From: Lentisphaeria bacterium
GTDB taxonomy: Bacteria; Verrucomicrobiota; Lentisphaeria; Oligosphaerales; Oligosphaeraceae
DNA length: 64,000 nucleotides
Assembly: GCA_016288215.1 (NCBI GenBank)
Contig: JAEEYQ010000051.1
Span: 1-64,000 of the forward strand
Reading direction: 5' to 3'
The notes beneath the pieces are model-generated. The model saw nothing but the letters and a program-made list of their open reading frames with translations, had not been told where the DNA came from and searched no databases. This document shows positions 1-64,000 of the stretch, one piece after another; the first letter of the stretch is position 1; every line of letters starts with the position of its first letter. The translations under genes were made by a program, and so were the position numbers.

Positions 1-93
1 CCACTTTCGCGCCCGAGGGCGCGCTCGTTCGACTTGCATGCCTAATCCATGCCGCCAGCGTTCATTCTGAGCCAGGATCAAACTCTCCATTGC
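1..93 (-). rRNA. 16S ribosomal RNA, 5' end (partial)
   Basis: Read on the minus strand, this edge contains AGAGTTTGATCCTGGCTCAG, the universal 16S 5' primer site, followed by the GAACGCTGGCGGC and GGCATGCAAGTCGAACG blocks that open bacterial 16S genes. Placing the AGAGTTTG motif at its E. coli position 8 puts the mature 5' end near base 93. The gene runs out of the window to the left. The sequence style fits the PVC group, but 93 bases are too few for firm taxonomy. Confidence 0.95.
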
Positions 94-466
94 AGAAAGA
101 CCTTGGGGGCCGCGGCATGACGCCGCGGCTTCGCCTTCTCTTCAATTTCGCTTTTTTCTCGTGACAATCGCTCTGTATTGCGCTGCTCGGTTTCCAAGGA
201 GCCCGCCGCCCTCTCCGGACGGCGAGTGTTTAAGATAGCACGGTTTTCCCCCTCCGCAAGCCGTCAGGCCGAAAAAAGTGACTTTTTTCGTGAAAAAAAT
301 GATTTTTTATCGTCCTCGGCCCTTTCCGAGGTCATTCGGCAACGGCAAAAACGATAAATGTTCCCTGTCGCGGGGGCATATTTTGAATGTTCCCGCCATA
401 CGGCTATATTTATGGAATATTGTGTGAACGGTTTGACCATACCATTGTTCAACAGGAGAGTTTTCC
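94..466. other. Intergenic region with rRNA leader and promoter
   Basis: About 370 bases lie between the 16S start and the amidohydrolase start. The half next to the 16S is the untranslated leader of the rRNA operon, reading leftward, and is GC-rich with hairpin potential (the GCCGCGG/CCGCGGC pair around 107-130). The other half is AT-richer and must hold the rightward promoter of the amidohydrolase gene, for which I see no clear -35/-10 pair. A good Shine-Dalgarno, AGGAGAG, lies at 454-460. No convincing small gene is present. Confidence 0.6.
232..259 (-). promoter_or_regulatory. Candidate rRNA operon promoter
   Basis: On the minus strand a TTGCGG -35 box (254-259) is separated by 16 bp from a TATCTT -10 box (232-237), about 140 bases before the 16S 5' end. 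Position and spacing fit a housekeeping-sigma rRNA promoter. The boxes are imperfect and there may be further upstream promoters, so this is an inference from spacing. Confidence 0.45.
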
Positions 467-1342
467 ATGTTTTTTGACATGCATGTGCACGCCTATTTGT
501 ATCCAGGTCCGCCGCAGGATGGGCAGACCCAATTCGCCAATCCCGCCCAAATTGTGGAAATGTATGATGCTCACCACATTGAATGCGGAATTCTCATGCC
601 GTTGATTGGACCGGAGACCTATCTTCCCCAATCCAATGAAGAGATTTTGGAGATGACCCGCCTATATCCGGGCCGTTTCCTTCCCTTCTGCAATTTGGAT
701 CCGAGAGGCATCTCCAACTCGCCAACGACGGATTTCTCCCCTTGGCTCTCATGGTATAAAGATCACGGCTTCAAGGGAATAGGGGAATTCATGCCCAATC
801 TGCCCTTCACTCATCCCCTCGTCATGAACTTCTTCCGTCAAGTGGAGGCATTCGAGTTTCCGCTCACATTTGACATTTCCGCCCAAATTGGCGGAGACTA
901 TGGCCTTTACGACGATCCGGGGCTTCCCCAGCTGGAAACCTGCCTCGAGACCTTTCCCAAGCTGACCATCATCGGCCATGGTCCGTCCTTTTGGAGCGAG
1001 ATGGGCGTGCTGGAGCCGGGAGACGTCCGCTCCTCTTACATCACCCATCCCGTTCATGGAGAGGGGGCCCTTTATCGGCTGTTCCGAAACCACCCCAACC
1101 TATGGGCCGACCTGTCCGCCGGAAGCGCCTACACCGCCCTCACCCGTGACAAAGAGAACGCCATCGCCTTTCTTAACGAATTCCAAGACCGGCTCATGTA
1201 CGCGACGGACATCTGCAAGGCCGGCTCTATGTATCCTTTGGACAGCTTTCTGCTGGAATTGCGCCACGACGGATTCCTTTCGGAGGAGACGTTTCAAAAA
1301 ATAGCCATCGGCAACGCCAAACGGCTCCTCAAACTGGCGTGA
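467..1342 (+). CDS. Amidohydrolase-family TIM-barrel hydrolase
   Basis: The 291-residue protein is a metal-dependent hydrolase of the amidohydrolase_2 type (COG2159-like). It opens with the metal-binding DMHVHA motif (HxH at residues 6-8). A histidine follows in IIGHGPSFW in the middle third, and a late aspartate sits in YATDICKAG, as expected for the barrel active site. There is no signal peptide, so it is cytoplasmic. The start is set by AGGAGAG seven bases upstream. Substrate cannot be read from sequence; relatives act on decarboxylation or hydrolysis of small cyclic or aromatic acids, or on sugar lactones. hpt follows 51 bases downstream on the same strand. A second, only distantly similar family member lies at 45.4-46.2 kb. 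Confidence 0.8.
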   Translation: MFFDMHVHAYLYPGPPQDGQTQFANPAQIVEMYDAHHIECGILMPLIGPETYLPQSNEEILEMTRLYPGRFLPFCNLDPRGISNSPTTDFSPWLSWYKDHGFKGIGEFMPNLPFTHPLVMNFFRQVEAFEFPLTFDISAQIGGDYGLYDDPGLPQLETCLETFPKLTIIGHGPSFWSEMGVLEPGDVRSSYITHPVHGEGALYRLFRNHPNLWADLSAGSAYTALTRDKENAIAFLNEFQDRLMYATDICKAGSMYPLDSFLLELRHDGFLSEETFQKIAIGNAKRLLKLA

Positions 1343-1393
1343 GACGCCAACAGGTCCCGCCGCTCTGCAACGTTTTCCCCTCTAAAATCTCTA

Positions 1394-1951
1394 ATGAAGC
1401 TGACGATGACTCCACAATCCAACACCTTTGACAGTCAGATTTCCGTCCTGTTCACCCAAGAACAGATAGCCCAACGAGTCCAACAGATGGGGCTGGAGAT
1501 GACAGAATTCTACAGAGGCAAGGCGTTGACGGTGGTTGCCCTGGCCAACGGCGCCCTGCCCTTTGCCTCTGACCTGATTCGCGCCATCCGCCTTCCCCTC
1601 TTCGTGGACTCCCTAGCCATCGCCAGCTATCATGGAGACCAGCGGGGCAACGACATCTCCTTCCGCTCTTCGCTGAAACTGGATCCCGCCAACCGCCATA
1701 TTCTTTTGGTTGACGAGGTGCTGGACAGCGGGCGGACCCTAAACGTCACCCGCCGTTACGTTTTGGAAAAGCGAGCCCAAGACGTCCGCACCGCCGTGAT
1801 GATCGACAAACAAGTTCCACGACCTTCCGACGGACTGCCACGGGCGGACTGGACCGGCTTCTCCGCGCCTGACGCCTATCTTGTGGGCTATGGACTGGAC
1901 TCCCATGAGCTGTACCGTAACCTGCCCTATATTGGAGTCGTAACAAATTGA
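1394..1951 (+). CDS. hpt: Hypoxanthine phosphoribosyltransferase
   Basis: Transfers phosphoribose from PRPP to hypoxanthine or guanine in purine salvage, in the cytoplasm. The 185-residue length is normal. The PRPP-binding signature ILLVDEVLDSGRT lies at about residues 103-115. The C-terminal YLVGYGLDSHELYRNLPYIG block is the typical base-binding and closing segment of bacterial Hpt. The annotated start gives an MKLTMTPQ N-terminus; the second ATG (1406) is an equally possible start and neither has a strong Shine-Dalgarno. It may be cotranscribed with the amidohydrolase upstream. The identification is firm, with substrate preference (hypoxanthine against guanine or xanthine) left open. Confidence 0.93.
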   Translation: MKLTMTPQSNTFDSQISVLFTQEQIAQRVQQMGLEMTEFYRGKALTVVALANGALPFASDLIRAIRLPLFVDSLAIASYHGDQRGNDISFRSSLKLDPANRHILLVDEVLDSGRTLNVTRRYVLEKRAQDVRTAVMIDKQVPRPSDGLPRADWTGFSAPDAYLVGYGLDSHELYRNLPYIGVVTN

Positions 1952-2240
1952 TAATTAGCAAGTTATAACTTTAACAAAGGGAATTAGAAATTAGAAATCT
2001 GGCATGCGTCATGGGGCATCGGGCTGTTTTTGCGGTCTCCATGCGGGCGAATGTGGCAGCTGAATCCGCATTGTCCATGATTTTTCAGCAAAACGCGACG
2101 ACGTAAAAGGCAAAGCCGGATGAATGGAGTACATTAATAGGAATGTTTTCCACGGGAGGGCAGCGACATGGGCATGAACAGACGGTCTGTCCACAGGGTT
2201 CCCTATACATATATATAATAAGGTATAAAAGGAGTGTTCC
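1952..2240. other. Intergenic region with short AATTAG repeat
   Basis: Nearly 290 bases without a gene separate hpt from the alpha-galactosidase. Near the hpt end there is a short GAATTAGAAATTAGAAAT run (about 1980-1998), one of at least four places in the window with AATTAG-type repeats. The right end holds the AT-rich promoter block at 2204-2227. The middle shows nothing I can name. Confidence 0.5.
2204..2227 (+). promoter_or_regulatory. AT-rich promoter block upstream of alpha-galactosidase
   Basis: The stretch TATACATATATATAATAAGG followed by TATAAAAGG lies 14-37 bases before the ATG. It contains a perfect TATAAT hexamer and the downstream AAGGTATA element that recurs before several other genes here (see the promoter-motif finding). 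I see no good -35 box. A strong Shine-Dalgarno, AAAAGGAG, sits at about 2227-2234. Confidence 0.45.
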
Positions 2241-4448
2241 ATGATTGACATTCTGTCCGATGGACGGCTGTTCCATCTGAAGACCCGCCACACGTCATAT
2301 GTCTTCTTCGCCAACCCTGTCGGGCGGCTGGAGCACATCTACTACGGCAAGCGCATCGAAGACGTGGCGTCGATCCTTTGCCGCCACGGCAGGCAGTATC
2401 CCGCCTCCTTCTGCCCCATGCGGCAGGATGAAAGCTCCGACCAGGGGCCTGATATACTCCCACAGGAGTACAGCGGCTTCAATTCAGGGGACATGCGAAT
2501 CGCCGCCGTGGCCGCCACGGGACCGGACGGTGCCTGCTGGACCGACCCCCGCTTCGTCTCCCATCGGCTCACAGACACGAAGCGCCCGCTCAACGGCCTG
2601 CCGCACGCCTTCGGCAACGCCAAGGGCGAAAATCTGGAAATCACGTGCCGCGATGCATTTACAGGATTGGAAATTATCCTGCTCTACAGTGTCTTTGAGG
2701 AATGCGACACCCTCACCCGCTCCGCCATCATCACGAACCTCTCCCCCGCCCCTATCCAACTGAACCGTGTCATGAGTGGCCAATTGGATGTGATGGGCAA
2801 GCAAGAACTCGAAATGGTCGACTTCCAAGGCAGCTGGTGCCGCGAGCGGACAGCGGAGCGTGTGCCCCTGCGCCATGGTCTGCAGGCCACGGGAAGCACG
2901 CGCGGTGCCACAGGGCATGTCAACACCGCCGCCACCGTCCTTTGCGAGAAGACAACCACGGAGACACAGGGAGAGGCATTTGGCTTCGTCCTCGAATACA
3001 GCGGCAACCACTATGAGGGCATTGAGCTGACCCAATTCGACATGGTCCGCGTTCAGCTGGGCATCCATCCGGATTTCTTCAGCTGGAAACTGGAGCCTGG
3101 TGCCTCCTTCGAGACCCCTGAAATGGCCATGACCTATTCGGCGGAAGGCTTTGGCCTCATGTCCCGAAACCTCCACGACTTCATGCGCGGCCATCTCATC
3201 CGCAGCCCCTGGAACGGCAAACGCCGCCCCATTCTCATCAACAATTGGGAAGCCACCTTCTTCGACTTCAACACCCAGAAGATCTTGGACATTGCCCGCG
3301 TGGCCGCCACCATCGGCATCGAGATGTTGGTTCTGGACGACGGCTGGTTCGGCCATCGGGATGATGACCGCACCTCTTTGGGAGACTGGTTCGAGTTCCG
3401 CAGCAAAATCGGCGACATGAAGGAGCTGGCGGACAGCATCCACGCTCTTGGCATGAAATTCGGCCTGTGGTTCGAGCCCGAAATGATCTCTGAGGACAGC
3501 GAACTCTACCGTGCCCATCCGGATTGGGTCCTCTGCGTCCCCAACCGCCCCCGCTGCTACGGCCGCACCCAACTGATTTTGGACTTCAGCCGACCGGAAG
3601 TCGTTCAGCACCTCTACGATGTCATGGCCGGACTCATCGCCCGCGCAGGCATTGACTACATCAAATGGGACATGAACCGCAACATGTCGGACATCTTCTC
3701 CTCGCCATTGCCCGCGGACCAACAGGGGGAAGTGCCTCATCGCTACATACTTGGCGTCTATGCGCTCCACGAGCGGCTGATTCAGACCTTCCCCAATCTG
3801 CTTATCGAAGGCTGCTCCGGCGGCGGCGGCCGCTTCGACGCGGGCATGCTCTATTACCTCCCCCAAATCTGGTGCAGCGACAACACCAACGCCATCGACC
3901 GCCTGCGCATCCAGGCCGGCACCTCCATGATCTATCCCGTCGCCTCCATGGGCGCCCACATCAGCACTCAGCACACCACCGCGCGATTCATCCCCTTCGA
4001 AACCCGCGGCAACGTGGCCATGGCCGGCACCTTCGGCTATGAATTGGACCTGACCAAGCTGACGGAGGAGGAAAAGGCCACCGCCATCCGCCTCAACGCC
4101 GCCTATCATCGCTATCATGACGTCATCTCCGAAGGGGACTACTACCGCCTCACGGACGCCTTCCGCGACAATCCCGTCGAGGCGTGGTGCTGCACGTCCA
4201 AAGACCAGTCTCAGGCCGTGCTGACCGTTGTCCGCCGGACTCATTTCGGCAATGTGCTCAACACTCCGATTTTCCCCGTCCTCGGGCTGGATCCCAAACG
4301 CCACTACCGCCTTGTGAACGACGCCGTGCCTTCGGAGAAACAGCAAGTCTTCCCCGGAGACCTGCTTGCCAACATGGGCCTGTGGTGTCAGGAGCTTGGC
4401 CATAACGACTGCGATTCCATCGTCTATTTCTTCGAGGCCATTGACTGA
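2241..4448 (+). CDS. Alpha-galactosidase, glycoside hydrolase family 36
   Basis: Hydrolyses terminal alpha-1,6-galactose from raffinose-family oligosaccharides or galactomannan side chains. At 735 residues it has the family's normal length (beta-sandwich, TIM barrel, C-terminal sheet). Visible family motifs are LDDGWFG at about residues 366-372, WFEPEMI at about 410, YIKWDMNRN with nucleophile Asp477, and WCSDNTNA with acid/base Asp547. These match the spacing in E. coli RafA. EGCSGGGGRFD lies between them. No signal peptide is present, so it acts in the cytoplasm on imported oligosaccharides. The AGGAG ribosome site and AT-rich promoter upstream suggest a separately transcribed unit. A PTS or permease partner is not adjacent. 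Confidence 0.95.
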   Translation: MIDILSDGRLFHLKTRHTSYVFFANPVGRLEHIYYGKRIEDVASILCRHGRQYPASFCPMRQDESSDQGPDILPQEYSGFNSGDMRIAAVAATGPDGACWTDPRFVSHRLTDTKRPLNGLPHAFGNAKGENLEITCRDAFTGLEIILLYSVFEECDTLTRSAIITNLSPAPIQLNRVMSGQLDVMGKQELEMVDFQGSWCRERTAERVPLRHGLQATGSTRGATGHVNTAATVLCEKTTTETQGEAFGFVLEYSGNHYEGIELTQFDMVRVQLGIHPDFFSWKLEPGASFETPEMAMTYSAEGFGLMSRNLHDFMRGHLIRSPWNGKRRPILINNWEATFFDFNTQKILDIARVAATIGIEMLVLDDGWFGHRDDDRTSLGDWFEFRSKIGDMKELADSIHALGMKFGLWFEPEMISEDSELYRAHPDWVLCVPNRPRCYGRTQLILDFSRPEVVQHLYDVMAGLIARAGIDYIKWDMNRNMSDIFSSPLPADQQGEVPHRYILGVYALHERLIQTFPNLLIEGCSGGGGRFDAGMLYYLPQIWCSDNTNAIDRLRIQAGTSMIYPVASMGAHISTQHTTARFIPFETRGNVAMAGTFGYELDLTKLTEEEKATAIRLNAAYHRYHDVISEGDYYRLTDAFRDNPVEAWCCTSKDQSQAVLTVVRRTHFGNVLNTPIFPVLGLDPKRHYRLVNDAVPSEKQQVFPGDLLANMGLWCQELGHNDCDSIVYFFEAID

Positions 4449-4559
4449 AGGGCTCCTTTCCGGCCGTTTCGGCTGCCTTTCAGGAGTTCCGTTGAACAGC
4501 AAAAACGCATTCATCTACAGAAACTAATATTTCATTTTTATTCTTTTTCTTTCCTTTAT

Positions 4560-5807
4560 ATGCACACATTTGATGAACTGTCAACCCCCTTTGTCAGCCG
4601 TGGAAAGGATGAAATCGTCCCCTTCCCGCAGGAACTGCCCACTCACCCCCAAAACCTTTGGAATCTTCAGGAACTATTCCGCCAGCCAGAGACCTTTGAG
4701 GCGCCAAAACCCTTTCAAGATGCCGTCGCCGGGCAGTCCATCCAGCCGCTGATGATCGCCACCGAACCTCACGAGGGCCATCCCGCCAAATTCTTCGCGT
4801 GGGTGGGCTTCCCCGAACATGCGGACGCACAGCACAAGGTCCCCGGCATCGTGCTCGTCCACGGCGGCGGCGGCACCGCTTTCCGCTATTGGGTCAAATT
4901 GTGGAATGAGCGCGGCTACGCCGCCATCGCCCTGGATGCCTTCGGCCACCTTCCTCAGCTCAACGGCGACATGGACGACTTCTGCGCGGACTCCCATGAA
5001 TGGTCCGGCGCCCATCCGCCGCAAATCTCCGACGCCATCGACAAGCCAGAGCACGATCAATGGAGCTATCAGGCCGTCGCCGCCGTCATCCGCGCCCATT
5101 CTCTGCTGCGCACATTCCCACAAGTTGATGCGGACCGCATCGGCATCACGGGCATTTCATGGGGTGGCTATCTGACCTGCATCGTCTCCGGGCTCGACTC
5201 CCGCTTCCGCTTCGCGGCCCCCATCTACGGCTGCGGCTTCTTGGGGCAGGATTCCAGCTGGCACAACGACTTTCTCCAATTGGGTCAGGAGCGAGCTGAA
5301 AAGTGGCTGCGGCTTTGGGATCCGTCCCGCTATCTTGTCCATGCCACCATGCCCATGTTTTTCTGCAACGGCACCAACGACCCTCACTTCTACACGGAAA
5401 TCTGGAACCGCTCCACCCTCCTTCCTCCCACCGCCGTGACCCGAAGCTACAAAATCCGCATGCACCACGACCATGCCCCTTCCGGAGATCCGCCGGAAGT
5501 CCGGCTCTTCGCGGACTCCATGCTGCAAGGCAAGCCGGCGCTGCCTGCCTTGTCTGAAATGCAACAGGAAGGCCGCCAATTGACTGCCACCGTAACTCTC
5601 TCCACGGGAAGCATTAAGGAAGCCCATCTCGTCTATACGCAGGACCTTGGCTTCTGGCCGGACCGCCTGTGGTGCTCTACACCCGCCGCGTGGGATGCCT
5701 CCGCCGACACCCTCACCGCCACGGCTCCTGAGGCCGCCACCGCCGCCTATCTGGCCGTCACGGACTCCCGTGACGCCTGGGTCAGCACCCCTCTCGCCTT
5801 CTTCTGA
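4560..5807 (+). CDS. Alpha/beta hydrolase, acetyl-xylan-esterase/dienelactone-hydrolase-like
   Basis: A 415-residue cytoplasmic alpha/beta hydrolase. The nucleophile elbow is GISWGGY with Ser200. An HGGGG oxyanion-hole loop lies at about residues 101-105. The likely catalytic histidine is in HHDHAP (His305), leaving about 110 C-terminal residues that may form an extra beta domain. Relatives remove acetyl or other acyl groups from carbohydrates, which fits the alpha-galactosidase 111 bases upstream, but the substrate is not shown by the sequence. The ATG has only a weak ribosome site, and the region before it is AT-rich. The stop codon is two bases before the xerD start, so translation of the two is probably coupled. 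Confidence 0.8.
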   Translation: MHTFDELSTPFVSRGKDEIVPFPQELPTHPQNLWNLQELFRQPETFEAPKPFQDAVAGQSIQPLMIATEPHEGHPAKFFAWVGFPEHADAQHKVPGIVLVHGGGGTAFRYWVKLWNERGYAAIALDAFGHLPQLNGDMDDFCADSHEWSGAHPPQISDAIDKPEHDQWSYQAVAAVIRAHSLLRTFPQVDADRIGITGISWGGYLTCIVSGLDSRFRFAAPIYGCGFLGQDSSWHNDFLQLGQERAEKWLRLWDPSRYLVHATMPMFFCNGTNDPHFYTEIWNRSTLLPPTAVTRSYKIRMHHDHAPSGDPPEVRLFADSMLQGKPALPALSEMQQEGRQLTATVTLSTGSIKEAHLVYTQDLGFWPDRLWCSTPAAWDASADTLTATAPEAATAAYLAVTDSRDAWVSTPLAFF

Positions 5808-5809
5808 AC

Positions 5810-6700
5810 ATGCGCAACGACTATCTGGAGGAATTCATCGGTCATCTCCGGCTGGAACGCGGTTTGGCCGCCAACACTGCCGCCGCCTACGCCAGTGACC
5901 TCCGCTTTTTCTTCGCATATTTGGAACAACTTGGAATTCAAGATGTTGGAGAAATCGACCGCTCCCACATCCTTGACTTTCTGGAGAACAGCAAAGGGGA
6001 TGGCATGGAGACTAGCACCATCGCCCGCCGACTGGTTTCCATCAAAGTCTATTTCCGCTTTCTGGCCGTGGAGAAAATTGTCCCCTCCGACTTCACGGAA
6101 ATCATGGAGCATCCGCGGCTGTGGCGGCTGATTCCAGATTTTCTCTCTCTGCGGGAGGTCGATGCGCTGTTGGGTGCCTTTTCCGGCCGCGAGCCGCTGG
6201 AGATCCGGAACCGTGCCCTGCTGGAGCTGCTCTACGCCTCCGGCCTCCGCGCCAGCGAAATCTGCACCCTCCGCAAGGACGGAGTGCTTCTGGAAAAGCG
6301 GTTTCTGCGGGTCATCGGCAAGGGAAACAAGGAGCGGCTGGTGCCCTTTGGCTCAAGCGCCCTCCACAGCCTGAAACGCTATTTGGTCAAAGCCCGCCCC
6401 GAACTGCTCCGCGAAGAGGATCCCATCCCCTTCTTCCTCTCCAACAACGGCCGCATGCTCACCCGCGAGCGGATCTGGATGATTGTGAAAGAAGCGGCCT
6501 CGCGAGCCGGTATCCGCAAAAACATCTATCCCCACATCCTGCGGCATTCCTTCGCCACCCATCTGCTGACCAACGGTGCAGACTTGCGTGTCATTCAAGA
6601 GATGCTCGGTCATGCAAGTATTGCTACCACACAGATTTACACCCATACGGACAGTGCGCGGATCGCCCAGGCCCATCATCGATTCCATCCACGGGCGTGA
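5810..6700 (+). CDS. xerD: Tyrosine recombinase XerD/XerC
   Basis: Site-specific recombinase that resolves chromosome dimers at dif during cell division. The 296-residue length and all catalytic residues are as in XerD: Arg147 in GLRASEI, His242-x2-Arg245 in HILRHSFATHL, His268 in LGHAS, and nucleophile Tyr277 in QIYTHTD. The N-terminal SAM-like DNA-binding domain begins LEEFIGHLRLERG, closer to XerD than XerC, although the choice between paralogues is tentative. The start lies two bases after the preceding hydrolase gene's stop, an unusual pairing of a housekeeping recombinase with a carbohydrate-type hydrolase. No flanking integrase-type attachment repeats are seen, which argues against a mobile element. 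Confidence 0.93.
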   Translation: MRNDYLEEFIGHLRLERGLAANTAAAYASDLRFFFAYLEQLGIQDVGEIDRSHILDFLENSKGDGMETSTIARRLVSIKVYFRFLAVEKIVPSDFTEIMEHPRLWRLIPDFLSLREVDALLGAFSGREPLEIRNRALLELLYASGLRASEICTLRKDGVLLEKRFLRVIGKGNKERLVPFGSSALHSLKRYLVKARPELLREEDPIPFFLSNNGRMLTRERIWMIVKEAASRAGIRKNIYPHILRHSFATHLLTNGADLRVIQEMLGHASIATTQIYTHTDSARIAQAHHRFHPRA

Positions 6701-7115
6701 ATTGCTCAAACCATTGCCCAGGCTTTCCATATTGCAAGATGATGAAAGAAAATGCAAGAATGGCAAAACTCGCAGAAATGGCCATTTTAGGGCCTATCTA
6801 TTGGGGGAGGTATTAATATACAGGGTTGGGCATCAATCGCAACAGAGAGCATTCTAGGGCCATTTGTGGGCATTTCCCTAAAAACATGAGGTCATTTTGG
6901 GCTATTCCAAACGCGATTTTTGCCAATTTTGTCGCTTCTCTCGGCCTCTTTTCTTTATTCATTTTTCGCATTCGTTAACATGCAATTTTATTTGCAATTC
7001 AATCTAAAAACAGCCATTGACCATGGCGGCAACCGCGGGTTTAGGTTTGCCCATCTCATAATTCATATGTTGACAGATTTTGAACGGCCATTCCGCATCC
7101 GTGGTTGTTTTTCAA
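6701..7115. other. Intergenic region, no gene recognised
   Basis: About 415 bases between xerD (plus) and a minus-strand operon end. The AT content is clearly higher than in flanking genes. It contains several imperfect copies of a GGCCATTT / GGGCATTT motif around 6780-6895, but I cannot assign a function. Open frames here are short and lack coding character. Confidence 0.5.
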
Positions 7116-7466
7116 CTAAATCAGATTGCTCAAGGCATAGGTAAGTCCATTGGCCAGACAGACATAGAGAAGAAGTTTCCGTGAGAAGCCAAAACGCAGC
7201 CCATAGACGACGTATTCGGCGAGCCAGACCAACGCCTCGCCTGTAAGCACTTCCCATGACGTCAGTTCCACGGGTCGCCCCAAGAGCCAGATGCCCAGAT
7301 TCAGCAGCAGATTGGTGCTCACGTTCACCCACACTGTTGTCAGAAGGAATGCGCGGTTCCGAAACTCGCGGGCCGTGCAGAACACAAGTCCTTCCAGCAG
7401 AACCGTCAACAGAACGCCTGCCGCCACGATTCCCGCCATTTGCAAGGGGGTGCAGGACTCAGGCAT
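7116..7466 (-). CDS. Small integral membrane protein, unknown function
   Basis: About 116 residues if it starts at ATG 7466, which has AAGGGG six bases upstream; an in-frame ATG at 7493 would add nine residues. Three or four hydrophobic segments are visible (for example IVAAGVLLTVLLEGLVF, FLLTTVWVNVSTNLLLNLGIWLL, LLLYVCLANGLTYAL), so it is an inner-membrane protein. I recognise no family. The start overlaps the end of the MFS transporter gene by eight bases, so the two are very likely coexpressed and perhaps functionally linked. Confidence 0.65.
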   Translation of the reverse strand: MPESCTPLQMAGIVAAGVLLTVLLEGLVFCTAREFRNRAFLLTTVWVNVSTNLLLNLGIWLLGRPVELTSWEVLTGEALVWLAEYVVYGLRFGFSRKLLLYVCLANGLTYALSNLI

Positions 7467-8547
7467 GACCATCCCCTTGATGATCATCGACATCGGACAC
7501 CGCCTTCAAGGAGATGCCCATGCCGTTGCGGCGGCAAAGCCAGCCCGTTGCCGCAAAGCAAACCATGGCAACAAGATAGCAGATGCTGAACCATTGTTCA
7601 CGATGGGGCATGAAGCGGACCAGACTGCCAGGAAACAGGAGGGCGGCGGCCAATCCGAACATCAGGCCCGGACGCTGCGGATACAGCCAGACCAAAACAA
7701 AGAGCGTGACTGCCATCATCAGGTTGGCCACCACCTGTCCAGCCCAAAAGCCCCATGGATGGCCAGAGACCATGGTGAGCAGAAGCCATGAGATGCCCAA
7801 GGCCCAAAGTCCCACCGTCCATGGCCCCATGCGGTCCGCCAAAATGCCTCCCGCCATTTTCCCCAAGACGACTCCTACGCCAAGGGCCAACGACCACGCT
7901 ATAACCCCTTGCCATGGAGGAGCCATGCAGCTGCCGGCGGCGGCACGGCAAAGCACGCAGAACCCCATCATGGCCGCCGCCGCCGCATGCCAGGACCCAT
8001 GCCCTTTAAAAGTCATATCATCCTTATTACAAGTATCTTCCAAACATTCCTCCGGCGGGAAGAATCCATAGAGGACAGCCATGGCCAGCAAAGCCGCCAA
8101 TGAAACCGAATGCATGATCGTCGGCCATAGGGTTCCCATGCAGATGCCCAATGCCCCCGGAGCCACAAAGAATCCCAAAGCCCAGCTCTTGACGATGCGG
8201 CCCCCAATCCCTTGAGTCCTAATCACTTCCCGTCCTGCCGACACATGGAACAGGCTGTTGCCCAGACCCAAAAGCCCGATGGACAGCCAGGGCAACCCCA
8301 ACGTCAGACAGCCGCCGACACCAAGCATGGCGATGGACACCGCACCAAGCCATCGGTCCCGCCTGACACGATCCGCCAAATATCCCGTAAGCATTTGCGT
8401 CGCAAAGGCAAGGAAATTGTAGACGCTGACCATTTCAAAGGCCTGCGTCCCGTTGCGGGCGATGAGGGGGCCAAGCACCGTGGCGCAGCAGACGGCATCC
8501 ACAAGAAAATGGAAACCCATGGCATAGGCCAATGGAGGCACCGCCAT
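7459..8547 (-). CDS. MFS-type membrane transporter
   Basis: About 362 residues with roughly 11-12 hydrophobic helices. After the second helix region it carries GYLADRVRRDR, the classic loop 2-3 signature of major facilitator superfamily transporters, and a weaker repeat, GGILADRMG, in the second half. It is therefore a probable secondary carrier for a small solute or drug; substrate unknown. Start choice is uncertain: ATG 8547 is used here, while a TTG at 8586 would add 13 polar residues, and neither has a convincing ribosome site. It lies between the proline-rich protein and the small membrane protein in a tight minus-strand operon. Confidence 0.75.
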   Translation of the reverse strand: MAVPPLAYAMGFHFLVDAVCCATVLGPLIARNGTQAFEMVSVYNFLAFATQMLTGYLADRVRRDRWLGAVSIAMLGVGGCLTLGLPWLSIGLLGLGNSLFHVSAGREVIRTQGIGGRIVKSWALGFFVAPGALGICMGTLWPTIMHSVSLAALLAMAVLYGFFPPEECLEDTCNKDDMTFKGHGSWHAAAAAMMGFCVLCRAAAGSCMAPPWQGVIAWSLALGVGVVLGKMAGGILADRMGPWTVGLWALGISWLLLTMVSGHPWGFWAGQVVANLMMAVTLFVLVWLYPQRPGLMFGLAAALLFPGSLVRFMPHREQWFSICYLVAMVCFAATGWLCRRNGMGISLKAVSDVDDHQGDGHA

Positions 8548-8592
8548 GGGATGGGATTGAATCTGCTTGTTTCGTTCCTTATTCAAGAGATG

Positions 8593-8994
8593 TCAAGACC
8601 ACCTGAAGAGGCGTCTGAAGAAGCCACGCCGTTCTTTTTTGGGAGGCTTTGGGGGCTTTTTGTGGTCGTCCGGCTTCGGCGGCGGTGGGGGCTGGGGCTT
8701 CCCATGGTCATCTGGCTTCGGCGGTGGCGGCGGCAGGGGCTTCCCATGGTCGTCCGGCTTCGGCGGTGGCGGCGGCAGGGGCTTCCCATGGTCGTCCGGC
8801 TTCGGCGGTGGCGGCAGGGGCTTCCCATGGTCGTCCGGCTTCGGCGGCGGTTCACGCCGCTCTGGCGCCTCCTTCTCATCCCGGCGGCGAGCCGGCCAAG
8901 GGAGCAAATCCGCCTGAACATCCGCCACGGCAAAGAAAACCACCCCACAGAATACCAAACCGTTCCGCGTCCATATCCGTAGGCTGTTCTTCAT
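8593..8994 (-). CDS. Secreted proline-rich repeat protein (PKPDDHGKP repeats)
   Basis: About 133 residues from ATG 8994, chosen because GGAG sits six bases upstream; ATGs at 9000 and 9006 are alternatives. A signal-peptide-like N-terminus (NGLVFCGVVFFAVADVQA) is followed by a charged linker. Then come five copies of a PPPPKPDDHGKPL-type unit of 13-14 residues, ending in a strongly basic tail, KKERRGFFRRLFRWS. It may be a periplasmic or wall-spanning spacer, or a metal-binding protein (regularly spaced DDH). No family is recognised. It heads the operon with the MFS transporter, six bases from the TTG alternative start. A good -35/-10 pair lies upstream at 9063-9090. Confidence 0.7.
   Translation of the reverse strand: MKNSLRIWTRNGLVFCGVVFFAVADVQADLLPWPARRRDEKEAPERREPPPKPDDHGKPLPPPPKPDDHGKPLPPPPPKPDDHGKPLPPPPPKPDDHGKPQPPPPPKPDDHKKPPKPPKKERRGFFRRLFRWS
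8650..8850 (-). repeat. 39/42-bp in-frame tandem repeats in proline-rich gene
   Basis: Five tandem units encode KPDDHGKP flanked by four or five prolines. Adjacent units are almost identical at DNA level (blocks with CATGGTCGTCCGGCTTCGGC on the plus strand) and differ mainly by one proline codon, which makes 39- against 42-bp lengths. This near-identity indicates recent expansion by slippage or recombination. Confidence 0.85.
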
Positions 8995-9286
8995 ATTCAT
9001 CTCCATTTGTGACCTGCTTTTCAAATTGTCCGCTGCGGGACAACGACATCAAACTGACCAACACAATATTCCCTGTTCGTGAAAAGTCAATCCGCTAATG
9101 GTGAAAAAGCCGTTCTGAAAAGCGGCCCCAAGGGAATCATTCAGCGTTTGTCTGCGGACGAATCAAACCGCCGGCAACTGGCCGAAGCGCCGAAGCCTGC
9201 TGAAATATTATCATAAGCTATTTATATTCAACAACTTACAATTTCAGCCATCGCTACGATTGCAAGGTTCAGAATGAAGGTATACT
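8995..9286. other. Intergenic region upstream of the proline-rich operon
   Basis: About 290 bases between two minus-strand units. It contains the promoter at 9063-9090 for the leftward operon. The right part (about 9180-9260) is AT-rich and marks the end of the HAD lipoprotein transcript; no clear hairpin with a T-run is visible. Confidence 0.45.
9063..9090 (-). promoter_or_regulatory. Sigma-70-type promoter of the proline-rich/MFS operon
   Basis: Minus-strand TTGACT (-35, 9085-9090), 16-bp spacer, TATTGT (-10, 9063-9068). It lies about 70 bases before the ATG at 8994. The near-consensus -35 box makes this one of the clearer promoters in the window. Confidence 0.55.
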
Positions 9287-10312
9287 TCACGGCTGAATCT
9301 CCTGTTTGATGATGTCATTGCCATATATTGTCTTCCAGTCATCTCGCATCGAGATGGGAATCCACCCGTACTGTGAACAGGCTTCGCGCATCTTGTCCGC
9401 TTTTGCGGCATTGCCGTACTCACGCTCTAGGTCATCGCATAATAGCATGAAGCCCAATGCCTTATGTTTATTTCCGCAGATGGCGTAGTTCACCATGCTC
9501 GCATCCGTCATGCTATTGCCAAACGCCAGAACAGGCTGGGTTCCAATCTCCCGCGCGATAATGGACACTTTGTTCATCTGCAAGTTCTTGACGAGGTTTT
9601 GTCCCCCCAAGATCAGCGTGTCGCCGTTTTGGAACGTATAGTCGAGCCCGTCGGCTTCCCCCTGTCCACTGGCGACAATGGTGCTGTCCGACCCAATGAC
9701 TTGACAAGGAGGAAGATGCAATGCGTCCACCAAAGGGCGCACGGTAAGCCGGTCCGTGCCGCTGATGACATAGACCGTGAAGCCGTTTCGCACAAGAAAG
9801 TCCACGACCTCGACCATCGGCCGATAGAATGCATCACCTCTTCTGAGTCCTGCAAAGCCGGGTTGAGGTTCCTGCATGAAGCGGCGGACAAAAGCATCGA
9901 AGTCATTGATGGTCATGCCCTTATACGCCTCTGACACCATGCGCTCCCGTTCCGCGTCCAGTTTGGGGAACCGGCCGGCGCGGGAAGCACGGGCTGCCAC
10001 AAGTTGCTCGTCGGTCGCATGATAGCTAGGGTCATCCAGAACCCGGTGCTCAAACAGGAGCCAATCGAAATACGTGGGAGCCGTCTCCAGAAAGAGCGTG
10101 CCGTCCAAATCGAACACGGCCACGCGCTCCTTGGGTGGGATGAAGTCTGGAGAACTGGCCTTTGTGACGGTCTTCACGTAATGGACAAGGGCCGTCTTGG
10201 CCGGGGCGCCTTCATTCCATAGAGACAAGGGCCTGCGTGCGCAGCCAGAGAGCAGGGCGATGCCGACCGCTATCATGGCACAGAAAAGAAATTGAGAGTG
10301 TCTTCGTTTCAT
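9287..10312 (-). CDS. HAD-superfamily phosphatase lipoprotein
   Basis: 341 residues. The N-terminus is a lipoprotein signal with lipobox LLSGC (Cys24), so the protein is probably anchored in the membrane facing the periplasm. HAD motifs are intact: VFDLDGTLF with nucleophile Asp68 and Asp70, VISGTDRLT as motif II, and AFGNSMTD as motif IV. The overall build resembles phosphoserine-phosphatase-like or class-B-like acid phosphatases that release phosphate from small organic phosphates. The gene follows the Nudix gene in the same direction. Its start codon lies at the edge of a triplicated 16-bp ribosome-site repeat. Substrate unknown. Confidence 0.85.
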   Translation of the reverse strand: MKRRHSQFLFCAMIAVGIALLSGCARRPLSLWNEGAPAKTALVHYVKTVTKASSPDFIPPKERVAVFDLDGTLFLETAPTYFDWLLFEHRVLDDPSYHATDEQLVAARASRAGRFPKLDAERERMVSEAYKGMTINDFDAFVRRFMQEPQPGFAGLRRGDAFYRPMVEVVDFLVRNGFTVYVISGTDRLTVRPLVDALHLPPCQVIGSDSTIVASGQGEADGLDYTFQNGDTLILGGQNLVKNLQMNKVSIIAREIGTQPVLAFGNSMTDASMVNYAICGNKHKALGFMLLCDDLEREYGNAAKADKMREACSQYGWIPISMRDDWKTIYGNDIIKQEIQP

Positions 10313-10358
10313 GGGTGCTCCTATTTATGGGTGCTCTTATTTATGGGTGCTCCTATTT
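10311..10358 (-). repeat. Three tandem 16-bp repeats each carrying a Shine-Dalgarno
   Basis: Read on the minus strand the unit is AAATAGGAGCACCCAT, present three times head to tail (10343-10358, 10327-10342 with one A for G, 10311-10326). Each has AGGAG or AAGAG at the right distance from a terminal AT. Only the last copy is followed by G and makes the actual ATG start of the HAD lipoprotein. The first copy begins at the last two bases of the Nudix TAA stop codon. This is a triplicated ribosome-binding site and could tune expression by copy number. Confidence 0.9.
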
Positions 10359-10849
10359 TAGCTTTTCTGACAGGTCAATATTCCGCTTCCGCTGATGCCA
10401 TAGGCCTGGAGGACCTCATCTTCCAGCAGGACGCGGAGGTATTCCGCCATAAACGGCGCGAGGCCGCCGCTGCGCATCTCGTTCAGTGTCATCCACTCCA
10501 TCTGTCCCTCAGTGGAGGATTTGAGTTCGCCGGAGAAAGCGCAAGTGCGGAACATGAAGACGATGTATTTGGAATTTGGGATATTGTCCTGCCAGACCGT
10601 GTGTTGCGGCTTCTCCGGCACTTCCCACTCCACCACGCCGCACAAGCGCAGGTTTGAGACTGTCAGCCCCGTCTCCTCGCGGATTTCGCGAACGGTGGAG
10701 GCCATGATGGACTCCCCCGCCTCCACATGGCCGCCGGGGAACGTCAATCCGCACCATGGATTTGTGGGTTTCGGAAGGCGGTGCTGCACGAGAACGCGGC
10801 CTGTGTCTGTGTCTTCAATCATGCACATGTTGCAAAGGGTGCAGTTCAT
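10358..10849 (-). CDS. Nudix hydrolase, MutT-like
   Basis: 163-residue cytoplasmic Nudix hydrolase. The complete Nudix box spans residues 40-62 (G-x5-E-x7-REIREETGL), with the preceding FPGGHVEAGES typical of MutT and 8-oxo-dGTP diphosphatase relatives. It probably cleaves a nucleoside diphosphate linked to another moiety; the exact substrate is not evident. The start overlaps the vsr stop by four bases (ATGA arrangement), so it is translationally coupled to vsr. A pairing of a possible sanitising Nudix with a mismatch endonuclease suggests a DNA-repair or nucleotide-pool role, but that is inference. Confidence 0.87.
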   Translation of the reverse strand: MNCTLCNMCMIEDTDTGRVLVQHRLPKPTNPWCGLTFPGGHVEAGESIMASTVREIREETGLTVSNLRLCGVVEWEVPEKPQHTVWQDNIPNSKYIVFMFRTCAFSGELKSSTEGQMEWMTLNEMRSGGLAPFMAEYLRVLLEDEVLQAYGISGSGILTCQKS

Positions 10850-11253
10850 GACCCATCCTCCTTGATTTCATCGGCAAGAGTCGGCAGTCGCCGCTTCACC
10901 TCGCATTCCCACAGCACAATGACCTGCCAGCCAGCGGCTTCCAGCGCGGTGTGTTCCTTCTTGTCCCGCGCCACGTTCCGCTCGAACTTGGCCATCCAAA
11001 ACGCCACGTTGGATTTTGGCGTGGTGGCCGCCTTGCAGCCTTCGTGCCGATGCCAAAAACAGCCGTTCACGAAAATGACCGTGTGCCACTTGGGAAGCAC
11101 GATGTCCGGATGCCCAGGCAGTTTGGAGGAATGGAGGCGATAACGGAACCCCAACGCATGGAGATGACGGCGCACGACCATCTCCGGCTTCGTGTCCTTC
11201 GACCGAATCCGGCTCATCGTGTAACTGCGCTGCTCTGGCGTGATCTTGTCCAT
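10846..11253 (-). CDS. vsr: Very short patch repair endonuclease Vsr
   Basis: 135 residues, the usual Vsr length. In the best known systems it nicks 5' of the T in T:G mismatches that arise by deamination at Dcm-type 5-methylcytosines. The N-terminal YTMSRIRSKDTKPE block is the family hallmark. Asp50 in GHPDIVLP matches the catalytic aspartate, and GCFWHRHEGC carries the metal and zinc residues (His68, His70, Cys65, Cys73). No cytosine methyltransferase, its normal neighbour, is encoded in this window. The upstream gene is the AlbA_2/ATPase regulator 21 bases away and the downstream gene is a Nudix hydrolase. Confidence 0.94.
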   Translation of the reverse strand: MDKITPEQRSYTMSRIRSKDTKPEMVVRRHLHALGFRYRLHSSKLPGHPDIVLPKWHTVIFVNGCFWHRHEGCKAATTPKSNVAFWMAKFERNVARDKKEHTALEAAGWQVIVLWECEVKRRLPTLADEIKEDGS

Positions 11254-11274
11254 CGCGTTTCTCTGAAAAATGAT

Positions 11275-12912
11275 CTATTTAATTGTTATGTACTTCTGGA
11301 AACGGCTGTTGGGACTCTGCGGAATCGTCATGGCCAAACGCCCTTGTTTCAATAGGGGGATCAATTGACGTCTGACAGATTTTTTCTGTTTGTATTTTAG
11401 ATAGTTGGCAATTTCAAGAATGCCTCTTGGAGTAGAACAGAATTGAAGAATTTGTTCTTGAATATCGACTGGGGTACTGACTGGGGTATCAACATTGACT
11501 GGGGTATTGACTGGGGTATTGACTGGGGTACTGACTGGGGTATCAACGTTGACTGGGGTAGCGACTGGGGTAGCGACTGGGGTATTGACTGGGGTATTGA
11601 CTGGGGTATTGACTGGGGTATTGACTGGGGTATTGACTGGGGTATCGACTGGGGTATCGACTGGGGTATCGACTGGGGTAGCGACTGGGGTAGCGACTGG
11701 GGTAGCGACTGGGGTAGCGACTGGGGTAGCGACATCGACTTGTGCATTGACAACTATTTTGTCAAAGGGCAGGATGACAGAAATCGTGTTCTCTTCGAAT
11801 CGGTAGATGCCCTTGTCATATGCGCCAATGATTTTCGGGACGCCTCGTCCTGTACGCTCGCTGATGTGCAACTGCAAGAAGATGTCGGACAACTCCTTAT
11901 TGACCGGAATGGAGATGCCTTCAAAGAACCCCTGCATGGTCTGCTGCGGCGGCAATGTCCCGTGGGAAAGGATTTCGATACGGTCGCTGAAAGCACAGAA
12001 CATGGGCGAGTTGAGCTCCGTCCAGCGGTTATGGACAAAGGCATTGATGACTGCTTCTTTGTAGGCCGCGGCATTGAATAGCGACACTTCCTTCCTCTCA
12101 ACCACGCGGTGGCGCTCATCAGCTTGCGGAACATTTAGTAAATCTCCGAGTTCCAATACTTTATCCAATGAATATAGCAAGCAGGTCCGTCCAATTTCAC
12201 GAACGGCATACATTGTGGATGTTTTATCCTTGCCATTGAAGATGGCGAAGCGAATGGTAATGCCGCTGTCGTCCGAAAGCAACTGTGCCAGTAGGTTGTA
12301 TTTGCCGTCTGGCATCAGGAAACCGAGATTCCGCTTGAATGTGCGTTTGTTCAGCGTGATTCCCTTAGAGGCATAATAGACGATAAGTTTGTTGAACGCA
12401 AGATCCTGTTTTAACGCCTCCGTATTGGTGAGGGACGGCTGACCAACGCGGAGAATCTGGAATAGTGCCGTTTCCCTTTCGGGGTATTTCATCAAGACAA
12501 CCTTGCTAGAACCGATGCGAAAATAACGCACATTCGCAAAGGCAGTCGGAACGGCTTTTGCAGCCGCAATTTCCAGCAGCACCATGCGTTTGCCTTCCAA
12601 CTCCAGCTCATGAAAGTCAAATGCCGTGTCAGGAGACAATTGCCGCGCAAGAAAATGCATTAGCGGTTCGCGTTTTACCTCCATGGTCGAATCAAACGTC
12701 GTTCCCACAATGGCATGGGTGTCATTGTCAATGCCCCAGACCAGATAGCCAAAATTCTGCCCATGGAAGGCAGCGGCATTCGCCAAAGCGGAAATGTACT
12801 CCCCTATCGCATTGGGTTCGAACCAGTTGGCCTTGAACTCAAACCATTCCTGCTCCCGAGGATATTCCAATAGGTTTTGGATTATCGTTATGTGTTTTGT
12901 TGTCGATTCCAT
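11275..12912 (-). CDS. AlbA_2 / ATP-binding regulator with xTPV repeat linker and C-terminal winged helix
   Basis: About 545 residues from ATG 12912 (MESTTKH); an open frame continues to 13194 but the extension lacks coding character. The N-terminal part (EWFEFKANW... NFGYLVWGIDND) is an AlbA_2/Schlafen-type nucleic-acid-binding domain. The middle (AVINAFVHNRW, ISERTGRGVPKII) resembles the GHKL ATPase-like HATPase_c_4 domain of the so-called RecG-like transcriptional regulators. A linker of 21 xTPV units follows, with x being A, D, N or S. The C-terminus (IQEQILQFCS... GILEIANYLKYKQKKSVRRQLIPLLKQGRLAM) is a winged helix. It is probably a regulator or defence-type protein. The gene heads the run with vsr. 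Confidence 0.8.
   Translation of the reverse strand: MESTTKHITIIQNLLEYPREQEWFEFKANWFEPNAIGEYISALANAAAFHGQNFGYLVWGIDNDTHAIVGTTFDSTMEVKREPLMHFLARQLSPDTAFDFHELELEGKRMVLLEIAAAKAVPTAFANVRYFRIGSSKVVLMKYPERETALFQILRVGQPSLTNTEALKQDLAFNKLIVYYASKGITLNKRTFKRNLGFLMPDGKYNLLAQLLSDDSGITIRFAIFNGKDKTSTMYAVREIGRTCLLYSLDKVLELGDLLNVPQADERHRVVERKEVSLFNAAAYKEAVINAFVHNRWTELNSPMFCAFSDRIEILSHGTLPPQQTMQGFFEGISIPVNKELSDIFLQLHISERTGRGVPKIIGAYDKGIYRFEENTISVILPFDKIVVNAQVDVATPVATPVATPVATPVATPVDTPVDTPVDTPVNTPVNTPVNTPVNTPVNTPVATPVATPVNVDTPVSTPVNTPVNTPVNVDTPVSTPVDIQEQILQFCSTPRGILEIANYLKYKQKKSVRRQLIPLLKQGRLAMTIPQSPNSRFQKYITIK
11467..11732 (-). repeat. 12-bp tandem repeat array, 21 copies, in frame
   Basis: The plus-strand core GACTGGGGTA recurs 21 times, mostly at 12-bp spacing, with two 18-bp spacings where NVD replaces a single residue. 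It encodes (A/D/N/S)TPV units as a flexible linker between the ATPase-like and winged-helix domains. Because 12 and 18 are multiples of three, copy-number change alters linker length without shifting the frame. Blocks of identical units (five A, three D, five N) show local duplication. Confidence 0.95.
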
Positions 12913-13325
12913 ATGAATTACACAGCCGTCACATAACTGAACGGCAAGCTTGAAAAAAGTGGTTGATGGCATCTTAATGATGGCTACCGTACAACCGAAG
13001 GAGATGCCATAAATCGGAAAAAGAATACTATGACCGTTCTGGCCCAGATTGCAAGTTGGCTCGACAGAATCCATGAGAATCTCGTCATCCCATCCACCGC
13101 CTGACGCGACGGTCATCAAACCCGACAGGACGACTTGAGGGAAAGGAGAAGCGGGACACTCCATGCCAATCACGCAGCAAATTCGAACCGTCACTCCCCT
13201 TTTTCATGCAAATGGACCCTGTTCTCTTGAATTTTGCTGAAAAGCTGAGTATAATTATGCGCACCGCATCTGGGGAAGTGTCTGTTGCCCCTCATGCTCC
13301 CAACCGCCCACGTTCTTTCTGTCCC
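12913..13325. other. Intergenic region between divergent regulator and DMT transporter genes
   Basis: About 410 bases. The right part carries the strong plus-strand promoter at 13227-13255. The left part is open on the minus strand as an extension of the regulator gene, but the translated residues do not look like protein and there is no ribosome site further up. A minus-strand promoter for the regulator must lie here; no clear -35/-10 pair was found. Confidence 0.45.
13227..13255 (+). promoter_or_regulatory. Strong sigma-70-type promoter of the DMT transporter
   Basis: TTGAAT (13227-13232), 17-bp spacer, perfect TATAAT (13250-13255). Transcription would begin near 13262, giving a leader of about 64 bases before the ATG at 13326. 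This is the best textbook promoter in the window. Confidence 0.65.
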
Positions 13326-14231
13326 ATGACCATTCTTCCCGCCATTCTGATTGTCATCTCCGCGATTCTGCATTCCACATGGAACATGCTGCTGAAGCGC
13401 AACAAGGCCAGTCTGGCCTCGTATATCCTCATGTATCTTCCCGATTTGGTCATCTGGGGGCAACTGCAGTTCTGGACGCCAGTGGACGTGTGGCACCTGC
13501 CGGCGAAGTTCTTTCTCATGGTATTCCTAAGTGTCTGCTGTGACCTAACTTATGGAAAAACCCTCCTCATTGCCTACGACCGTATGGACATGTCCATCGC
13601 CTATCCCATGATGCGCTCGCTGCCCATCCTCTTCACCATGTGCATCACCACTTTGATGCGGCTGGGGGAGCCTCTGAAATGGATCGCCGTTGTGGGCATG
13701 CTGCTGGCCTTCACGGGCTGCCTGCTCATGCCCCTGAAGAGCTTCCGCGAGCTCCGGCCAGGACGGTATCTGGACCGCAACATCCTGCTGGTCATCCTTG
13801 TGGCATTAGGCACCACCGGCTACACCCTCTTTGACAAGTATGCCCAAGACTGCATGGTCGCCCACAGTCCGCAGGACATTTCGGGAGTCATGTTCTCCGT
13901 CACCTTCTATTCCATCCGAGTCCTGACCCAAAACGCCTGCGGCTGGACGATCGCCCTGCTGACCCCATCCTGCCGGCGGGACCTCCTTCCCACGCTCAAG
14001 TCCCACGCCGCCAGCGTGTTCTGCGCGGGCTTCTGTTCCTCCCTCACCTACATTTTGGTGCTGGTCGCCATGCATTATGTCAAAAACGTGTCCTTCATTC
14101 AGGCATTTCGGCAAATCGGACTGCCCATTGGCATGTTCATGGCAATTTTGTTCCTCCATGAGAAATGCACCGCCATCAAGCTCTGCGGCGTCACGCTGAT
14201 TCTTCTGGGGCTCGTGCTCTGTCTCCTATGA
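13326..14231 (+). CDS. DMT/EamA-like transporter
   Basis: 301 residues from ATG 13326, chosen because the upstream in-frame extension (from 13206) would contain the promoter and looks non-coding. About ten hydrophobic helices in two similar halves are visible (IVISAILHSTWNMLLKRNKASL in the first; LVLVAMHYVKNVSFIQAFRQI in the second), as in drug/metabolite transporters of the EamA family, inner membrane. The YDRMDMSIAYPMMRSLPILF stretch is a typical helix 3-4 segment. Such carriers export amino acids, nucleotides or sugars; substrate unknown. Confidence 0.82.
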   Translation: MTILPAILIVISAILHSTWNMLLKRNKASLASYILMYLPDLVIWGQLQFWTPVDVWHLPAKFFLMVFLSVCCDLTYGKTLLIAYDRMDMSIAYPMMRSLPILFTMCITTLMRLGEPLKWIAVVGMLLAFTGCLLMPLKSFRELRPGRYLDRNILLVILVALGTTGYTLFDKYAQDCMVAHSPQDISGVMFSVTFYSIRVLTQNACGWTIALLTPSCRRDLLPTLKSHAASVFCAGFCSSLTYILVLVAMHYVKNVSFIQAFRQIGLPIGMFMAILFLHEKCTAIKLCGVTLILLGLVLCLL

Positions 14232-14338
14232 TGCCTTGTTGCAACTTGTTGCGACGACAACGCTACGCTTCCGCCACGGCAAGACGCGCCCTCAACGCGG
14301 TGCAGATGTCAATCCGCTATTCCCGCCACAGGAACGAC

Positions 14339-15478
14339 TTAAGAGTTTCCCTTCGCCTCCCACACAGGATTCCCCAAAAGGCCTTCGGCGAAGAAGACTG
14401 GCGTATAGCCGGAGAGCGTGGCGTGGGCGGCGGCCCGTTCAATCCGCTGCAGATGGTCCGGCAGGTAGTTCACATAGGTCGGATAGGAATACTGCTCGTG
14501 GCTCAGCAGGGCGATGGCGGTGTTGTAATAGGGGTTGTTGATGAGAAGACGATCCATTTCGGGCACAATCTGGTCCAGCGGAGTCAAGTTGCAGATGAGA
14601 GCGTCCGGACAGAGGAACATGTCCTGAAAGCGGTCATAGAAGACCAGATGGGAGACCACATATTCCGCCACGTCCTTGCCATAGTATAAGCCGATGTCAC
14701 AGCAACGGGCCAAGGGGTTGGCGGCGTCCTCCGGCGGATAGGGCAGAATGAACGACCCCGTGTTGACCTTCATGCCCCGCTCGCGAAGGACATGCAGACT
14801 GGTCTGAGGCGCCATGCCGTAATGCAGGTTCGTGGGAGGAATCAACGTCCGTTCTCCCGCAAAGCGAACGATTTCCGACGAAACTAGATCATAGTCGGCG
14901 GCCAGTTTCTCTGGTGACGCCCACTGATAGGGGCGCTCCGGAAACTCCGACTTGGCGTGGAAGGCCAGCCGCAGCCAGTCCGCATTGTCTTCGAACTCAG
15001 CTTTGTAAGTATCAGGGAAGTCCTTGATTTCAAATGGGTTATGGTCATTGTGAAAGAAGCAGTTGGCCGTGAAGCAAGTCCCGTATTTGTCATGGATGCC
15101 CTTTAGCGCCTTCAAATAGAAGTGGTCGAAAAGGGACTTGGGGCGCTGACGGGCGATGTCCGTCAAGAAGAAGACATTGTCGTCCAAAGAGAAGTTATAG
15201 CGTTTGAAGGCCTTTTTGTCCCAGACCAGCGTCAACGTCTGCCGCAGCTCGCCATACTGGCTGGAGGAAACCACCACCACCTCGTTGATTTGACGAGTCA
15301 GACGGGCCGTGCCCTCAAAGCGCCTGTCATCCCGCCGAACGGGCTTGCCGTCGATGGTCACAAGGGCCTCGGGGTCCGCCAGTCCACAAATCGGAACCTC
15401 AAGATAGTCAACGGTTTCCGTTCCGGCAAAGCGGTCCAGAACCGCCCCGCTCCGCACATTGAAGATTTCCAGCAGCAT
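14339..15478 (-). CDS. Polysaccharide-deacetylase-like protein, function uncertain
   Basis: About 379 residues from ATG 15478, which has GGGAG upstream; an in-frame ATG at 15505 has no ribosome site. After a small beta-rich N-terminal part, the FSLDDNVFFLTDIARQ segment, HDKYGTCFTANCFF, and RLAFHAKSEFPERPY are arranged like the NodB-type polysaccharide deacetylase fold (aspartate near the first strand, histidine in LAFHA). A late HEQYSYPTY block is also notable. No signal peptide is seen. It may act on carbohydrates, but key metal ligands are not all assured. A TTGCAT/TATATT promoter lies upstream. Confidence 0.6.
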   Translation of the reverse strand: MLLEIFNVRSGAVLDRFAGTETVDYLEVPICGLADPEALVTIDGKPVRRDDRRFEGTARLTRQINEVVVVSSSQYGELRQTLTLVWDKKAFKRYNFSLDDNVFFLTDIARQRPKSLFDHFYLKALKGIHDKYGTCFTANCFFHNDHNPFEIKDFPDTYKAEFEDNADWLRLAFHAKSEFPERPYQWASPEKLAADYDLVSSEIVRFAGERTLIPPTNLHYGMAPQTSLHVLRERGMKVNTGSFILPYPPEDAANPLARCCDIGLYYGKDVAEYVVSHLVFYDRFQDMFLCPDALICNLTPLDQIVPEMDRLLINNPYYNTAIALLSHEQYSYPTYVNYLPDHLQRIERAAAHATLSGYTPVFFAEGLLGNPVWEAKGNS

Positions 15479-15535
15479 GGGTGTCTCCCTTCTATTGCAT
15501 GTCAACGCCCTTTGGCACTCCTATATATCCTATAT

Positions 15536-15564
15536 AATATAGTGCGACGTGGAAACGGATGCAA
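15536..15564 (-). promoter_or_regulatory. Promoter with AT-rich downstream block (deacetylase-like gene)
   Basis: Minus-strand TTGCAT (-35, 15559-15564), 17-bp spacer, TATATT (-10, 15536-15541), followed directly by ATATAGGATATATAGG. The -10 plus GGATATA context is shared with other promoters in the window. It is about 60 bases before the ATG at 15478. Confidence 0.55.
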
Positions 15565-15742
15565 CAATCGCTTTGGGTATTCTCTGGTTTCCGCGGACTC
15601 CGAATTGTGTCCTTCCCAACTCCACATTCTGCCCTCTCATGGGTGGAAAAAACGCCTCATGGGGATATTTTATGGAAATGGTTGCCGCGACAACGGCTGC
15701 TCCGATTCCTGTCCGCAGATTTTGACCAAAGGCTACCCCAAC

Positions 15743-17521
15743 ATGCTGAAGACATTATTCATCCCCCTCTCCCTGCTTTGCATTCCTTTTGTCGCCGCCG
15801 CCAAGGCGCCGGTCATCGCCACCACAGTGGACTTTTTGGACTACGTCTTCTACGACAAAAACGGCGCAAAGGACTACTATCCGGAAGATGTCTATGAAGC
15901 CCGCATCAAAGAATACCATGACGCGGGCATCCGCAAGCTGTATCTGCGGACAGACTGCAACGGGCTGCGCCTCTTCCCCTCCAAAGCCACTCTTCAGTAT
16001 GGCGAGCAGGAGCTGTACCACTATGAAGACGTGCCCGGGTCCATGCGATTGATCAACACCATGAAGCATTATGACATCCTATTGAAGACCATAGAGTTAG
16101 GACATAAATACGGCATGGAGGTGTGGTGTTGGGAGACCATCAGCTGGGAACACCCCGGCTTCTCCTACGGCTGGGGGATGAAGGAACTGGACCCCAAGCT
16201 GAGCGAGCTGAATGAACGCTGCAAAGGCATGCCCTTTCTAGATCCCTTCTTCCGCGCCCATCCAGAGTGTTTCCTGAAACGCCATCCTAAATATGTTCCC
16301 CAAAAGCCGGCGGGCGTCCTCAGCACGGAGGCCCAAATCCATGAATACCCCATCGCTCGCATCCGCTTCGTCAATCTGCCGTTCTGGCGGGAGAAGAACC
16401 TGCCCACGCCGCCGCTGACCGCCGACGACCTGGCCATCTACTACTCCGACACCAACGGCAACTACAAACGCTACGAAAAGCCCTTCCATGTGACCACCGG
16501 TAAGACGGAGGAAAAGGACAATTTTTTGGAAGTCACTGGGCTGGAACTACATGCGAAATTCGTCAAACTGACACCACGCACCGTCTTCGGCAAGGTCTAT
16601 ACCTTGGTGCTGCAGTCCCCCATCCAAAACCAGGTCTTCAACAGCCAGGGACAGCAGATTGACGCCGCCTGGGGCTTTGTCTGCGAATGCAACCCCGACA
16701 GCGAGTCTCCCGAGGACATTGACCGCTTCATGTCATGGGCCCCCCTGAGTTGGGCCCCTGCGGCCACCCACCCCAAACCCGCATGGGACTACCGCTTCAA
16801 CCATGTGGGCTTCAAGCTGGGGAACACGGATGAGTATTATGCGCAAGAGTCATATTACTATGGACTTGTGGAATTCAACGTGCCCTTGGCCATGGCCCAT
16901 AAACTGGACAAGTTCCGTGAAATCGCCGCCTATCCCTTCGATGGCTATATGCTGACCACCTACGCCCAAGGCGGCCTGCCCCTTGATGAATACGACTTCA
17001 ATCCGGAAGTCCGTGACATCTATCTCAAACGCCATGGGGTGGACATTCTGCAGGAGCCCCCCGACCTGGACAAGCTGCGCCGCATCCGCGCGGAGGGAAT
17101 TGCCGACTATATCCGCGAATGCAAGAAGATTCTCGGCTCCCGCAAGCTCCTCATCACAGGCGAAGTCCCCGGCGGCCCCGACGACGGAACCCGCCGCGCC
17201 AACCGCCAAACTTACCGCCATCTCCCCTGGCTCTATGACCGCTATTTCGCCGACGGCATCGACGGCGTGCTGATGTATCAGGAGTTTCGGGACGTCTTCA
17301 CGCCAGAGGTCACTGGCGGCCGCCCCTTCCTCTTGGGCATGACCCGCTGTCTCGCGGAGCGCGGCTACGACTTTCCCTCCGACCTGGAGAATCTGCTGAA
17401 GCATGGCGGCTACGACGAACTGGAGTTCTATGAGACCTTGATCTTCGTGGCCAAACCCAACTGGCTGAAGGAACTGACCCGGCTGCTGGAGAAATACGAT
17501 GCCATGCCCCAAGACAATTAG
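15743..17521 (+). CDS. Secreted glycoside-hydrolase-like TIM-barrel protein
   Basis: 592 residues from ATG 15743. The frame is open upstream to 15122, but that part lies antisense to the preceding gene and the signal peptide (MLKTLFIPLSLLCIPFVAAAKA) fixes the start. Features of a GH-like barrel are present: early GIRKLYLRTDCNG, EVWCWETISW, a middle beta domain (KTEEKDNFLEVTGLELHAKF), FDGYMLTTYAQGG, and ADGIDGVLMYQEF near the end. It resembles the poorly characterised secreted hydrolase-like proteins that are abundant in PVC bacteria (GHL10-like). It is exported and likely acts on carbohydrate; activity unproven. The neighbouring gene downstream is another GH-like protein in the same direction. 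Confidence 0.7.
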   Translation: MLKTLFIPLSLLCIPFVAAAKAPVIATTVDFLDYVFYDKNGAKDYYPEDVYEARIKEYHDAGIRKLYLRTDCNGLRLFPSKATLQYGEQELYHYEDVPGSMRLINTMKHYDILLKTIELGHKYGMEVWCWETISWEHPGFSYGWGMKELDPKLSELNERCKGMPFLDPFFRAHPECFLKRHPKYVPQKPAGVLSTEAQIHEYPIARIRFVNLPFWREKNLPTPPLTADDLAIYYSDTNGNYKRYEKPFHVTTGKTEEKDNFLEVTGLELHAKFVKLTPRTVFGKVYTLVLQSPIQNQVFNSQGQQIDAAWGFVCECNPDSESPEDIDRFMSWAPLSWAPAATHPKPAWDYRFNHVGFKLGNTDEYYAQESYYYGLVEFNVPLAMAHKLDKFREIAAYPFDGYMLTTYAQGGLPLDEYDFNPEVRDIYLKRHGVDILQEPPDLDKLRRIRAEGIADYIRECKKILGSRKLLITGEVPGGPDDGTRRANRQTYRHLPWLYDRYFADGIDGVLMYQEFRDVFTPEVTGGRPFLLGMTRCLAERGYDFPSDLENLLKHGGYDELEFYETLIFVAKPNWLKELTRLLEKYDAMPQDN

Positions 17522-17688
17522 CCATTGAAGGAACACACTTCGAACCAATCATAGCAATGTGAAGATTCGAAATCTACCCCCAAAGGCAAGATTTGTGGCC
17601 GCAATTCAGCTCCATTGAGGCGTGGCCGCCAAAGTTCCGTATAATTCATAACATATTCATAATAAATAACTTAAAGAAACAATTTGTC

Positions 17689-19791
17689 ATGACCAATCCC
17701 GACTGGTACCGCACAAGCTATCGCCGCAATCTGATTGACATGCACATCGAGGACTGGAATCCCGCTTTTCTGGCGCAGTTCAGTCCGGAAGACTATGTCG
17801 CCAACCTGAAACGGGCTCACGTCAAGTCCGCCATGATCTACCTTCAGTCCCATGTGGGGCTGTGCTATTGGAACACGGCCAGCGGCCGCCGTCATGCCAG
17901 CTTCCCCAACGCCCAAGAGAAGATGCAGCGGCTCTTCCAGCTCTGCCATGCCAGCGGCATTGACGTAATCGCCTACTACAGCATGATCTACAACAACGCC
18001 GCCTACATCGACCATCCCAATTGGCGCATCATCGACGAATTCGGCCACAGCACCCGCTACGACAGCCGCGGCGGCCAGTCCTTCAACGGCCCCCGCTACG
18101 GACAATGCTGCCCCAACAATCCGGACTATCGCCAATTCGTTCTGACGCAGCTGGATGAGATATTCGACACCTTCGAATTCGAGGGCATCTTCCTGGACAT
18201 GCTGTTCTGGACCCGCATCTGCACCTGCCCAGCCTGCCGTCGCCGCTGGCAGGAGGAGCATGGCGGCGAGCTGCCCGTCCAGCCAAATTGGAGCGACCCC
18301 ACCTGGCTGGCCTTCCAGAAGAAGCGGGAAGACTGGATGCAGGAATTCTGCCAAATGATCACCGACAAGGTCAAAGGCCGCAATCCCGCCTGCACCGTGG
18401 AACATCAGTACTCCCCCATGCTGTCCGGTTGGCGCTACGGCGTCAACCGCAACATCGCCATCACCTCCGACTATTGCGGCGGCGATTTCTACGGCGGCGT
18501 CCCCCAGCACTCCGTGGCCTGCAAGCTGTACTACAACATGACCCGAAACCAGCCCTTCGAATACATGACCTCCCGCTGCTATCCCGACCTGAAGGAGCAC
18601 ACCACCACCAAAACCATCGACATGCTCCGCCAAAGCGTCATGGACACTTTAGCCCACCACGGCGCCGCCTTGCTCATCGACGCCATCGACCCCACCGGCC
18701 GCCTCGATTCGCGGCTCTATGAGACCTATGGCACCCTCTTCCGCGAGGCCGAACGCTATGAACCCTATATGGAAGGCACGATGGCGCAGGATGTTGCGGT
18801 GTTCACCAATTTGGAGGCGAAATACGACCCCGACAACGGCGACTCCGATGCCATGCCTCATGTGAATGCCGTCACCGGCGCCTGCCACATGCTGCAGGAG
18901 GCCCATATCCCCTACGGCGTCTTCGGCGATTGGCATCCGGAGAAGATGGCCAACGCCAAGGTCATCATCGTCCCCGACGCCTTCAATCTGCCGGAGGACG
19001 TGACGGATTTCCTTCTTGACTACGTCTCTCATGGCGGCAAAATGTATTGCAGCGGCCGTCTGTCCCCCCGCCTGTTCCAGGCCCTGCTGGGCATCGCCCC
19101 TCAAGGCGCCTATGACGAACCGATGACCTATATGGTTCCAACAGAGGAAGATGGGGACATCTTCGCCCTTCACAACCGGGCCTTCCCGCTGGCCGTCACG
19201 TCTCCCATGCAGAAGCTGGATGGCGTTCAGGCGGACCGCGTTCTGGCCACGGTCGCCCTACCCTACGCCGCTCCGGAAGTCTCTGAGCTGCATCCAGATC
19301 CGCTGGATGGCTTCGACTATACCGCCCCCAAGGCCCGCTTCGCCTCCATCCACTCCAACCCACCCGGCCGCTGGCTGGACACGCCATCCCTCCTTCTCAA
19401 AACCGTGGGACGCGGAAAAATCATCTATTCGGCGGCCCCCTTCGAGGCCTCCTATCGCCACGCCAACGGATTGCTGTTCGTCCGGCTGATTCAGCTTCTC
19501 CATGACCAGCAGGACTGGTCCTTCACCGCCGAAGCCCCCTCTCAAGTGGAACTGGTGGAATTCGAGGTGCCCGAGAAGCGCCGCAAGCTCATCAGCCTAA
19601 TCAACGCCATCGAGGCTTTCTCCGTCCCCCATCTGAGCGGCATCACGGTCAAGGTCCGCGTCTCCTCGCCGGCCAAATCCGTCCTGCTCCTGCCCGACGA
19701 ATCCCCCGTGCCCTTCCGCCAAAACGGCGACTACGCGGAATTCCACATCGATGATCTGCATATCTGTAAGATGTTCTGCATCAATTATTAG
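17689..19791 (+). CDS. GHL6-type glycoside-hydrolase-like protein with beta-galactosidase-trimerisation-like domain
   Basis: 700 residues from ATG 17689 (MTNPDWYRTSYRR). The first 280 residues match the hypothetical glycosyl hydrolase 6 pattern: LIDMHIEDW, AMIYLQSHVGLCYW, GIDVIAYYSMIYNN and FEGIFLDMLFW, with a cysteine cluster CTCPACRRRW at about 178-187 suggesting a bound metal. The later part (VIIVPDAFNLPEDVTDFLLDYVSHGGKMYCSG) is like the trimerisation domain of family 42/GHL proteins. No signal peptide, so it acts in the cytoplasm. A degraded copy of its last ~35 codons lies at 21.7 kb. No adjacent permease. Confidence 0.75.
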   Translation: MTNPDWYRTSYRRNLIDMHIEDWNPAFLAQFSPEDYVANLKRAHVKSAMIYLQSHVGLCYWNTASGRRHASFPNAQEKMQRLFQLCHASGIDVIAYYSMIYNNAAYIDHPNWRIIDEFGHSTRYDSRGGQSFNGPRYGQCCPNNPDYRQFVLTQLDEIFDTFEFEGIFLDMLFWTRICTCPACRRRWQEEHGGELPVQPNWSDPTWLAFQKKREDWMQEFCQMITDKVKGRNPACTVEHQYSPMLSGWRYGVNRNIAITSDYCGGDFYGGVPQHSVACKLYYNMTRNQPFEYMTSRCYPDLKEHTTTKTIDMLRQSVMDTLAHHGAALLIDAIDPTGRLDSRLYETYGTLFREAERYEPYMEGTMAQDVAVFTNLEAKYDPDNGDSDAMPHVNAVTGACHMLQEAHIPYGVFGDWHPEKMANAKVIIVPDAFNLPEDVTDFLLDYVSHGGKMYCSGRLSPRLFQALLGIAPQGAYDEPMTYMVPTEEDGDIFALHNRAFPLAVTSPMQKLDGVQADRVLATVALPYAAPEVSELHPDPLDGFDYTAPKARFASIHSNPPGRWLDTPSLLLKTVGRGKIIYSAAPFEASYRHANGLLFVRLIQLLHDQQDWSFTAEAPSQVELVEFEVPEKRRKLISLINAIEAFSVPHLSGITVKVRVSSPAKSVLLLPDESPVPFRQNGDYAEFHIDDLHICKMFCINY

Positions 19792-20250
19792 GATAAAAAT
19801 CAGCCAAATCTTCCATAACGACACATTACCTATTCAGTACCTTTATGCAAAGGTTCAATTTGTGGTTGTAATTCGGCCCTGTCGGGACTGAATTACGACC
19901 AGTGCCAACAGCTGTTTTAAGGCATGATGAGAAACCCATGTCAATCATTGAGATAACGCATTTTTATGCAATCCCTCGGCGATTGACATGAAGGGGGGCG
20001 AAGTCGCAGAATTTGACACCTCTCCCCTTGTCCCACAAACCATGATACATATGGAGCGAAGCTGCAGAGGACTGCGACTCTCCCCGTCGCCATATCAATC
20101 GGCGAGGCATTTCCTCCTCTGCCACCTTGCGCACCGCCAGAATCACGCATGAAGATTTGCAGTGGCGGTAAAACTGGATAGATTATATGGTAATCTGATG
20201 TCCGGCAAGAGGGCCAGACGCGTTTCAGAGAGTCATGGGATGACATTGCA
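19792..20250. other. Intergenic region with REP-like element
   Basis: About 460 bases. The segment 19829-19906 (CTATTCAG..ACCTTT..GCAAAG.. and TGTAATTCGGCCC..GGGACTGAATTACGACC) resembles repeats at 31.2 kb and in part at 33.6 kb. The rest, up to 20160, has imperfect inverted blocks around GGGGAGAGTCGCAG / CTGCGACTTCGCCCCC. No protein-coding sequence is convincing here. Confidence 0.55.
19829..19906 (+). repeat. REP-like dispersed repeat, copy A
   Basis: Shares CTATTCAG, ACCTTT, GCAAAG, TGTAATTCGGCCC and TGAATTACGACC with the block at 31226-31562. The inner GGCCCTGTCGGGAC and CGGCCCNGT..GGG parts are self-complementary, as in REP or Y-REP type hairpins. It sits between two same-direction genes, close to the stop of the GHL6-type gene. 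Confidence 0.6.
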
Positions 20251-21612
20251 ATGCCTCATTCATCGAAATACACCATGGACATGTGCCATGGTCCGCTGCT
20301 GCCCGAAATTCTTGCGTTTGCCTGGCCGCTGTTCTGCTCGACGCTGCTCCAACTGACCTTCACTTCGGCGGACAATATCGTGGTGGGGCGTTTCGCATCC
20401 CCGCTTGCCCTGGCGGCAGTCGGTTCGACGACCTCCGTCACCAATCTGATCGTGAATTTCTTCATGGGCATTTCCATCGGCGCCAATGTGCTGGCGGCCC
20501 ACTACTACGGCGCGGGGGAAAGGGGGAAGCTGAACCGCACGGTGCACACGGCGATGTTCCTTTCGATTGTCGGCGGCATCATCATGGGGCTTCTTGGAAT
20601 TGTCGTCGCCAAGCCCGTCCTGAGGCTGATTGGCACGCCGGAGGAGATTCTGGACAAAGGTTCCCTGTACATGCGCATCTATTTCGGCGGCATGCCTTTC
20701 ATCATGATTTACAATTTCGGCAGCGCGGTGCTGCGCGCCGCAGGGGACACACGCCGCGCCCTGTATTATCTGTCAACGGGGGGCGTCATCAATGTCATCC
20801 TGAATCTGATTTTCGTCATCTGCCTCCATATGGATGCGGACGGCGTCGCCACGGCAACGGTCATCTCCCAGATGGTTTCCGCCACCCTGGTGTGGCGGGC
20901 GATGGCCACAACAAGCGAAATAGGAGGGCTTTCCATTCGCAAGCTATGGCCGAACAGAGACATTCTCAAGCAGATCATGAAACTGGGACTTCCGGCGGGT
21001 CTGCAGAGCATCAGCTTCTCGTTTGCGAACATCATCATCCAGTCGTCCATCAACTCCTTTGGCTGGCTGGCGGTGGCAGGCAACACGGCGGCGCTGAACA
21101 TCGAGATGCTGGTGAACACAGGCTCCAGCAGCTTCCACCACACGGCCATCAGTTTCACAGGGCAACTATTTGGGGGAAAGGCATTTGCCCGCATGAAGAA
21201 ATTCATCGTCTATTGTCTGGTCCTCTCCGAAATCGTCATCATGACGATGGCCATGACGGCGCTGTATTTCGGGCCACAGCTGCTGCTGCTGTTCACGACA
21301 GACCAGGAAGTCATCGAATGGGGCATGCAACGCATGCGGGTGGTGTTCGTCTTCTATTTCACCCATGGCTTCATGCAGGTGTTCAGCGGCACGATGCGCG
21401 GCATCGGCCGTTCCTTCGCCGCATTCATCATCGTGCTGTTCTGCGCGTGCATCTTCCGGATTATCTGGATTCTGTTCATCTTCCCGCATCATCGAACGCT
21501 GAGCGGCCTGCTCATGTGCTTCCCCGTCTCATGGCTACTGGTTTCCATCGTCTCCGGAACCTATCTTGTCGTCATGCTGAAGAAACAGCTCAAGAGCGAA
21601 AGTGCGCAATGA
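20251..21612 (+). CDS. MATE-family efflux transporter
   Basis: 453 residues, 12 predicted helices. The N-terminal LLPEILAFAWPLFCSTLLQLTFTSADNIVVGRF is the classic MATE first helix. LAAVGSTTSVTNLIVNFFMGISIGANVLAAHYYGAGE is the conserved N-lobe motif, and AALNIEMLVNTGSSSFHHTAISFTGQLFG its C-lobe counterpart. It exports cationic drugs, dyes or metabolites by sodium or proton antiport across the inner membrane. Start ATG 20251 has a weak ribosome site; ATG 20275 (MDMCHG) is an alternative. A REP-like repeat lies upstream and a pseudogene fragment downstream, marking a rearranged neighbourhood. Confidence 0.92.
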   Translation: MPHSSKYTMDMCHGPLLPEILAFAWPLFCSTLLQLTFTSADNIVVGRFASPLALAAVGSTTSVTNLIVNFFMGISIGANVLAAHYYGAGERGKLNRTVHTAMFLSIVGGIIMGLLGIVVAKPVLRLIGTPEEILDKGSLYMRIYFGGMPFIMIYNFGSAVLRAAGDTRRALYYLSTGGVINVILNLIFVICLHMDADGVATATVISQMVSATLVWRAMATTSEIGGLSIRKLWPNRDILKQIMKLGLPAGLQSISFSFANIIIQSSINSFGWLAVAGNTAALNIEMLVNTGSSSFHHTAISFTGQLFGGKAFARMKKFIVYCLVLSEIVIMTMAMTALYFGPQLLLLFTTDQEVIEWGMQRMRVVFVFYFTHGFMQVFSGTMRGIGRSFAAFIIVLFCACIFRIIWILFIFPHHRTLSGLLMCFPVSWLLVSIVSGTYLVVMLKKQLKSESAQ

Positions 21613-21712
21613 CTCGTCACATCGTTATGCCATATCACTTCCGGACATGATCGCGGAGGATGCCGCCCTTTTGAATGCGTTGGCCAACGCGAAACTGAAA
21701 TGCATTGAGTTA

Positions 21713-21822
21713 TCCTGCTCCAGCAGGACCGTTCCCCCGTTCCCTTCCGTCAGAACGGCGACTACGCGGAATTCCACGTCAACGCCTTGCACATCTTTAA
21801 GATGTTCTTCATAAACTACTTA
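21713..21822 (+). pseudogene. Degraded 3' fragment of a GHL6-type gene
   Basis: In one frame this segment reads SPVPFRQNGDYAEFH then LHIFKMFFINYL, almost the same as the C-terminus of the GHL6-type protein at 17689-19791 (SPVPFRQNGDYAEFH then LHICKMFCINY). Upstream of about 21713 the similarity stops and no open frame of that family continues, so this is an orphan 3' end of a paralogue or a partial duplication. It overlaps the last few bases of the convergent recD gene. Confidence 0.75.
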
Positions 21823-23846
21823 TATAGTTTATACTGGCTCTCGTCCAATTGCGGATTGCCCTCTCTCCGCAGGCCAGAATTCCGCACAGGTTCCGTCTGC
21901 AAGGCCTTTTCCAGAGCGAGTTCCGTGCCCAAAATCACGGCGCGTTTCCGTGCGCGGGTCACGCCAGTGTAGACCAACTGGCGGGAAAGCAGCGGATTGT
22001 TCACGTCGTCGGTCAGCAGCACCAACACGTTGTCGAACTCGGAACCTTGGCTTTTGTGGATGGTGATGGCATAGGCCAATTCATGCTCCGGAAGTAGCCC
22101 CACGGGACAGCTAACCACCTTGTTGCCGCGAGGGAAGAGGACGACCGTGCCGCCATTGCCGTCGGAGACCGTCACGCCCACGTCGCCGTTCCACAAATTG
22201 CGCTCCGGCGTGTTTCGCGTCACAATGACCGGAACCCCTGGCTTCTGCAGTGGATTGAAGGGCATCCGGCCCCCATAGCGCTTAAGGGTCAGCATTCGGT
22301 TGATGGTCTGGACGCCGCAGGGGCCATCCCGCACCACGCAGAGAATCCGCGAGCTCTCCAGCTGGCGGAAAATCTTCCGCGTCAGTCGGCCGTTCTCTCC
22401 TCTAGCAAGGGCCTCATCGTGCTGCAGGTCGCCGCTGGAAGCCAATCGCTCCAAGGCACCGTCCTTTAGCAGACCCCATGCCTCCGCCCATTGGATCACG
22501 GCGGCATGGCATTTCTCCTTGTTGTTCTGCCGCAGGAAGAAGCAGTGGTTTTCGCTCTCCAGTTCCATGACCCGTTTCAGCCATTCCGCCTCCAGCTCCA
22601 GTCTGACTGAGCTGTTCAGAAACGCCGACGGACTTCCCGCATTGATGGCCTTCGCCGCATCCGCCAGAGGCGGACGGAAGCGGTTCGACTCCGTGAGACG
22701 CACCACATTTCCTTGGCCCTGAGCATCTTGCGATGCATATGGGCCCACAATGTCGCCCAACACGGCACCCACGCCCACGGGCGGAAGCTGATCCGCATCG
22801 CCCAAAAGAACCAGCTTGCAGTCCGTCGGCAAGGCCTCCAGCAAGGCCCGCATGATGTGGATGTCAACCATGGAAGCCTCGTCCACAATGACCAGTTTCA
22901 GGTTCAGCCGATTTTCGGCGCCGTATTTGAAATGACTGGCGTTGCTCCCCAGCAGCCGATGGATGGTGGTTCCCTCCAGCGATTCGATGCGGCGGCGCAG
23001 CGTCTCGTCCAGTCCCTGAGCCGTCACGCACTGGTTCCGCAACGCCTCGCCCATGCGTTGGGCCGCCCGTCCCGTGGGGGCCACCAACGCCACTTCGTCC
23101 GTTTCCAGCTTGCCGTCATCTTGCCCCAAAAGGGCCCGCAAAATGGAGCAGACGATGGTCGTCTTGCCGGTTCCCGGTCCACCAGTTATAACCGCAAATC
23201 GTTGTTTTGCAATAGTTTTTACAGCTCGAATCTGCGCCTCATTCAAGGTGAAGGAGAAGGTGCAGGCCGCTGTCAGCGCCGCTTCCGACAGGCCGTCGCC
23301 AACCCCATCCGCCAAAGCAGGCATGGCTGTTTGCGTCCAGGCCCGCAACCGTTCGTCAATCACATACAGGGCTTTGAAATCTCCCGAGAAGAACCATCTA
23401 TCACCTTGATGCAGAATGACATCTGTTCCTCGGTCCGTCGGTTCGGCCGCCTCCGTCGGCCACCAACGCCGCGCCGCGTCACAGACTTCATGCCATTGGG
23501 CAGCCACCGTCTCCTGAAAGGCCGCAAAGGACAGGAAGCCCTCGGGTTCCGGATCCATGTAGGCGGCGTGAAGAAGAAACGCCGCTCCGTCACCCTCCCT
23601 CATGCAGGAATTGCCCTGCCGTCGGGACAGAAACATGGCGGCAAGAAACAACAGAACCAGCGGCACGTCCGCAGCCTTGACGGAGGCCAATTCCACGATG
23701 TCCCGCATGGTCTGCAGCTCTCCCATGGAAAGGCCGTCGGCCTCCAGAAGCCGAGCGAAGACCCGGCGGACATCCTGCGCCGCCGTTCCGTCACCCTGCG
23801 CGATCTCAAAAAGCTCCAAATGCTCAAGTTGTTCCCGCACCGTCAT
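21816..23846 (-). CDS. recD: Exodeoxyribonuclease V alpha subunit RecD
   Basis: 676 residues, superfamily 1B helicase subunit of RecBCD, moving 5' to 3' on one strand of a double-strand break end. Motifs in order: Walker A GGPGTGKTT, motif Ia APTGRAAQRM, Walker B DEASMVD, GDADQLPPVGVG, AITIHKSQGSEFD (motif V), and YTGVTRARKR (motif VI). The length exceeds E. coli RecD (608) slightly. The start is three bases after the recB stop, so the recCBD genes form a tight minus-strand operon. The 3' end overlaps the GHL6 pseudogene fragment. Confidence 0.95.
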   Translation of the reverse strand: MTVREQLEHLELFEIAQGDGTAAQDVRRVFARLLEADGLSMGELQTMRDIVELASVKAADVPLVLLFLAAMFLSRRQGNSCMREGDGAAFLLHAAYMDPEPEGFLSFAAFQETVAAQWHEVCDAARRWWPTEAAEPTDRGTDVILHQGDRWFFSGDFKALYVIDERLRAWTQTAMPALADGVGDGLSEAALTAACTFSFTLNEAQIRAVKTIAKQRFAVITGGPGTGKTTIVCSILRALLGQDDGKLETDEVALVAPTGRAAQRMGEALRNQCVTAQGLDETLRRRIESLEGTTIHRLLGSNASHFKYGAENRLNLKLVIVDEASMVDIHIMRALLEALPTDCKLVLLGDADQLPPVGVGAVLGDIVGPYASQDAQGQGNVVRLTESNRFRPPLADAAKAINAGSPSAFLNSSVRLELEAEWLKRVMELESENHCFFLRQNNKEKCHAAVIQWAEAWGLLKDGALERLASSGDLQHDEALARGENGRLTRKIFRQLESSRILCVVRDGPCGVQTINRMLTLKRYGGRMPFNPLQKPGVPVIVTRNTPERNLWNGDVGVTVSDGNGGTVVLFPRGNKVVSCPVGLLPEHELAYAITIHKSQGSEFDNVLVLLTDDVNNPLLSRQLVYTGVTRARKRAVILGTELALEKALQTEPVRNSGLRREGNPQLDESQYKLYK

Positions 23847-23849
23847 TTG

Positions 23850-26800
23850 CTACTCCTCCCGCTGAATTCCCATGGCCTGTCGCACTTTGTTGCGGAACTG
23901 CTCCGCCGCCTGGGCGTCCAGCGGCTCTCCATAGACGCCGCTAAACCCCGCATCCTGCTCTCCGCCACGGACATAGAGATACGCCACCCCCGCCGGCTGA
24001 CCATCCCCAAGCCATTGGCGGACGGCCAACGCATACAGCATGTACTGCAGCGGATAGCCATTCTCCTCCATACTTCGGCGAACCGACTCCCCATCATAGG
24101 CCACCAGAGAATTGGTCTTCCAGTCCACCACGTAGACGGGACCGCGTTGTCCCTCCGGACGCACCAGCAGGTCGATTTTGCCGTTGAACAGCCGCTCCTC
24201 CGCCGTACCGCCGTCCACCGCGATCGCCGTCTCGCCCAAAATCATGGGACCGTCCACGACGAACTCCATTTCCGCCCGACGGTCCGCCGCCGGAATGTCC
24301 TTTAGACAGAACGTCTTGTCTCCCAATGAGATAGGAGTCCTCAAGGCGTTCCACGCCATGCGGGCCAACGTGGACGCCGTGGAATCGCCGTCCCGCTCCA
24401 GATTGGGGATGGAGTATTTCCGCATGAGGCGGCGAATCTCCGCCATCAGGGGGTTGCGGCGCCCATCGTCCTCGCTGACCAGCTCGTTGAAATCCTCCTG
24501 TTGTCCCACAAGACGGAAGCCAGGCCGCTCAGGACTATCGTCATTTCGGCAAAGCGTCTCCATGATTTCGTGGAAGGCATCGCCGGAAAAGCTGTTCCGC
24601 GGCAGCAGCGAGGGCGGCAGCTTGGGCGGCAGACCGTCAGCCCCCTCCATGGCTCCTTCATCGTCGCGGTCCGTCGCGGCGGCGGGCTCCACGGCAGGCG
24701 TCGTCTTGCCGCTCTGATGGGAAAGAGACGAATAGGAAAGCCATTGTAGACGGCGGTTCTTCAGCCATCTCACATCATATATGGGAATCGGCTCCTGGGG
24801 CGCCGCGGGATTCTCCGCTTCATCGCCGTCCACGTCATTGAAATTCATAACTCTTTGATTATTAATAATTTGTGCATTTCGTCCATTTTGAGGATGTTGC
24901 ATCGTCACCACGGCAGCCGCCGCCTGCGCCACATCGTTGCCGAAATTGGCCAAAATGCCCTTGGCGAGAAAACCCCCGAAGCCATCCACCCGCAAAGCGG
25001 AGCCTTTGCTTCCAAGCCCCTTTTCGTCCGCCCATTGAGACCAGGGGAGATAGAGCTTGAGCTTTGCGCGAGTCAGCGCCACGTAGAACAGCCGCTTCGT
25101 CTCCTCCCAGATGGCCTTCTTCTCCTCTGCTGTGCTTTTGCCATCCATATTGACCTCACCCATGCCAGAGGCGATGAAGACCACGGGAAACTCCAGTCCC
25201 TTCGATGCATGCATCGTCATAATCTGGACGCAGTCCCCCTCGCTGGCCTTCCGCCGCAGGGCTCCATCCTCCCCCGCCTTGGAGTCGTCCTCCGCCCAAC
25301 TGCGCAGCTGGTCGGCGAAGTCGCGAATGGACGTGGCACTGCCAGCCCGCGTCTCCAACAGCCGGTCGAGAATCTGCCGCACGGACATCCAGCGGCGATC
25401 ATAGTCGAAATCCCCCGGCGGCGGACTGGCCAGGCAGGTGTCGTTCATGATGCTCTCGAAAAGCGGAATCCACTTCCGTGCCGCCGCCCATTCCTGCCAT
25501 TTTTCCGTCAACGCCGCAAAGCGGGCGTCTCCCCCTGCCAGCCGCGCCTCCAGTTGGGATGGAGGGACGTCGAAGAGCGGCGTCAGCAGCAGTGCAGGCA
25601 ACCGTCCACGGACTCCAGGGGCCTCCAAAAAGTCAAAGAAGGCCAACAGCATTTCCGCGGCATCGGAGTCAAACAGTCCTCTTTCTTTATAATAGGTATA
25701 GGGAATTCGGTTTTTGCCCAACGCCCGCTTCACGACCTCCGCCTCCCTTTTGCCTCGAACCAATACGCAGATGTCATGATAGCTGAGGCGGCGGTCAACG
25801 GGATGCCCCTCTGAATCCACGACCCGATAGGCACAGTTCAGCTCCTTCAGCCGACGGATTTCCATGGCGACATAGCGCATGAAAACCGGCAGACAGGTGG
25901 CCAAGTTGCCGTAATTCCGCTTTTGGGTTTCTGGATCATCCATGGGCCCCGGCATGGTCTCCAATAGCGCAACTTCTTGTCGCCCAATAAAATCCTCAAA
26001 CCCAGCGAAGGCGGGATTCCCTTCGGGATACACCACGCCGCCATAGGAGATCTTGCCATTGTCATCCCCCATGGAATCAAACCATCCCGATTGGCCAAAA
26101 ATTCGGTTGAAGGCATCCACCAACCGTTGGCAGGAGCGATAGGTCGCCTTCAGCTCTAGAAGCTCCTGAGCTCGCGCAAGTTCCTCCCTCGCACGGAGAT
26201 AAGTCTTGATATCCGCACCGCGGAAGGAATAGATGGCCTGTTTGGGGTCCCCCACGACCAGCAGGAAGCCCTCGTTTCCGAACCGATTATATAACGACTT
26301 GTGGCTGAATAACTTATGGAATATGTCCCATTGCAGGGCATCCGTGTCCTGAAACTCGTCCACCAACGCGATGGCATAGCGCTCCCGAATTCTGGCGAGC
26401 AGCTGCGAATCCTCCGGCTCGTGCATGATGGCGTGGTGGGCACAGGAGACCAATTCGTCAAAGGTGAGGGACATGGACTCCGCCTTCAAGGTCTGAAAGC
26501 GTTGATAGGCAAGATACAAGAGGCCATCGGATACTGTGTCGTCCAGAGCGGCGACCGCCTGAGTCAACGCATCCACGAAATTGGCGAGCTCCGATGCCTT
26601 TTCAAGAAGACGGCAGCCGGAGTTTCCCTTGCCCGTCAGCCGTGGGTTGAAGGCGTTGTCTTTGTTCAGGTCGTCTTGGCTCCACCATGCCAGTAGCGTC
26701 GCATGCCATTCTGGCTCATCAACTTGACAAAGGCTCTCGAAGGCTTCGGAAAGTCGCTCCAGATTCGCCATGGCAGTCTTGTCACCGCCATGGATGGACC

Positions 26801-27467
26801 ATGTCTCCAAAAGCCACTGCATCAGCGTCAGCCCATGCATTTTTGCGTACAGCGCGTCGCCCCACGTCCTCACGTCTCGCCGCCGTGCCGCCAAGTCTCC
26901 CGTCGGCAAAGACGGTGCCTCTCCCGAGCTCAGGCAGGTCTCCAGCCGTGTTGCCGTCGCTTCCACCAATTTTGCCGTGCTGGCGTCCTTCTTGCGGGAC
27001 AGCATCACGTCTGCATAATAGGGTCTGACCCACTCCCCATATCGTCCGTTCTTGATGCTGTCGTGAATCGCCTGAGCGATCAGCTCCCGATCATTGCTGA
27101 CCACTTCCGTCCTCATGGGCACATGGTTCTCAAAAGCGTATTCCGAAAGCAGCTCGCGGCAGAAGGCATGGATGGTGCAAATGGTCATTTGGTCGAAATC
27201 CGGCGGGAGGCAGTCGCCATCCGACAGAATCTTCCGAATTCGGTTCTTCAGTTCGCCAGCGGCCTTCTCCGTATAGGTGACCAGCAGGATGCGATGGACG
27301 AACTCCATGCTGCGCTCTTTGCACAGCCGCAGCACAATGTTCTGCAGCGCATAGGTTTTGCCCGTGCCGGCGGATGCCTCGATGATGCCGTCGTGCACCA
27401 AATCCAGCCGATTCCACACCGCGTTGGTGTCATCTCCCAGTCGATTGCGTATAAACTCTTCATTCAT
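23850..27467 (-). CDS. recB: Exodeoxyribonuclease V beta subunit RecB
   Basis: 1205 residues, 3'-5' superfamily 1A helicase and nuclease subunit of RecBCD, which resects double-strand breaks and loads RecA. Helicase motifs are intact: Walker A EASAGTGKT (residues 30-38), VDEFQDTDALQW, GDPKQAIYSFRGAD, TMHASKGLEFPVVF, and YVALTRAKLKL. The C-terminal nuclease domain keeps GKIDLLVR and VVDWKTN, the metal-binding D..DxK residues, so nuclease activity is likely. Two bases separate it from recC upstream. Confidence 0.96.
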   Translation of the reverse strand: MNEEFIRNRLGDDTNAVWNRLDLVHDGIIEASAGTGKTYALQNIVLRLCKERSMEFVHRILLVTYTEKAAGELKNRIRKILSDGDCLPPDFDQMTICTIHAFCRELLSEYAFENHVPMRTEVVSNDRELIAQAIHDSIKNGRYGEWVRPYYADVMLSRKKDASTAKLVEATATRLETCLSSGEAPSLPTGDLAARRRDVRTWGDALYAKMHGLTLMQWLLETWSIHGGDKTAMANLERLSEAFESLCQVDEPEWHATLLAWWSQDDLNKDNAFNPRLTGKGNSGCRLLEKASELANFVDALTQAVAALDDTVSDGLLYLAYQRFQTLKAESMSLTFDELVSCAHHAIMHEPEDSQLLARIRERYAIALVDEFQDTDALQWDIFHKLFSHKSLYNRFGNEGFLLVVGDPKQAIYSFRGADIKTYLRAREELARAQELLELKATYRSCQRLVDAFNRIFGQSGWFDSMGDDNGKISYGGVVYPEGNPAFAGFEDFIGRQEVALLETMPGPMDDPETQKRNYGNLATCLPVFMRYVAMEIRRLKELNCAYRVVDSEGHPVDRRLSYHDICVLVRGKREAEVVKRALGKNRIPYTYYKERGLFDSDAAEMLLAFFDFLEAPGVRGRLPALLLTPLFDVPPSQLEARLAGGDARFAALTEKWQEWAAARKWIPLFESIMNDTCLASPPPGDFDYDRRWMSVRQILDRLLETRAGSATSIRDFADQLRSWAEDDSKAGEDGALRRKASEGDCVQIMTMHASKGLEFPVVFIASGMGEVNMDGKSTAEEKKAIWEETKRLFYVALTRAKLKLYLPWSQWADEKGLGSKGSALRVDGFGGFLAKGILANFGNDVAQAAAAVVTMQHPQNGRNAQIINNQRVMNFNDVDGDEAENPAAPQEPIPIYDVRWLKNRRLQWLSYSSLSHQSGKTTPAVEPAAATDRDDEGAMEGADGLPPKLPPSLLPRNSFSGDAFHEIMETLCRNDDSPERPGFRLVGQQEDFNELVSEDDGRRNPLMAEIRRLMRKYSIPNLERDGDSTASTLARMAWNALRTPISLGDKTFCLKDIPAADRRAEMEFVVDGPMILGETAIAVDGGTAEERLFNGKIDLLVRPEGQRGPVYVVDWKTNSLVAYDGESVRRSMEENGYPLQYMLYALAVRQWLGDGQPAGVAYLYVRGGEQDAGFSGVYGEPLDAQAAEQFRNKVRQAMGIQREE

Positions 27468-27469
27468 CG

Positions 27470-30400
27470 TTATTTCCCTCCTTCCTCTGCTTCAATGCCA
27501 CCACTCAGCGGAAGCGCATACACGCTCTCATACAGATTCTGCAACTCCTCGCGGGTGGGCGGCCGCAGGAAACGCCGCACGCTCTTCTCCACCGCCAGAT
27601 TGGCATCAAAGTCCGCATTCTTCTGCATAAAGGACGCTTCATCTTGGGTCGCCTCCTGCGCCCGTGCCGCCGCCACTTTCCGCCAGAACTCTTGCACCTC
27701 CTTGGCATCAATTGGCAACCCATTATCCTTCAATGCCTTGCGGAACAATTCATAGTCCACGTCAGGAAAACAATCCACGGAGAAGAACTCCAAATAGGTA
27801 CGGCAGAGCCGCTGCAAATAGGCGATGGCGGTCTCTCGTCCAATGGCATTCCATGTCCAGCAGGACCATTTGGCGCCATCGATGTCCACCACGCCCAATC
27901 GCAGGCTTTTGGGCTCTCCACCGATGTTTTCGGGGCTGGCCAGATGCATCAGAAAGGCCATGAACGCGGCCGTCACGTTGCCTCTCGGCCGTGGATTAAT
28001 CGGATCAATTGCCTTGGTTTCAAGTACTTGGACTACGTTGTCCTGTTCCTTCCAATAGGGCTGTTCCGCCGTCAGCCGGACGCGACACGTCGTCCCGTCT
28101 TCCATGGACAAATCCAACAGCACATGCTGAAGATAGGGGCTGGCTCCTTCCAAAAATGACGCCACAAAATCTTTGGAGGTGGAGAGTTTGGCCAATTTGC
28201 CCTCAAATTTCCGCTCTTCATAGTTGCCCAAGAAGCCCTTAGGGAGTTTGCCGGCCTGTTGCAGATTGCCGAAGAGCACTGTCCAATCCTCTGTCGGCAG
28301 AGGAGATGCCTCCCCCTGTTCTTCTTCCGTCACATCTTCTATCGCAATATATTGCGAATTCAGCCAGCGGTCATTCAACTTCCAGACCAAAAGACGGGAG
28401 GCGATGTCCAGTGGACTGTCCGTCTCCAATTCATCGTTCTGCTCTCCCTTTCGTCGGATACCGAAGCGATAGCGCAGCACCGCATCCAACGGCGACATCA
28501 AAAAGTCCCCCAGACATTTGGCGCTGATCTCCAGAACCTGACTTGCCGGCGGCGCGGCGGCTCCCTCAACGACGGCCTCCAGCGGCGGCGCAGCGGCGTT
28601 AATGGCGGCGGCGTGAGCGGCGGCCATTTGCCGCACTTGAGGCGAATAGGTGGGCAGGATGCCCGCATGAGGATCGTCCCGATGCCATATCACCTTGTCA
28701 ACAGGAGACTTATAGCTTTCCGCATCTATGACAGCCATCATCTCCCCCCGCTCCAGAAGCGGATAGCGGGGAAATTCCCTAAAGCCTCCCCTTTCACCGT
28801 CAGACGACGCGATGATGGAAGTGGAAATGAACTCCTCCAGCTCCCGAATCAGGCCGTTGGGAAACAGCTCCGCGTCCTTTTCAATGTCCAAATTCGGATA
28901 GCTGATGACCAGACGGTCGCGAACCGCCATCAGCGTCTCCAAAAAGAGATAGCGGTTGATTTTGGGGAAGCTGGTGTCGCCCAGCCGCCAGCGGCCCCCG
29001 CGAATGTCCAAAGTGGATTGGGTGTCCCTGCCGGGGAAGCCGCCCTCCCCCATGCCAAGGACATAGACTTGGCGGAAGGGCACGGGCCGCATGGGCATCA
29101 GTCCCGCAATGGTCACGCCATGGGTCAGATAACCGCCTTTGCGGCAGGCGACCGTTCCCGCAAACAACTCAATGGCCGCCACCACGAACTCAAAGCCCTG
29201 CGGAGCGGTGATCTCCTGCAGCATCCCTATGACCTGCAATATCTTACGACGTACGTTATCCTCCAGAATATCACTGTTGGGGACAGCCAGAAAATGGTCC
29301 ATGACCTGGCCCAACACCTCCAGCCAGCTCCGTTCCCCTTGAGAGCGTGTCGCGCAGGGAAGCCGCCGAAGCGTCCGTCCATCATCCATGTACGCCACCG
29401 CCGCCAGTTCACGGGCCAGCCATTCCACAATTTCAGAGAAACGCAGCGCATTGTCGTCGCCTTCGGCCACCAGGGGCATTGTGACGCCATCCGCCAGCTG
29501 CAGTGTTCCGGAGGCCACCCGCCCCAGCCGCAGCCGTTTCAGAGCCCACGCCCACTGGAAATTGGCCCCATCTCCCTGCTGCTCAAAGTCATCGAAGGCC
29601 CCCAATTTCTCCGCCGTGAGGCGACGCCAATCGTCCACATCGTTTTGGGAGACGCCCAATGCCAGCTGAACGCACGGGTTGTCCAGCACCGCGAACAGCG
29701 TCCGTCGGTTCAGACCGTTTCGGGCGAATTCCATGAGCGAGAGGAATCCGGCCAAGTACTTGCTGTCTTCGGAGGACGTGGTGTCAATAAGACCATAGGG
29801 CACATCGCCTCTCGCGTCGAAGACCGCCTCGATGACGGGACGGTAGGTCTTCATGTCCGGAACCAGCACGGCGATGTCCGAAAAACGGCATTCTGGCCAG
29901 GGGCGTTCGCCAGAGCCATCGGGCATCCACACGCTGCCGATGATGGAATTGTACACCATCTCCACCTCGCGCCGCATGCCTGGAGTCCCCACAATCTGGA
30001 TGCTCGCATCCTGCGGCCCCTCTGGAGTCGGACTTTGGCGATGGCAGATGGCCTCCTGCACTCGCGTCAAAACCGTGGCGGGAGCCGGCCGGTTTTCATC
30101 CACGATGCATTTCCATTCAAAACCAAAGCAGCCATCGCAGGCTTCCTCCAGCTCAACCAGAAGCCGCATGGTCTCCCGTCCGGCGGTGCCCCACTTCTGC
30201 AGCAGCGGATTCTCGCATTTGATGTCCTCCAATGCGCTTTGCTCCGTGCCCAGACGCTTTCGCCGCTCCAAATCCGTCTCGATGTCCCCCCAATACTCCA
30301 AGCAGACATTGTTGTGGTAGAAGACCACCTCATGGATTTGAGCCAGCCAAACCAAAATGCGGGCCTGAAGCAGAGACAGCGTGGAATGACCAAAGAGGTA

Positions 30401-31081
30401 AAGGGTCCGCGACGGCCCGCGAGGTGCCGTGTCCTTCACACGGTCGTAGAACTGCCGCATGGAAAGCCGCTGGCCCGAAAGAGGAAAACGCCCCTGCTCG
30501 CCCCAAAGCGCGTTGGCGATGAAGGCCTCTCCCGCCTCCACGCTGCCTGGTTCAGGCGGCTGTAATCCACTCACATTCAATCCATTAAGCCAATTTGAGA
30601 CGATTTCAGGGCGGCGAACCTCATATTCGTCCATCAGGCTGGCCAACTTGTCCGCCAACTGCCATGCCATGGAGGATTGCCTTCGGGAAAGGACGTTCCC
30701 CGCTCCGCCGTCGCCCTGCGGCTGCTCAAAATAGGTGCGGAACGGCGCCAACTCGGGGGCGTCGCTCTCCATCAGCATGCCCGCGATGGCCACCGCATAG
30801 GCATGCTCAGGAAGCAGTTCGCCATTCTCCCCTTCCGGAAGACTTTCCCGCATCAGATTCGTGAGCAATTTCTCCATGAAGGGGAACTCAAGGCCGGCGC
30901 AAAGCCCCTTCTCTTTGGCGAAGACGCGCATTTGCAACCACTTGGCAATATTTGTGTTGGGCACGCCAATGGCCACCGTCTCAAAGGGATCCCCTCCCTG
31001 CGAACGCCGCCGCAAAAGCTCGCTCTTCAAATGCAGGGCCAAATCCTCTATCCGATCACTATAATAAACATGCAAACCCAT
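27470..31081 (-). CDS. recC: Exodeoxyribonuclease V gamma subunit RecC
   Basis: 1203 residues, the Chi-recognising scaffold of RecBCD with inactive helicase-like and nuclease-like folds. The family pattern is clear from the start: VYYSDRIEDLALHL, VAIGVPNTNIAKWLQMRV, LEFPFMEKL. Later come LYLFGHSTLSLLQARILVWL, DIAVLVPDMKTYRPVIEAVF, PYGLIDTTSSE and VYVLGMGEGGFPGRD, with MAVRDRLVISYPN. It is the first gene of the operon, and an AT-rich promoter-like block lies at 31103-31120. Several long plus-strand open frames across this gene are shadow frames of its high GC content. Confidence 0.95.
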   Translation of the reverse strand: MGLHVYYSDRIEDLALHLKSELLRRRSQGGDPFETVAIGVPNTNIAKWLQMRVFAKEKGLCAGLEFPFMEKLLTNLMRESLPEGENGELLPEHAYAVAIAGMLMESDAPELAPFRTYFEQPQGDGGAGNVLSRRQSSMAWQLADKLASLMDEYEVRRPEIVSNWLNGLNVSGLQPPEPGSVEAGEAFIANALWGEQGRFPLSGQRLSMRQFYDRVKDTAPRGPSRTLYLFGHSTLSLLQARILVWLAQIHEVVFYHNNVCLEYWGDIETDLERRKRLGTEQSALEDIKCENPLLQKWGTAGRETMRLLVELEEACDGCFGFEWKCIVDENRPAPATVLTRVQEAICHRQSPTPEGPQDASIQIVGTPGMRREVEMVYNSIIGSVWMPDGSGERPWPECRFSDIAVLVPDMKTYRPVIEAVFDARGDVPYGLIDTTSSEDSKYLAGFLSLMEFARNGLNRRTLFAVLDNPCVQLALGVSQNDVDDWRRLTAEKLGAFDDFEQQGDGANFQWAWALKRLRLGRVASGTLQLADGVTMPLVAEGDDNALRFSEIVEWLARELAAVAYMDDGRTLRRLPCATRSQGERSWLEVLGQVMDHFLAVPNSDILEDNVRRKILQVIGMLQEITAPQGFEFVVAAIELFAGTVACRKGGYLTHGVTIAGLMPMRPVPFRQVYVLGMGEGGFPGRDTQSTLDIRGGRWRLGDTSFPKINRYLFLETLMAVRDRLVISYPNLDIEKDAELFPNGLIRELEEFISTSIIASSDGERGGFREFPRYPLLERGEMMAVIDAESYKSPVDKVIWHRDDPHAGILPTYSPQVRQMAAAHAAAINAAAPPLEAVVEGAAAPPASQVLEISAKCLGDFLMSPLDAVLRYRFGIRRKGEQNDELETDSPLDIASRLLVWKLNDRWLNSQYIAIEDVTEEEQGEASPLPTEDWTVLFGNLQQAGKLPKGFLGNYEERKFEGKLAKLSTSKDFVASFLEGASPYLQHVLLDLSMEDGTTCRVRLTAEQPYWKEQDNVVQVLETKAIDPINPRPRGNVTAAFMAFLMHLASPENIGGEPKSLRLGVVDIDGAKWSCWTWNAIGRETAIAYLQRLCRTYLEFFSVDCFPDVDYELFRKALKDNGLPIDAKEVQEFWRKVAAARAQEATQDEASFMQKNADFDANLAVEKSVRRFLRPPTREELQNLYESVYALPLSGGIEAEEGGK

Positions 31082-31102
31082 GGATTGCCCCGCTCCCTTT
31101 TT

Positions 31103-31120
31103 TATATCCTATACTATATG
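31103..31120 (-). promoter_or_regulatory. AT-rich promoter block upstream of recC
   Basis: The minus strand reads CATATAGTATAGGATATAAA about 22-39 bases before the recC ATG, containing TATAGT as a possible -10 and the downstream GGATATA shared with the other promoters listed. A matching -35 is not obvious. Confidence 0.4.
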
Positions 31121-31225
31121 TTTTCAGATGATACGCTTCTTTTCCTCAAAATCTTTCACCTCGCCGAAAGAATAACAAAGAAAAAGTTATTGTGCCAAAT
31201 TTGTTGGATAAATGATGAAAAAAGT

Positions 31226-31562
31226 GTAACTATTCAGAACCTTTCCGCAAAGCCGTTTCGCGGCTGTAATTCGGCCCCGTTGGGGCCGTGGAGTCATGGG
31301 GGAAGCCTTGCCCCCGGGTTTCGCTTTGCTCAACCCGAGGTTAAGCTAATTGAGCCGCGTTGCGGCTCTTTTTGAAGCATGATGGCATGTGAACTTGCAT
31401 GTCATGTGTTTTGTAAGGCCCTGAAAGGGCCTAATTTACGTAACCCCGGGTCAAGCGAAGCAAGACCCGGGGGTGAATGTTTCTCCTCTGATTCCACAGC
31501 CCTGAAGGGGCTGAATTACGACCATTAATATTGACATTATGGATAGAATCTGAACAATAGCC
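31226..31562. repeat. REP-like composite block between recC and the GH-like gene
   Basis: A 337-bp non-coding block with several self-complementary parts. These include GGCCCCGTTGGGGCC (about 31274-31288), CCCCGGGTCAAGCGAAGC..GACCCGGGG (about 31444-31472), and a hairpin GAGCCGC GTT GCGGCTC followed by TTTTT at 31352-31373. The ends carry ACTATTCAGAAC and, inverted, a CTGAACAATAG-like motif. It shares the GTAATTCGGCCC and TGAATTACGACC parts with the 19.8-kb copy. It fits a dispersed REP-type element, with a possible terminator as one of its hairpins. Confidence 0.65.
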
Positions 31563-31596
31563 ATAACTTATTGATAATAAGCAACTTGCAAAATAA

Positions 31597-33576
31597 TCAA
31601 TTCATCAGGATGTCATAATCCGCCGCCCCTCCGACGTAGCGGTAGACCCCCGGAGCGCTCTCGATGGTGCGGCCGTATTTTGATGACATGCCGGAAGGCA
31701 ACCCTTCCCCTTGTATGTCCGCCTGGCCACCCTCCCGAAGCGGCGACACAATGACCAGAGCCGCTTTTCCGAAATCCGTCCGCATAAGGGAGGCGTCCAC
31801 CCGCCCGCTTGTGGCTTTGACGGGAATTTTCACATGCGGCGTGGCGGACATGATGAACGGCTCAAGCTCGCGGAGCGTCTCGCCAATCTGACAAAGTTCC
31901 TTCCAGCGGGCATCATAGCGACGATTTTCGTGAGATTTGCGCAAATCGAAATCCGAATAGAAGAGGAAGCCCCTTGCGCCGTGGATGGCGTGCAGCAACG
32001 CCATGGCCAGCGTCTCCCCTGCAGTTGGACAACGCGACGACTTGAAGAACTCCTCTGCCGTCACGTCCGCCGTGTTGCTGTACAATGCCGCGTTGAACGC
32101 CTGCGGCACGGCCCACAGCGCCATGGTGCCATTCGCCCTCAAGGCCGCCTTCTCCGTATCCTCAAGTGCCTGCGCAACCGAGAAGATGCCACTGTCCGCA
32201 GGCGTATTGACTGGATATGGATCAATGCCCAGCACATCGTAGCTGCCTCCAAAAAAGGGCAAATCCGCATAGCTGCAGAAAAGCGCCCAGGTGGGATGGT
32301 CGGGATCCAACAGGTTGATGGTGGCGCGGCGCTCCAGAATCTCCGGCACCATTCGTCGCGGCATTTCATCGGAGGTATACCATGCCAAAATGGCGGGATG
32401 GTCCTTCAGCGCCGTGACGGTCGCCACCGCGGCCTCCCGGTTGCTTCCTTCCATGAAAGGATTTGGGTCATCCGCCGGATAGTAGTCCTTCATGGAATAG
32501 ACCACCATGATGCCCGCCTCATGGCATGCGTCCAGTCCCTCCCGCTTGGCTTCAAAGCCCTTAAGCGTTGTTCCAGGCAATGTTACACCATTGTAAGGCA
32601 TGATGGTGTTGAAGGGGGATTGGCTTAACACGTCAAGATTGCAGTTCATCTTGTTGCCGTCTTCCCAATTGCGGGAGATTCCCGCCACAAACCAGCCGAG
32701 GGGCATGAAAGGCTTCCCATCGACCATGCAACGCCCAATCGAATCAATGTAAACCATTGCAGACAAGTTATTTACAAGTTTAACGGCAGATTTGGACACA
32801 GGGAAATCAATGTCCTTGGAAAGGGGTTTCATCTCTATGGTATAAGTCCCGCAGGGCAGACTGCTTGCATCAATCTTCGCATGGCCATCGGCCACCGGCA
32901 CGCCGCCCTGCAAGGCGATTTTTCCCGCATCGTCTTTCCACACCACATTCAATGTCGAGATCTCCACGTCTTCCGAAGCAACGACGCGCACATCCATCGC
33001 CTCCCCCCGCAACATCCTGCCATTGGAGACATTCAGCGGATAGACATTCGCCTCGCCGACGATCTCCTCCAATGTGAAATCATCGAAGAAGACAGTCCCC
33101 TGCGTTCCGTTCCGCAGATAGGCAAGCAGCGAAAAGGTGAATTCCGGATTGGATGGCGCCGTGAATTCTCCCGAATAGTGAATCCATTCATCGTGAGTCG
33201 TCGTCACCATTTTCAGCATGGTGAAACTGATCCATGCGCCGCCCGCATACCAATCCACGCTCACAGCCGCTCCTTCGCCAGGCAGCGTGCCGACGATTTT
33301 CATCCACCAGCCCAGCTTGTAGGAACGTCCGTGCCTCAATGAAAAGGGACGCCCCATGAAACGATAACCCTGGTCAGTCCGCTCGCATTTCAACGCGGCA
33401 CCGCCATCTCGCCCCCATGGCCCAATCGCATATTCCGATGTGATCGGCCATGCGTCAAGATTGTCCTCAAACGTTCCACCCGGCAATGGAAAAGGGCGGC
33501 TGGCGGCTGCCTCCACATGCATGCCAAAGCAGATTGCCAGAAGAATCATCATACTGAATACACGTGAGTTGCGCAC
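31597..33576 (-). CDS. Secreted GH-like TIM-barrel protein with N-terminal carbohydrate-binding-type domain
   Basis: 659 residues, GTG start at 33576 with AAGGGT upstream. Signal peptide RVFSMMILLAICFGMHVEAAA. An N-terminal beta-sandwich (TFEDNLDAWPITSEY... WIHYSGEFTAP... FFDDFTLEEI) looks like a carbohydrate-binding module. A second beta domain follows, then a barrel starting at CMVDGKPFMPLGWFVAG. HPAILAWYTSDEMP with Glu after Asp is like the acid/base strand of clan-A hydrolases, and RGFLFYSDFD is a late strand. It is probably a secreted polysaccharide hydrolase. The paralogue-like gene at 53.3-54.5 kb has the same HPAI..W..DE arrangement. Confidence 0.72.
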   Translation of the reverse strand: MRNSRVFSMMILLAICFGMHVEAAASRPFPLPGGTFEDNLDAWPITSEYAIGPWGRDGGAALKCERTDQGYRFMGRPFSLRHGRSYKLGWWMKIVGTLPGEGAAVSVDWYAGGAWISFTMLKMVTTTHDEWIHYSGEFTAPSNPEFTFSLLAYLRNGTQGTVFFDDFTLEEIVGEANVYPLNVSNGRMLRGEAMDVRVVASEDVEISTLNVVWKDDAGKIALQGGVPVADGHAKIDASSLPCGTYTIEMKPLSKDIDFPVSKSAVKLVNNLSAMVYIDSIGRCMVDGKPFMPLGWFVAGISRNWEDGNKMNCNLDVLSQSPFNTIMPYNGVTLPGTTLKGFEAKREGLDACHEAGIMVVYSMKDYYPADDPNPFMEGSNREAAVATVTALKDHPAILAWYTSDEMPRRMVPEILERRATINLLDPDHPTWALFCSYADLPFFGGSYDVLGIDPYPVNTPADSGIFSVAQALEDTEKAALRANGTMALWAVPQAFNAALYSNTADVTAEEFFKSSRCPTAGETLAMALLHAIHGARGFLFYSDFDLRKSHENRRYDARWKELCQIGETLRELEPFIMSATPHVKIPVKATSGRVDASLMRTDFGKAALVIVSPLREGGQADIQGEGLPSGMSSKYGRTIESAPGVYRYVGGAADYDILMN

Positions 33577-33599
33577 AGTTACCCTTATTGTTTCGTTTC

Positions 33600-33715
33600 T
33601 TGCAACTATTCAGGGCCCTGATGGACTATGGAAGCAGTTGCCATGGTTTAATTCAGCCTCGAGTGGGGCTCAATCACCATTGCGAGTACCGCTTGCGGAC
33701 AGGTTCTGAAATTAC
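33600..33715. repeat. Partial REP-like element between murG and the GH-like gene
   Basis: AACTATTCAGGGCCCTGATGG and TTTAATTCAGCCTCGAGTGGGGCT share the AACTATTCAG and AATTCNGCC parts of the elements at 19.8 and 31.2 kb, but the rest is diverged. It occupies most of the gap between the secreted-protein gene's upstream side and the murG stop. Confidence 0.45.
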
Positions 33716-33730
33716 CCTAACTATTAACTG

Positions 33731-34867
33731 CTAATCACTTAGCGTTTGCTCTTCCAGCAAGGCGCAGAGCTTGGCGGTGGCGTCGGGTTGGGCAATGGCC
33801 TTCAGGGCCTGGCCGCGGGCGTCCCACTCCGCCGGATTGTCCAGCCATTGGCGGATAAGGGCGGCCAGCTTTTCGGGGGTCGCGGTCTTCTGCGCCAGAT
33901 GGCAGGCGGCGCCAATGGCCTCCAACGTTTTGGCGTTGGCGGTCTGATGGTCATCCGCCGCCCACGGTAAAGGAATGAGAATCAAGGGTTTGCCGAAAAG
34001 AGCCAATTCGCAGATGCTGGAGGCGCCGGAACGGCAAATGACCAAATCCGCGCAAAGATAGCACTGTTCGATGTCCGGATCGAGCCGTTTGACACAGGCG
34101 GGAATTCCCGCGTCCGCATAGGCCTGAATCAGAGCCTGATTGTCATCCGTGCCAGTCAGATGGATGAATTGGAGGCGACCGCTCACATCCTTCAGCAAGG
34201 GCAGATTTGCCATCACCAGTTCATTGACGGAACGGGCGCCCTGGCTTCCCCCAAAGACCAACACGGTCTTGCGATCCGCCGTGAGTCCATAGAGCGCACG
34301 GCATTCCTCCAGAGGACGATGGACGCCATTGGCGGCGTCCACAATGGCCTGCCGCAATGGCATGCCCACCTGGACGGCGCGGCAGCCCTTTGCCTGCTCT
34401 GGCCTGGCCAACGGCATCGACAGGCCGATGGCACTGGCCCGACGCAGCGCCAGCCGATTCGCCTTGCCCATCCAGGCGTTGCCTTCATGAAGCACCAACG
34501 GTACCTTCATGCCGTAAAGGGCCAGACAGGGCGGCACAGCGGCAAAGCTCCCCATGCCCAACAGCACATCGGGGTTCAAACGCTTCAAAATCGAACGGGA
34601 AGCAACAATGCAGTGGAGCAGCCGAAATGGAAAAAACAGCTTTCCCCCAACGCCTTCCGGCAACCGGACGGTGGGTATCTTCTCCACGGCCAGCCCTTCC
34701 TGCTCCGCGATTTTCCGCTGCTCTTCCGCATGCTGGCCGGAGACCAAGAGGGTCACGCGGTTTCCTTTATCTCTGTAAGTCTTTGCAACAGAAAGAGTTG
34801 GATAAAAATGACCGCCTGTGCCGCCACAGGCAATTACCAAATGCTTCCCTTGCGCCGCTTTCTCCAT
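33731..34867 (-). CDS. murG: UDP-N-acetylglucosamine--N-acetylmuramyl-(pentapeptide) pyrophosphoryl-undecaprenol transferase MurG
   Basis: Adds GlcNAc to lipid I to make lipid II in peptidoglycan synthesis, at the inner face of the cytoplasmic membrane. The 378-residue length is normal. GGTGGHFYPTLSVA near the N-terminus and the C-domain loop GGSQGARSVNELV are family signatures. HEGNAWMGKANRLA and CRSGASSICELALFGKP with LIPLPWAADDHQTANA complete the UDP-GlcNAc site. No mur/fts neighbours are present, so the gene lies outside any dcw cluster. The short AATTAG repeat lies just upstream (34916-34947). Confidence 0.95.
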   Translation of the reverse strand: MEKAAQGKHLVIACGGTGGHFYPTLSVAKTYRDKGNRVTLLVSGQHAEEQRKIAEQEGLAVEKIPTVRLPEGVGGKLFFPFRLLHCIVASRSILKRLNPDVLLGMGSFAAVPPCLALYGMKVPLVLHEGNAWMGKANRLALRRASAIGLSMPLARPEQAKGCRAVQVGMPLRQAIVDAANGVHRPLEECRALYGLTADRKTVLVFGGSQGARSVNELVMANLPLLKDVSGRLQFIHLTGTDDNQALIQAYADAGIPACVKRLDPDIEQCYLCADLVICRSGASSICELALFGKPLILIPLPWAADDHQTANAKTLEAIGAACHLAQKTATPEKLAALIRQWLDNPAEWDARGQALKAIAQPDATAKLCALLEEQTLSD

Positions 34868-34915
34868 GTCACCCCGCTGATGTCCCTGTTCCCAATCCTC
34901 TAAATCTTATTGTCA

Positions 34916-34947
34916 AATTCCTAATTTCTAATTCCTAATTTCTAATT
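34916..34947. repeat. AATTAG-type short repeat
   Basis: Plus-strand CTAATTTCTAATTCCTAATT followed by TCTAATTG: four CTAATT units at 7-8 bp spacing, matching runs at about 1980, 46190 and 51390. It fills most of the gap between the murG start and the symporter stop. Confidence 0.75.
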
Positions 34948-34949
34948 GC

Positions 34950-37202
34950 CTACTGCATGTCTTCCTTCCGCACCATGCCATCGTCCTTGCTATTGGCGGC
35001 GGCGTTGGCGGCCTCCTTGTCCTCCCGCAAGGCCTTGAAGAGCCGCCGCAGATCCCGCGTGCCGCCCAAAGTGAACCAAATGGTGGTGGCAATGCCAATG
35101 AGCAGCGAGACCGGCAGTTCGTAGAAGCGCCACACATTGAACCACGTGGACTCCTGCCAGCGCCATTTCAAAGGCAGGTTCCAGGTGGCCTCTGTCAGGA
35201 AGACCAGGAAGCTCCATGTGCTCCACAGAATGACGCTCCACGCCAGCGCGCGGTCGCCTTTCGTGTATTCAGGCGTGAAGCCAAGAAGCACGCGCTTCCA
35301 GTCGAAGCCCTTCTTTTCGGTAGGCTTCTCCTCTTTGGCGCCTTCGGCCACAAAGTGTTCCAGATTGTATTCGCCGCGATGGAGCAGTTTGTCCAGGTTG
35401 TAGTCTTTTTTGCAGGTCAGCAGCGAGAGCACAATATAGAAGGTAAGGGCGGAAAGCATGCCAAGGAAATAGAACTCCTGGCTGGTGATGGGGAACTTCT
35501 CCATGAACTGCTCCGGAGAAGCCTCCCAATTGACGAAGGGGAGCCTCTCGCCCAAATTGCACAGCGTCTGACGGAAGGTCTCCAAGGCCTCTGGCATGGC
35601 ATTGTGCAGCATGGGGTAGATGAGCGTGGTCCACTTCTGGTCCAGCAGGAAGCCGCTGATGGCGAAGAACAGACCCACGGTCATGGCGGCATAGGCGCCG
35701 GCGGCGGTGCCCTTCTTCCAGTAGAGGCCGCCAATGATGCAGGCGCCCGCGCCGCCGAGGAAGATGGTGCCGGTCATGGCGAAGAACTGGAGGATGTAGT
35801 CGCCCTGGCTGAAATAGAAGCTGAAGAACCACGCGAAGAGGGCGATGCCGAAGATGGCCAGCCGCAGCAGCAGGATCTGGGTCTTGCTCTGGAAGGGCTT
35901 GTTGCGGATGGGCAGAACCAAGTCCTGCACGAAAATCGTGCCCCAGCTGTGGAGATAGGTGGTGTCCGTGGACACCATGAGGAAGATCATGAGGGCGCAG
36001 AAGATTCCCGTGACGCCCATGGGAAGGATGTGGCGGAGGGCGACAGGAACCAGCATCTGGTTCTTGATGGTGTTGCGATGGCGGTTGGTGGAGTTGATGG
36101 CGGTGGCCAGCTCGCTGGTGTCATCCACGGTGACGGCGCCTTTCTCCTCCAGATAGGCCACTTGGTCAGGCGTATATGCAAACTCTTGGGAGACCATGAC
36201 ATCCAACTCGTCGTTGACCATTTGGGCCCGGTCCTTGTAGGCGCTGGAGTTCATGTAGGTGTAGGCGGCGATGACCAACAGCATAAGGGCGAGGCCCTGG
36301 AAGCCAGCCCGCCATTGGGCCAGCACGCCCGCCATCTTCTGCTCGTGGGGATTGGCGGCGGAGCACAGATAGCCCTGGTTGCCCAGCCATGCGTTGCGGT
36401 TGTAGATGGCGCTAAACATGCCGATGAAAATGTACAACAGGTTGAAATTGGACAACTTGCCCACGTTGAACGGATTGAAGAAGCTCATGCCGACAGGACG
36501 GCTCAAAATGGCCTCCTGCACATCGACAATGCTGAAGGTCATCAGCAGCGCGATGACAACGATTGAATAGGCAAAATATCCGTAAATACCTTGGCAACAG
36601 TCAGTTACGATAGTCGTCAATTGGCCGCCCGTCAACACGATGAAGAGGGCGATGCCCAAGAAGAGGGCCATGAGAGAACCGTAGGTGGAGAAGGTGAGGC
36701 CCAGGAAGGAGAAGGTGAAGGGCAGTCCGCAGTAGTAGATGATGAAGCGTCCGGCCACGGCGGGGAAGAGGGCATAATTGATGGTGCCTGAGATGAAGGC
36801 CAGGCCGCCGGCGAAAATGCGGAAGCCGCGGCTGTAGCGCAGCTCGAAGAACTGGGCCATGGTCAGCACACGGGTCTCGCGGTAGCGGTAGGTGACAAAG
36901 CCGGTCAGCGTCATGATCAGTCCCACGGCCCAAACCAGATTGTTCCAGAAGCCCAAGGCGAAACCCGTTTGGTATTGCATCTCAAAGATGGCGCAGACGG
37001 AAATCAGTCCCATGCCCGCCGTGCCGTCGGCCACCGTCAACAGATAGCGCCCCGCCTTTCGGCCAGCGGCCAAAAAGCCGGAGACACTGCTGACATAGTG
37101 CTGGACCTTGCAGCCCATGAAAACCACGATGATGAGCGGAATGAAGATAATCATCCAGTCCAGCCAACTCATGGTGTCGGTCATCGTCAGAGCAAGAGGC
37201 AT
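34950..37202 (-). CDS. Sodium:solute symporter (SSS family), first copy
   Basis: 750 residues with about 13-15 helices. The N-terminal WLDWMIIFIPLIIVVFMGC and VSGFLAAGRKAGRYLLTVADG are typical of the solute:sodium symporter fold (LeuT type), where GR..GRY precedes the first half-broken helix. ETRVLTMAQFFELRYSRGFRIFAG and TDTTYLHSWGTIFVQDLVLP are further family segments. It imports a sugar, sugar acid or other organic solute with Na+. A soluble loop of about 60 residues and a long C-terminal region (GFTPEYTKGDRAL) are shared with the second copy at 60-62.4 kb. A strong AGAAGGAGA ribosome site precedes the ATG. Substrate unknown. Confidence 0.9.
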   Translation of the reverse strand: MPLALTMTDTMSWLDWMIIFIPLIIVVFMGCKVQHYVSSVSGFLAAGRKAGRYLLTVADGTAGMGLISVCAIFEMQYQTGFALGFWNNLVWAVGLIMTLTGFVTYRYRETRVLTMAQFFELRYSRGFRIFAGGLAFISGTINYALFPAVAGRFIIYYCGLPFTFSFLGLTFSTYGSLMALFLGIALFIVLTGGQLTTIVTDCCQGIYGYFAYSIVVIALLMTFSIVDVQEAILSRPVGMSFFNPFNVGKLSNFNLLYIFIGMFSAIYNRNAWLGNQGYLCSAANPHEQKMAGVLAQWRAGFQGLALMLLVIAAYTYMNSSAYKDRAQMVNDELDVMVSQEFAYTPDQVAYLEEKGAVTVDDTSELATAINSTNRHRNTIKNQMLVPVALRHILPMGVTGIFCALMIFLMVSTDTTYLHSWGTIFVQDLVLPIRNKPFQSKTQILLLRLAIFGIALFAWFFSFYFSQGDYILQFFAMTGTIFLGGAGACIIGGLYWKKGTAAGAYAAMTVGLFFAISGFLLDQKWTTLIYPMLHNAMPEALETFRQTLCNLGERLPFVNWEASPEQFMEKFPITSQEFYFLGMLSALTFYIVLSLLTCKKDYNLDKLLHRGEYNLEHFVAEGAKEEKPTEKKGFDWKRVLLGFTPEYTKGDRALAWSVILWSTWSFLVFLTEATWNLPLKWRWQESTWFNVWRFYELPVSLLIGIATTIWFTLGGTRDLRRLFKALREDKEAANAAANSKDDGMVRKEDMQ

Positions 37203-37230
37203 TCGTTTTCTCCTTCTGTCAAAATCGTTT

Positions 37231-37244
37231 CTATATCATATTCA
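37231..37244 (-). promoter_or_regulatory. AT-rich promoter-like block upstream of the first symporter
   Basis: The minus strand reads GAATATGATATAG about 30-43 bases before the ATG. TATGAT fits a -10, with TTCATG 16 bases further up as a weak -35. Its GATATAG tail resembles the shared downstream element. Assignment is tentative. Confidence 0.35.
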
Positions 37245-37343
37245 TGACATGTCACACATGAAGCTTAATATACCTCAGACAGCATGTTTGTACAGCATGC
37301 ACCCAGCCTTAAGGTAAAAAAATCCAGTCCTAGGCACCTTCGT

Positions 37344-40238
37344 CTACTTTTTCAGCGCCGCGAGCGCCTTCAGAAGTCGGACGGCGTTGCGGTCAAGAAG
37401 GTCGTAGTCCTTTCCCGTGTTCCAGAAGAGGGTGCTCTGGGAGATTGCGGCGACGACCTCCGCAGGGGCCTCCGCAAGCGCCTTTTCGGCGGCCGCCAGA
37501 GCGGGATGGTTCGGATTGGCGGTCTTCACACGGGCGATTTCCGCCTCCAGCATCTTCACATACTCGAAATCCGCGATGCTCTCGCGAATTCCCTCCGCCT
37601 GCTTCGAATCGGTGGGAGGGCCATCGCGCGACACGAAATAGGGACTGAATTCAGTGTTATTTCTGACGTAGATGTCCCATGAGTCGCCGACTCCCGCCGT
37701 GTCTCCGAATGCCCAGAAGAAGGAGCCATTCGCCTTAATCTGATGGCACTGCCATGCCTGTCCGCGCCAATAGTGGAGCGGATCGAGCTGCTTTGAGGGG
37801 CCGGAGCATGAATAGAGCCAAAGCTTACGGCCGTCTTCTCGCTGCCGGTTGTAGAAGTCCTTGAAACTCTGGCCGTAGCCTATCATCATGGGGGTGTTCG
37901 GGCAGAGAATGTCCGTGAGGGAGAAGGCCTCTGGCATGCCCTGCTCCGGATATGGCCAAATCGGGTCCTGGAAGAACTGCATTTTGAGATTCCCTTTGCG
38001 GACGGCCTTGAAGAAATCGACGACGATTTGATCCACCTCTAACGTATTTGGCTCATCCATAAAGAGAAAGACAAGTTGTTCCGGCTTCAGCTTCAGATCG
38101 GACATGTGGTCCTCAAGGGCCTTGAAATAGTCGATCAGCATGTTCGCGCAGCGTGGATTGCGGATTGGCTCGTCGAAGAACTCTGTCTTGCTCATGAAAT
38201 TGGCGATGCAGTAGAAATGCGCCGCTGGCCAGTCCTCCGTCCATGCGTCGAATCTTGAGAAATCCAGTTCAGCGGCGTTGACGAGACGCCCCTCCGCATC
38301 GAAATTCGGATTCATCGGCATCACGTCTGTCTTGGCCCATGTGGAGTTCACGCCAATTTCACGAAGCATCTCGATGTTCGCGATGCGGTTCATGTCATTG
38401 TATGTGCCTGCGTACTCCCAACCGCCCACATTGAGCTGCGGATCCTTCGGGAAGTCGATGTCGACGATCTCGACATTCATCACAATGTTCGGGTTCTTCA
38501 GGCCCTTGACCTTCACTTTGGCGGAATAGGTTCCCGCCTTGGCGCTTGGCTTGTGGCACATGATCCAAATCTGCACATTGCAGCCTGCCGGAACCGTGAC
38601 CTTCGCCTTGCCGCCCACCATCTCCAGTTCTCTCAGAGCGGAGGAAAGGGTCTCGCTCTCAATGGTGTCTGTCACAACAGCCTGAAGCACTTTGATGCCA
38701 AGCGAGCGGCTGAAGGCGGAAACATCAATGGCAAACTCCTGCGGCTGGTCCGTGGGATTGGCGATGCTAAACGCATCGGAGCGGACTTCGCCGCGCATCA
38801 TCGTCACCGCCAGACTCACCTTCTTCTTGTATTCAGGCGCATTTCCAATGAGCGTCACATTCTCCCAACGGTTGCTCTTCCATGCAAACGGCTTCGCATA
38901 GCCTTTTGCACGCTGCGCAAAAGCGTTGAGCGCCAGAATCTTAGCGGAAAGCGGATAATTGGCAAGCGGCAGTTCGCTGCTGGTCGTTGCCACATCTTCC
39001 GCAATGTGGAACGCCTGGAGGCCCTGCGTGCATTCTCCTGCCTGCGCAGAGAGCCTCCCCCTATCCGCTTCTGACAGAGAAGCGAGACTGTCCTTCATGC
39101 CCTCCATAATGGAGTCCATATCCAGAGACAATCGTTTCCAAATCAATGACGCGGCGTGTGTCTTCTCCAGTACATCCGTGAAATCGCCGTCCTTGGCTGA
39201 AATCGTGTAATGGCCCGGCAGATTGAGCCAAGCCTCATCGCCGCCATAGACTTCCACCTCGTCACAGAAGATGCCAGAGACACCTTTCACCAAGAAGGCG
39301 ACGTAGCGCCCTTTGGCACGAAACTCCTCCGTCTCATACGTGAACGTGGAGTACGTGGCGTTGTCAGGGGCCTTCTTGCCACGGGTGCCATAATAGGTCA
39401 AATCCCCCAGAAGCTGCCAGTTTTCCTTGTCTTCAGAGGCGAAAACCAATATTGAATTCGGCCATTGAACCCCTGCCGTGCCTGCCGCACAGGACCATGC
39501 CGCACCGCTTATCGGCTCGGTCCTGCCCAGGTCCACAATCACGATGGGGGGCAGGTTGCAATACCAGCCAACGGTCGTTTTCTGCGTCCAGAAGTACCCC
39601 TCCGTCCGGACACCGTCCGTCAATTGCACGGCATCGTCAGGGTCCTTGCAAAGGGGATAGTCCGGATCCGTGGTCAGCGTGTAGGGTTTATTCAATGCCA
39701 TGTTCCGGTTGTGGGGCGTTGAAATCCGCTGCGGCCTTTTGGCGGCCTCCTCACGGGGCAAGATTTCGAAACTGTCGAAGAAGACCCTGCCGTCACCATC
39801 GCCTGACAGCGAGAGAACATGCTCCTCGCCCGCTCCGCTTTTGAAGGGCAGCATGGCGGATTGCCACGCCGTCTTCGGAGCCAGAGGAGAAAAGGCCAGA
39901 AGATTCTTTCCTGCGGAGTCCTTCACGGCAATGCGGGGTTTGGCTCCTTCGCTCTTGTACCAGAACAGCAGCGTGAAGTCCGTGTTCGGCTCAAGGGCGA
40001 TCTTCTGCGTCAACGGCCCCGCGTCCTTTGTCGACATGAATCGGATGGAGGTGGCGTCATCACTGCCATCAGCATCCTCAAACGCCCAACCGCCGACGGC
40101 AGGCTTCTCCATTGTCCAAAAGGGCGGCATCGCCTCGCTGTCCGTCGGCCGTTCATTGAAGAAGCCGTTCTTCACAATCGTATCGGCCATGACGCCCAAG
40201 GTCAAGGCAAATATCAGCGCCCATCGTCTTACAGACAT
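37344..40238 (-). CDS. DUF4091 / GH123-like secreted protein with discoidin-type domain
   Basis: About 964 residues from ATG 40238 (MSVRRWALIFALTLGVMA, signal peptide); GAAGGAA is in ribosome-site position. N-terminal beta-sandwich regions follow, one of them (NMALNKPYTL... QLTDGVRTEGYFWTQKTTVGW... VDLGRTEPISGAAW) an F5/8 or discoidin type carbohydrate-binding domain. The C-terminal half is the DUF4091/GH123 catalytic type, with VFLFMDEPNTLEVDQ holding the adjacent Asp-Glu that family 123 uses with the substrate N-acetyl group. LHYWRGQAWQCHQIKANGSFFWAFGD follows. Likely a secreted N-acetylgalactosaminidase-like enzyme acting on host glycans. It is far larger than a minimal GH123. Confidence 0.78.
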   Translation of the reverse strand: MSVRRWALIFALTLGVMADTIVKNGFFNERPTDSEAMPPFWTMEKPAVGGWAFEDADGSDDATSIRFMSTKDAGPLTQKIALEPNTDFTLLFWYKSEGAKPRIAVKDSAGKNLLAFSPLAPKTAWQSAMLPFKSGAGEEHVLSLSGDGDGRVFFDSFEILPREEAAKRPQRISTPHNRNMALNKPYTLTTDPDYPLCKDPDDAVQLTDGVRTEGYFWTQKTTVGWYCNLPPIVIVDLGRTEPISGAAWSCAAGTAGVQWPNSILVFASEDKENWQLLGDLTYYGTRGKKAPDNATYSTFTYETEEFRAKGRYVAFLVKGVSGIFCDEVEVYGGDEAWLNLPGHYTISAKDGDFTDVLEKTHAASLIWKRLSLDMDSIMEGMKDSLASLSEADRGRLSAQAGECTQGLQAFHIAEDVATTSSELPLANYPLSAKILALNAFAQRAKGYAKPFAWKSNRWENVTLIGNAPEYKKKVSLAVTMMRGEVRSDAFSIANPTDQPQEFAIDVSAFSRSLGIKVLQAVVTDTIESETLSSALRELEMVGGKAKVTVPAGCNVQIWIMCHKPSAKAGTYSAKVKVKGLKNPNIVMNVEIVDIDFPKDPQLNVGGWEYAGTYNDMNRIANIEMLREIGVNSTWAKTDVMPMNPNFDAEGRLVNAAELDFSRFDAWTEDWPAAHFYCIANFMSKTEFFDEPIRNPRCANMLIDYFKALEDHMSDLKLKPEQLVFLFMDEPNTLEVDQIVVDFFKAVRKGNLKMQFFQDPIWPYPEQGMPEAFSLTDILCPNTPMMIGYGQSFKDFYNRQREDGRKLWLYSCSGPSKQLDPLHYWRGQAWQCHQIKANGSFFWAFGDTAGVGDSWDIYVRNNTEFSPYFVSRDGPPTDSKQAEGIRESIADFEYVKMLEAEIARVKTANPNHPALAAAEKALAEAPAEVVAAISQSTLFWNTGKDYDLLDRNAVRLLKALAALKK

Positions 40239-40327
40239 AGATAATTCCTTCTCTATCAATGTATTAGGACATACTGCATCCATTGCGGAGACCGATGAGG
40301 GTTTAGATGCCGATGGCCCATTACATG

Positions 40328-40363
40328 AAAGGCGGGTCTTCCCTCAAAGGAAAACCCGCCCTT
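40328..40363 (-). terminator. Hairpin terminator of the coiled-coil/lipoprotein operon
   Basis: Stem GGCGGGT (40331-40337) pairs with ACCCGCC (40354-40360) around a 16-base loop. On the minus strand it lies just past the stop of the small lipoprotein gene (40371) and ends in CTTT rather than a long U-run. Consistent with an operon-end terminator. Confidence 0.5.
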
Positions 40364-40370
40364 GTCGTCG

Positions 40371-40517
40371 TCAATACGGCAAGCCGAGACCGCCGCCTGC
40401 CCATCCAGGAGGCGTATTCCATGGCAGATCGCCAGCCGTCTCACTGGGTTGGGAGATGCAGCCCGCGATTAGCAACGCCATCGCCAGCAACACTGCCCAC
40501 AGCACTCCGCGTCTCAT
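40371..40517 (-). CDS. Small lipoprotein, 48 residues
   Basis: From ATG 40517 the protein is MRRGVLWAVLLAMALLIAGC plus 28 polar, Pro/Gly-rich residues ending GGLGLPY. The lipobox LIAGC (Cys20) marks a lipoprotein. It is very short, with no known family. It follows the 32-residue membrane peptide by 23 bases and is followed by a hairpin, so it is the last gene of the operon that begins with the coiled-coil protein. Longer in-frame starts exist upstream but overlap the neighbour and lack coding character. Confidence 0.6.
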   Translation of the reverse strand: MRRGVLWAVLLAMALLIAGCISQPSETAGDLPWNTPPGWAGGGLGLPY

Positions 40518-40540
40518 GGAAACCGCTCCGCCGTCGAGCC

Positions 40541-40639
40541 TTACAGGATGAACAACGCCTTCATTTCCAGAAACTGGAACACCAACGTCGCCGCCATGGC
40601 CAGAGTGGCGACCAGCATGCAAAAGCCAAAGAACTTCAT
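40541..40639 (-). CDS. 32-residue membrane peptide
   Basis: Too small for most gene finders. The frame runs from ATG 40639 to TAA at 40541: MKFFGFCMLVATLAMAATLV then FQFLEMKALFIL, a single hydrophobic helix with a basic start. AGGAAAGGCGAT lies upstream as a ribosome site. It sits 24 bases after the coiled-coil gene and 23 bases before the lipoprotein gene, same strand. Its placement, ribosome site and clean hydrophobic profile argue for a real small membrane protein. Confidence 0.5.
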   Translation of the reverse strand: MKFFGFCMLVATLAMAATLVFQFLEMKALFIL

Positions 40640-40663
40640 GATATCGCCTTTCCTGTCCTGTGA

Positions 40664-41908
40664 TTAGTTGTCCGCCATGTCCTCGCCGGAGAGCACGACC
40701 ACCGCGCCGACGGGAATGTCCAGGTTCTTGCTGGCGGTGATGATTTCCGCCATGGAGATCTTCTCCTCCAGCTTCACGATGCGGGCGCTGGCAAGATATT
40801 TGCCCTCGTAGGAGATGGCGATCGTCATGTCCATCATGACCTTGTCATGGCCCATGTCGATGATGACGTAGTTCCATTCGGGATTGAACAGCAGGACTTT
40901 GCCGCGGAGGTCATAGTCGATTTTGCTCTTGTCGGTCATCTTCTTGACGATGTTTTCGCTGTCATCGCCATGCTTGCGCAGACGGGCCTCCATCTCCTCT
41001 TTGTCCTCATTGGCCTTCTTCAGGTCGGTCTCCAGCTTGGCAACCTGGTTCTCCAGCTTCGCGCGGGTCTCCTTCAGATCGGCGATGGTGACTTTGGCCT
41101 TCGCCAGCTCTTCCAGGCGGGCATTGATGCGCTGGCAGTCCACTTGCAGGCTGGCCAGAGCCTGGGCATAGTCCTTGCCGCCCAGATTGTCGAATTCCGT
41201 GCTCCAGTCGTTGTAGGCGGTCATCTGCTGAGGAAGTCCCTTCATGGCCGTCTCCATGGCCTTGCTGCGGTCCGCCACCAGCTGAGTGGCCTTCTCCAAG
41301 CCCGTCAGACCCGGCTTGCAGTTGAAGGCGATGCTGACATCGCCCTCATCGCTGGTCTTCGTCTCCCGTTCGGAGAAGATGCGGGGGTTCAGGTTGTAGC
41401 CCAACGCGCGGGCGGTGGCCACCAACGTGCCGGCCATCTGGGCGTCACGGGCCTTGACGGCCTGCGCCATGGCAACGCCCTCTTTCGCCTTGTCCGCATA
41501 GGCGCTGAGCTTGTTCAAATCCTCAACCGCCATGTCCTCTTCGGAAAGGCCAAGGGCAATGCCCATGTCGGACACCGCTTTGGCCAAGTCGCCGCGCTGG
41601 CTGTTCACGCTGCCGGCCAGAGAAACCACCTTGTCAATGGTGCTCTTGTAGCCGGAGGGATTCTCCTTGTAACTGGGCCAGCCCAGAGAGCCGTCTTCCT
41701 TCTCTCCAGCCGTGAACGACACCGACGAGGCCGTGCCGCTGTTGGTGCCCGAATCCAACTTCTGCGCAATGGACGCCACGCCTGTGGACAAATCCGCCGC
41801 ACGGCCCACAAATCCCTCGCGCTGTTTCGAAATCATGAAACTCAAAACCGCCGCCGCAATGGCCAGAATGGCTGCGATGGGCCCAAAAACCTTTCCAAGA
41901 CTACCCAT
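40664..41908 (-). CDS. Membrane-anchored coiled-coil envelope protein
   Basis: 414 residues from ATG 41908 with AAGGAG upstream. A short N-terminus leads to one transmembrane helix (GPIAAILAIAAAVLSFMI). A long helical, Lys/Glu/Ala-rich region follows with a clear coiled coil at about residues 270-345 (ARLEELAKAKVTIADLKETR... LETDLKKANEDKEEMEARLRK). The last ~70 residues (NYVIIDMGHDKVMMDMTIAIS... KYLASARIVKLEEKISMAEII... PVGAVVVL) form a small beta domain like those at the end of PVC coiled-coil envelope proteins. Function unknown; it probably spans the periplasm. It heads a three-gene operon. The AT-rich promoter block is at 41946-41960. Confidence 0.7.
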   Translation of the reverse strand: MGSLGKVFGPIAAILAIAAAVLSFMISKQREGFVGRAADLSTGVASIAQKLDSGTNSGTASSVSFTAGEKEDGSLGWPSYKENPSGYKSTIDKVVSLAGSVNSQRGDLAKAVSDMGIALGLSEEDMAVEDLNKLSAYADKAKEGVAMAQAVKARDAQMAGTLVATARALGYNLNPRIFSERETKTSDEGDVSIAFNCKPGLTGLEKATQLVADRSKAMETAMKGLPQQMTAYNDWSTEFDNLGGKDYAQALASLQVDCQRINARLEELAKAKVTIADLKETRAKLENQVAKLETDLKKANEDKEEMEARLRKHGDDSENIVKKMTDKSKIDYDLRGKVLLFNPEWNYVIIDMGHDKVMMDMTIAISYEGKYLASARIVKLEEKISMAEIITASKNLDIPVGAVVVLSGEDMADN

Positions 41909-41945
41909 GAACGAAACTCCTTGTTGTGTTCGACTTGTTTGTTGC

Positions 41946-41960
41946 CTATTATATAATATG
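41946..41960 (-). promoter_or_regulatory. AT-rich promoter block upstream of the coiled-coil operon
   Basis: The minus strand reads CATATTATATAATAG about 38-52 bases before the ATG, holding TATTAT and TATAAT hexamers in the palindromic context seen before other genes. No confident -35 box. Confidence 0.45.
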
Positions 41961-42114
41961 TAAATACACGATTCCGATTGACACCGCCCCGCCGCGGTAA
42001 CCATCCACGACGACAGCAATAATCAATTAAGACTCAAATTACTACTCAAAGGAAACATTGCAAGTTTTCATGACATTTTTTTTGCGAAAATCTCCGACAA
42101 AACAGCATTTTTTT

Positions 42115-43056
42115 TCAAAAATCGCCCTGCCCCCCCCGAAAAAGAAGGAAAACGGGGTTTCCAAAAGCCATCCACAGAAAGCCGGCGGCCGCCAAAAAGG
42201 GGGCAAAGGGCAAACTGGGGCGGCCGCGGCCTTTTGGGAACAGAGGGGCCAAGACGCCATAGAGGAAGCCAAGTACGGAAGCGAGAAGCAGGATGAAGAT
42301 GCAGGCGTCCGCCCCGAAGAAGGCGCCAAGCATGGCCAGCAGCTTCACGTCGCCGTAGCCCATGATGTCCCGCTTCCGTTTGGTGAAGCCCCACCAGACC
42401 CGCTTGCCGGCTTCGGCCACCACGGCCAAAAGACAGAATCCCATCAGCAGCCCCAAAAGCCAGTCCATCGCCGCGGCCGCCAGCGGCAGCCGGGCGGGCC
42501 AGTCCGCTCCGCCCACGCGCTCCAAGGCCCAATGGCAAATCAGATTGCCCGCCGCCGGGTCATCCGGCCGGCTCAAAGCCAGCCGACTCATGGGGAAGCC
42601 AGCCGCCAGACAGAGAGCCAGCCCCATGCCGGTGAACGTGAGGCTGTCCGGAACAATTCGATGCTCCAAATCAATCAGCGCCGCGCACAAAAGCGCGGAG
42701 ACAACGAAAAAATATCCACCAATTATTGAGATGGGAAGTTGCCGTTGAGCAACCTGATGCCATATTATCCAAAAGAGAATTCCTGTGGCGGACTCTCCCA
42801 GCGGATAGCGGACGGAAATCGGAAGGCCGCAGCCGCTGCACCGCCCCCGCAGACACAGCCAGCTGATGATGGGAATGTTCTCCCATGGCCGAATGGCATG
42901 GTTGCATTTCGGACAGTGGCTGGGGGGATACAGGAGGGACTCCCCTCGGGGCAACCGCCACACCACCACATTCAGAAAACTGCCAACCACACAACCCAGA
43001 CAGAATACACATGCACTCAAAAATCCACCATATGCCTGTAGGGATGTCCAATCCAT
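42115..43056 (-). CDS. pilD: Prepilin peptidase / N-methyltransferase
   Basis: 313 residues with about eight helices. Removes leader peptides from type IV prepilins or type II secretion pseudopilins and methylates the new N-terminus. The cytoplasmic zinc-type loop has two CxxC pairs (Cys48/Cys51, Cys73/Cys76). The two catalytic aspartates lie in ALIDLEHRIVPD and GYGDVKLLAMLG, both intact. VGSFLNVVVWRLPRGES is the family's opening motif. It indicates that pili or a type II secretion system exist elsewhere in the genome. Its start overlaps, head to head, the start of the next plus-strand gene by about 13 bases. Confidence 0.94.
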   Translation of the reverse strand: MDWTSLQAYGGFLSACVFCLGCVVGSFLNVVVWRLPRGESLLYPPSHCPKCNHAIRPWENIPIISWLCLRGRCSGCGLPISVRYPLGESATGILFWIIWHQVAQRQLPISIIGGYFFVVSALLCAALIDLEHRIVPDSLTFTGMGLALCLAAGFPMSRLALSRPDDPAAGNLICHWALERVGGADWPARLPLAAAAMDWLLGLLMGFCLLAVVAEAGKRVWWGFTKRKRDIMGYGDVKLLAMLGAFFGADACIFILLLASVLGFLYGVLAPLFPKGRGRPSLPFAPFLAAAGFLWMAFGNPVFLLFRGGQGDF

Positions 43057-43787
43057 TGTTCACCTGTCCCGCCGCCGGCCACCGTCTTTTGACGGCGACG
43101 ACCGCGCTGATTCTTCTCTGTCTTGCCTTCACGTCATCCGCCCTGGAGCCGGAGGCCCTCAAAGGCGCATGGAGCTTCGTCTTCTATGAACGGGTGGCCG
43201 GCGCCACGTCCCTGATGCCGCCACCGCCAGTCTTCGATGCCTTCGACATTCTTGACGAAAGCCATATCTTATTGCGCTTCAACACCAAAGCCAGTTCCAT
43301 CACCGCCGACTACACGTTGGAGGACGATGTGATTTCCTTCCAATTCACCATGCCTGAACGCGCGGAACCGGTCTCCTTCAAGGCCAAGCTACGCCTTCAG
43401 CCGGAGGAACATACGCTGATTCTCCATGGACGGAACAGCGACGCCGTCTACCTTCGGAGCGAAGATCTGAAGTCCCCTGCCCTGGTGGCCGGCAACTGGC
43501 AGAATCAAGGTCGCCATCAGGAGACCCTGTCCCTTGGCCGCGGCGGTGAATTCGCCATGCTTCCCACCCGGATGGCCGGCATCTTCCGTCTATGGTCCTC
43601 CAAAAAGGCGCTGACCATGACGCTCATCGCCAAACTGCCCAGCGGAATCTGGTGCACCTTCCTTTGGGAAATCACCCAAAAGGACGACACGCTGACCATG
43701 GTCCCCATCAACGCCAAAGGCCCTCAGAAGAAGAAGGCCACGTTTTGGAAACGTTGCCTGGACATCAAGCCGCCGGAAGCCAATTAG
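43044..43787 (+). CDS. Exported protein of unknown function
   Basis: About 247 residues from ATG 43044 (MSNPLFTCPAAGHRLLTATT), with a signal-peptide-like hydrophobic stretch LLTATTALILLCLAFTSSA. An in-frame ATG at 43032 is a further candidate; neither has a clear ribosome site. The mature part is beta-rich with two similar halves (GAWSFVFYERV... AYLRSEDL and GNWQNQGRHQ... IFRLWSSK), suggesting lipocalin- or calycin-like repeats, though this is only a profile impression. No known family. It is divergent from and overlaps the prepilin peptidase gene. Confidence 0.6.
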   Translation: MSNPLFTCPAAGHRLLTATTALILLCLAFTSSALEPEALKGAWSFVFYERVAGATSLMPPPPVFDAFDILDESHILLRFNTKASSITADYTLEDDVISFQFTMPERAEPVSFKAKLRLQPEEHTLILHGRNSDAVYLRSEDLKSPALVAGNWQNQGRHQETLSLGRGGEFAMLPTRMAGIFRLWSSKKALTMTLIAKLPSGIWCTFLWEITQKDDTLTMVPINAKGPQKKKATFWKRCLDIKPPEAN

Positions 43788-43852
43788 CAATTCGCGTGTG
43801 CCTTATGGATTCCCCGGGGCGGGAGGACGGCGACAGGAGGCTCTCTAAGACA

Positions 43853-43892
43853 CTGCATTGCAAAGTGTTATATACAACATCCTGCAATGCAG
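43853..43892. repeat. Perfect 10-bp inverted repeat with 20-bp spacer
   Basis: CTGCATTGCA (43853-43862) and TGCAATGCAG (43883-43892) are exact inverted copies around an AT-rich spacer containing TATATA. It sits between two convergent genes, 65 bases past the plus-strand stop. It could act as a bidirectional hairpin or a protein-binding site. Confidence 0.6.
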
Positions 43893-43930
43893 CAACTTAA
43901 CCCAAACCTCCAGCGGTGTTCCGCATCCCG

Positions 43931-44746
43931 CTACCATCTGGCGCACGCCCCCAGAACACGGCACACCTCGTCCGTGCTGCAGGTTTTGCCGAATTCGGAG
44001 GAGATGCAGCCGGTGTAGCCCGTCTCCACGATGGCTTTGAAGATGTTCGTGTAGTTCAACTCGCCCGTGCCCGGCTCATGCCGCCCCGGATTGTCGCCAA
44101 AATGATAATGGCCGATTTCCTTCGCGTAGGTCTGGATGTTGCGGATCACATCCCCTTCGCTAATCTGCTGATGATAAACGTCAAAGAGGAATTTGACGGC
44201 GGGGCTGTCGATGGCGCGGACCAATGCGGCGGCCTGATCGGAGTAGACCAGCGCGTAGCCGGCGTGGTTCACTTTCACGTTCAGCGCCTCGAAGACCATG
44301 GTGATGCCCGCGTCCTCCAGCATGGGAGCCACGCGGCGGCCGGCCACGGCCAAGTTGTCCATCTGCTGTTGCAGGGACATGTCGGAGCGTTGGGCGCCGG
44401 TCAGTGCCAACACGGTCTTCGTGCCCAAAGCCTTGGCGTTGACGATGGACTGGCGGATTTCCGTCTCGAACTGGTCATGGAAGGCCGGATTGACCGGGCC
44501 GTCGCCATTGATGGTGCCGCTGCTGCTGATGGCTCCCACTTCAATCCCAAGCTCTTGGCATTTGGCGCGAACCGCCTCTTTGTCCGTCCAGTTGCAGGCG
44601 CCCAAATCCTCAAAGGCGGGGAAGCCATAGGCGGCCACCTGCTCCACCATCTCCACATGGCTCATGTCCGAAAACCATCCGCACATGAGCGCAATCTTCG
44701 CCTTAATCCCTGCGCCGTATTTCGTTACATTCAAATCCAATGGCAT
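43931..44746 (-). CDS. Hydroxypyruvate-isomerase-like TIM-barrel sugar isomerase
   Basis: 271 residues from ATG 44746 with AAGGAG upstream. AP-endonuclease-2/xylose-isomerase-like barrel: MCGWFSDMSHVEMVEQVAAYGF at the start, then FEALNVKVNHAGYALVYSD, FLFDVYHQQISEGD and GHYHFGDNPGRHEPGTGELNY, with the metal ligands Glu, Asp, His and Glu in the Hyi order. It probably interconverts a small hydroxy-keto acid or sugar, such as hydroxypyruvate and tartronate semialdehyde, but the exact substrate is uncertain. A palindromic AT-rich promoter block lies about 65-95 bases upstream. Confidence 0.84.
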   Translation of the reverse strand: MPLDLNVTKYGAGIKAKIALMCGWFSDMSHVEMVEQVAAYGFPAFEDLGACNWTDKEAVRAKCQELGIEVGAISSSGTINGDGPVNPAFHDQFETEIRQSIVNAKALGTKTVLALTGAQRSDMSLQQQMDNLAVAGRRVAPMLEDAGITMVFEALNVKVNHAGYALVYSDQAAALVRAIDSPAVKFLFDVYHQQISEGDVIRNIQTYAKEIGHYHFGDNPGRHEPGTGELNYTNIFKAIVETGYTGCISSEFGKTCSTDEVCRVLGACARW

Positions 44747-44810
44747 TGTGCTCTCCTTCGTCTGGATTGTGAACCGTTCTACGGCCATGAGGCAACGATG
44801 CCCCGCGGCC

Positions 44811-44840
44811 CTATACCATATATTATATATAATATGTATA
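44811..44840 (-). promoter_or_regulatory. Palindromic AT-rich promoter block upstream of the isomerase
   Basis: Contains the perfect 16-bp palindrome ATATTATATATAATAT, and on the minus strand ends in ATGGTATAGG. It is the most symmetric member of the shared promoter-block set and could bind a dimeric regulator. It includes TATAAT. Confidence 0.5.
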
Positions 44841-44871
44841 AAAGAAAACCGTCGCCGACTCCGCGCGACGA

Positions 44872-45351
44872 CTACGCCTTCAACGCCCCTAGCCCCCGCT
44901 TGACCCGCTCTTCGTTCATCCGCTGCCAAAGGGCGGGATGCTTCAGAAGCTCTCGATTCAGACGGCCCGTGCTCATGTTCAACAACGCCGCCGCCTCCGA
45001 CACGCGAAACGCCGTCGCCTCCAACGCGTCCATCATGCACGCCGCCCAGCGGGCAAACGCGGCCGCATGGACGCCAGGGATCTCCTCCGTCCAGTCCACC
45101 GACGGCTCCCGCCAGTTCAGTGCCATCTCCAGCCGAAGCTTCCGCAAGGCGTTCTGGCGGTTAAGATGCTGCGAGCGAGTCACATCGTCCATGGCGGACA
45201 GGCCACGGGGCTCATAGGTCACCCGCACCGCCGTCGAGGTCTTGTTCCGCTTCTGACCGCCGGGGCCAACGCCGCGACAAGCCTCGCAACGGCAGAGACG
45301 CAGAAGCGCCTCGTCGTCCATTCGAAGCAGTTCGTCCCGTGTCGGCTCCAT
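44872..45351 (-). CDS. Release-factor-like protein with GGQ motif
   Basis: 159 residues. The GVGPGGQKRNKT motif (GGQ at residues 31-33) is that of peptide-release domains in class-I release factors, as in ArfB/YaeJ and RF-H-like rescue proteins. It thus likely hydrolyses peptidyl-tRNA in stalled ribosomes or acts in a related rescue. No stop-codon recognition domain is present. After residue ~75 the helical region ends with VSEAAALLNMSTGRLNRELLKHP, which resembles a helix-turn-helix rather than the basic tail of ArfB. The gene starts ten bases after the amidohydrolase stop, same strand. Confidence 0.78.
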   Translation of the reverse strand: MEPTRDELLRMDDEALLRLCRCEACRGVGPGGQKRNKTSTAVRVTYEPRGLSAMDDVTRSQHLNRQNALRKLRLEMALNWREPSVDWTEEIPGVHAAAFARWAACMMDALEATAFRVSEAAALLNMSTGRLNRELLKHPALWQRMNEERVKRGLGALKA

Positions 45352-45360
45352 GCCTCCCTT

Positions 45361-46173
45361 TCACCGTCCCTCTGGCATCCAACGCCCCCATAGGCGCTTG
45401 GCATTGCCGAAGAAGACCGTCTCCGTCTCGCCGGCGGTCAGCTCCAGCTTCTGAATCTGGCTGATGCCGTCCCGCAAATCCTGCCACGGCGAGTCGGTTC
45501 CATACAGCACATGGTCCACTCCATGGGCGACGATGATGCGACGGAACTGCTCATAGGGCATGTACGGGGTCACGAAGGCGGTGTCGATGTACACCGTCGT
45601 TCCCACCAAATCCCGCTCCACCTTGTCCCAACAACGCCATCCGCCTAGATGAGCGGCAATCAGCGTGAGGGCCGGATGACGCCGCTGGACTTCCGCAAAA
45701 TCCGACGGTTCAGTATGATAGGGCGGATCAAAGCCAACGTCCTCTCCCGCATGCACAATCACCGGCAGCCCATGGGTCTCACAGAACGACCACACTTTCT
45801 CCGGCCCCGGATCCGTCATGTGGAACTCCTGATATTCGGGATGCAGCTTCACGCCGCACAGCCCCAAATCCATCAGCTCCTTCAAATGGTCCACCACCTC
45901 CGGATCCTCTGGATAGACGGCCCCCATGGAAAGGGTCGGCCACGCATTCCGCTCCGCCGCCCATTGGTTGACGGAGCGGGTCTGGTCCGGACGGGTCACC
46001 ACCGGGCAGTTCATCCACCCCGAATAGCCCGCCTCCTCCGCCTTGGCCCGCAGCCCCGCCGCCGTGCCGTCCGTGAAGACAGGAATCCCCTTGGCCCTCT
46101 CCCGAAGATGCGCCAGCGCCCTCGCCGCGATCTTGTCGGGATACACATGTGTATGGACATCAAAGATTTTCAT
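45361..46173 (-). CDS. Amidohydrolase-family TIM-barrel hydrolase
   Basis: 270 residues. Metal-binding FDVHTHVYPD (HxH at residues 7-9), central GVKLHPEYQEFH, PVIVHAGEDVG, LIAAHLGGWRCWD and late LYGTDSPWQD give the full amidohydrolase_2 set of ligands, so the enzyme is probably active on a small lactone or acid. Cytoplasmic. It overlaps nothing and is followed by the release-factor-like gene. Substrate unknown. Confidence 0.85.
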   Translation of the reverse strand: MKIFDVHTHVYPDKIAARALAHLRERAKGIPVFTDGTAAGLRAKAEEAGYSGWMNCPVVTRPDQTRSVNQWAAERNAWPTLSMGAVYPEDPEVVDHLKELMDLGLCGVKLHPEYQEFHMTDPGPEKVWSFCETHGLPVIVHAGEDVGFDPPYHTEPSDFAEVQRRHPALTLIAAHLGGWRCWDKVERDLVGTTVYIDTAFVTPYMPYEQFRRIIVAHGVDHVLYGTDSPWQDLRDGISQIQKLELTAGETETVFFGNAKRLWGRWMPEGR

Positions 46174-46179
46174 CTAAAT

Positions 46180-46285
46180 TCAAACTCGCAATTAGCAGTT
46201 AGCAATTCACAATCAGCGAATTCTCCAGGCTTTTGGAAGCGCTTTCAATTGCCAATTGATCATTGCTAATTGCCAATTTTATAAC
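46180..46285. repeat. AATTAGC/CAATT short repeats in intergenic gap
   Basis: A run with AATTAGCAGTTAGCAATTC and TTGCCAATTGATCATTGCTA, near-palindromic units of the same AATTAG class as at 51.4 kb but more diverged. No gene. Confidence 0.6.
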
Positions 46286-46288
46286 CCC

Positions 46289-47107
46289 TTAGAGCGCAGT
46301 TACTTCCTTGTTGCCAAGGCCCTGGCCGATCATCATGAGGTACTCATAGCTGCGGCGCAGGGAGTAGGTCATGTCGTAGGGGGAGTTGTCCAGCTCGATG
46401 ATGACGTTGTCGATGTTCGTGGGAGCCGCGTCGAGAATTTCGGGGATGTTGAGATCGCCTTCGCCGAGGGGGCGCAGCTCCAGCTTCTTCTCATAGGTGC
46501 CGTTGACGATCTTGAGGGCGCTTTGGGGATCCACCAAGATGCCGTCCTTCATATGGATAAGCACCACGCGGTCATAGAACTTCTTCATCATCTCCGCCGC
46601 GTCATTCAGACCGAAATTGGCGGACCAGAAGGCATCCAGCTGGAACTTGACCTTGGGGCAGAGCTCCGCGTAGATTTCGTATTTGAGGCGGCCGTCAATC
46701 TTGTCGAACTCCCAATAGTGGTTGTGCTGGAAGAGCTCGAAGCCGGCGGCGGCGGTGCGCTCCACCATGATGTTGGTCTTTTCGGCAGTGGCCTTGATGG
46801 TATCCAGGTCCTTGAAGTCATCGGGGCCGTAGCCGCAGACAATGCGCTTCAGGCCCATGTCGCCGGCGATGTCAATGGATTCGTCGATGTTGTCGATGTT
46901 GCACCACGGGCGATGGGAGGAGGCCAGTTCCAGACCCAGATCCGAGCACACCTTCTTGAATTCGGCGGCCGTCTTCAGTTCGTGGAAGCCGCAGCACTCC
47001 ACTCCTTTGAATCCGATCTGCGCCACGGTCTTGAGCACGTTGGCAATGCCCTGCTTCTCCGCTTCGTTGCGCAGGGAATACAGCTGAACAGCAAGTTTAC
47101 GCTTCAT
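46289..47107 (-). CDS. Sugar-phosphate isomerase/epimerase-like TIM barrel
   Basis: 272 residues from ATG 47107 (MKRKLAVQLYSLRNEAEKQG), with CGGAG upstream. Xylose-isomerase-like barrel: GFKGVECCGFHEL, LELASSHRPW, FELFQHNHYWEFDKI, FQLDAFWSAN, VVLIHMKDG and a final VIIELDNSPYDM hold the usual metal ligands (His, Asp, His, Glu). These enzymes are common in PVC genomes next to oxidoreductases and GH genes and act on myo-inositol-like or keto-sugar substrates. Not secreted. Exact reaction unknown. Confidence 0.84.
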   Translation of the reverse strand: MKRKLAVQLYSLRNEAEKQGIANVLKTVAQIGFKGVECCGFHELKTAAEFKKVCSDLGLELASSHRPWCNIDNIDESIDIAGDMGLKRIVCGYGPDDFKDLDTIKATAEKTNIMVERTAAAGFELFQHNHYWEFDKIDGRLKYEIYAELCPKVKFQLDAFWSANFGLNDAAEMMKKFYDRVVLIHMKDGILVDPQSALKIVNGTYEKKLELRPLGEGDLNIPEILDAAPTNIDNVIIELDNSPYDMTYSLRRSYEYLMMIGQGLGNKEVTAL

Positions 47108-47372
47108 TTTTTTGACTCCGTTGTGTTGTTTTGGAAAAAGGACACCTCTCACTCTTCAAAAAAACTCCTTTACTTTAATATGTAGAAAAAAACTATGCAA
47201 GTCACGCAGGAAAACTTTGGCAAATTCCATCTTTCTCAAATCAAAAGGGACGTTGCCATTTGATTTTCCAAAAGAAGAGATACATTAACCTTTTGAACAT
47301 ATTTTCGGTCATCCGTCGGCGCCTCCCGATGACCCTTTACCAAGACAGCGCCCTTGAGGAGAAGAATAAAAC

Positions 47373-48401
47373 ATGAAGAAGTCAGAGTTCAAACCGTTGG
47401 ATTGGGCGAACTTGGGTTTTGCCTACCGCGACACCTATTGCCACATCCGCTATGTGTGGCGAAACGGAAAATGGGACGAGGGCAACCTCTACGAAGAGCC
47501 TTACATGCCGATTCACATCGCCGCCACGGCCCTCCACTACGGACAGGACGCCTTCGAGGGACTGAAGGTCTTCCGCTGCAAGGACGGCGTCGTCCGCGCC
47601 TTCCGCCCCTATGAGAACGCGCGCCGCCTGAACAGCAGCGCCCGCCGCTCCTGCATGGCGGAAATTCCGGAGGAGCTGTTCATGGACGCCGTTCGCCGCG
47701 TGGTGAAGGCGAATATGGACTTTGTGCCGCCCTACGGCACCGGCGCCTCCCTGTACGTCCGCCCGCTGCTGGTGGGCACGGGGCCGCAGATCGGCGTCAA
47801 CGCCGCCGACGAATTCACCTTCCTGATTCTGGTGACGCCGGTGGGCGCCTACTACAAGGGCGGCCTGACCCCCGTCCGCGCCATCGTCGTGGAGGACTTT
47901 GACCGCGCGGCCCCCAAAGGCACGGGCACCGTCAAGATGGGCGGCAACTACGGCGCCAGCCTGCTGCCCCACAAGATCGCCCATGACAAGGGCTTTCCCG
48001 TGGACCTCTATCTGGACAGCGCGGAGCACAAGTACATCGATGAATTCGGCACCTCCAATTTCATCGCCATCGACAAGAAGGGCGCCTATGTGACCCCCAA
48101 GTCCACTTCCGTGCTCCCCAGCATCACGAACAACGGCCTCCGCACCGTGGCACAGCATCTGGGCATGCCCGTCGAAGTCCGCCCTGTCCGCTTTGACGAA
48201 ATCGCGGACTTTGCGGAAATCGCGGCCTGCGGCACGGCGGTGGTCATCACGCCCGTGAACGAGATTGTCCGCGGCGAACAGGTCATCCAGGTCGGCCCCC
48301 GCGAAGGCTGCGGCCCCACCCTGCAGAAAATCTACAACGCCTATACCGCCATCCAGTGGGGCGAGGCGAAAGACGAATTCAACTGGCTGGTGGACATCTA
48401 G
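47373..48401 (+). CDS. ilvE: Branched-chain amino acid aminotransferase
   Basis: Final step of leucine, isoleucine and valine synthesis, PLP-dependent, cytoplasmic. The 342-residue length is normal for the BCAT type-II-like group (fold type IV). HYGQDAFEGLKVFR and NARRLNSSARR are substrate-domain motifs. The PLP lysine is Lys188 in GTVKMGGNYG, and EFGTSNFIAI plus GCGPTLQKIYNAYTAIQWG complete the family. AAGGTGGAGG-type sites are weak; GAGGAGAAG (about 47355-47363) is in ribosome-site range. A terminator-like hairpin follows. Confidence 0.95.
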   Translation: MKKSEFKPLDWANLGFAYRDTYCHIRYVWRNGKWDEGNLYEEPYMPIHIAATALHYGQDAFEGLKVFRCKDGVVRAFRPYENARRLNSSARRSCMAEIPEELFMDAVRRVVKANMDFVPPYGTGASLYVRPLLVGTGPQIGVNAADEFTFLILVTPVGAYYKGGLTPVRAIVVEDFDRAAPKGTGTVKMGGNYGASLLPHKIAHDKGFPVDLYLDSAEHKYIDEFGTSNFIAIDKKGAYVTPKSTSVLPSITNNGLRTVAQHLGMPVEVRPVRFDEIADFAEIAACGTAVVITPVNEIVRGEQVIQVGPREGCGPTLQKIYNAYTAIQWGEAKDEFNWLVDI

Positions 48402-48415
48402 TCCACAATGCGGCG

Positions 48416-48444
48416 GAGGGCGGAAAAAACACCGCTCCGCCCTC
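48416..48444 (+). terminator. Terminator-like hairpin after ilvE
   Basis: GAGGGCGGA (48416-48424) and TCCGCCCTC (48436-48444) are perfectly complementary around an 11-base loop, 15 bases past the ilvE stop. No T-run follows, so it may be a weak or factor-dependent terminator. Confidence 0.5.
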
Positions 48445-48558
48445 CCGTCCGCGCCAATAAATTCCGGCTTTATTCGTTTTGCAATATGGAAGCAGAAGTT
48501 TTCTCCCATGGCTCGCCGGAATCATGGGGCAAGACTCATCCCATAGCAGGAGAATCTC

Positions 48559-49170
48559 ATGGATGCAATCAACCATATTCTCGACAGCGCCGCCGTGCAG
48601 GCAAGGCAGGAGAAATCCTATGCCGATGCCACCGACCGCCAGCTGGTCACCTGGATGTGCGAAGGAGACACCGCCGCCTTCGAGGAGATTTTCTCCCGCT
48701 ATGAGGTGCGGCTGGTCGCCTATGCGGCCCGTTACATCAATTCCATTGATTTGGCCAAAGATGTCTGTCAGGAGGTGTTCCTGAAGTTGATTGCCAAGCC
48801 GCCGACGGTACTCATCTACGACAATTTGGGCCCTTGGCTCTTTCGAGTGACCCGAAATCTGGCCATCGACAAACGGCGTCGCCGCAAATTCGAGGTCAGC
48901 GGCGAAGATGTGGACATGCCGGAGGCGAAGGATGAGCTCAGCCCCTTCCAGACGCTCTCCAGCCAGAACGACGCCCGCGTCATCCGCAAACTGGTTCAGG
49001 AGCTTCCCCCCGAATTGCGGGAAATCGTGGAGCTGCGGGTGGACGGCGGCGTCTCCTTCAAGGACATAGCAACCATTCTGGACATTCCTCAAGGGACGGC
49101 CCTGTGGCGCATGCATCGGGCCATTGAGGTGCTTCGCCAGCAGTGGAGAAACTATGAGCCAAAGCTGTGA
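48559..49170 (+). CDS. ECF-type RNA polymerase sigma factor
   Basis: 203 residues, sigma-70 family without region 1. Region 2 is visible from about residues 27-100 (ATDRQLVTWMCEGDTAAFEEIFSRY... DVCQEVFLKL... LFRVTRNLAID), region 4 from about 140-195 with the helix-turn-helix SFKDIATILDIPQGTALWRMHRA. It directs RNA polymerase to envelope- or stress-response promoters. The start of the anti-sigma gene overlaps its last 17 bases, the usual way these pairs are encoded. No auto-regulated promoter motif is obvious upstream. A 157-base gap precedes it. Confidence 0.9.
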   Translation: MDAINHILDSAAVQARQEKSYADATDRQLVTWMCEGDTAAFEEIFSRYEVRLVAYAARYINSIDLAKDVCQEVFLKLIAKPPTVLIYDNLGPWLFRVTRNLAIDKRRRRKFEVSGEDVDMPEAKDELSPFQTLSSQNDARVIRKLVQELPPELREIVELRVDGGVSFKDIATILDIPQGTALWRMHRAIEVLRQQWRNYEPKL

Positions 49171-49759
49171 CAAACTCCGCGAAGAGGCGATGCGCCAAGG
49201 AGAAGGCAGCGCCGCCGAATACGCATGGATCCGGCACAGCCGAACCTGTAAAAACTGCCAGACGGAGCTCTTTGTCCTTGAGACCCTGCGGCGGCAGGCG
49301 GCAAATGACCGTATGCATCTGCCCCGCAAGCAGATAGATATGCTCATGCAGACGGCCAGGCAGCAGTATCAGCCCCGCAAGCGGCCGTCTTTTCTGTCCG
49401 TGGCATGGGGCGTGACCTGGAAGCTTGCCATATTGGCCGCCTGCGCCTTTGTCCTCATCGAGTTCATCCCCCAAAAATGGGCCAGCGCCTCGGAGCTGCA
49501 GAAAATCTACATCGCCCATCAGTCTCTGCCGGAGCCCACGGAGGCCGGCAACTATTTTCTTCCCGTCCATCCCGTCGGCAGCCGAGAGCTGGAGCAGGCC
49601 GTCATCTGCGCCAACACGCCACAGGAAGCCTGCGCCATGCCAGAACTGCTGCCAGGCCAGAGCGTGGACCGAGCCATTCGGGAGCTCCGAAGCCAAGTCG
49701 ATTTGCGGCGAACCGCCGTTCTGGAACAGATTGACCATGACCTGACCCGATTCCCGTAA
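49154..49759 (+). CDS. Zinc-type (ZAS-like) transmembrane anti-sigma factor
   Basis: 201 residues from ATG 49154, translationally coupled to the sigma gene. An H-x3-C-x2-C zinc motif at His28, Cys32, Cys35 (HSRTCKNC) fits the ZAS domain that holds ECF sigma factors inactive. A transmembrane helix lies at residues 86-106 (TWKLAILAACAFVLIEF). The C-terminal ~95 residues are outside the membrane and would sense the signal. The sensor domain has no recognised family, and the absence of further histidines or cysteines there suggests the signal is not metal. Confidence 0.75.
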   Translation: MSQSCDKLREEAMRQGEGSAAEYAWIRHSRTCKNCQTELFVLETLRRQAANDRMHLPRKQIDMLMQTARQQYQPRKRPSFLSVAWGVTWKLAILAACAFVLIEFIPQKWASASELQKIYIAHQSLPEPTEAGNYFLPVHPVGSRELEQAVICANTPQEACAMPELLPGQSVDRAIRELRSQVDLRRTAVLEQIDHDLTRFP

Positions 49760-49777
49760 CCTACGCACTTCGCATCC

Positions 49778-50446
49778 ATGAAACAACGCCTTCTGTCCAT
49801 CGCCATCGCCTTTTTGGGCCTCCTCCCGTTGCTGACGGGCACGGAGACGGCGGCAGTTGGCACGTCCGTGCAGGAAAAAGCGGCCATTCTCGTCCAACGC
49901 GAATCCCTTCAAAGCGTCCGTGAGGCAAAGCCCGAATTGGACTCCGTGGCCTTCATGGCCTTTCTGGCGGACAACACTCCCGACCTTCTCGAAGAATGGA
50001 AACGGCGCTGCGCCGAAGAGCCGGAGACCGCGCTGGCCTATCTGAACCTGCTGGTGGACCACTATGAGCACATCAGCGCCGTGCAAAAGGACAATCCCGC
50101 CGAATACGAACGGCTGCTGGAACAGCAACGCACGGAGAGCCGCGCGCGGCAGCTGGCCAGGCAAATCCAACTCCTGCCCGAACAGATTCGCACCGCCCCT
50201 GCTGACAAGGCGGAAGTCCTTACCCATAAACTAGATACAGCTAGAGAAGAGCTGAAGAAGCTATTGCAGGACAGTTTTGACGAGGCCCAGGCGCGGCAGT
50301 TGTTCGACCTTAATCGTCTGGAGTCCGAAGTCCGTGACCTCCGGCGACTTGTGGAGGAACGAGCCACCAACCGCCAATTCATTTTGGAACAGCGCTTCCA
50401 AGTCCTCACGGGAGAGAGCTGGCGTCAGCCCCCCGCGAAAAAATAG
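49778..50446 (+). CDS. Exported helical protein, third gene of sigma operon
   Basis: 222 residues with a signal peptide (MKQRLLSIAIAFLGLLPLLTG). The mature part is highly charged and helical with long Glu/Arg/Gln stretches (YERLLEQQRTESRARQLARQ, RLESEVRDLRRLVEERA), like CpxP/Spy-type periplasmic sensors or chaperones but without their LTxxQ motif. It follows the anti-sigma gene by 18 bases and may be its sensing partner or regulon product. No known family. Confidence 0.65.
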   Translation: MKQRLLSIAIAFLGLLPLLTGTETAAVGTSVQEKAAILVQRESLQSVREAKPELDSVAFMAFLADNTPDLLEEWKRRCAEEPETALAYLNLLVDHYEHISAVQKDNPAEYERLLEQQRTESRARQLARQIQLLPEQIRTAPADKAEVLTHKLDTAREELKKLLQDSFDEAQARQLFDLNRLESEVRDLRRLVEERATNRQFILEQRFQVLTGESWRQPPAKK

Positions 50447-50479
50447 TCGTCAGCCCTTCTTTGAAGCGGAAGAAAAACG

Positions 50480-51385
50480 ATGTCAGAAATTGAATACCGT
50501 GTCCTAAGCACTGATGAACAGAATCATGTGCTTCCCCTGCTCGCCCGCAGCTTCCATGCCTATTGGGAGCAGACCGCCCTCACCTGTACCGAGTACCCCT
50601 ACAACGAAATCTCCCACGGGGCGATCATCGACGGCCAAATCGTCGGCCATGTGGGTGTCATTCCCTATCGCATGTCCGATGGCCGCGGCGGCTTTCCGCT
50701 GATGGGAGGCCTGGCCTCCGTGGCCGTGGATCCGGACTATCGGGGGCGGGGCATCGCCAAAAACCTCTGCAAGTCCATCGCCGAATGGGCCCGTCAGGAA
50801 GGCTATCAGGCCCTTCCTCTTTATACAGGAAAGGACCGCGTCTACGAAAGCGCGGGCTGGTCTAATTATCCGGGCATGCGGCCATTTTTCGCACAATTTA
50901 CGCAACATACTGATAATCAACAGGTTATGAATAGCGCACAGTTGACGCAGGAGGAGAAGCTGCAGATTCGGCGGCTCTATGAACAGGGTGAGGATTTCTG
51001 TGGTAAGGTCGTCCGCGGCAACGGCAAGGACTATCTGGGCTGGGACCGTCTCATGAAGGATCCGGACTACACCTACGCCCTCGGTGACGACATCTATGCC
51101 ATTTTCATGGACGGCGCCGTCGTGGAATGCAACGCCGCACCGCAACTGTCGGACACCGCCGTGCTCGCGTTCCTCCACCGCCTCTCCGCCCCGTCGGGAA
51201 CCCTTGAGCTGGCGCTGCCACAGGCCAGCCGAGTCCGCCGCGCCCTGCAAGAGGCGAACATCCCCATGACGCCCTCCGACCATGACCTCATGCACGGCGA
51301 ACATCCCATGAACCTGGATTTGGAGAGCCCCGGCCTCTATGCGACGCTGCCGCTGGTGGAATTTCCCCTCGCCGACAAGTTCTAA
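50480..51385 (+). CDS. GNAT-family N-acetyltransferase (Eis-like)
   Basis: 301 residues. The acetyl-CoA signature region is LASVAVDPDYRGRGIAKNLCKSI (V..RGRGIA at about 80-92), with IVGHVGVIPYRM as the preceding strand and ALPLYTGKDRVYESAGW as the following beta-alpha unit. The C-terminal 150 residues may be a second, degenerate acetyltransferase fold, as in Eis and related proteins. Acceptor amine unknown. It follows the sigma-operon genes on the same strand, 33 bases apart, so it may be coregulated. Confidence 0.82.
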   Translation: MSEIEYRVLSTDEQNHVLPLLARSFHAYWEQTALTCTEYPYNEISHGAIIDGQIVGHVGVIPYRMSDGRGGFPLMGGLASVAVDPDYRGRGIAKNLCKSIAEWARQEGYQALPLYTGKDRVYESAGWSNYPGMRPFFAQFTQHTDNQQVMNSAQLTQEEKLQIRRLYEQGEDFCGKVVRGNGKDYLGWDRLMKDPDYTYALGDDIYAIFMDGAVVECNAAPQLSDTAVLAFLHRLSAPSGTLELALPQASRVRRALQEANIPMTPSDHDLMHGEHPMNLDLESPGLYATLPLVEFPLADKF

Positions 51386-51386
51386 A

Positions 51387-51500
51387 TAATTAGGAATTAG
51401 AAATTAGAAATTAGAAATTAAAAATTAGAAATTAGAAATTGGAAATTAGGAATTAGAAATTAGGTATTTTGTTAGCAGTTGGAAATTGGCAGTTGGAGGT
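51387..51500. repeat. AATTAGA heptamer repeat run
   Basis: About a dozen AATTAGAA/AATTAGGA units at 7-8 bp spacing directly after the GNAT stop, then looser AGTTGG variants. The most extended of the AATTAG-type runs in the window. AT-rich, no coding content. Confidence 0.85.
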
Positions 51501-51567
51501 TATACTGCATAAGAGCAAGATTGTGATTTATCGAAGAAACATTGTAGGTTGCGGGGAAACCGTGTGT

Positions 51568-51590
51568 ATCCTACCATATTATATATAGAA
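51568..51590 (+). promoter_or_regulatory. AT-rich promoter block before the GHL10-like lipoprotein
   Basis: TATCCTACCATATTATATATAG ends about 15 bases before the ATG. TATTAT or TATATA hexamers would serve as the -10. The CATATTATATA core is shared with the block at 41.9 kb, read in the same orientation relative to the gene. Confidence 0.45.
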
Positions 51591-51602
51591 AAGGAACAAG
51601 CC

Positions 51603-53180
51603 ATGCATCTTAAATCAATCTGCCTTCTCACGTCACTCTGCGGATTGGCTCTGCTGTCCAGCTGCGTCAGCCATGAAAAGGCCGCCGCCACGCCGTTGAC
51701 CCGCGGCGGCGTCATCCTCAACGAAGACTCTTCCAACTACTATATGTTCCGCAATGATGATGAAGTCATCTCCGGCCTTTCGGAACTGGCGCGGCATTAC
51801 TGCGTCGGCGGCATCACCGACGTGTTCTACACCTGCTGCGCCCGTCAGGCCTCCTTCGACTCCAAAGTCCTTGAGCCGGTCTGGAAGGACGTGGAATTCC
51901 GAGAGGACGGCAAGGTCTTCTTCCGCAAGCAGGAGCTGACCGCCCCCACTTTGATCAATTGGGCCAAACACACCAAAATGCTGGCGGACGCCGGCATCAA
52001 CCCCTATCAGGTTTGGGTGGACGAATCGCGCAAATTGGGCCGCAAGGGATGGATCTCCATCCGCACCAACGATTTACATGGTGTCAACGAAATCGATGGC
52101 TTCATGAACAGCGACTTCTGGCGCCAACACCCCGAATATTGGCGCATCACATGGCGCGGCGGCAATTGGGGCGACCGGGCCTTCGATTTCAAGCACCCAG
52201 AAGTCCAGCAAGAGCTCATCAATTTCGTGGCGGAACTGTTGGAAATCAACGACATGGACGGCCTTGAAATCGACTGGATGCGTTTCGGTTGGCAGTTCCA
52301 GCCCGGCTATGAGGATGAGGGCCGCGAAATCCTCACCAACATCCATCGTGAAATCCGCAGACTGGCCCGACAGGCGGAGAAGCGCCTCGGCCATCCCATC
52401 GCCATCGCCGCCCGCGTCCCCTCCCGCCCCGAATATGCCTTCGTCAACGGCTACGACCCCATCCGCTGGGCAAAGGAAGGCCTCATCGACATGCTCATCC
52501 CCTGCAACTTCTGGGCCACCACCGACCCTCAGCTCCCCGTGGCCCTGTGGCGCAGCATGCTCCCTGAAAACGTCCTGCTGGCACCCGGCATCGAAACGCT
52601 TGTCGCTCCCTATTCCGGCGCCCCGCTGGTCGGTGGCCTCATCGACGTCACCGTGGGACAGGCCTGCTCCTTCTTCTATCAAGGGGCCGATAAATTCTAC
52701 TTATTCAACCACATGGACCGCCCCGGCAACGGCGCGGAAACCGTCAAATATCTGGCGGAGCACTGCGCCAGCCTGGAGGCCGCCGCCGCCAGCAAGCGCC
52801 GCCATGTCATCGCCTATTCGGACATCGTGCCCCCCGGCCTTGCCGGCAACGCCGTCCTGCCGCTCCGCGTCAAGGGAATTGGCGCCCTGCGCTTCAACAT
52901 CGGCCTGGCTCCCGAAGCCGACCGCAACGCCGTCGTCCTTCTCGGACTGGATGAAGAGCCTGGAGAAGGCATCGTCGTCTTCGTCAACGGCAAAAGAGCG
53001 GAACCTCTGACGGACAACATCCCGCAGGATGGCATGAACGGCTCCGTCAAAGCCCGCCGCGCCTGGAAGGCCTCCAACCTCCTCAAAAACGGCGACAACC
53101 ATGTCGAAATCCAATATTGGTCCGACACCCCCAAACTCAACATCGTCTGGGCGGAAATCAACATCGCCGCCAAAGAATAG
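51603..53180 (+). CDS. GHL10-like secreted lipoprotein (glycoside-hydrolase-like)
   Basis: 525 residues from ATG 51603. N-terminal lipoprotein signal with lipobox LLSSC (Cys21), so outer-membrane or periplasmic. Family-10-like glycosyl-hydrolase features are visible: TKMLADAGINPYQVW, FDFKHPEVQQELINFVAELLEINDMDGLEIDWMRFGW, AIAARVPSRPEYAFVNGYDPIRWAKEGLIDMLIP. The C-terminal part (PLRVKGIGALRFNIGLAP... VEIQYWSDTPKLNIVWAEINI) is a beta-sandwich. It probably attacks glycans outside the cell; activity unproven. AAAAGGAA is in ribosome-site position. Confidence 0.75.
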   Translation: MHLKSICLLTSLCGLALLSSCVSHEKAAATPLTRGGVILNEDSSNYYMFRNDDEVISGLSELARHYCVGGITDVFYTCCARQASFDSKVLEPVWKDVEFREDGKVFFRKQELTAPTLINWAKHTKMLADAGINPYQVWVDESRKLGRKGWISIRTNDLHGVNEIDGFMNSDFWRQHPEYWRITWRGGNWGDRAFDFKHPEVQQELINFVAELLEINDMDGLEIDWMRFGWQFQPGYEDEGREILTNIHREIRRLARQAEKRLGHPIAIAARVPSRPEYAFVNGYDPIRWAKEGLIDMLIPCNFWATTDPQLPVALWRSMLPENVLLAPGIETLVAPYSGAPLVGGLIDVTVGQACSFFYQGADKFYLFNHMDRPGNGAETVKYLAEHCASLEAAAASKRRHVIAYSDIVPPGLAGNAVLPLRVKGIGALRFNIGLAPEADRNAVVLLGLDEEPGEGIVVFVNGKRAEPLTDNIPQDGMNGSVKARRAWKASNLLKNGDNHVEIQYWSDTPKLNIVWAEINIAAKE

Positions 53181-53206
53181 GCTAAGTTTCATCATCCTAA
53201 CCCATT

Positions 53207-53240
53207 GGCTGTGAAGGAGTTAACCATCACAGCCATTTTT
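53207..53240 (+). terminator. Rho-independent terminator after GHL10-like gene
   Basis: GGCTGTGA (53207-53214) and TCACAGCC (53227-53234) form a perfect 8-bp stem with a 12-base loop, followed by ATTTTTG. It lies 27 bases past the stop codon. Confidence 0.8.
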
Positions 53241-53313
53241 GTGCGAACCGGTTACCCTCCAGCCCCCATCTCTAAAGCCAATTTCATAGGCATTCCATGC
53301 CATGGAGAGGAAA

Positions 53314-54489
53314 ATGAATTGCAGAAGGAATTTGACGCTTGCCATTTTGTCGTTATGCCTGCTTGGCGTGCATGCAAAGGCGGCAGGCTTTGACGCGGAA
53401 AAGGATCCGTTCGTCATTGGCATGTTCGGGGTCTTCCATTGGGATGAAGAGACGTTTACCTGGATGCAGCAAATGGGCATTAACTATGTGCACAGCTATA
53501 ACTTATGGAATGATCCGCAAATGCCGTCCATGCTGGATTTGGCGGAAAAGCATCACATGAAGGTGATGGTGGACCTACTCGAACATACACGCGATGAAAA
53601 GGACCTCGGACCAGACTGGGAGCAGAAGCTGGCTGAAAAGATTCGTTCTGTCAAGGACCATCCCGCCATCGGCATCTGGCAGCTTTTCGACGAGCCGTCG
53701 ACCAAACAGCTTCCACGGGTCCGTGAACTCAATAATCTGGTCAAAAGCATCACCGGCCATCCGACGGAACTGGTCATGAACGAACGGGCCGAATACTGGA
53801 ACAGCCGCGGCTATTCTGACATCTGGGCCATCGACAACTATCCCGTGCGGGGAAAACCCTTCCCGCAGGAAAACATCATTGACCATAGCCGCGTCATGCG
53901 CAATGCGGCCACGGGTTACAATTTCAAGGGCACCCCTTTCTTCTCGGTGGCGCAGGCGGCGGATTTTTCCTGCTTCTCCTCCCTCATAAAGGATCCTGAA
54001 CGGCTGGCGAATTTGCGCTATCCCAACCTGACCGAAATGCGATTCATGCTTTTCTCCGATCTCTGCTTCGCCGTGCGCGGCATCTGGTTCTTCTCGGAGG
54101 CGCATTGCCATCGTGAACGCCCGCAAGGACTTGCGTTTGTAAAGGATACGCTGGAACCTGTCATACAAGACATCCGCTCCTTCCTCACCCTTGTCCCACA
54201 GCCATGGAAACCGACATTGCGGGACAGCAGCAAAATCGACAGCGCCTTCAAAGTCTCCTTCGCGTCTTTCGACACTGAAAAAGCCTCTGTCGTGATTCTT
54301 GTGAACGACAGCATGGAAAAACGTCCGTTGAATGTCGAGCTGGCACAATTTGCAAACCGGCCGCCAGAAGGCCATTTGATGCCATGGGCGTTTACCCGTG
54401 CAGACACAGGGGCAAGCTACAAGGATGGCAGACTGAATGTTCCTGCCGCCCTCCCATGGGAGGTATTTGTCTGGACTATAGGGAGATAG
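53314..54489 (+). CDS. Secreted GH-like TIM-barrel protein
   Basis: 391 residues from ATG 53314, with GAGAGG five bases upstream; ATG 53302 is less likely. Signal peptide (LTLAILSLCLLGVHAKAAGF). Barrel features: GMFGVFHWDEETFTWMQQMG, VMVDLLEHTRDEKD, DHPAIGIWQLFDEPS with the Asp-Glu of clan-A type acid/base strands, and FFSVAQAADFSCF late. It is related in layout to the secreted protein at 31.6-33.6 kb but without its N-terminal binding domain. The terminator of the preceding gene separates the two transcripts. Confidence 0.72.
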   Translation: MNCRRNLTLAILSLCLLGVHAKAAGFDAEKDPFVIGMFGVFHWDEETFTWMQQMGINYVHSYNLWNDPQMPSMLDLAEKHHMKVMVDLLEHTRDEKDLGPDWEQKLAEKIRSVKDHPAIGIWQLFDEPSTKQLPRVRELNNLVKSITGHPTELVMNERAEYWNSRGYSDIWAIDNYPVRGKPFPQENIIDHSRVMRNAATGYNFKGTPFFSVAQAADFSCFSSLIKDPERLANLRYPNLTEMRFMLFSDLCFAVRGIWFFSEAHCHRERPQGLAFVKDTLEPVIQDIRSFLTLVPQPWKPTLRDSSKIDSAFKVSFASFDTEKASVVILVNDSMEKRPLNVELAQFANRPPEGHLMPWAFTRADTGASYKDGRLNVPAALPWEVFVWTIGR

Positions 54490-54531
54490 CGCATCGGCCG
54501 CGAAGAGATTTCAGGCCTTTGCTCAACCCCG

Positions 54532-55605
54532 TCAATACCTTGTCACTTCACACGTCGGGGGAAAGGAATCAGACGCAATGCGAGCGCCTTTGGGGATGGA
54601 CACATGGGTTAGGCTATCACATTCTTCAAATGCCTTTTCCCCTATTTCCATGACACTGGCGGGAATGGTGACATGGGTCAAATTCGTACAGTTGGCAAAT
54701 GCATAGTCCCCTATTCTTATGACACCGTCGGGAATGGTCACATTGGTCAAACAGTAACAGTGGGAAAACACGGAAGATTCGATTTCCGTGATGCTGTCGG
54801 GAATGATAATGTCAGTCAATCTTTTACAGCAAAAAAATGCCCCGCCTCCTATTCTCTTGACGCTATTAGGTATCGTGACACTAATCAGATTCTTGCAGTG
54901 CTCGAACGCAGCCGCTTCAATGACCGTGACGCTGTCCGGAATGATGATGTGGGTTAGGCCTTGGCAGTCATAGAACACATTGTCGCTAATAACCTTAACT
55001 CCCCTTGGGATATCGACGTTGGTCAAATTTACACATGCAGAAAATGTGGATCTCATGGATTTGATGCCACGTGGAATCGTGACACGCCTTAATCCTTTGC
55101 ACGACCAGAAGGCATAATCCATTTTCGTAACGCTGTCTGGAATGGTGACATCGCTCAAGTCACTGTAACTAAACGCCATAAACCCAATCTCCGTGACACT
55201 GTCGGGAATGACGACATGAGTCAGGGATGGATTGCAAAATGCCTTCTCCCCAATTTCCGTGACACTGTCGGGAATGACGACATGTGTCAGGTATGGACAG
55301 TCGTAAAATGCCTCATCTGCGATTTTCGTGACCGTTCGACCATCAATTTCCGATGGGATAACCAGTTTCCTTCCCCGTATCCGTCCATGATATTTCGTTA
55401 TCGTCGCCTCATTGCCCGATGTGGTGACCTCGAAAGTGCCCACCACATCTTTGACCGCAATCTCATCTTTGGTCGTTTTGACATATAGGGCCACACACAC
55501 AACCAGCAAAACAAGCCCCGTCATCAAAAGAAGCAAAAGCGGCGTGAGGAAACCATTTTCACTCTTTTTATGAGAATCTTTCATGTTGCAGAAAAGCGGA
55601 ACCAT
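54532..55605 (-). CDS. Membrane-anchored BspA-type leucine-rich-repeat protein
   Basis: About 357 residues from ATG 55605, which has AAGGAA six bases upstream; an ATG at 55584 is also possible. One transmembrane helix (FLTPLLLLLMTGLVLLVVCVALYV) lies near the N-terminus, then about ten LRR_5 units of the form LTHVVIPDSVTEIGEKAF. It faces the outside and is probably for adhesion or protein binding. The repeats are of TpLRR/BspA type as in gut and oral bacteria. The gene is convergent with the GH-like gene. Confidence 0.85.
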   Translation of the reverse strand: MVPLFCNMKDSHKKSENGFLTPLLLLLMTGLVLLVVCVALYVKTTKDEIAVKDVVGTFEVTTSGNEATITKYHGRIRGRKLVIPSEIDGRTVTKIADEAFYDCPYLTHVVIPDSVTEIGEKAFCNPSLTHVVIPDSVTEIGFMAFSYSDLSDVTIPDSVTKMDYAFWSCKGLRRVTIPRGIKSMRSTFSACVNLTNVDIPRGVKVISDNVFYDCQGLTHIIIPDSVTVIEAAAFEHCKNLISVTIPNSVKRIGGGAFFCCKRLTDIIIPDSITEIESSVFSHCYCLTNVTIPDGVIRIGDYAFANCTNLTHVTIPASVMEIGEKAFEECDSLTHVSIPKGARIASDSFPPTCEVTRY

Positions 55606-55758
55606 GCGAATTCCTTTTTCATGAGCCAAACAAGCCAAAGTCAACGTGGCGGTTGTCGCTCCCTGACAAGATGATGACGGCAGGTGGCCGTGGAAGCGAT
55701 GTCAGACACGACTGAATCACGATGGCGGCCCCTTTGCCACATCCACCGCCTACGCAAC

Positions 55759-57339
55759 CTACGCAAGTTTCTCCGCCTTGGCGTCAAGCAGATGATGGGT
55801 TGAGGAGTCGAAATTGAGGCCGATTCTCCAAATGGGCAGGCCCTTGGAGCGGTAGGGGGCGTCGTAGCCTTTGGCTGCAACCTGCGTCAGAGCGGCCTCG
55901 GCGGACTCATCCACCTTCAGCTCGAAGATGAAGACGCCGCAGGCATGGGTTGCCACGACATCCGCCTGTCCGTTGGCCTGACGGTCCTCCGTCCTGCATT
56001 GGATGGCCTGTGCCTTCAGCAGCACCAGCAGATTCCGCTCGTAGGAGTATTCCTGCACGCGGCCTTCCTTCGGTCCATAGGGCAGCGAGGCGTAAAGCGA
56101 CTTCAGCCCGTCGAAGAACTCATCCCATTGGGCCTCAAGCAGCATATCGCCTAACGACGACACCCAGTCAGTCCCGCGGTTGGCGATGACGGACGTCGTC
56201 AGCAGGGCCAGATCCTGCCGCACCTCCTCGTCCGGCACGCGAAGGTCGTAGTTCTGCCGGAGCGGATTGAAGTGATCGATGGTCAGATAGCCCGTCTGGA
56301 AAAGCATGGGGACGGCGCGAAGGGCGCGGATGTCCGTCACATCGAAGTCCCGTTCGCGCACATTCTTGACCTTTTCCATGTCAACGGAGAGGAAATCGTC
56401 CCGCTTGATCAGGTTCATCAGCATGGACGCCTTGCCCGTCTGGGACCAGCAAGGCTTAAAGGTGGTCTCCTGATCCGCAAGGTTCACGCCGATGGAGACG
56501 GGATTGTAGACGGTTTCGCCGCTTTCCTTTCCGAAGCGGTAGCCGTTGAACCATCGCTTGAGCTGGACGCGGTAGTCAGTGTCAGAAAGTCCCATCTTCC
56601 TCGCGTGGAGACACATATGCTCGCCAAAGTAGGTGTCCAGCTCCTCCTCCGTATAGCCGAGCATGGTAGCGTAACGGTCCATAAAGGAGAGGTCGCGCAG
56701 GTTGGACAGGGCGGAGAAGACTGACATCTTCGTGAACTTGGACACGCCCGTGATCATCAGAAAGCGGATACTGCCCGTGCGGTCCTTCATCTGGCGATAG
56801 AAGTCCGCCAGTTCGCTGCGGACCTTCTCCGCCTCGTCCGGCCTGTTCAAAAGCTGCGCCACGGGATCGTCGTATTCATCAATGAGAATGACGACCCCCT
56901 TGCCAACGTTGGCCTTGGACAAGTAGTCGATGGCACGGCCAAAATTGACGGCAGGGGAAATGTCTTTGTCATACATCGCGCCTGCCTCCTCCAACACGTT
57001 TCGCACGGTGAATGGAAAATTCTGCGTGAATTGCGCGGCCGATGACGAGCTGGCGGCGAAGCCGAAATTGAAGTACAACACGGGGTACGCCTCCCATGTC
57101 CAGTCGGTTTTGGAGATGGCCAACCCGTCGAACAGTTCGCGACGCCCCTCGAAGATTGCCTTTAACGTACTGATCATCAATGACTTGCCAAAACGACGTG
57201 GCCGCGCGAGAAAGAAACAGTCGTCAGCTCCTGTCATGAGATTGTACAGATAGGCGGTTTTGTCCACATAGACGCAGCCTTTTCTGCGCATTTTGATGAA
57301 GTCGCTGGAGTCTGTCAAAATCGGTTGAGGCATGGCCAT
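55759..57339 (-). CDS. AAA-ATPase_like / PD-(D/E)XK nuclease family protein, copy 1
   Basis: 526 residues. The N-terminal AAA-ATPase_like domain has VDKTAYLYNL, then a Walker-A-like RPRRFGKSLMI (from about residue 47) and VVILIDEYDDPV as Walker B. The C-terminus (QADVVATHACGVFIFELKVDESAEAAL) carries the D..ExK core of the PD-(D/E)XK nuclease-like domain. This architecture is widespread in Bacteroides and PVC genomes and its role is unknown; mobile-element defence or host interaction have been suggested. It is nearly identical to the next gene, including the promoter (57384-57413). Confidence 0.85.
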   Translation of the reverse strand: MAMPQPILTDSSDFIKMRRKGCVYVDKTAYLYNLMTGADDCFFLARPRRFGKSLMISTLKAIFEGRRELFDGLAISKTDWTWEAYPVLYFNFGFAASSSSAAQFTQNFPFTVRNVLEEAGAMYDKDISPAVNFGRAIDYLSKANVGKGVVILIDEYDDPVAQLLNRPDEAEKVRSELADFYRQMKDRTGSIRFLMITGVSKFTKMSVFSALSNLRDLSFMDRYATMLGYTEEELDTYFGEHMCLHARKMGLSDTDYRVQLKRWFNGYRFGKESGETVYNPVSIGVNLADQETTFKPCWSQTGKASMLMNLIKRDDFLSVDMEKVKNVRERDFDVTDIRALRAVPMLFQTGYLTIDHFNPLRQNYDLRVPDEEVRQDLALLTTSVIANRGTDWVSSLGDMLLEAQWDEFFDGLKSLYASLPYGPKEGRVQEYSYERNLLVLLKAQAIQCRTEDRQANGQADVVATHACGVFIFELKVDESAEAALTQVAAKGYDAPYRSKGLPIWRIGLNFDSSTHHLLDAKAEKLA

Positions 57340-57383
57340 GTCCCTTTGTTCCGTAAAACCAATGCAATCTCTATACCTTATTC

Positions 57384-57413
57384 ATCATATGCGTTTTTTC
57401 AAGTAAATTGCAA
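57384..57413 (-). promoter_or_regulatory. Promoter of AAA-ATPase_like copy 1
   Basis: TTGCAA (57408-57413), 18-bp spacer, TATGAT (57384-57389), then GAATAAGGTATAG. Copy 2 shares the -10 and downstream part exactly (59218-59238), but its upstream side differs because it lies in the end of the neighbouring gene. Confidence 0.5.
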
Positions 57414-57604
57414 ATCGAACGCAAGACGTCAATGATCCATGAAATCATGCCTATATTTGCTTGAACCTCCAGAGCTTTTAGAAAGGATCTGTTCCCACGT
57501 GGTCAGGAAGAAACAACTTGTTAACCTCATAATAGGTTCTTAATCATTGACGATATTTCAATACCTATTCATCTTATATTCAATATGTTAGGAAAATTCC
57601 AATT

Positions 57605-59185
57605 TCAAAGCTTCTCCGCCTTGGCGTCAAGCAGATGATGGGTTGAGGAGTCGAAATTGAGGCCGATTCTCCAGATGGGCAGGCCCTTGGAGTGGTAGGG
57701 GGCGTCGTAGCCTTTGGCTGCGACCTGCTTCAGGGCGGCCTCAGCGGACTCATCCACCTTCAGCTCGAAGATGAAGACGCCGCAGGCATGGGTCGCCACG
57801 ACGTCCGCCTGTCCGTTGGCCTGACGGTCCTCCGTCCTGCATTGGATGGCCTGCGCCTTCAACAGCACCAGCAGGTTCCGCTCGTAGGAGTATTCCTGCA
57901 CGCGGCCTTCCTTCGGTCCATAGGGCAGCGAGGCGTAAAGCGACTTCAGCCCGTCGAAGAACTCATCCCATTTGGCCACAAGCAGCTTCCTGCCTAAAGC
58001 GGACACCCAGTCAGTCCCGCGATTGGCGATGACGGACGTCGTCAGAGTGGCTAGATCCTTGCGAACCTCCTCGTCCGGCACGCGAAGGTCGTAGGTCTGC
58101 AGGAGCGGATCGAAGTGGTCGATGGTCAGATAGCCCGTCTGGAAAAGCATGGGGACGGCGCGAAGTGCACGGATGTCCGTCACGTCGAAGTCCTCTTCGG
58201 ACACATTCTGTACCTTTTCCATGTCAACGGAGAGGAAATCGTCCCGCTTGATCAGGTTCATCAGCATGGACGCCTTGCCCGTCTGGGACCAGCAGGGCTT
58301 AAGGGTGGTCTCCTGATCCGCAAGGTTCACGCCGATGGAGACGGGATTGTAGACGGTGTCGCCGTTTTCCTTTCCGAAGCGGTAGCCGTTGAACCATCGC
58401 TTGAGCTGGACGCGGTAGTCAGCGTCAGAAAGTCCCATCTTCCTCGCGTGGAGACACATATGTTCACCGAAATACGTGTCCAGTTCCTCCTCCGTATAGC
58501 CGAGCATGGTAGCGTAACGGTCCATAAAGGAGAGGTCGCGCAGGTTGGACAGGGCGGAGAAGACCGACATCTTCGTGAACTTGGACACGCCCGTGATCAT
58601 CAGAAAGCGGATTTTGCCTGTACGGTCCTTCATCTGGCGATAGAAGTCCGCCAGTTCGCCGCGGACCTTCTCCGCCTCGTCGGGCCTGTTCAAAAGCTGC
58701 GCCACGGGATCGTCGTATTCATCGATGAGAATGACAACCCCCTTGCCATCGTTGGCCTTGGCCAAGTAGTCGATGGCACGGCCGAAATTGGCGGCGGGGG
58801 AAATGTTTGTGTCATACGTCGCGCCTGCCTCCTCCAACACGTTTCGCACGGTGAATGGAAAATTCTGCGTGAATTGCGCGGCCGATGACGAGCTGGCGGC
58901 GAAGCCGAAATTGAAATACAGCACAGGATACGTCTCCCATGTCCAATCGGTTTTGGAGATGGCCAACCCGTCAAACAGTTCGCGGCGCCCTTCGAATATT
59001 GCCTTTAACGTATTGATCATCAATGACTTGCCAAAACGACGAGGCCGCGCGAGAAAGAATCGGCGTGCGGTGAGGCTTGTGATCAGCCGATGAAAATAGG
59101 CTGTCTTGTCCACGTAGACGCAGCCTAAATTCCGCATTTCGATGAAGTCGCTGGAGTCTGTCAAAATCGGTTGAGGCATGGCCAT
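57605..59185 (-). CDS. AAA-ATPase_like / PD-(D/E)XK nuclease family protein, copy 2
   Basis: 526 residues, nearly identical to copy 1 through most of the length. Differences cluster at residues ~17-45, where MRNLGCVYVDKTAYFHRL and TSLTARRFF replace MRRKGCVYVDKTAYLYNL and TGADDCFF just before the Walker-A-like RPRRFGKS; elsewhere only scattered changes occur, with some at ~345 and ~410. The nuclease-like C-terminus and Walker B are intact. It is separated from copy 1 by 265 bases of AT-rich non-coding DNA, and the ~50 bases directly before the start are duplicated with it. A recent tandem duplication, with the N-terminal sensor-like segment diverging. Confidence 0.86.
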   Translation of the reverse strand: MAMPQPILTDSSDFIEMRNLGCVYVDKTAYFHRLITSLTARRFFLARPRRFGKSLMINTLKAIFEGRRELFDGLAISKTDWTWETYPVLYFNFGFAASSSSAAQFTQNFPFTVRNVLEEAGATYDTNISPAANFGRAIDYLAKANDGKGVVILIDEYDDPVAQLLNRPDEAEKVRGELADFYRQMKDRTGKIRFLMITGVSKFTKMSVFSALSNLRDLSFMDRYATMLGYTEEELDTYFGEHMCLHARKMGLSDADYRVQLKRWFNGYRFGKENGDTVYNPVSIGVNLADQETTLKPCWSQTGKASMLMNLIKRDDFLSVDMEKVQNVSEEDFDVTDIRALRAVPMLFQTGYLTIDHFDPLLQTYDLRVPDEEVRKDLATLTTSVIANRGTDWVSALGRKLLVAKWDEFFDGLKSLYASLPYGPKEGRVQEYSYERNLLVLLKAQAIQCRTEDRQANGQADVVATHACGVFIFELKVDESAEAALKQVAAKGYDAPYHSKGLPIWRIGLNFDSSTHHLLDAKAEKL

Positions 59186-59240
59186 GTCCCTTTGTTCCGT
59201 AAAACCAATTGCAATCTCTATACCTTATTCATCATATAGA

Positions 59241-59861
59241 CTATCGGCGCAGGGCGTTGATTTTGTCCACGACCGCCTGGGCATTTCGGAGGCCATGCAT
59301 CTGGATTTCGGTGCCGCCGGTGGCCGCCGTGCCGATGGCCACGTCGCCGATGCCGATGATGCGCTGCCAAAGATCCTGCCGCAGATTGACCGCCCGCATG
59401 TCCTTCACCCAAATCTCCACCTGATTTCGGTTCAGCCAGCCAGTCTGCACCACCACGCGCCGCGTGGTTACCTTGTAGACGGTGAAATGAATGGCGATAT
59501 AGATCTTCAGCAGAATGAAGAGGCCAATCACAAGGGGAATCAGCAGGATGCCGCCTAAAATCTGGAATCCATACAACCACGGAGACGGATGCAGCACGAA
59601 CACCGTCGTCTCCTCCACATCGGGAGCGGCCTCGGCGGGAGCGGCGGAAGAAGCGCGTGTCAGCGGCGCCCCGCAGTGGGGACAGGTGGTCGCCCGCCGG
59701 GACACTTTGGCATAGCAGTCCGGACAGGACACCAAATTGGGGTTCTCCACCGTGAACTCGTGTCCGCAGACATCACATCGAACCCGCTTCCCAATATGAC
59801 GGCTTTCCGCCCCAAGCTCCCGCCCGCAAGACGGACATCGAATGTTGAATCCGTCCTCCAT
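59241..59861 (-). CDS. Zinc-ribbon and bPH-domain membrane protein
   Basis: About 206 residues from ATG 59861 (MEDGFNIRCPSCG); an upstream in-frame ATG at 59909 would add another CxxC. Cysteine pairs (CPSCG, CDVCG, CPDC, CPHCG) make two zinc ribbons. After a low-complexity linker, one or two hydrophobic helices (FQILGGILLIPLVIGLFILL) and a bacterial PH-type domain (YKVTTRRVVVQTGWLNRNQVEIWVKDMRAVNLRQDLWQRIIGIGDVAIGTA) follow. bPH domains bind membranes or partner proteins at the envelope. Function unknown. It lies between the symporter and copy 2, reading the same way. Confidence 0.78.
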   Translation of the reverse strand: MEDGFNIRCPSCGRELGAESRHIGKRVRCDVCGHEFTVENPNLVSCPDCYAKVSRRATTCPHCGAPLTRASSAAPAEAAPDVEETTVFVLHPSPWLYGFQILGGILLIPLVIGLFILLKIYIAIHFTVYKVTTRRVVVQTGWLNRNQVEIWVKDMRAVNLRQDLWQRIIGIGDVAIGTAATGGTEIQMHGLRNAQAVVDKINALRR

Positions 59862-59985
59862 GTCAACGATGCTTCCCTTCGCTCTTCCGCGGCAGCTTCC
59901 GCATTTCAAGAGGACCTCTGCCGACTCTTTTGACGGGAAGTCGGCAAAGGCTTTTCACTTTTATGCATTCAAGGAATAAAATCTT

Positions 59986-62403
59986 TCACTCTTTGGTTTC
60001 CGTGGTGACAGCCGCCGCTTCGGCCTCCGGCCCATCGGCGATGGACATGCCGTGCTCCACGCGGCCATCATCCAGCTTGTTGATCTTGCGGTTGCGCAGA
60101 TCGCGGAAGAGGTTCTTGAGGTCCACATAGCCGCCGATGCTGAACCAGATGGTGGAGACAATGCCCAGCAGACAGGGTTCCAGAATGAATTCGACGAAGA
60201 AGTAGTATTTCCACCAGTCGTCCGGCCACAAATTCAGATAATGGAGGGTCAGCACAAGGCCGAAGCTGATGATGAAGCCCCAGATGAAGGAGTAGATGAA
60301 GACGGAGTAGGCGATGGCGCGGTCGCCTTTTGTGTACTCCGGCGTGATGCCGATGATTTTGGTGAAGATGGACTTCAGCGACCAGTCCCACTTCTCCAGC
60401 TGCTTGCCTTCGTCATTGTATTTGCCGCGGTGCAGCATGCGGTCCAGATTGAAGAGGCCGGGCTTCCAGATGAGATGGGTCAGGCCGGATCCCACGAAAT
60501 ACAGGATCAGGGAGACGACCATGGTGATGAAGTAGATTTCCGTGGAGTTGATGGGGAACTTCTGGGGATCCATCCGCCACAGGATATAGGGCTCGAAGGG
60601 GCCGGAGAGCTTGGGCAGCAGGTTGGTTAGGGAGGGGATCCAGCCCTGTTTGTCCAGCCATGGATAGACCACATCCGCCCAATTCCGCTGCACCAACATG
60701 CCGCCCAACGAAAGCAGCATGCCGCTGACCAGGGAGAAGTAGGCGCCCAACGTGGTGCCGATGCGGCCATAGAGGCCGAAGACCATGACAGGGCCGCAGC
60801 CGCCCATCCACATGGAGCACATGATGTCGCCATACAGCTTGATGTAGTCCAGCTGCGCCATGGCTCGCGAGCCGATGAAGAACCAGACCCCCACGCCGAA
60901 GGTGACCAGGCGGATGACCCAAATGTGCTGTTTCGGCGTGAAGCCGTTCTTCTTGAAGGGGAGAATGCAGTCTTGGTTGATCGTCAGGGCGGCGCTGTAG
61001 ATGCGGCTGTCATCGGTGGAGACCATCATGAGGACCATCAGGAGGCAGAAGAGGCCGGTCAGTCCTTTGGGCAGCAGCTTGCGCATGGAGACGGCGAGCA
61101 TCTGCTGACGGAAGAGGGTGCTGTATTCCTGCGTGTTCTTGTTGGCCTCGCCGGTCTTCTTGCGCAGGGTGTCCTCCGCCTCGGCGATGGCGGCCGTGTC
61201 CTCCGGCCGCGTGGCCTTCAGGGTCTCCACCTCCTGAGTCAGCTCGCCGATTCGGTTGATGCGGTAGAACTGCTCCTTGGCGGTGTCGTAGTAGGGGGTG
61301 TCCAGGTTCTTTTCCTGAGACAGCGGCTCGTCCACGCCAATTTCATGGCTCACAGGCGGGATGGCGGCGATGGCGGCGTCAAACTGTGCCCGCTCCGCAT
61401 CGTCCTTCACCATCTGCTTGGAGATGTGGCCGGAGAGGTAGTTGCGGATGTCATAGGACTTCTCCGCGAAGTTGCGGTGGTTGAGCAGCGTGATGAGCGT
61501 GATGGCCATCAGCACGAAGAAGATGCCCATGAAGCCGTTGCGCCATGTGCCCAAAATGCTGGCCATCTTCTGTTCGTGGGGGGTCTTGGCCGCGCCCGTG
61601 TTGCCGGCTCCGATCCAGCTGGCGCGGTGCATGACGGTGGACACCAACATGACAATCAACGCAAAGTAGTTGAAATCACGAAGTTCCGCCACGTCATAGG
61701 GGTTCAGGAAGCTCTCGCCGGCCACCCGGTCGCTCATCACGGGAATGATTTCCTTTGACCACGAGAAGGTGCAGAGCACAAAGACGGTGAAGATGACCAG
61801 CATGGGATAGCAGAAAAGGCCCTGGATGGTGTCCGTGATGACCAACGCCAGCGTGCCGCCCATGCAGATGATGGAGATGGCCAAAAACAGCGTGATGGTG
61901 ACCACCACCATGAACGTGGGGATGCTATGGCCGAACAGCATGAATTCGTGGGGCAAATCCAAGAAGTAGATGAAGAAGCGGGCGGCGATGGCCGGCATGA
62001 TCATGTTCGCGAACATCTCGGAGACCGACCGCAATGCCGACGCGAAAATGCGGAAGGAGCGGTTGTAGCGCATCTCCAGAAACTGTCCCAACGACATGGC
62101 GCGGGTCTCCCGAAAGCGGTAGACGCAGAAACCGGTCAGCGACAGCAGCAGTCCCAACGGTCCGATCAGCTTGTTCCAGAAGCTCATGGCGAACCCCGTC
62201 TTGTACTGCATCTCAATCTGCGTCACCAACACGATGATGGACAACGCGTTCGCCACGTCCGCCACGCAAATCACATAGCGCCCGCAGATGCGCCCCGCCA
62301 CCAGAAAGTCCGCCACACTGCGGACATAGCTCCGCGTATGGTAGGCCATGAACATCACAAACGCCACGGGAATAATCAGAATCAGCCAATCAAGAAGGGA
62401 CAT
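59986..62403 (-). CDS. Sodium:solute symporter (SSS family), second copy
   Basis: 805 residues. It has the same family segments as the symporter at 35-37 kb: VADFLVAGRICGRYVICVADVAN, CVYRFRETRAMSLGQFLEMRYNRSFRIFASAL, LMVLMMVSTDDSRIYSAALTINQDC, GITPEYTKGDRAIAYSV. Unlike that copy it carries a long soluble, helical insertion (about residues 330-430). Imports an organic solute with sodium. It is upstream, on the same strand, of the zinc-ribbon/bPH gene. A TTGCAA/TATTGT promoter (62451-62478) lies upstream, separating it from the esterase gene. Confidence 0.9.
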   Translation of the reverse strand: MSLLDWLILIIPVAFVMFMAYHTRSYVRSVADFLVAGRICGRYVICVADVANALSIIVLVTQIEMQYKTGFAMSFWNKLIGPLGLLLSLTGFCVYRFRETRAMSLGQFLEMRYNRSFRIFASALRSVSEMFANMIMPAIAARFFIYFLDLPHEFMLFGHSIPTFMVVVTITLFLAISIICMGGTLALVITDTIQGLFCYPMLVIFTVFVLCTFSWSKEIIPVMSDRVAGESFLNPYDVAELRDFNYFALIVMLVSTVMHRASWIGAGNTGAAKTPHEQKMASILGTWRNGFMGIFFVLMAITLITLLNHRNFAEKSYDIRNYLSGHISKQMVKDDAERAQFDAAIAAIPPVSHEIGVDEPLSQEKNLDTPYYDTAKEQFYRINRIGELTQEVETLKATRPEDTAAIAEAEDTLRKKTGEANKNTQEYSTLFRQQMLAVSMRKLLPKGLTGLFCLLMVLMMVSTDDSRIYSAALTINQDCILPFKKNGFTPKQHIWVIRLVTFGVGVWFFIGSRAMAQLDYIKLYGDIMCSMWMGGCGPVMVFGLYGRIGTTLGAYFSLVSGMLLSLGGMLVQRNWADVVYPWLDKQGWIPSLTNLLPKLSGPFEPYILWRMDPQKFPINSTEIYFITMVVSLILYFVGSGLTHLIWKPGLFNLDRMLHRGKYNDEGKQLEKWDWSLKSIFTKIIGITPEYTKGDRAIAYSVFIYSFIWGFIISFGLVLTLHYLNLWPDDWWKYYFFVEFILEPCLLGIVSTIWFSIGGYVDLKNLFRDLRNRKINKLDDGRVEHGMSIADGPEAEAAAVTTETKE

Positions 62404-62450
62404 CGATAAAACCGCTTTCTACTAAAGACCCCAAAATAATAAATTTCTAT

Positions 62451-62478
62451 ACAATATATCTATATAGAGGAATTGCAA
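62451..62478 (-). promoter_or_regulatory. Promoter of the second symporter
   Basis: TTGCAA (62473-62478), 16-bp spacer, TATTGT (62451-62456), then ATAGAAA. About 50-75 bases before the ATG. TATATAGATATATTG context resembles the shared promoter-block set. Confidence 0.5.
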
Positions 62479-62526
62479 ACCGCCACCCGCCTGTCCCCCA
62501 TTGATCCGTGAACCGCAGACTATGGC

Positions 62527-64000
62527 CTAATTGCAAATTTTTAACGTAACTCTTTGCGAAAGAATATGATACAACTCCGGAAGGTCAAAGGCCTTCAGCA
62601 CGCCGCGGGGCGTGGCGGAAGCGGGCCAGTCATGGACGGGAGACGCCGCCCATTCATGGAAGGAGGCGGGGGCGTCCATCAACGTCAGCGACGCCACGTC
62701 ATCGCGGAAGATGGCGGCCATGGCGGCGATGATGGTTCCCTGCCCTTTTCCGCTCACATGCAGCCGACGGGCACCGTTGGCGGCAAGCAGGTCCATCGTC
62801 CGCAACAGGTCCTGGACACGTCCACCTAACAGACTATCCCCGAACATGATAGCGAAACTGTGCATCATGTAGTCCATGCCATACAGCTGAACAGAGCGGG
62901 TTTCGGCGGGGTCAAAGGTGTTCTCCCCCAGTCCCCGCAGGTCCGTCAGATAGCAGTCACCGTTGGCGTTAAGGGATTTGACGAAATCGGAGTCCATTTC
63001 GAGGCGGCTGTCCAGATGGGGCACATGCAAAAAGCATTCGGGCTCCACATCCAAAATGTGGCCATGGTCGGGAGCGGTGCTCAGCCGTTTGAAGAGGACG
63101 GTCTTGAGGGCGCGTTCCGTCTCCACCAGATAGCGGCCCCACATGACATCGCCAAAGCGCCGCGGCTGGGTGCAGCGGTGGTGGGGGATGTCCGTCCGCG
63201 ACGGCAGATGCAGCAGCTGGCCGATGGTCATGCGCCACGCCTCCAGCGATGAGGGTGGACGGCGTTCACGGGCAAGGACTTCCGCCTTTTCGCGAATCAG
63301 CGCATAGATGGGCGCGGAGCCCACGGCGGCCACGCCGCCTTCGGGGCAGCAGGCCAGGTCGGAGGCCGCGTTGGGCTGCGGCTCGAGTGGCCGATATGCC
63401 TCTGGCAGAGCAGCTTGCCGATGGAAGAAGCGGCACATGGCCTCTTGATTGTGGGAAGAGAATCCATGGACTGTGGGACCGATGAAGCATTCCACCTGGT
63501 CCTCCGCGTTGAAAAGAGCGTAGAAGCGCCGCAGGTCCGCATAGGCCTCCTGAAGCCCCCGCCGCTCGAAGAAGTCATAGGTTTGGCCAAGGAGCAGAAC
63601 TGGCTTCGGTGCCCTAACCATCATGAGATCAACCATTTCCAAACCAGCGCCGATGACGCCCGGCGGACACTGCTCCGCGTCCGTGGGCAGTTCGTTCTCC
63701 AGATTGGTGAGGAAGCTGGTGACGTGGCAGCTGGGAGCGGCCATGGTTAGGCGATCGTCGTTCGCCCACGTCCATTCCGTCAGGGTGCCGCCGCCCGAAT
63801 TGCCCGTGACGCCGACTCGCGAAGCGTCGATTTCGGGACGGGACAGCAGATAGTCCAGCCCTCGGCGGGCGTCCCACACCCGCCATGCGCCAAAGAATTC
63901 TCCCAACAGCTCCAGCTGCTTGGCCATGACATTGTGGCCGCCGCAGAGACTGTTCTTCAGGGGGCAGTCCTCCAATGCGGTGTATTGGTTCCGTTCCCCC
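62527..64000 (-). CDS. Two-domain alpha/beta hydrolase, acetyl-xylan-esterase-like (partial)
   Basis: The gene runs off the right edge; the visible part, about 490 residues, lacks the N-terminus. VGVTGNSGGGTLT is the nucleophile elbow with the catalytic serine, followed by ANDDRLTMAAPSCHVTSFLTNLENELP. PKPVLLLGQTYDFFERRG holds the likely acidic residue, and a histidine in PTVHGFSSHNQ is the expected base. The C-terminal half repeats a hydrolase-like arrangement (GNGDCYLTDLRGLGENTFDP... GARRLHVSGKGQGTIIAAMAAI with GKGQG where an active serine would be lost). This fits a fusion of active and inactive esterase domains. Probably removes acyl groups from polysaccharide. Confidence 0.72.
   Translation of the reverse strand, partial: GERNQYTALEDCPLKNSLCGGHNVMAKQLELLGEFFGAWRVWDARRGLDYLLSRPEIDASRVGVTGNSGGGTLTEWTWANDDRLTMAAPSCHVTSFLTNLENELPTDAEQCPPGVIGAGLEMVDLMMVRAPKPVLLLGQTYDFFERRGLQEAYADLRRFYALFNAEDQVECFIGPTVHGFSSHNQEAMCRFFHRQAALPEAYRPLEPQPNAASDLACCPEGGVAAVGSAPIYALIREKAEVLARERRPPSSLEAWRMTIGQLLHLPSRTDIPHHRCTQPRRFGDVMWGRYLVETERALKTVLFKRLSTAPDHGHILDVEPECFLHVPHLDSRLEMDSDFVKSLNANGDCYLTDLRGLGENTFDPAETRSVQLYGMDYMMHSFAIMFGDSLLGGRVQDLLRTMDLLAANGARRLHVSGKGQGTIIAAMAAIFRDDVASLTLMDAPASFHEWAASPVHDWPASATPRGVLKAFDLPELYHILSQRVTLKICN

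Follow-up and report, generated by a model that had tools for sequence, protein, structure and literature searches.

A conserved gene trio in Lentisphaeria encodes a coiled-coil protein, a membrane peptide of 32 residues and a lipoprotein of 48 residues

Results

A compact locus encodes one large and two very small envelope proteins

The window analysed here is a 64,000-nucleotide stretch of a Lentisphaeria bacterium genome (contig JAEEYQ010000051.1, positions 1 to 64,000). Between positions 40328 and 41960 its minus strand carries a trio of genes encoding, in order of transcription, a coiled-coil protein (CC), a membrane peptide and a lipoprotein, separated according to their coordinates by 24 bases (CC/peptide) and 23 bases (peptide/lipoprotein). 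An earlier note on this DNA had claimed frames of 414, 32 and 48 residues with this spacing, and translation found them as described. Purine-rich, Shine-Dalgarno-like bases can be read ahead of all three start codons. The features of the locus are as follows.

40664-41908, minus strand: CC gene, 414 residues, predicted inner-membrane-anchored helical protein with a C-terminal beta domain (translation, homologues, AlphaFold2)
41828-41887, minus strand: predicted membrane helix of CC, approximately residues 8-27 (hydrophobic stretch within model helix 4-55; limits set by eye)
41819-41821, minus strand: codon of CC Arg30, directly past the membrane helix (at least 90% conserved in alignment A3)
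41159-41773, minus strand: middle helical domain of CC, residues 46-250 (modelled alone, pLDDT 94.7, pTM 0.77)
40970-41170, minus strand: long helix of CC, residues 247-313, predicted coiled-coil stalk (model and scattered coiled-coil family matches)
40679-40912, minus strand: predicted C-terminal beta-barrel domain of CC, residues 333-410 (model; FlgT 3w1e)
40541-40639, minus strand: 32-residue single-helix membrane peptide with conserved Gln22 and Glu25 (translation, recurrence behind CC, dN/dS)
40371-40517, minus strand: 48-residue lipoprotein with lipobox LIAGC and a conserved C-terminal tail motif (translation, recurrence behind CC, dN/dS)
40458-40460, minus strand: codon for Cys20 of the lipobox, where lipidation is predicted (sequence; homologues were selected with a rule that includes this Cys)
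40398-40427, minus strand: tail motif, lipoprotein residues 31-40, LPWNTPPGWA, consensus LPxNxPAxWE (Trp39 in 70/70, Glu40 in 69/70)
40328-40363, minus strand: probable transcript end, a hairpin following the lipoprotein gene (z = -3.7; short T-run)

The hairpin that had been claimed at the far end is a strong fold (-27.5 kcal/mol over a 63-base stretch, with none of 200 shuffles equally good), but it has a short T-run and is absent from the listing of a consensus terminator scan. The proposed AT-rich promoter block fared less well: the sequence ahead of CC is indeed AT-rich, but a sigma-70 scan lists no minus-strand site there.

Elsewhere in the window, RecC-, RecB- and RecD-like genes lie consecutively at 21816-31081 on the minus strand:

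27470-31081, minus strand: RecC-like (Exonuc_V_gamma, RecC_C)
23850-27467, minus strand: RecB-like (UvrD helicase and PDDEXK nuclease)
21816-23846, minus strand: RecD-like (AAA/UvrD_C_2 helicase)

Two neighbouring genes at 55759-57339 and 57605-59185 (minus strand) each encode a 526-residue protein with AAA-ATPase_like and PDDEXK_9 domains, and are probably a tandem duplication. Behind the trio, a large protein (37344-40283, minus strand) shows sub-threshold matches to a GH123 catalytic domain and an F5/8 type C domain.

CC combines a membrane helix, a helical stalk and a FlgT/F1-type beta-barrel

The AlphaFold2 model of whole CC (mean pLDDT 84.9, pTM 0.51) has an N-terminal helix long enough to cross a membrane, followed by more long helices and a C-terminal beta domain, in agreement with the earlier description of a one-TM coiled-coil protein ending in a beta domain. 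One long helix, the predicted stalk, spans 67 residues and is accompanied by other helices, although these are partly separate elements in the model, which limits any estimate of length.

In the model, the C-terminal domain (residues 333-410) adopts a FlgT/F1-type beta-barrel fold. It matches FlgT (3w1e) with Z 10.1 and an rmsd of 2.0 over 75 residues, and the other matches (8z5n with Z 10.7; F1/V1 ATPase chains at about 9.9) all lie within one Z unit. For the middle domain modelled alone, Foldseek, which could miss a distant relative, returned nothing below E 0.8, and the best VIA hit against the PDB (Z 5.2, 174 residues, rmsd 9.7) was unconvincing. This class-specific domain, missing from the shorter CC homologues outside the class, could represent a new fold.

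No Pfam or NCBIfam model rose above its cut-off for any of the three window proteins. Among 89 aligned CC proteins, Pfam at E 0.001 returned scattered matches, mostly coiled-coil (25 of 64 families listed). We considered a named coiled-coil family for CC and rejected it: its sequence matches in Pfam, NCBIfam and the PDB lie mostly on helices and belong to a scatter of unrelated families, and the coiled-coil family matches of the window CC, all below curated cut-offs, were taken as coiled-coil likeness.

Both small proteins carry conserved residues and are under purifying selection

The 70 aligned lipoproteins all share Cys20, Pro32 and Trp39, 63 have Asn34 and 69 have Glu40; the sole row lacking Glu40 is the window's own. 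The invariance of Cys and Pro, and partly the frequency of Asn, follows from the motif rule used to pick these rows (A4), a rule in which Trp was one of several permitted letters and Glu40 was not required. The mature lipoprotein is short, with a median of 31 residues (range 25-42), and Asp occurs at position +2 in none of 92 lipoproteins. The +2 Asp sorting rule is a proteobacterial one and may not hold for this host. Short mature length and lack of +2 Asp together would place the tail motif close to a membrane, plausibly the outer one. Pfam returned zero matches for the 70 lipoproteins at E 0.01 and zero for the window lipoprotein at E 0.1, and in NCBIfam four families each matched a single one of the 70 weakly.

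In the membrane peptide, Gln22 and Glu25 are each present in at least 90% of 61 aligned rows. The start of the peptide is uncertain in five genomes (G048, G052, G057, G059 and G061) because its frame overlaps the end of CC. At four loci of genus g10 (L049, L051, L058, L063) and three of genus g2 (L060, L065, L070) it bears a long N-terminal extension rich in Pro, Ala and Lys; these are also the lineages that lack the acidic residue of the peptide and Arg30 of CC.

Both small frames are under purifying selection, as the earlier note's proposed dN/dS comparison bore out. Values range from 0 to 0.34 in 19 pairs for the peptide (21 distinct close pairs, two of them saturated), from 0.06 to 0.47 in 22 distinct close pairs for the lipoprotein and from 0.03 to 0.45 in 22 distinct close pairs for CC; pairs inside one genus share branches and hence are not independent.

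The trio is constant across the class while flanking genes vary

A single-sequence search found CC in 50 of 59 genomes, the window's genome counted. With profile A1, CC was detected in 189 of 197 genomes of the class Lentisphaeria, including 81 of 81 of good quality, some of these matches being weak or partial. We retrieved and placed 107 CC loci, of which the first search supplied 47 and the remaining 60 came from across the class. With the window the total was 108, and 106 of these had enough sequence behind CC to be scored. G049, whose start is missing, was dropped, a second G018 fragment and a partial G030 match were left unused, and alignment A3 was built without paralogues, G005, G018 and near-duplicates.

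One automatic rule, broadened after earlier matches had been seen, identified a tail-motif lipoprotein behind CC at 91 of the 106 loci, an acidic membrane peptide at 85 and both at 77. Applied at the same loci to 704 other frames of at least 200 codons, the same rule returned 0 lipoproteins and 0 peptides. Inspection by eye raised the lipoprotein count to 100 of 106, adding nine, three of which (G077, G078, G079) are without the W-E part, and the peptide count to 99 of 106, adding fourteen, seven of them without the acid; the G047 peptide fits loosely. No lipoprotein was found behind CC in six cases: G080, the paralogues G056, G060b and G062b, and G025 and G071, whose loci end about 500 bases past CC. 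The peptide was missing in seven, namely G004, G010, G015, G042 and the same three paralogues. These paralogous, CC-like genes lacking the small frames lie at L125 (G062), L128 (G060) and L069 (G056); in G062 and G060 a second copy has the trio.

Beside CC itself, the commonest neighbours in the 108 class loci are a prepilin peptidase gene (34 loci, in 32 on the same strand) and murG (19 loci). These counts are lower bounds, the retrieved flanks being of unequal length. The prepilin peptidase gene also lies upstream in the window, and 33 of its 34 loci belong to the nearer set of 48; the window's murG is about 7 kb distant from the trio. Across 39 further loci (37 outside the class), every neighbour apart from CC copies is limited to four at most. 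Prepilin peptidase and murG were set aside as fixed operon members, their linkage being confined to part of the class. The constant unit is the trio, and its flanking genes vary.

The earlier note had proposed a dedicated three-gene set, one that would reduce to a single gene if relatives kept CC with the small frames stopped, frameshifted or unconserved. That is not the case at most loci: the small frames recur behind CC homologues and not behind control frames, and the class-wide conservation, the selection, the varying flanks and the residue pattern described below together support a dedicated set well.

CC Arg30 and the acidic residue of the peptide tend to be retained and lost together

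CC position 30 is Arg at every one of the 92 class loci where the peptide is acidic. At the seven class loci whose peptide lacks the acid, this position is Ala, Ser or Gly without exception. Among the seven without a peptide it is Leu or Phe in three and Arg is retained in four; two further loci end early. Fisher's test on the class Arg/acid counts gives 3e-11, a value that ignores relatedness. In a tree of 40 rows built without the N-terminal part of CC, Arg changed twice, and both changes coincided with a lost acid or a lost peptide. A 97-row tree of the same kind, which omits G018, G005 and 11 near-duplicates and leaves four rows unscored, shows three Arg changes, again each alongside acid or peptide loss; acid or peptide was lost four times in this tree, and once (G042) Arg stayed. 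The residue states behind the class counts and both trees were entered by hand. With four independent pairs, a sign test yields p = 0.25. Beyond the class, CC genes followed by an acidic peptide have Arg in 12 of 13 cases and Lys in one (G304), as judged by eye. Arg occurs without a peptide in G276 and G391, both outside the class, and within the class G064 has lost both.

This pattern, read from sequences, suggests contact between CC and the peptide. Arg30 and Glu25 would lie at the same helix end if both N-termini are inside, a topology that we infer.

Outside the class, CC is shorter and the peptide is often missing

Profile A3 matched 354 of 387 genomes sampled across the phylum, the class included, although many of these matches are weak and may reflect generic coiled coil. 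Outside the class CC is shorter, mostly 250-300 residues, with a membrane helix, a coiled coil and a beta domain. At 37 outside-class loci, taken from strong CC matches and so not a random sample, a lipoprotein lies behind CC in 30 and an acidic peptide in 13; controls over all 39 further loci gave one lipoprotein and two peptides in 248 frames. Four of the seven misses (G201, G209, G231 and G338) have a peptide some 725-1000 bases further on, which in G209 comes after a second CC gene. Since the peptide is missing at many outside-class loci, it is dispensable for the CC-lipoprotein pair. Tandem CC pairs are frequent outside the class, as at L249 (G209), L262 (G352) and L268 (G240), with the small frames behind the second gene.

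A strict form of the tail pattern was found on 19 contigs of an 84,980-species collection; as it requires P-A it misses outside-class forms, and it is silent on absence from other phyla. By title, 14 of these contigs are Lentisphaeria, Lentisphaerae, Victivallales or Oligosphaera, three only Verrucomicrobia, one Kiritimatiellota and one Candidatus Paceibacterota, and 18 of the 19 are probably the same records as class genomes in our set. The contig titled Candidatus Paceibacterota (L077) encodes a lipoprotein, a membrane peptide and a pilin-like protein, and is probably a misassigned Lentisphaeria contig.

Discussion

The trio resembles several known envelope systems in part. MreC has an N-terminal membrane helix, a coiled coil and two beta-barrel domains. 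The layout of CC is alike, but CC has one beta domain (333-410), an additional helical domain and no match to the Pfam MreC family. The C-terminal domain of CC is modelled as a barrel of the FlgT C-terminal type, tied with those of F1/V1 ATPases; the long 3w1e match is limited to CC model residues 334-412 in a comparison that could miss further FlgT domains, and the likeness concerns this domain only, a shared fold showing no function. LptM is likewise a very small lipoprotein, but its model (NF047847) scores 13.5 bits against a cut-off of 27.7 and covers the signal peptide only.

Tol-Pal, OmpA and Braun lipoprotein (Lpp) are outer-membrane attachment systems (PMC10260701). What the trio would have in common with them is a proposed role in holding the envelope together, and Pal and Lpp are likewise lipoproteins. 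However, the PF00691 domain of Pal and OmpA is found neither in the window lipoprotein (E 0.1) nor in its 70 homologues (E 0.01), and the window lipoprotein ends in GLPY, without the C-terminal Lys through which Lpp is linked to peptidoglycan; a single one of the 70 homologues matches the NCBIfam Lpp model, weakly (E 0.0012).

Of the published cases that we found, the closest is another Verrucomicrobiota lipoprotein, Methylacidiphilum fumariolicum WP_009060351, which has been proposed as a link between outer membrane and peptidoglycan (PMC10260701). This protein has 139 residues, adjoins amyA and galT and has a conserved C-terminal Tyr and Lys, and its C-terminal 53 residues have been reported from no group but Verrucomicrobiota (PMC10260701). 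The passages available describe no coiled-coil gene beside it, and by this description it stands apart from the trio, a distant relation being possible. A PVC-wide protein of unknown function is mentioned in PMC3444138. Text searches of the literature, motif strings included and supplementary tables outside their scope, returned no description of the trio. The earlier note had not recognised the combination, and the literature and family searches agree: by sequence family, the trio is new to the libraries searched.

We propose, tentatively and with somewhat less than even confidence, that the three proteins form one envelope complex bridging both membranes. The N-terminal helix would anchor CC in the inner membrane, leaving the rest of the protein in the periplasm, and the 32-residue peptide would pack against the CC membrane helix with Glu25 close to Arg30. 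The helical stalk, to which the 67-residue helix and the other helices would give reach, would hold the beta-barrel at a distance from the inner membrane. The lipoprotein probably sits in the outer membrane and would present its P-W-N-x-P-x-x-W-E tail either to this barrel or to a different partner. The gene set itself, with its conservation and the selection acting on it, is observed, and so is the Arg/acid pattern; the beta-barrel fold is a prediction. The bridging role, the outer-membrane site, the topology and any physical contact are inferred here, as are the span across the periplasm and the lipid-anchored tip put forward in the earlier note. A more specific form of this proposal, to which we give slightly less credence, is a hitherto undescribed bridge of Lentisphaeria and related lines within the phylum, in which an Arg-Glu pair would join stalk and peptide and the barrel would read a ten-residue tail of the lipoprotein in the outer membrane.

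Other readings place the same parts differently. The trio may assist type II secretion or export of a pilin-like kind, with CC and the peptide in an inner-membrane platform and the lipoprotein acting like a pilotin for a secretin. The prepilin peptidase gene found upstream in the window and at 34 of 108 class loci, mostly on the same strand, is consistent with this, as is the presence of secretins in 24 of 24 relatives. The prepilin peptidase link is nevertheless almost restricted to the nearer set and does not recur at the 39 further loci, none of the three window proteins matches a secretion family above cut-off in Pfam or NCBIfam, and secretins number 2-9 per genome against usually one full-length CC, so that we regard this reading as unlikely. 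Somewhat less likely still is a role like that of MreC in wall synthesis or division, with CC as the scaffold to which wall enzymes are recruited and the lipoprotein regulating it. It draws on the occurrence of murG after the trio at 19 of 108 class loci and on a Foldseek match of CC to MreC (9a5z_B, E 5.2e-4) that has, however, an rmsd of 20 across 252 columns. CC does not match PF04085 at E 0.1, NCBIfam PRK13922.9-3 scores 15 bits against a cut-off of 243, the murG link likewise fails to recur at the 39 further loci, and MreC proper was found in 24 of 24 relatives. The window genome (G000) has two MreC-family matches over cut-off (C63:56736-57206 and C27:24039-24524), and 13 further genomes of the 24 searched likewise have two.

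We give similarly low probability to a sensor or quality-control unit whose three parts all stay at the inner membrane. A mature lipoprotein of 25-42 residues could reach CC from the same membrane, and the conserved polar residues of the peptide suggest assembly within the inner membrane; but a long stalk with a terminal barrel is hard to account for there, and the lack of +2 Asp in the 92 lipoproteins also speaks against it, provided that the proteobacterial rule applies. That CC alone is relevant and the small frames are unrelated or noise, as the three paralogues without them might hint, is very improbable, being contradicted by the purifying selection and by the empty set of 704 controls. 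We also considered the trio as a replacement for a missing system. Replacement of MreC was rejected, MreC being present in every relative searched, and replacement of OmpA/Pal-type attachment is weakened by an OmpA-domain protein in 23 of 24. Because MreC, an OmpA-domain protein and secretins all occur in relatives, their absence cannot explain the trio.

The widespread occurrence of the CC-lipoprotein pair in the loci examined means that it may serve a basic envelope function. For Verrucomicrobium spinosum, a member of the same phylum, PMC12283558 describes a transposon essentiality map, targeted mutagenesis and 100 essential proteins of unknown function. Such a map and mutagenesis make the role of the trio open to testing. 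If the proposal is true, the bridge would stand alongside OmpA/Pal-type attachment. The Arg30/Glu25 pattern is unusual in that sequence alone allows a guess at what a membrane micropeptide partners with. Little work has been done on the envelope of this phylum, and the trio contributes to it two very small protein families that share a constant larger partner and have named residues open to testing.
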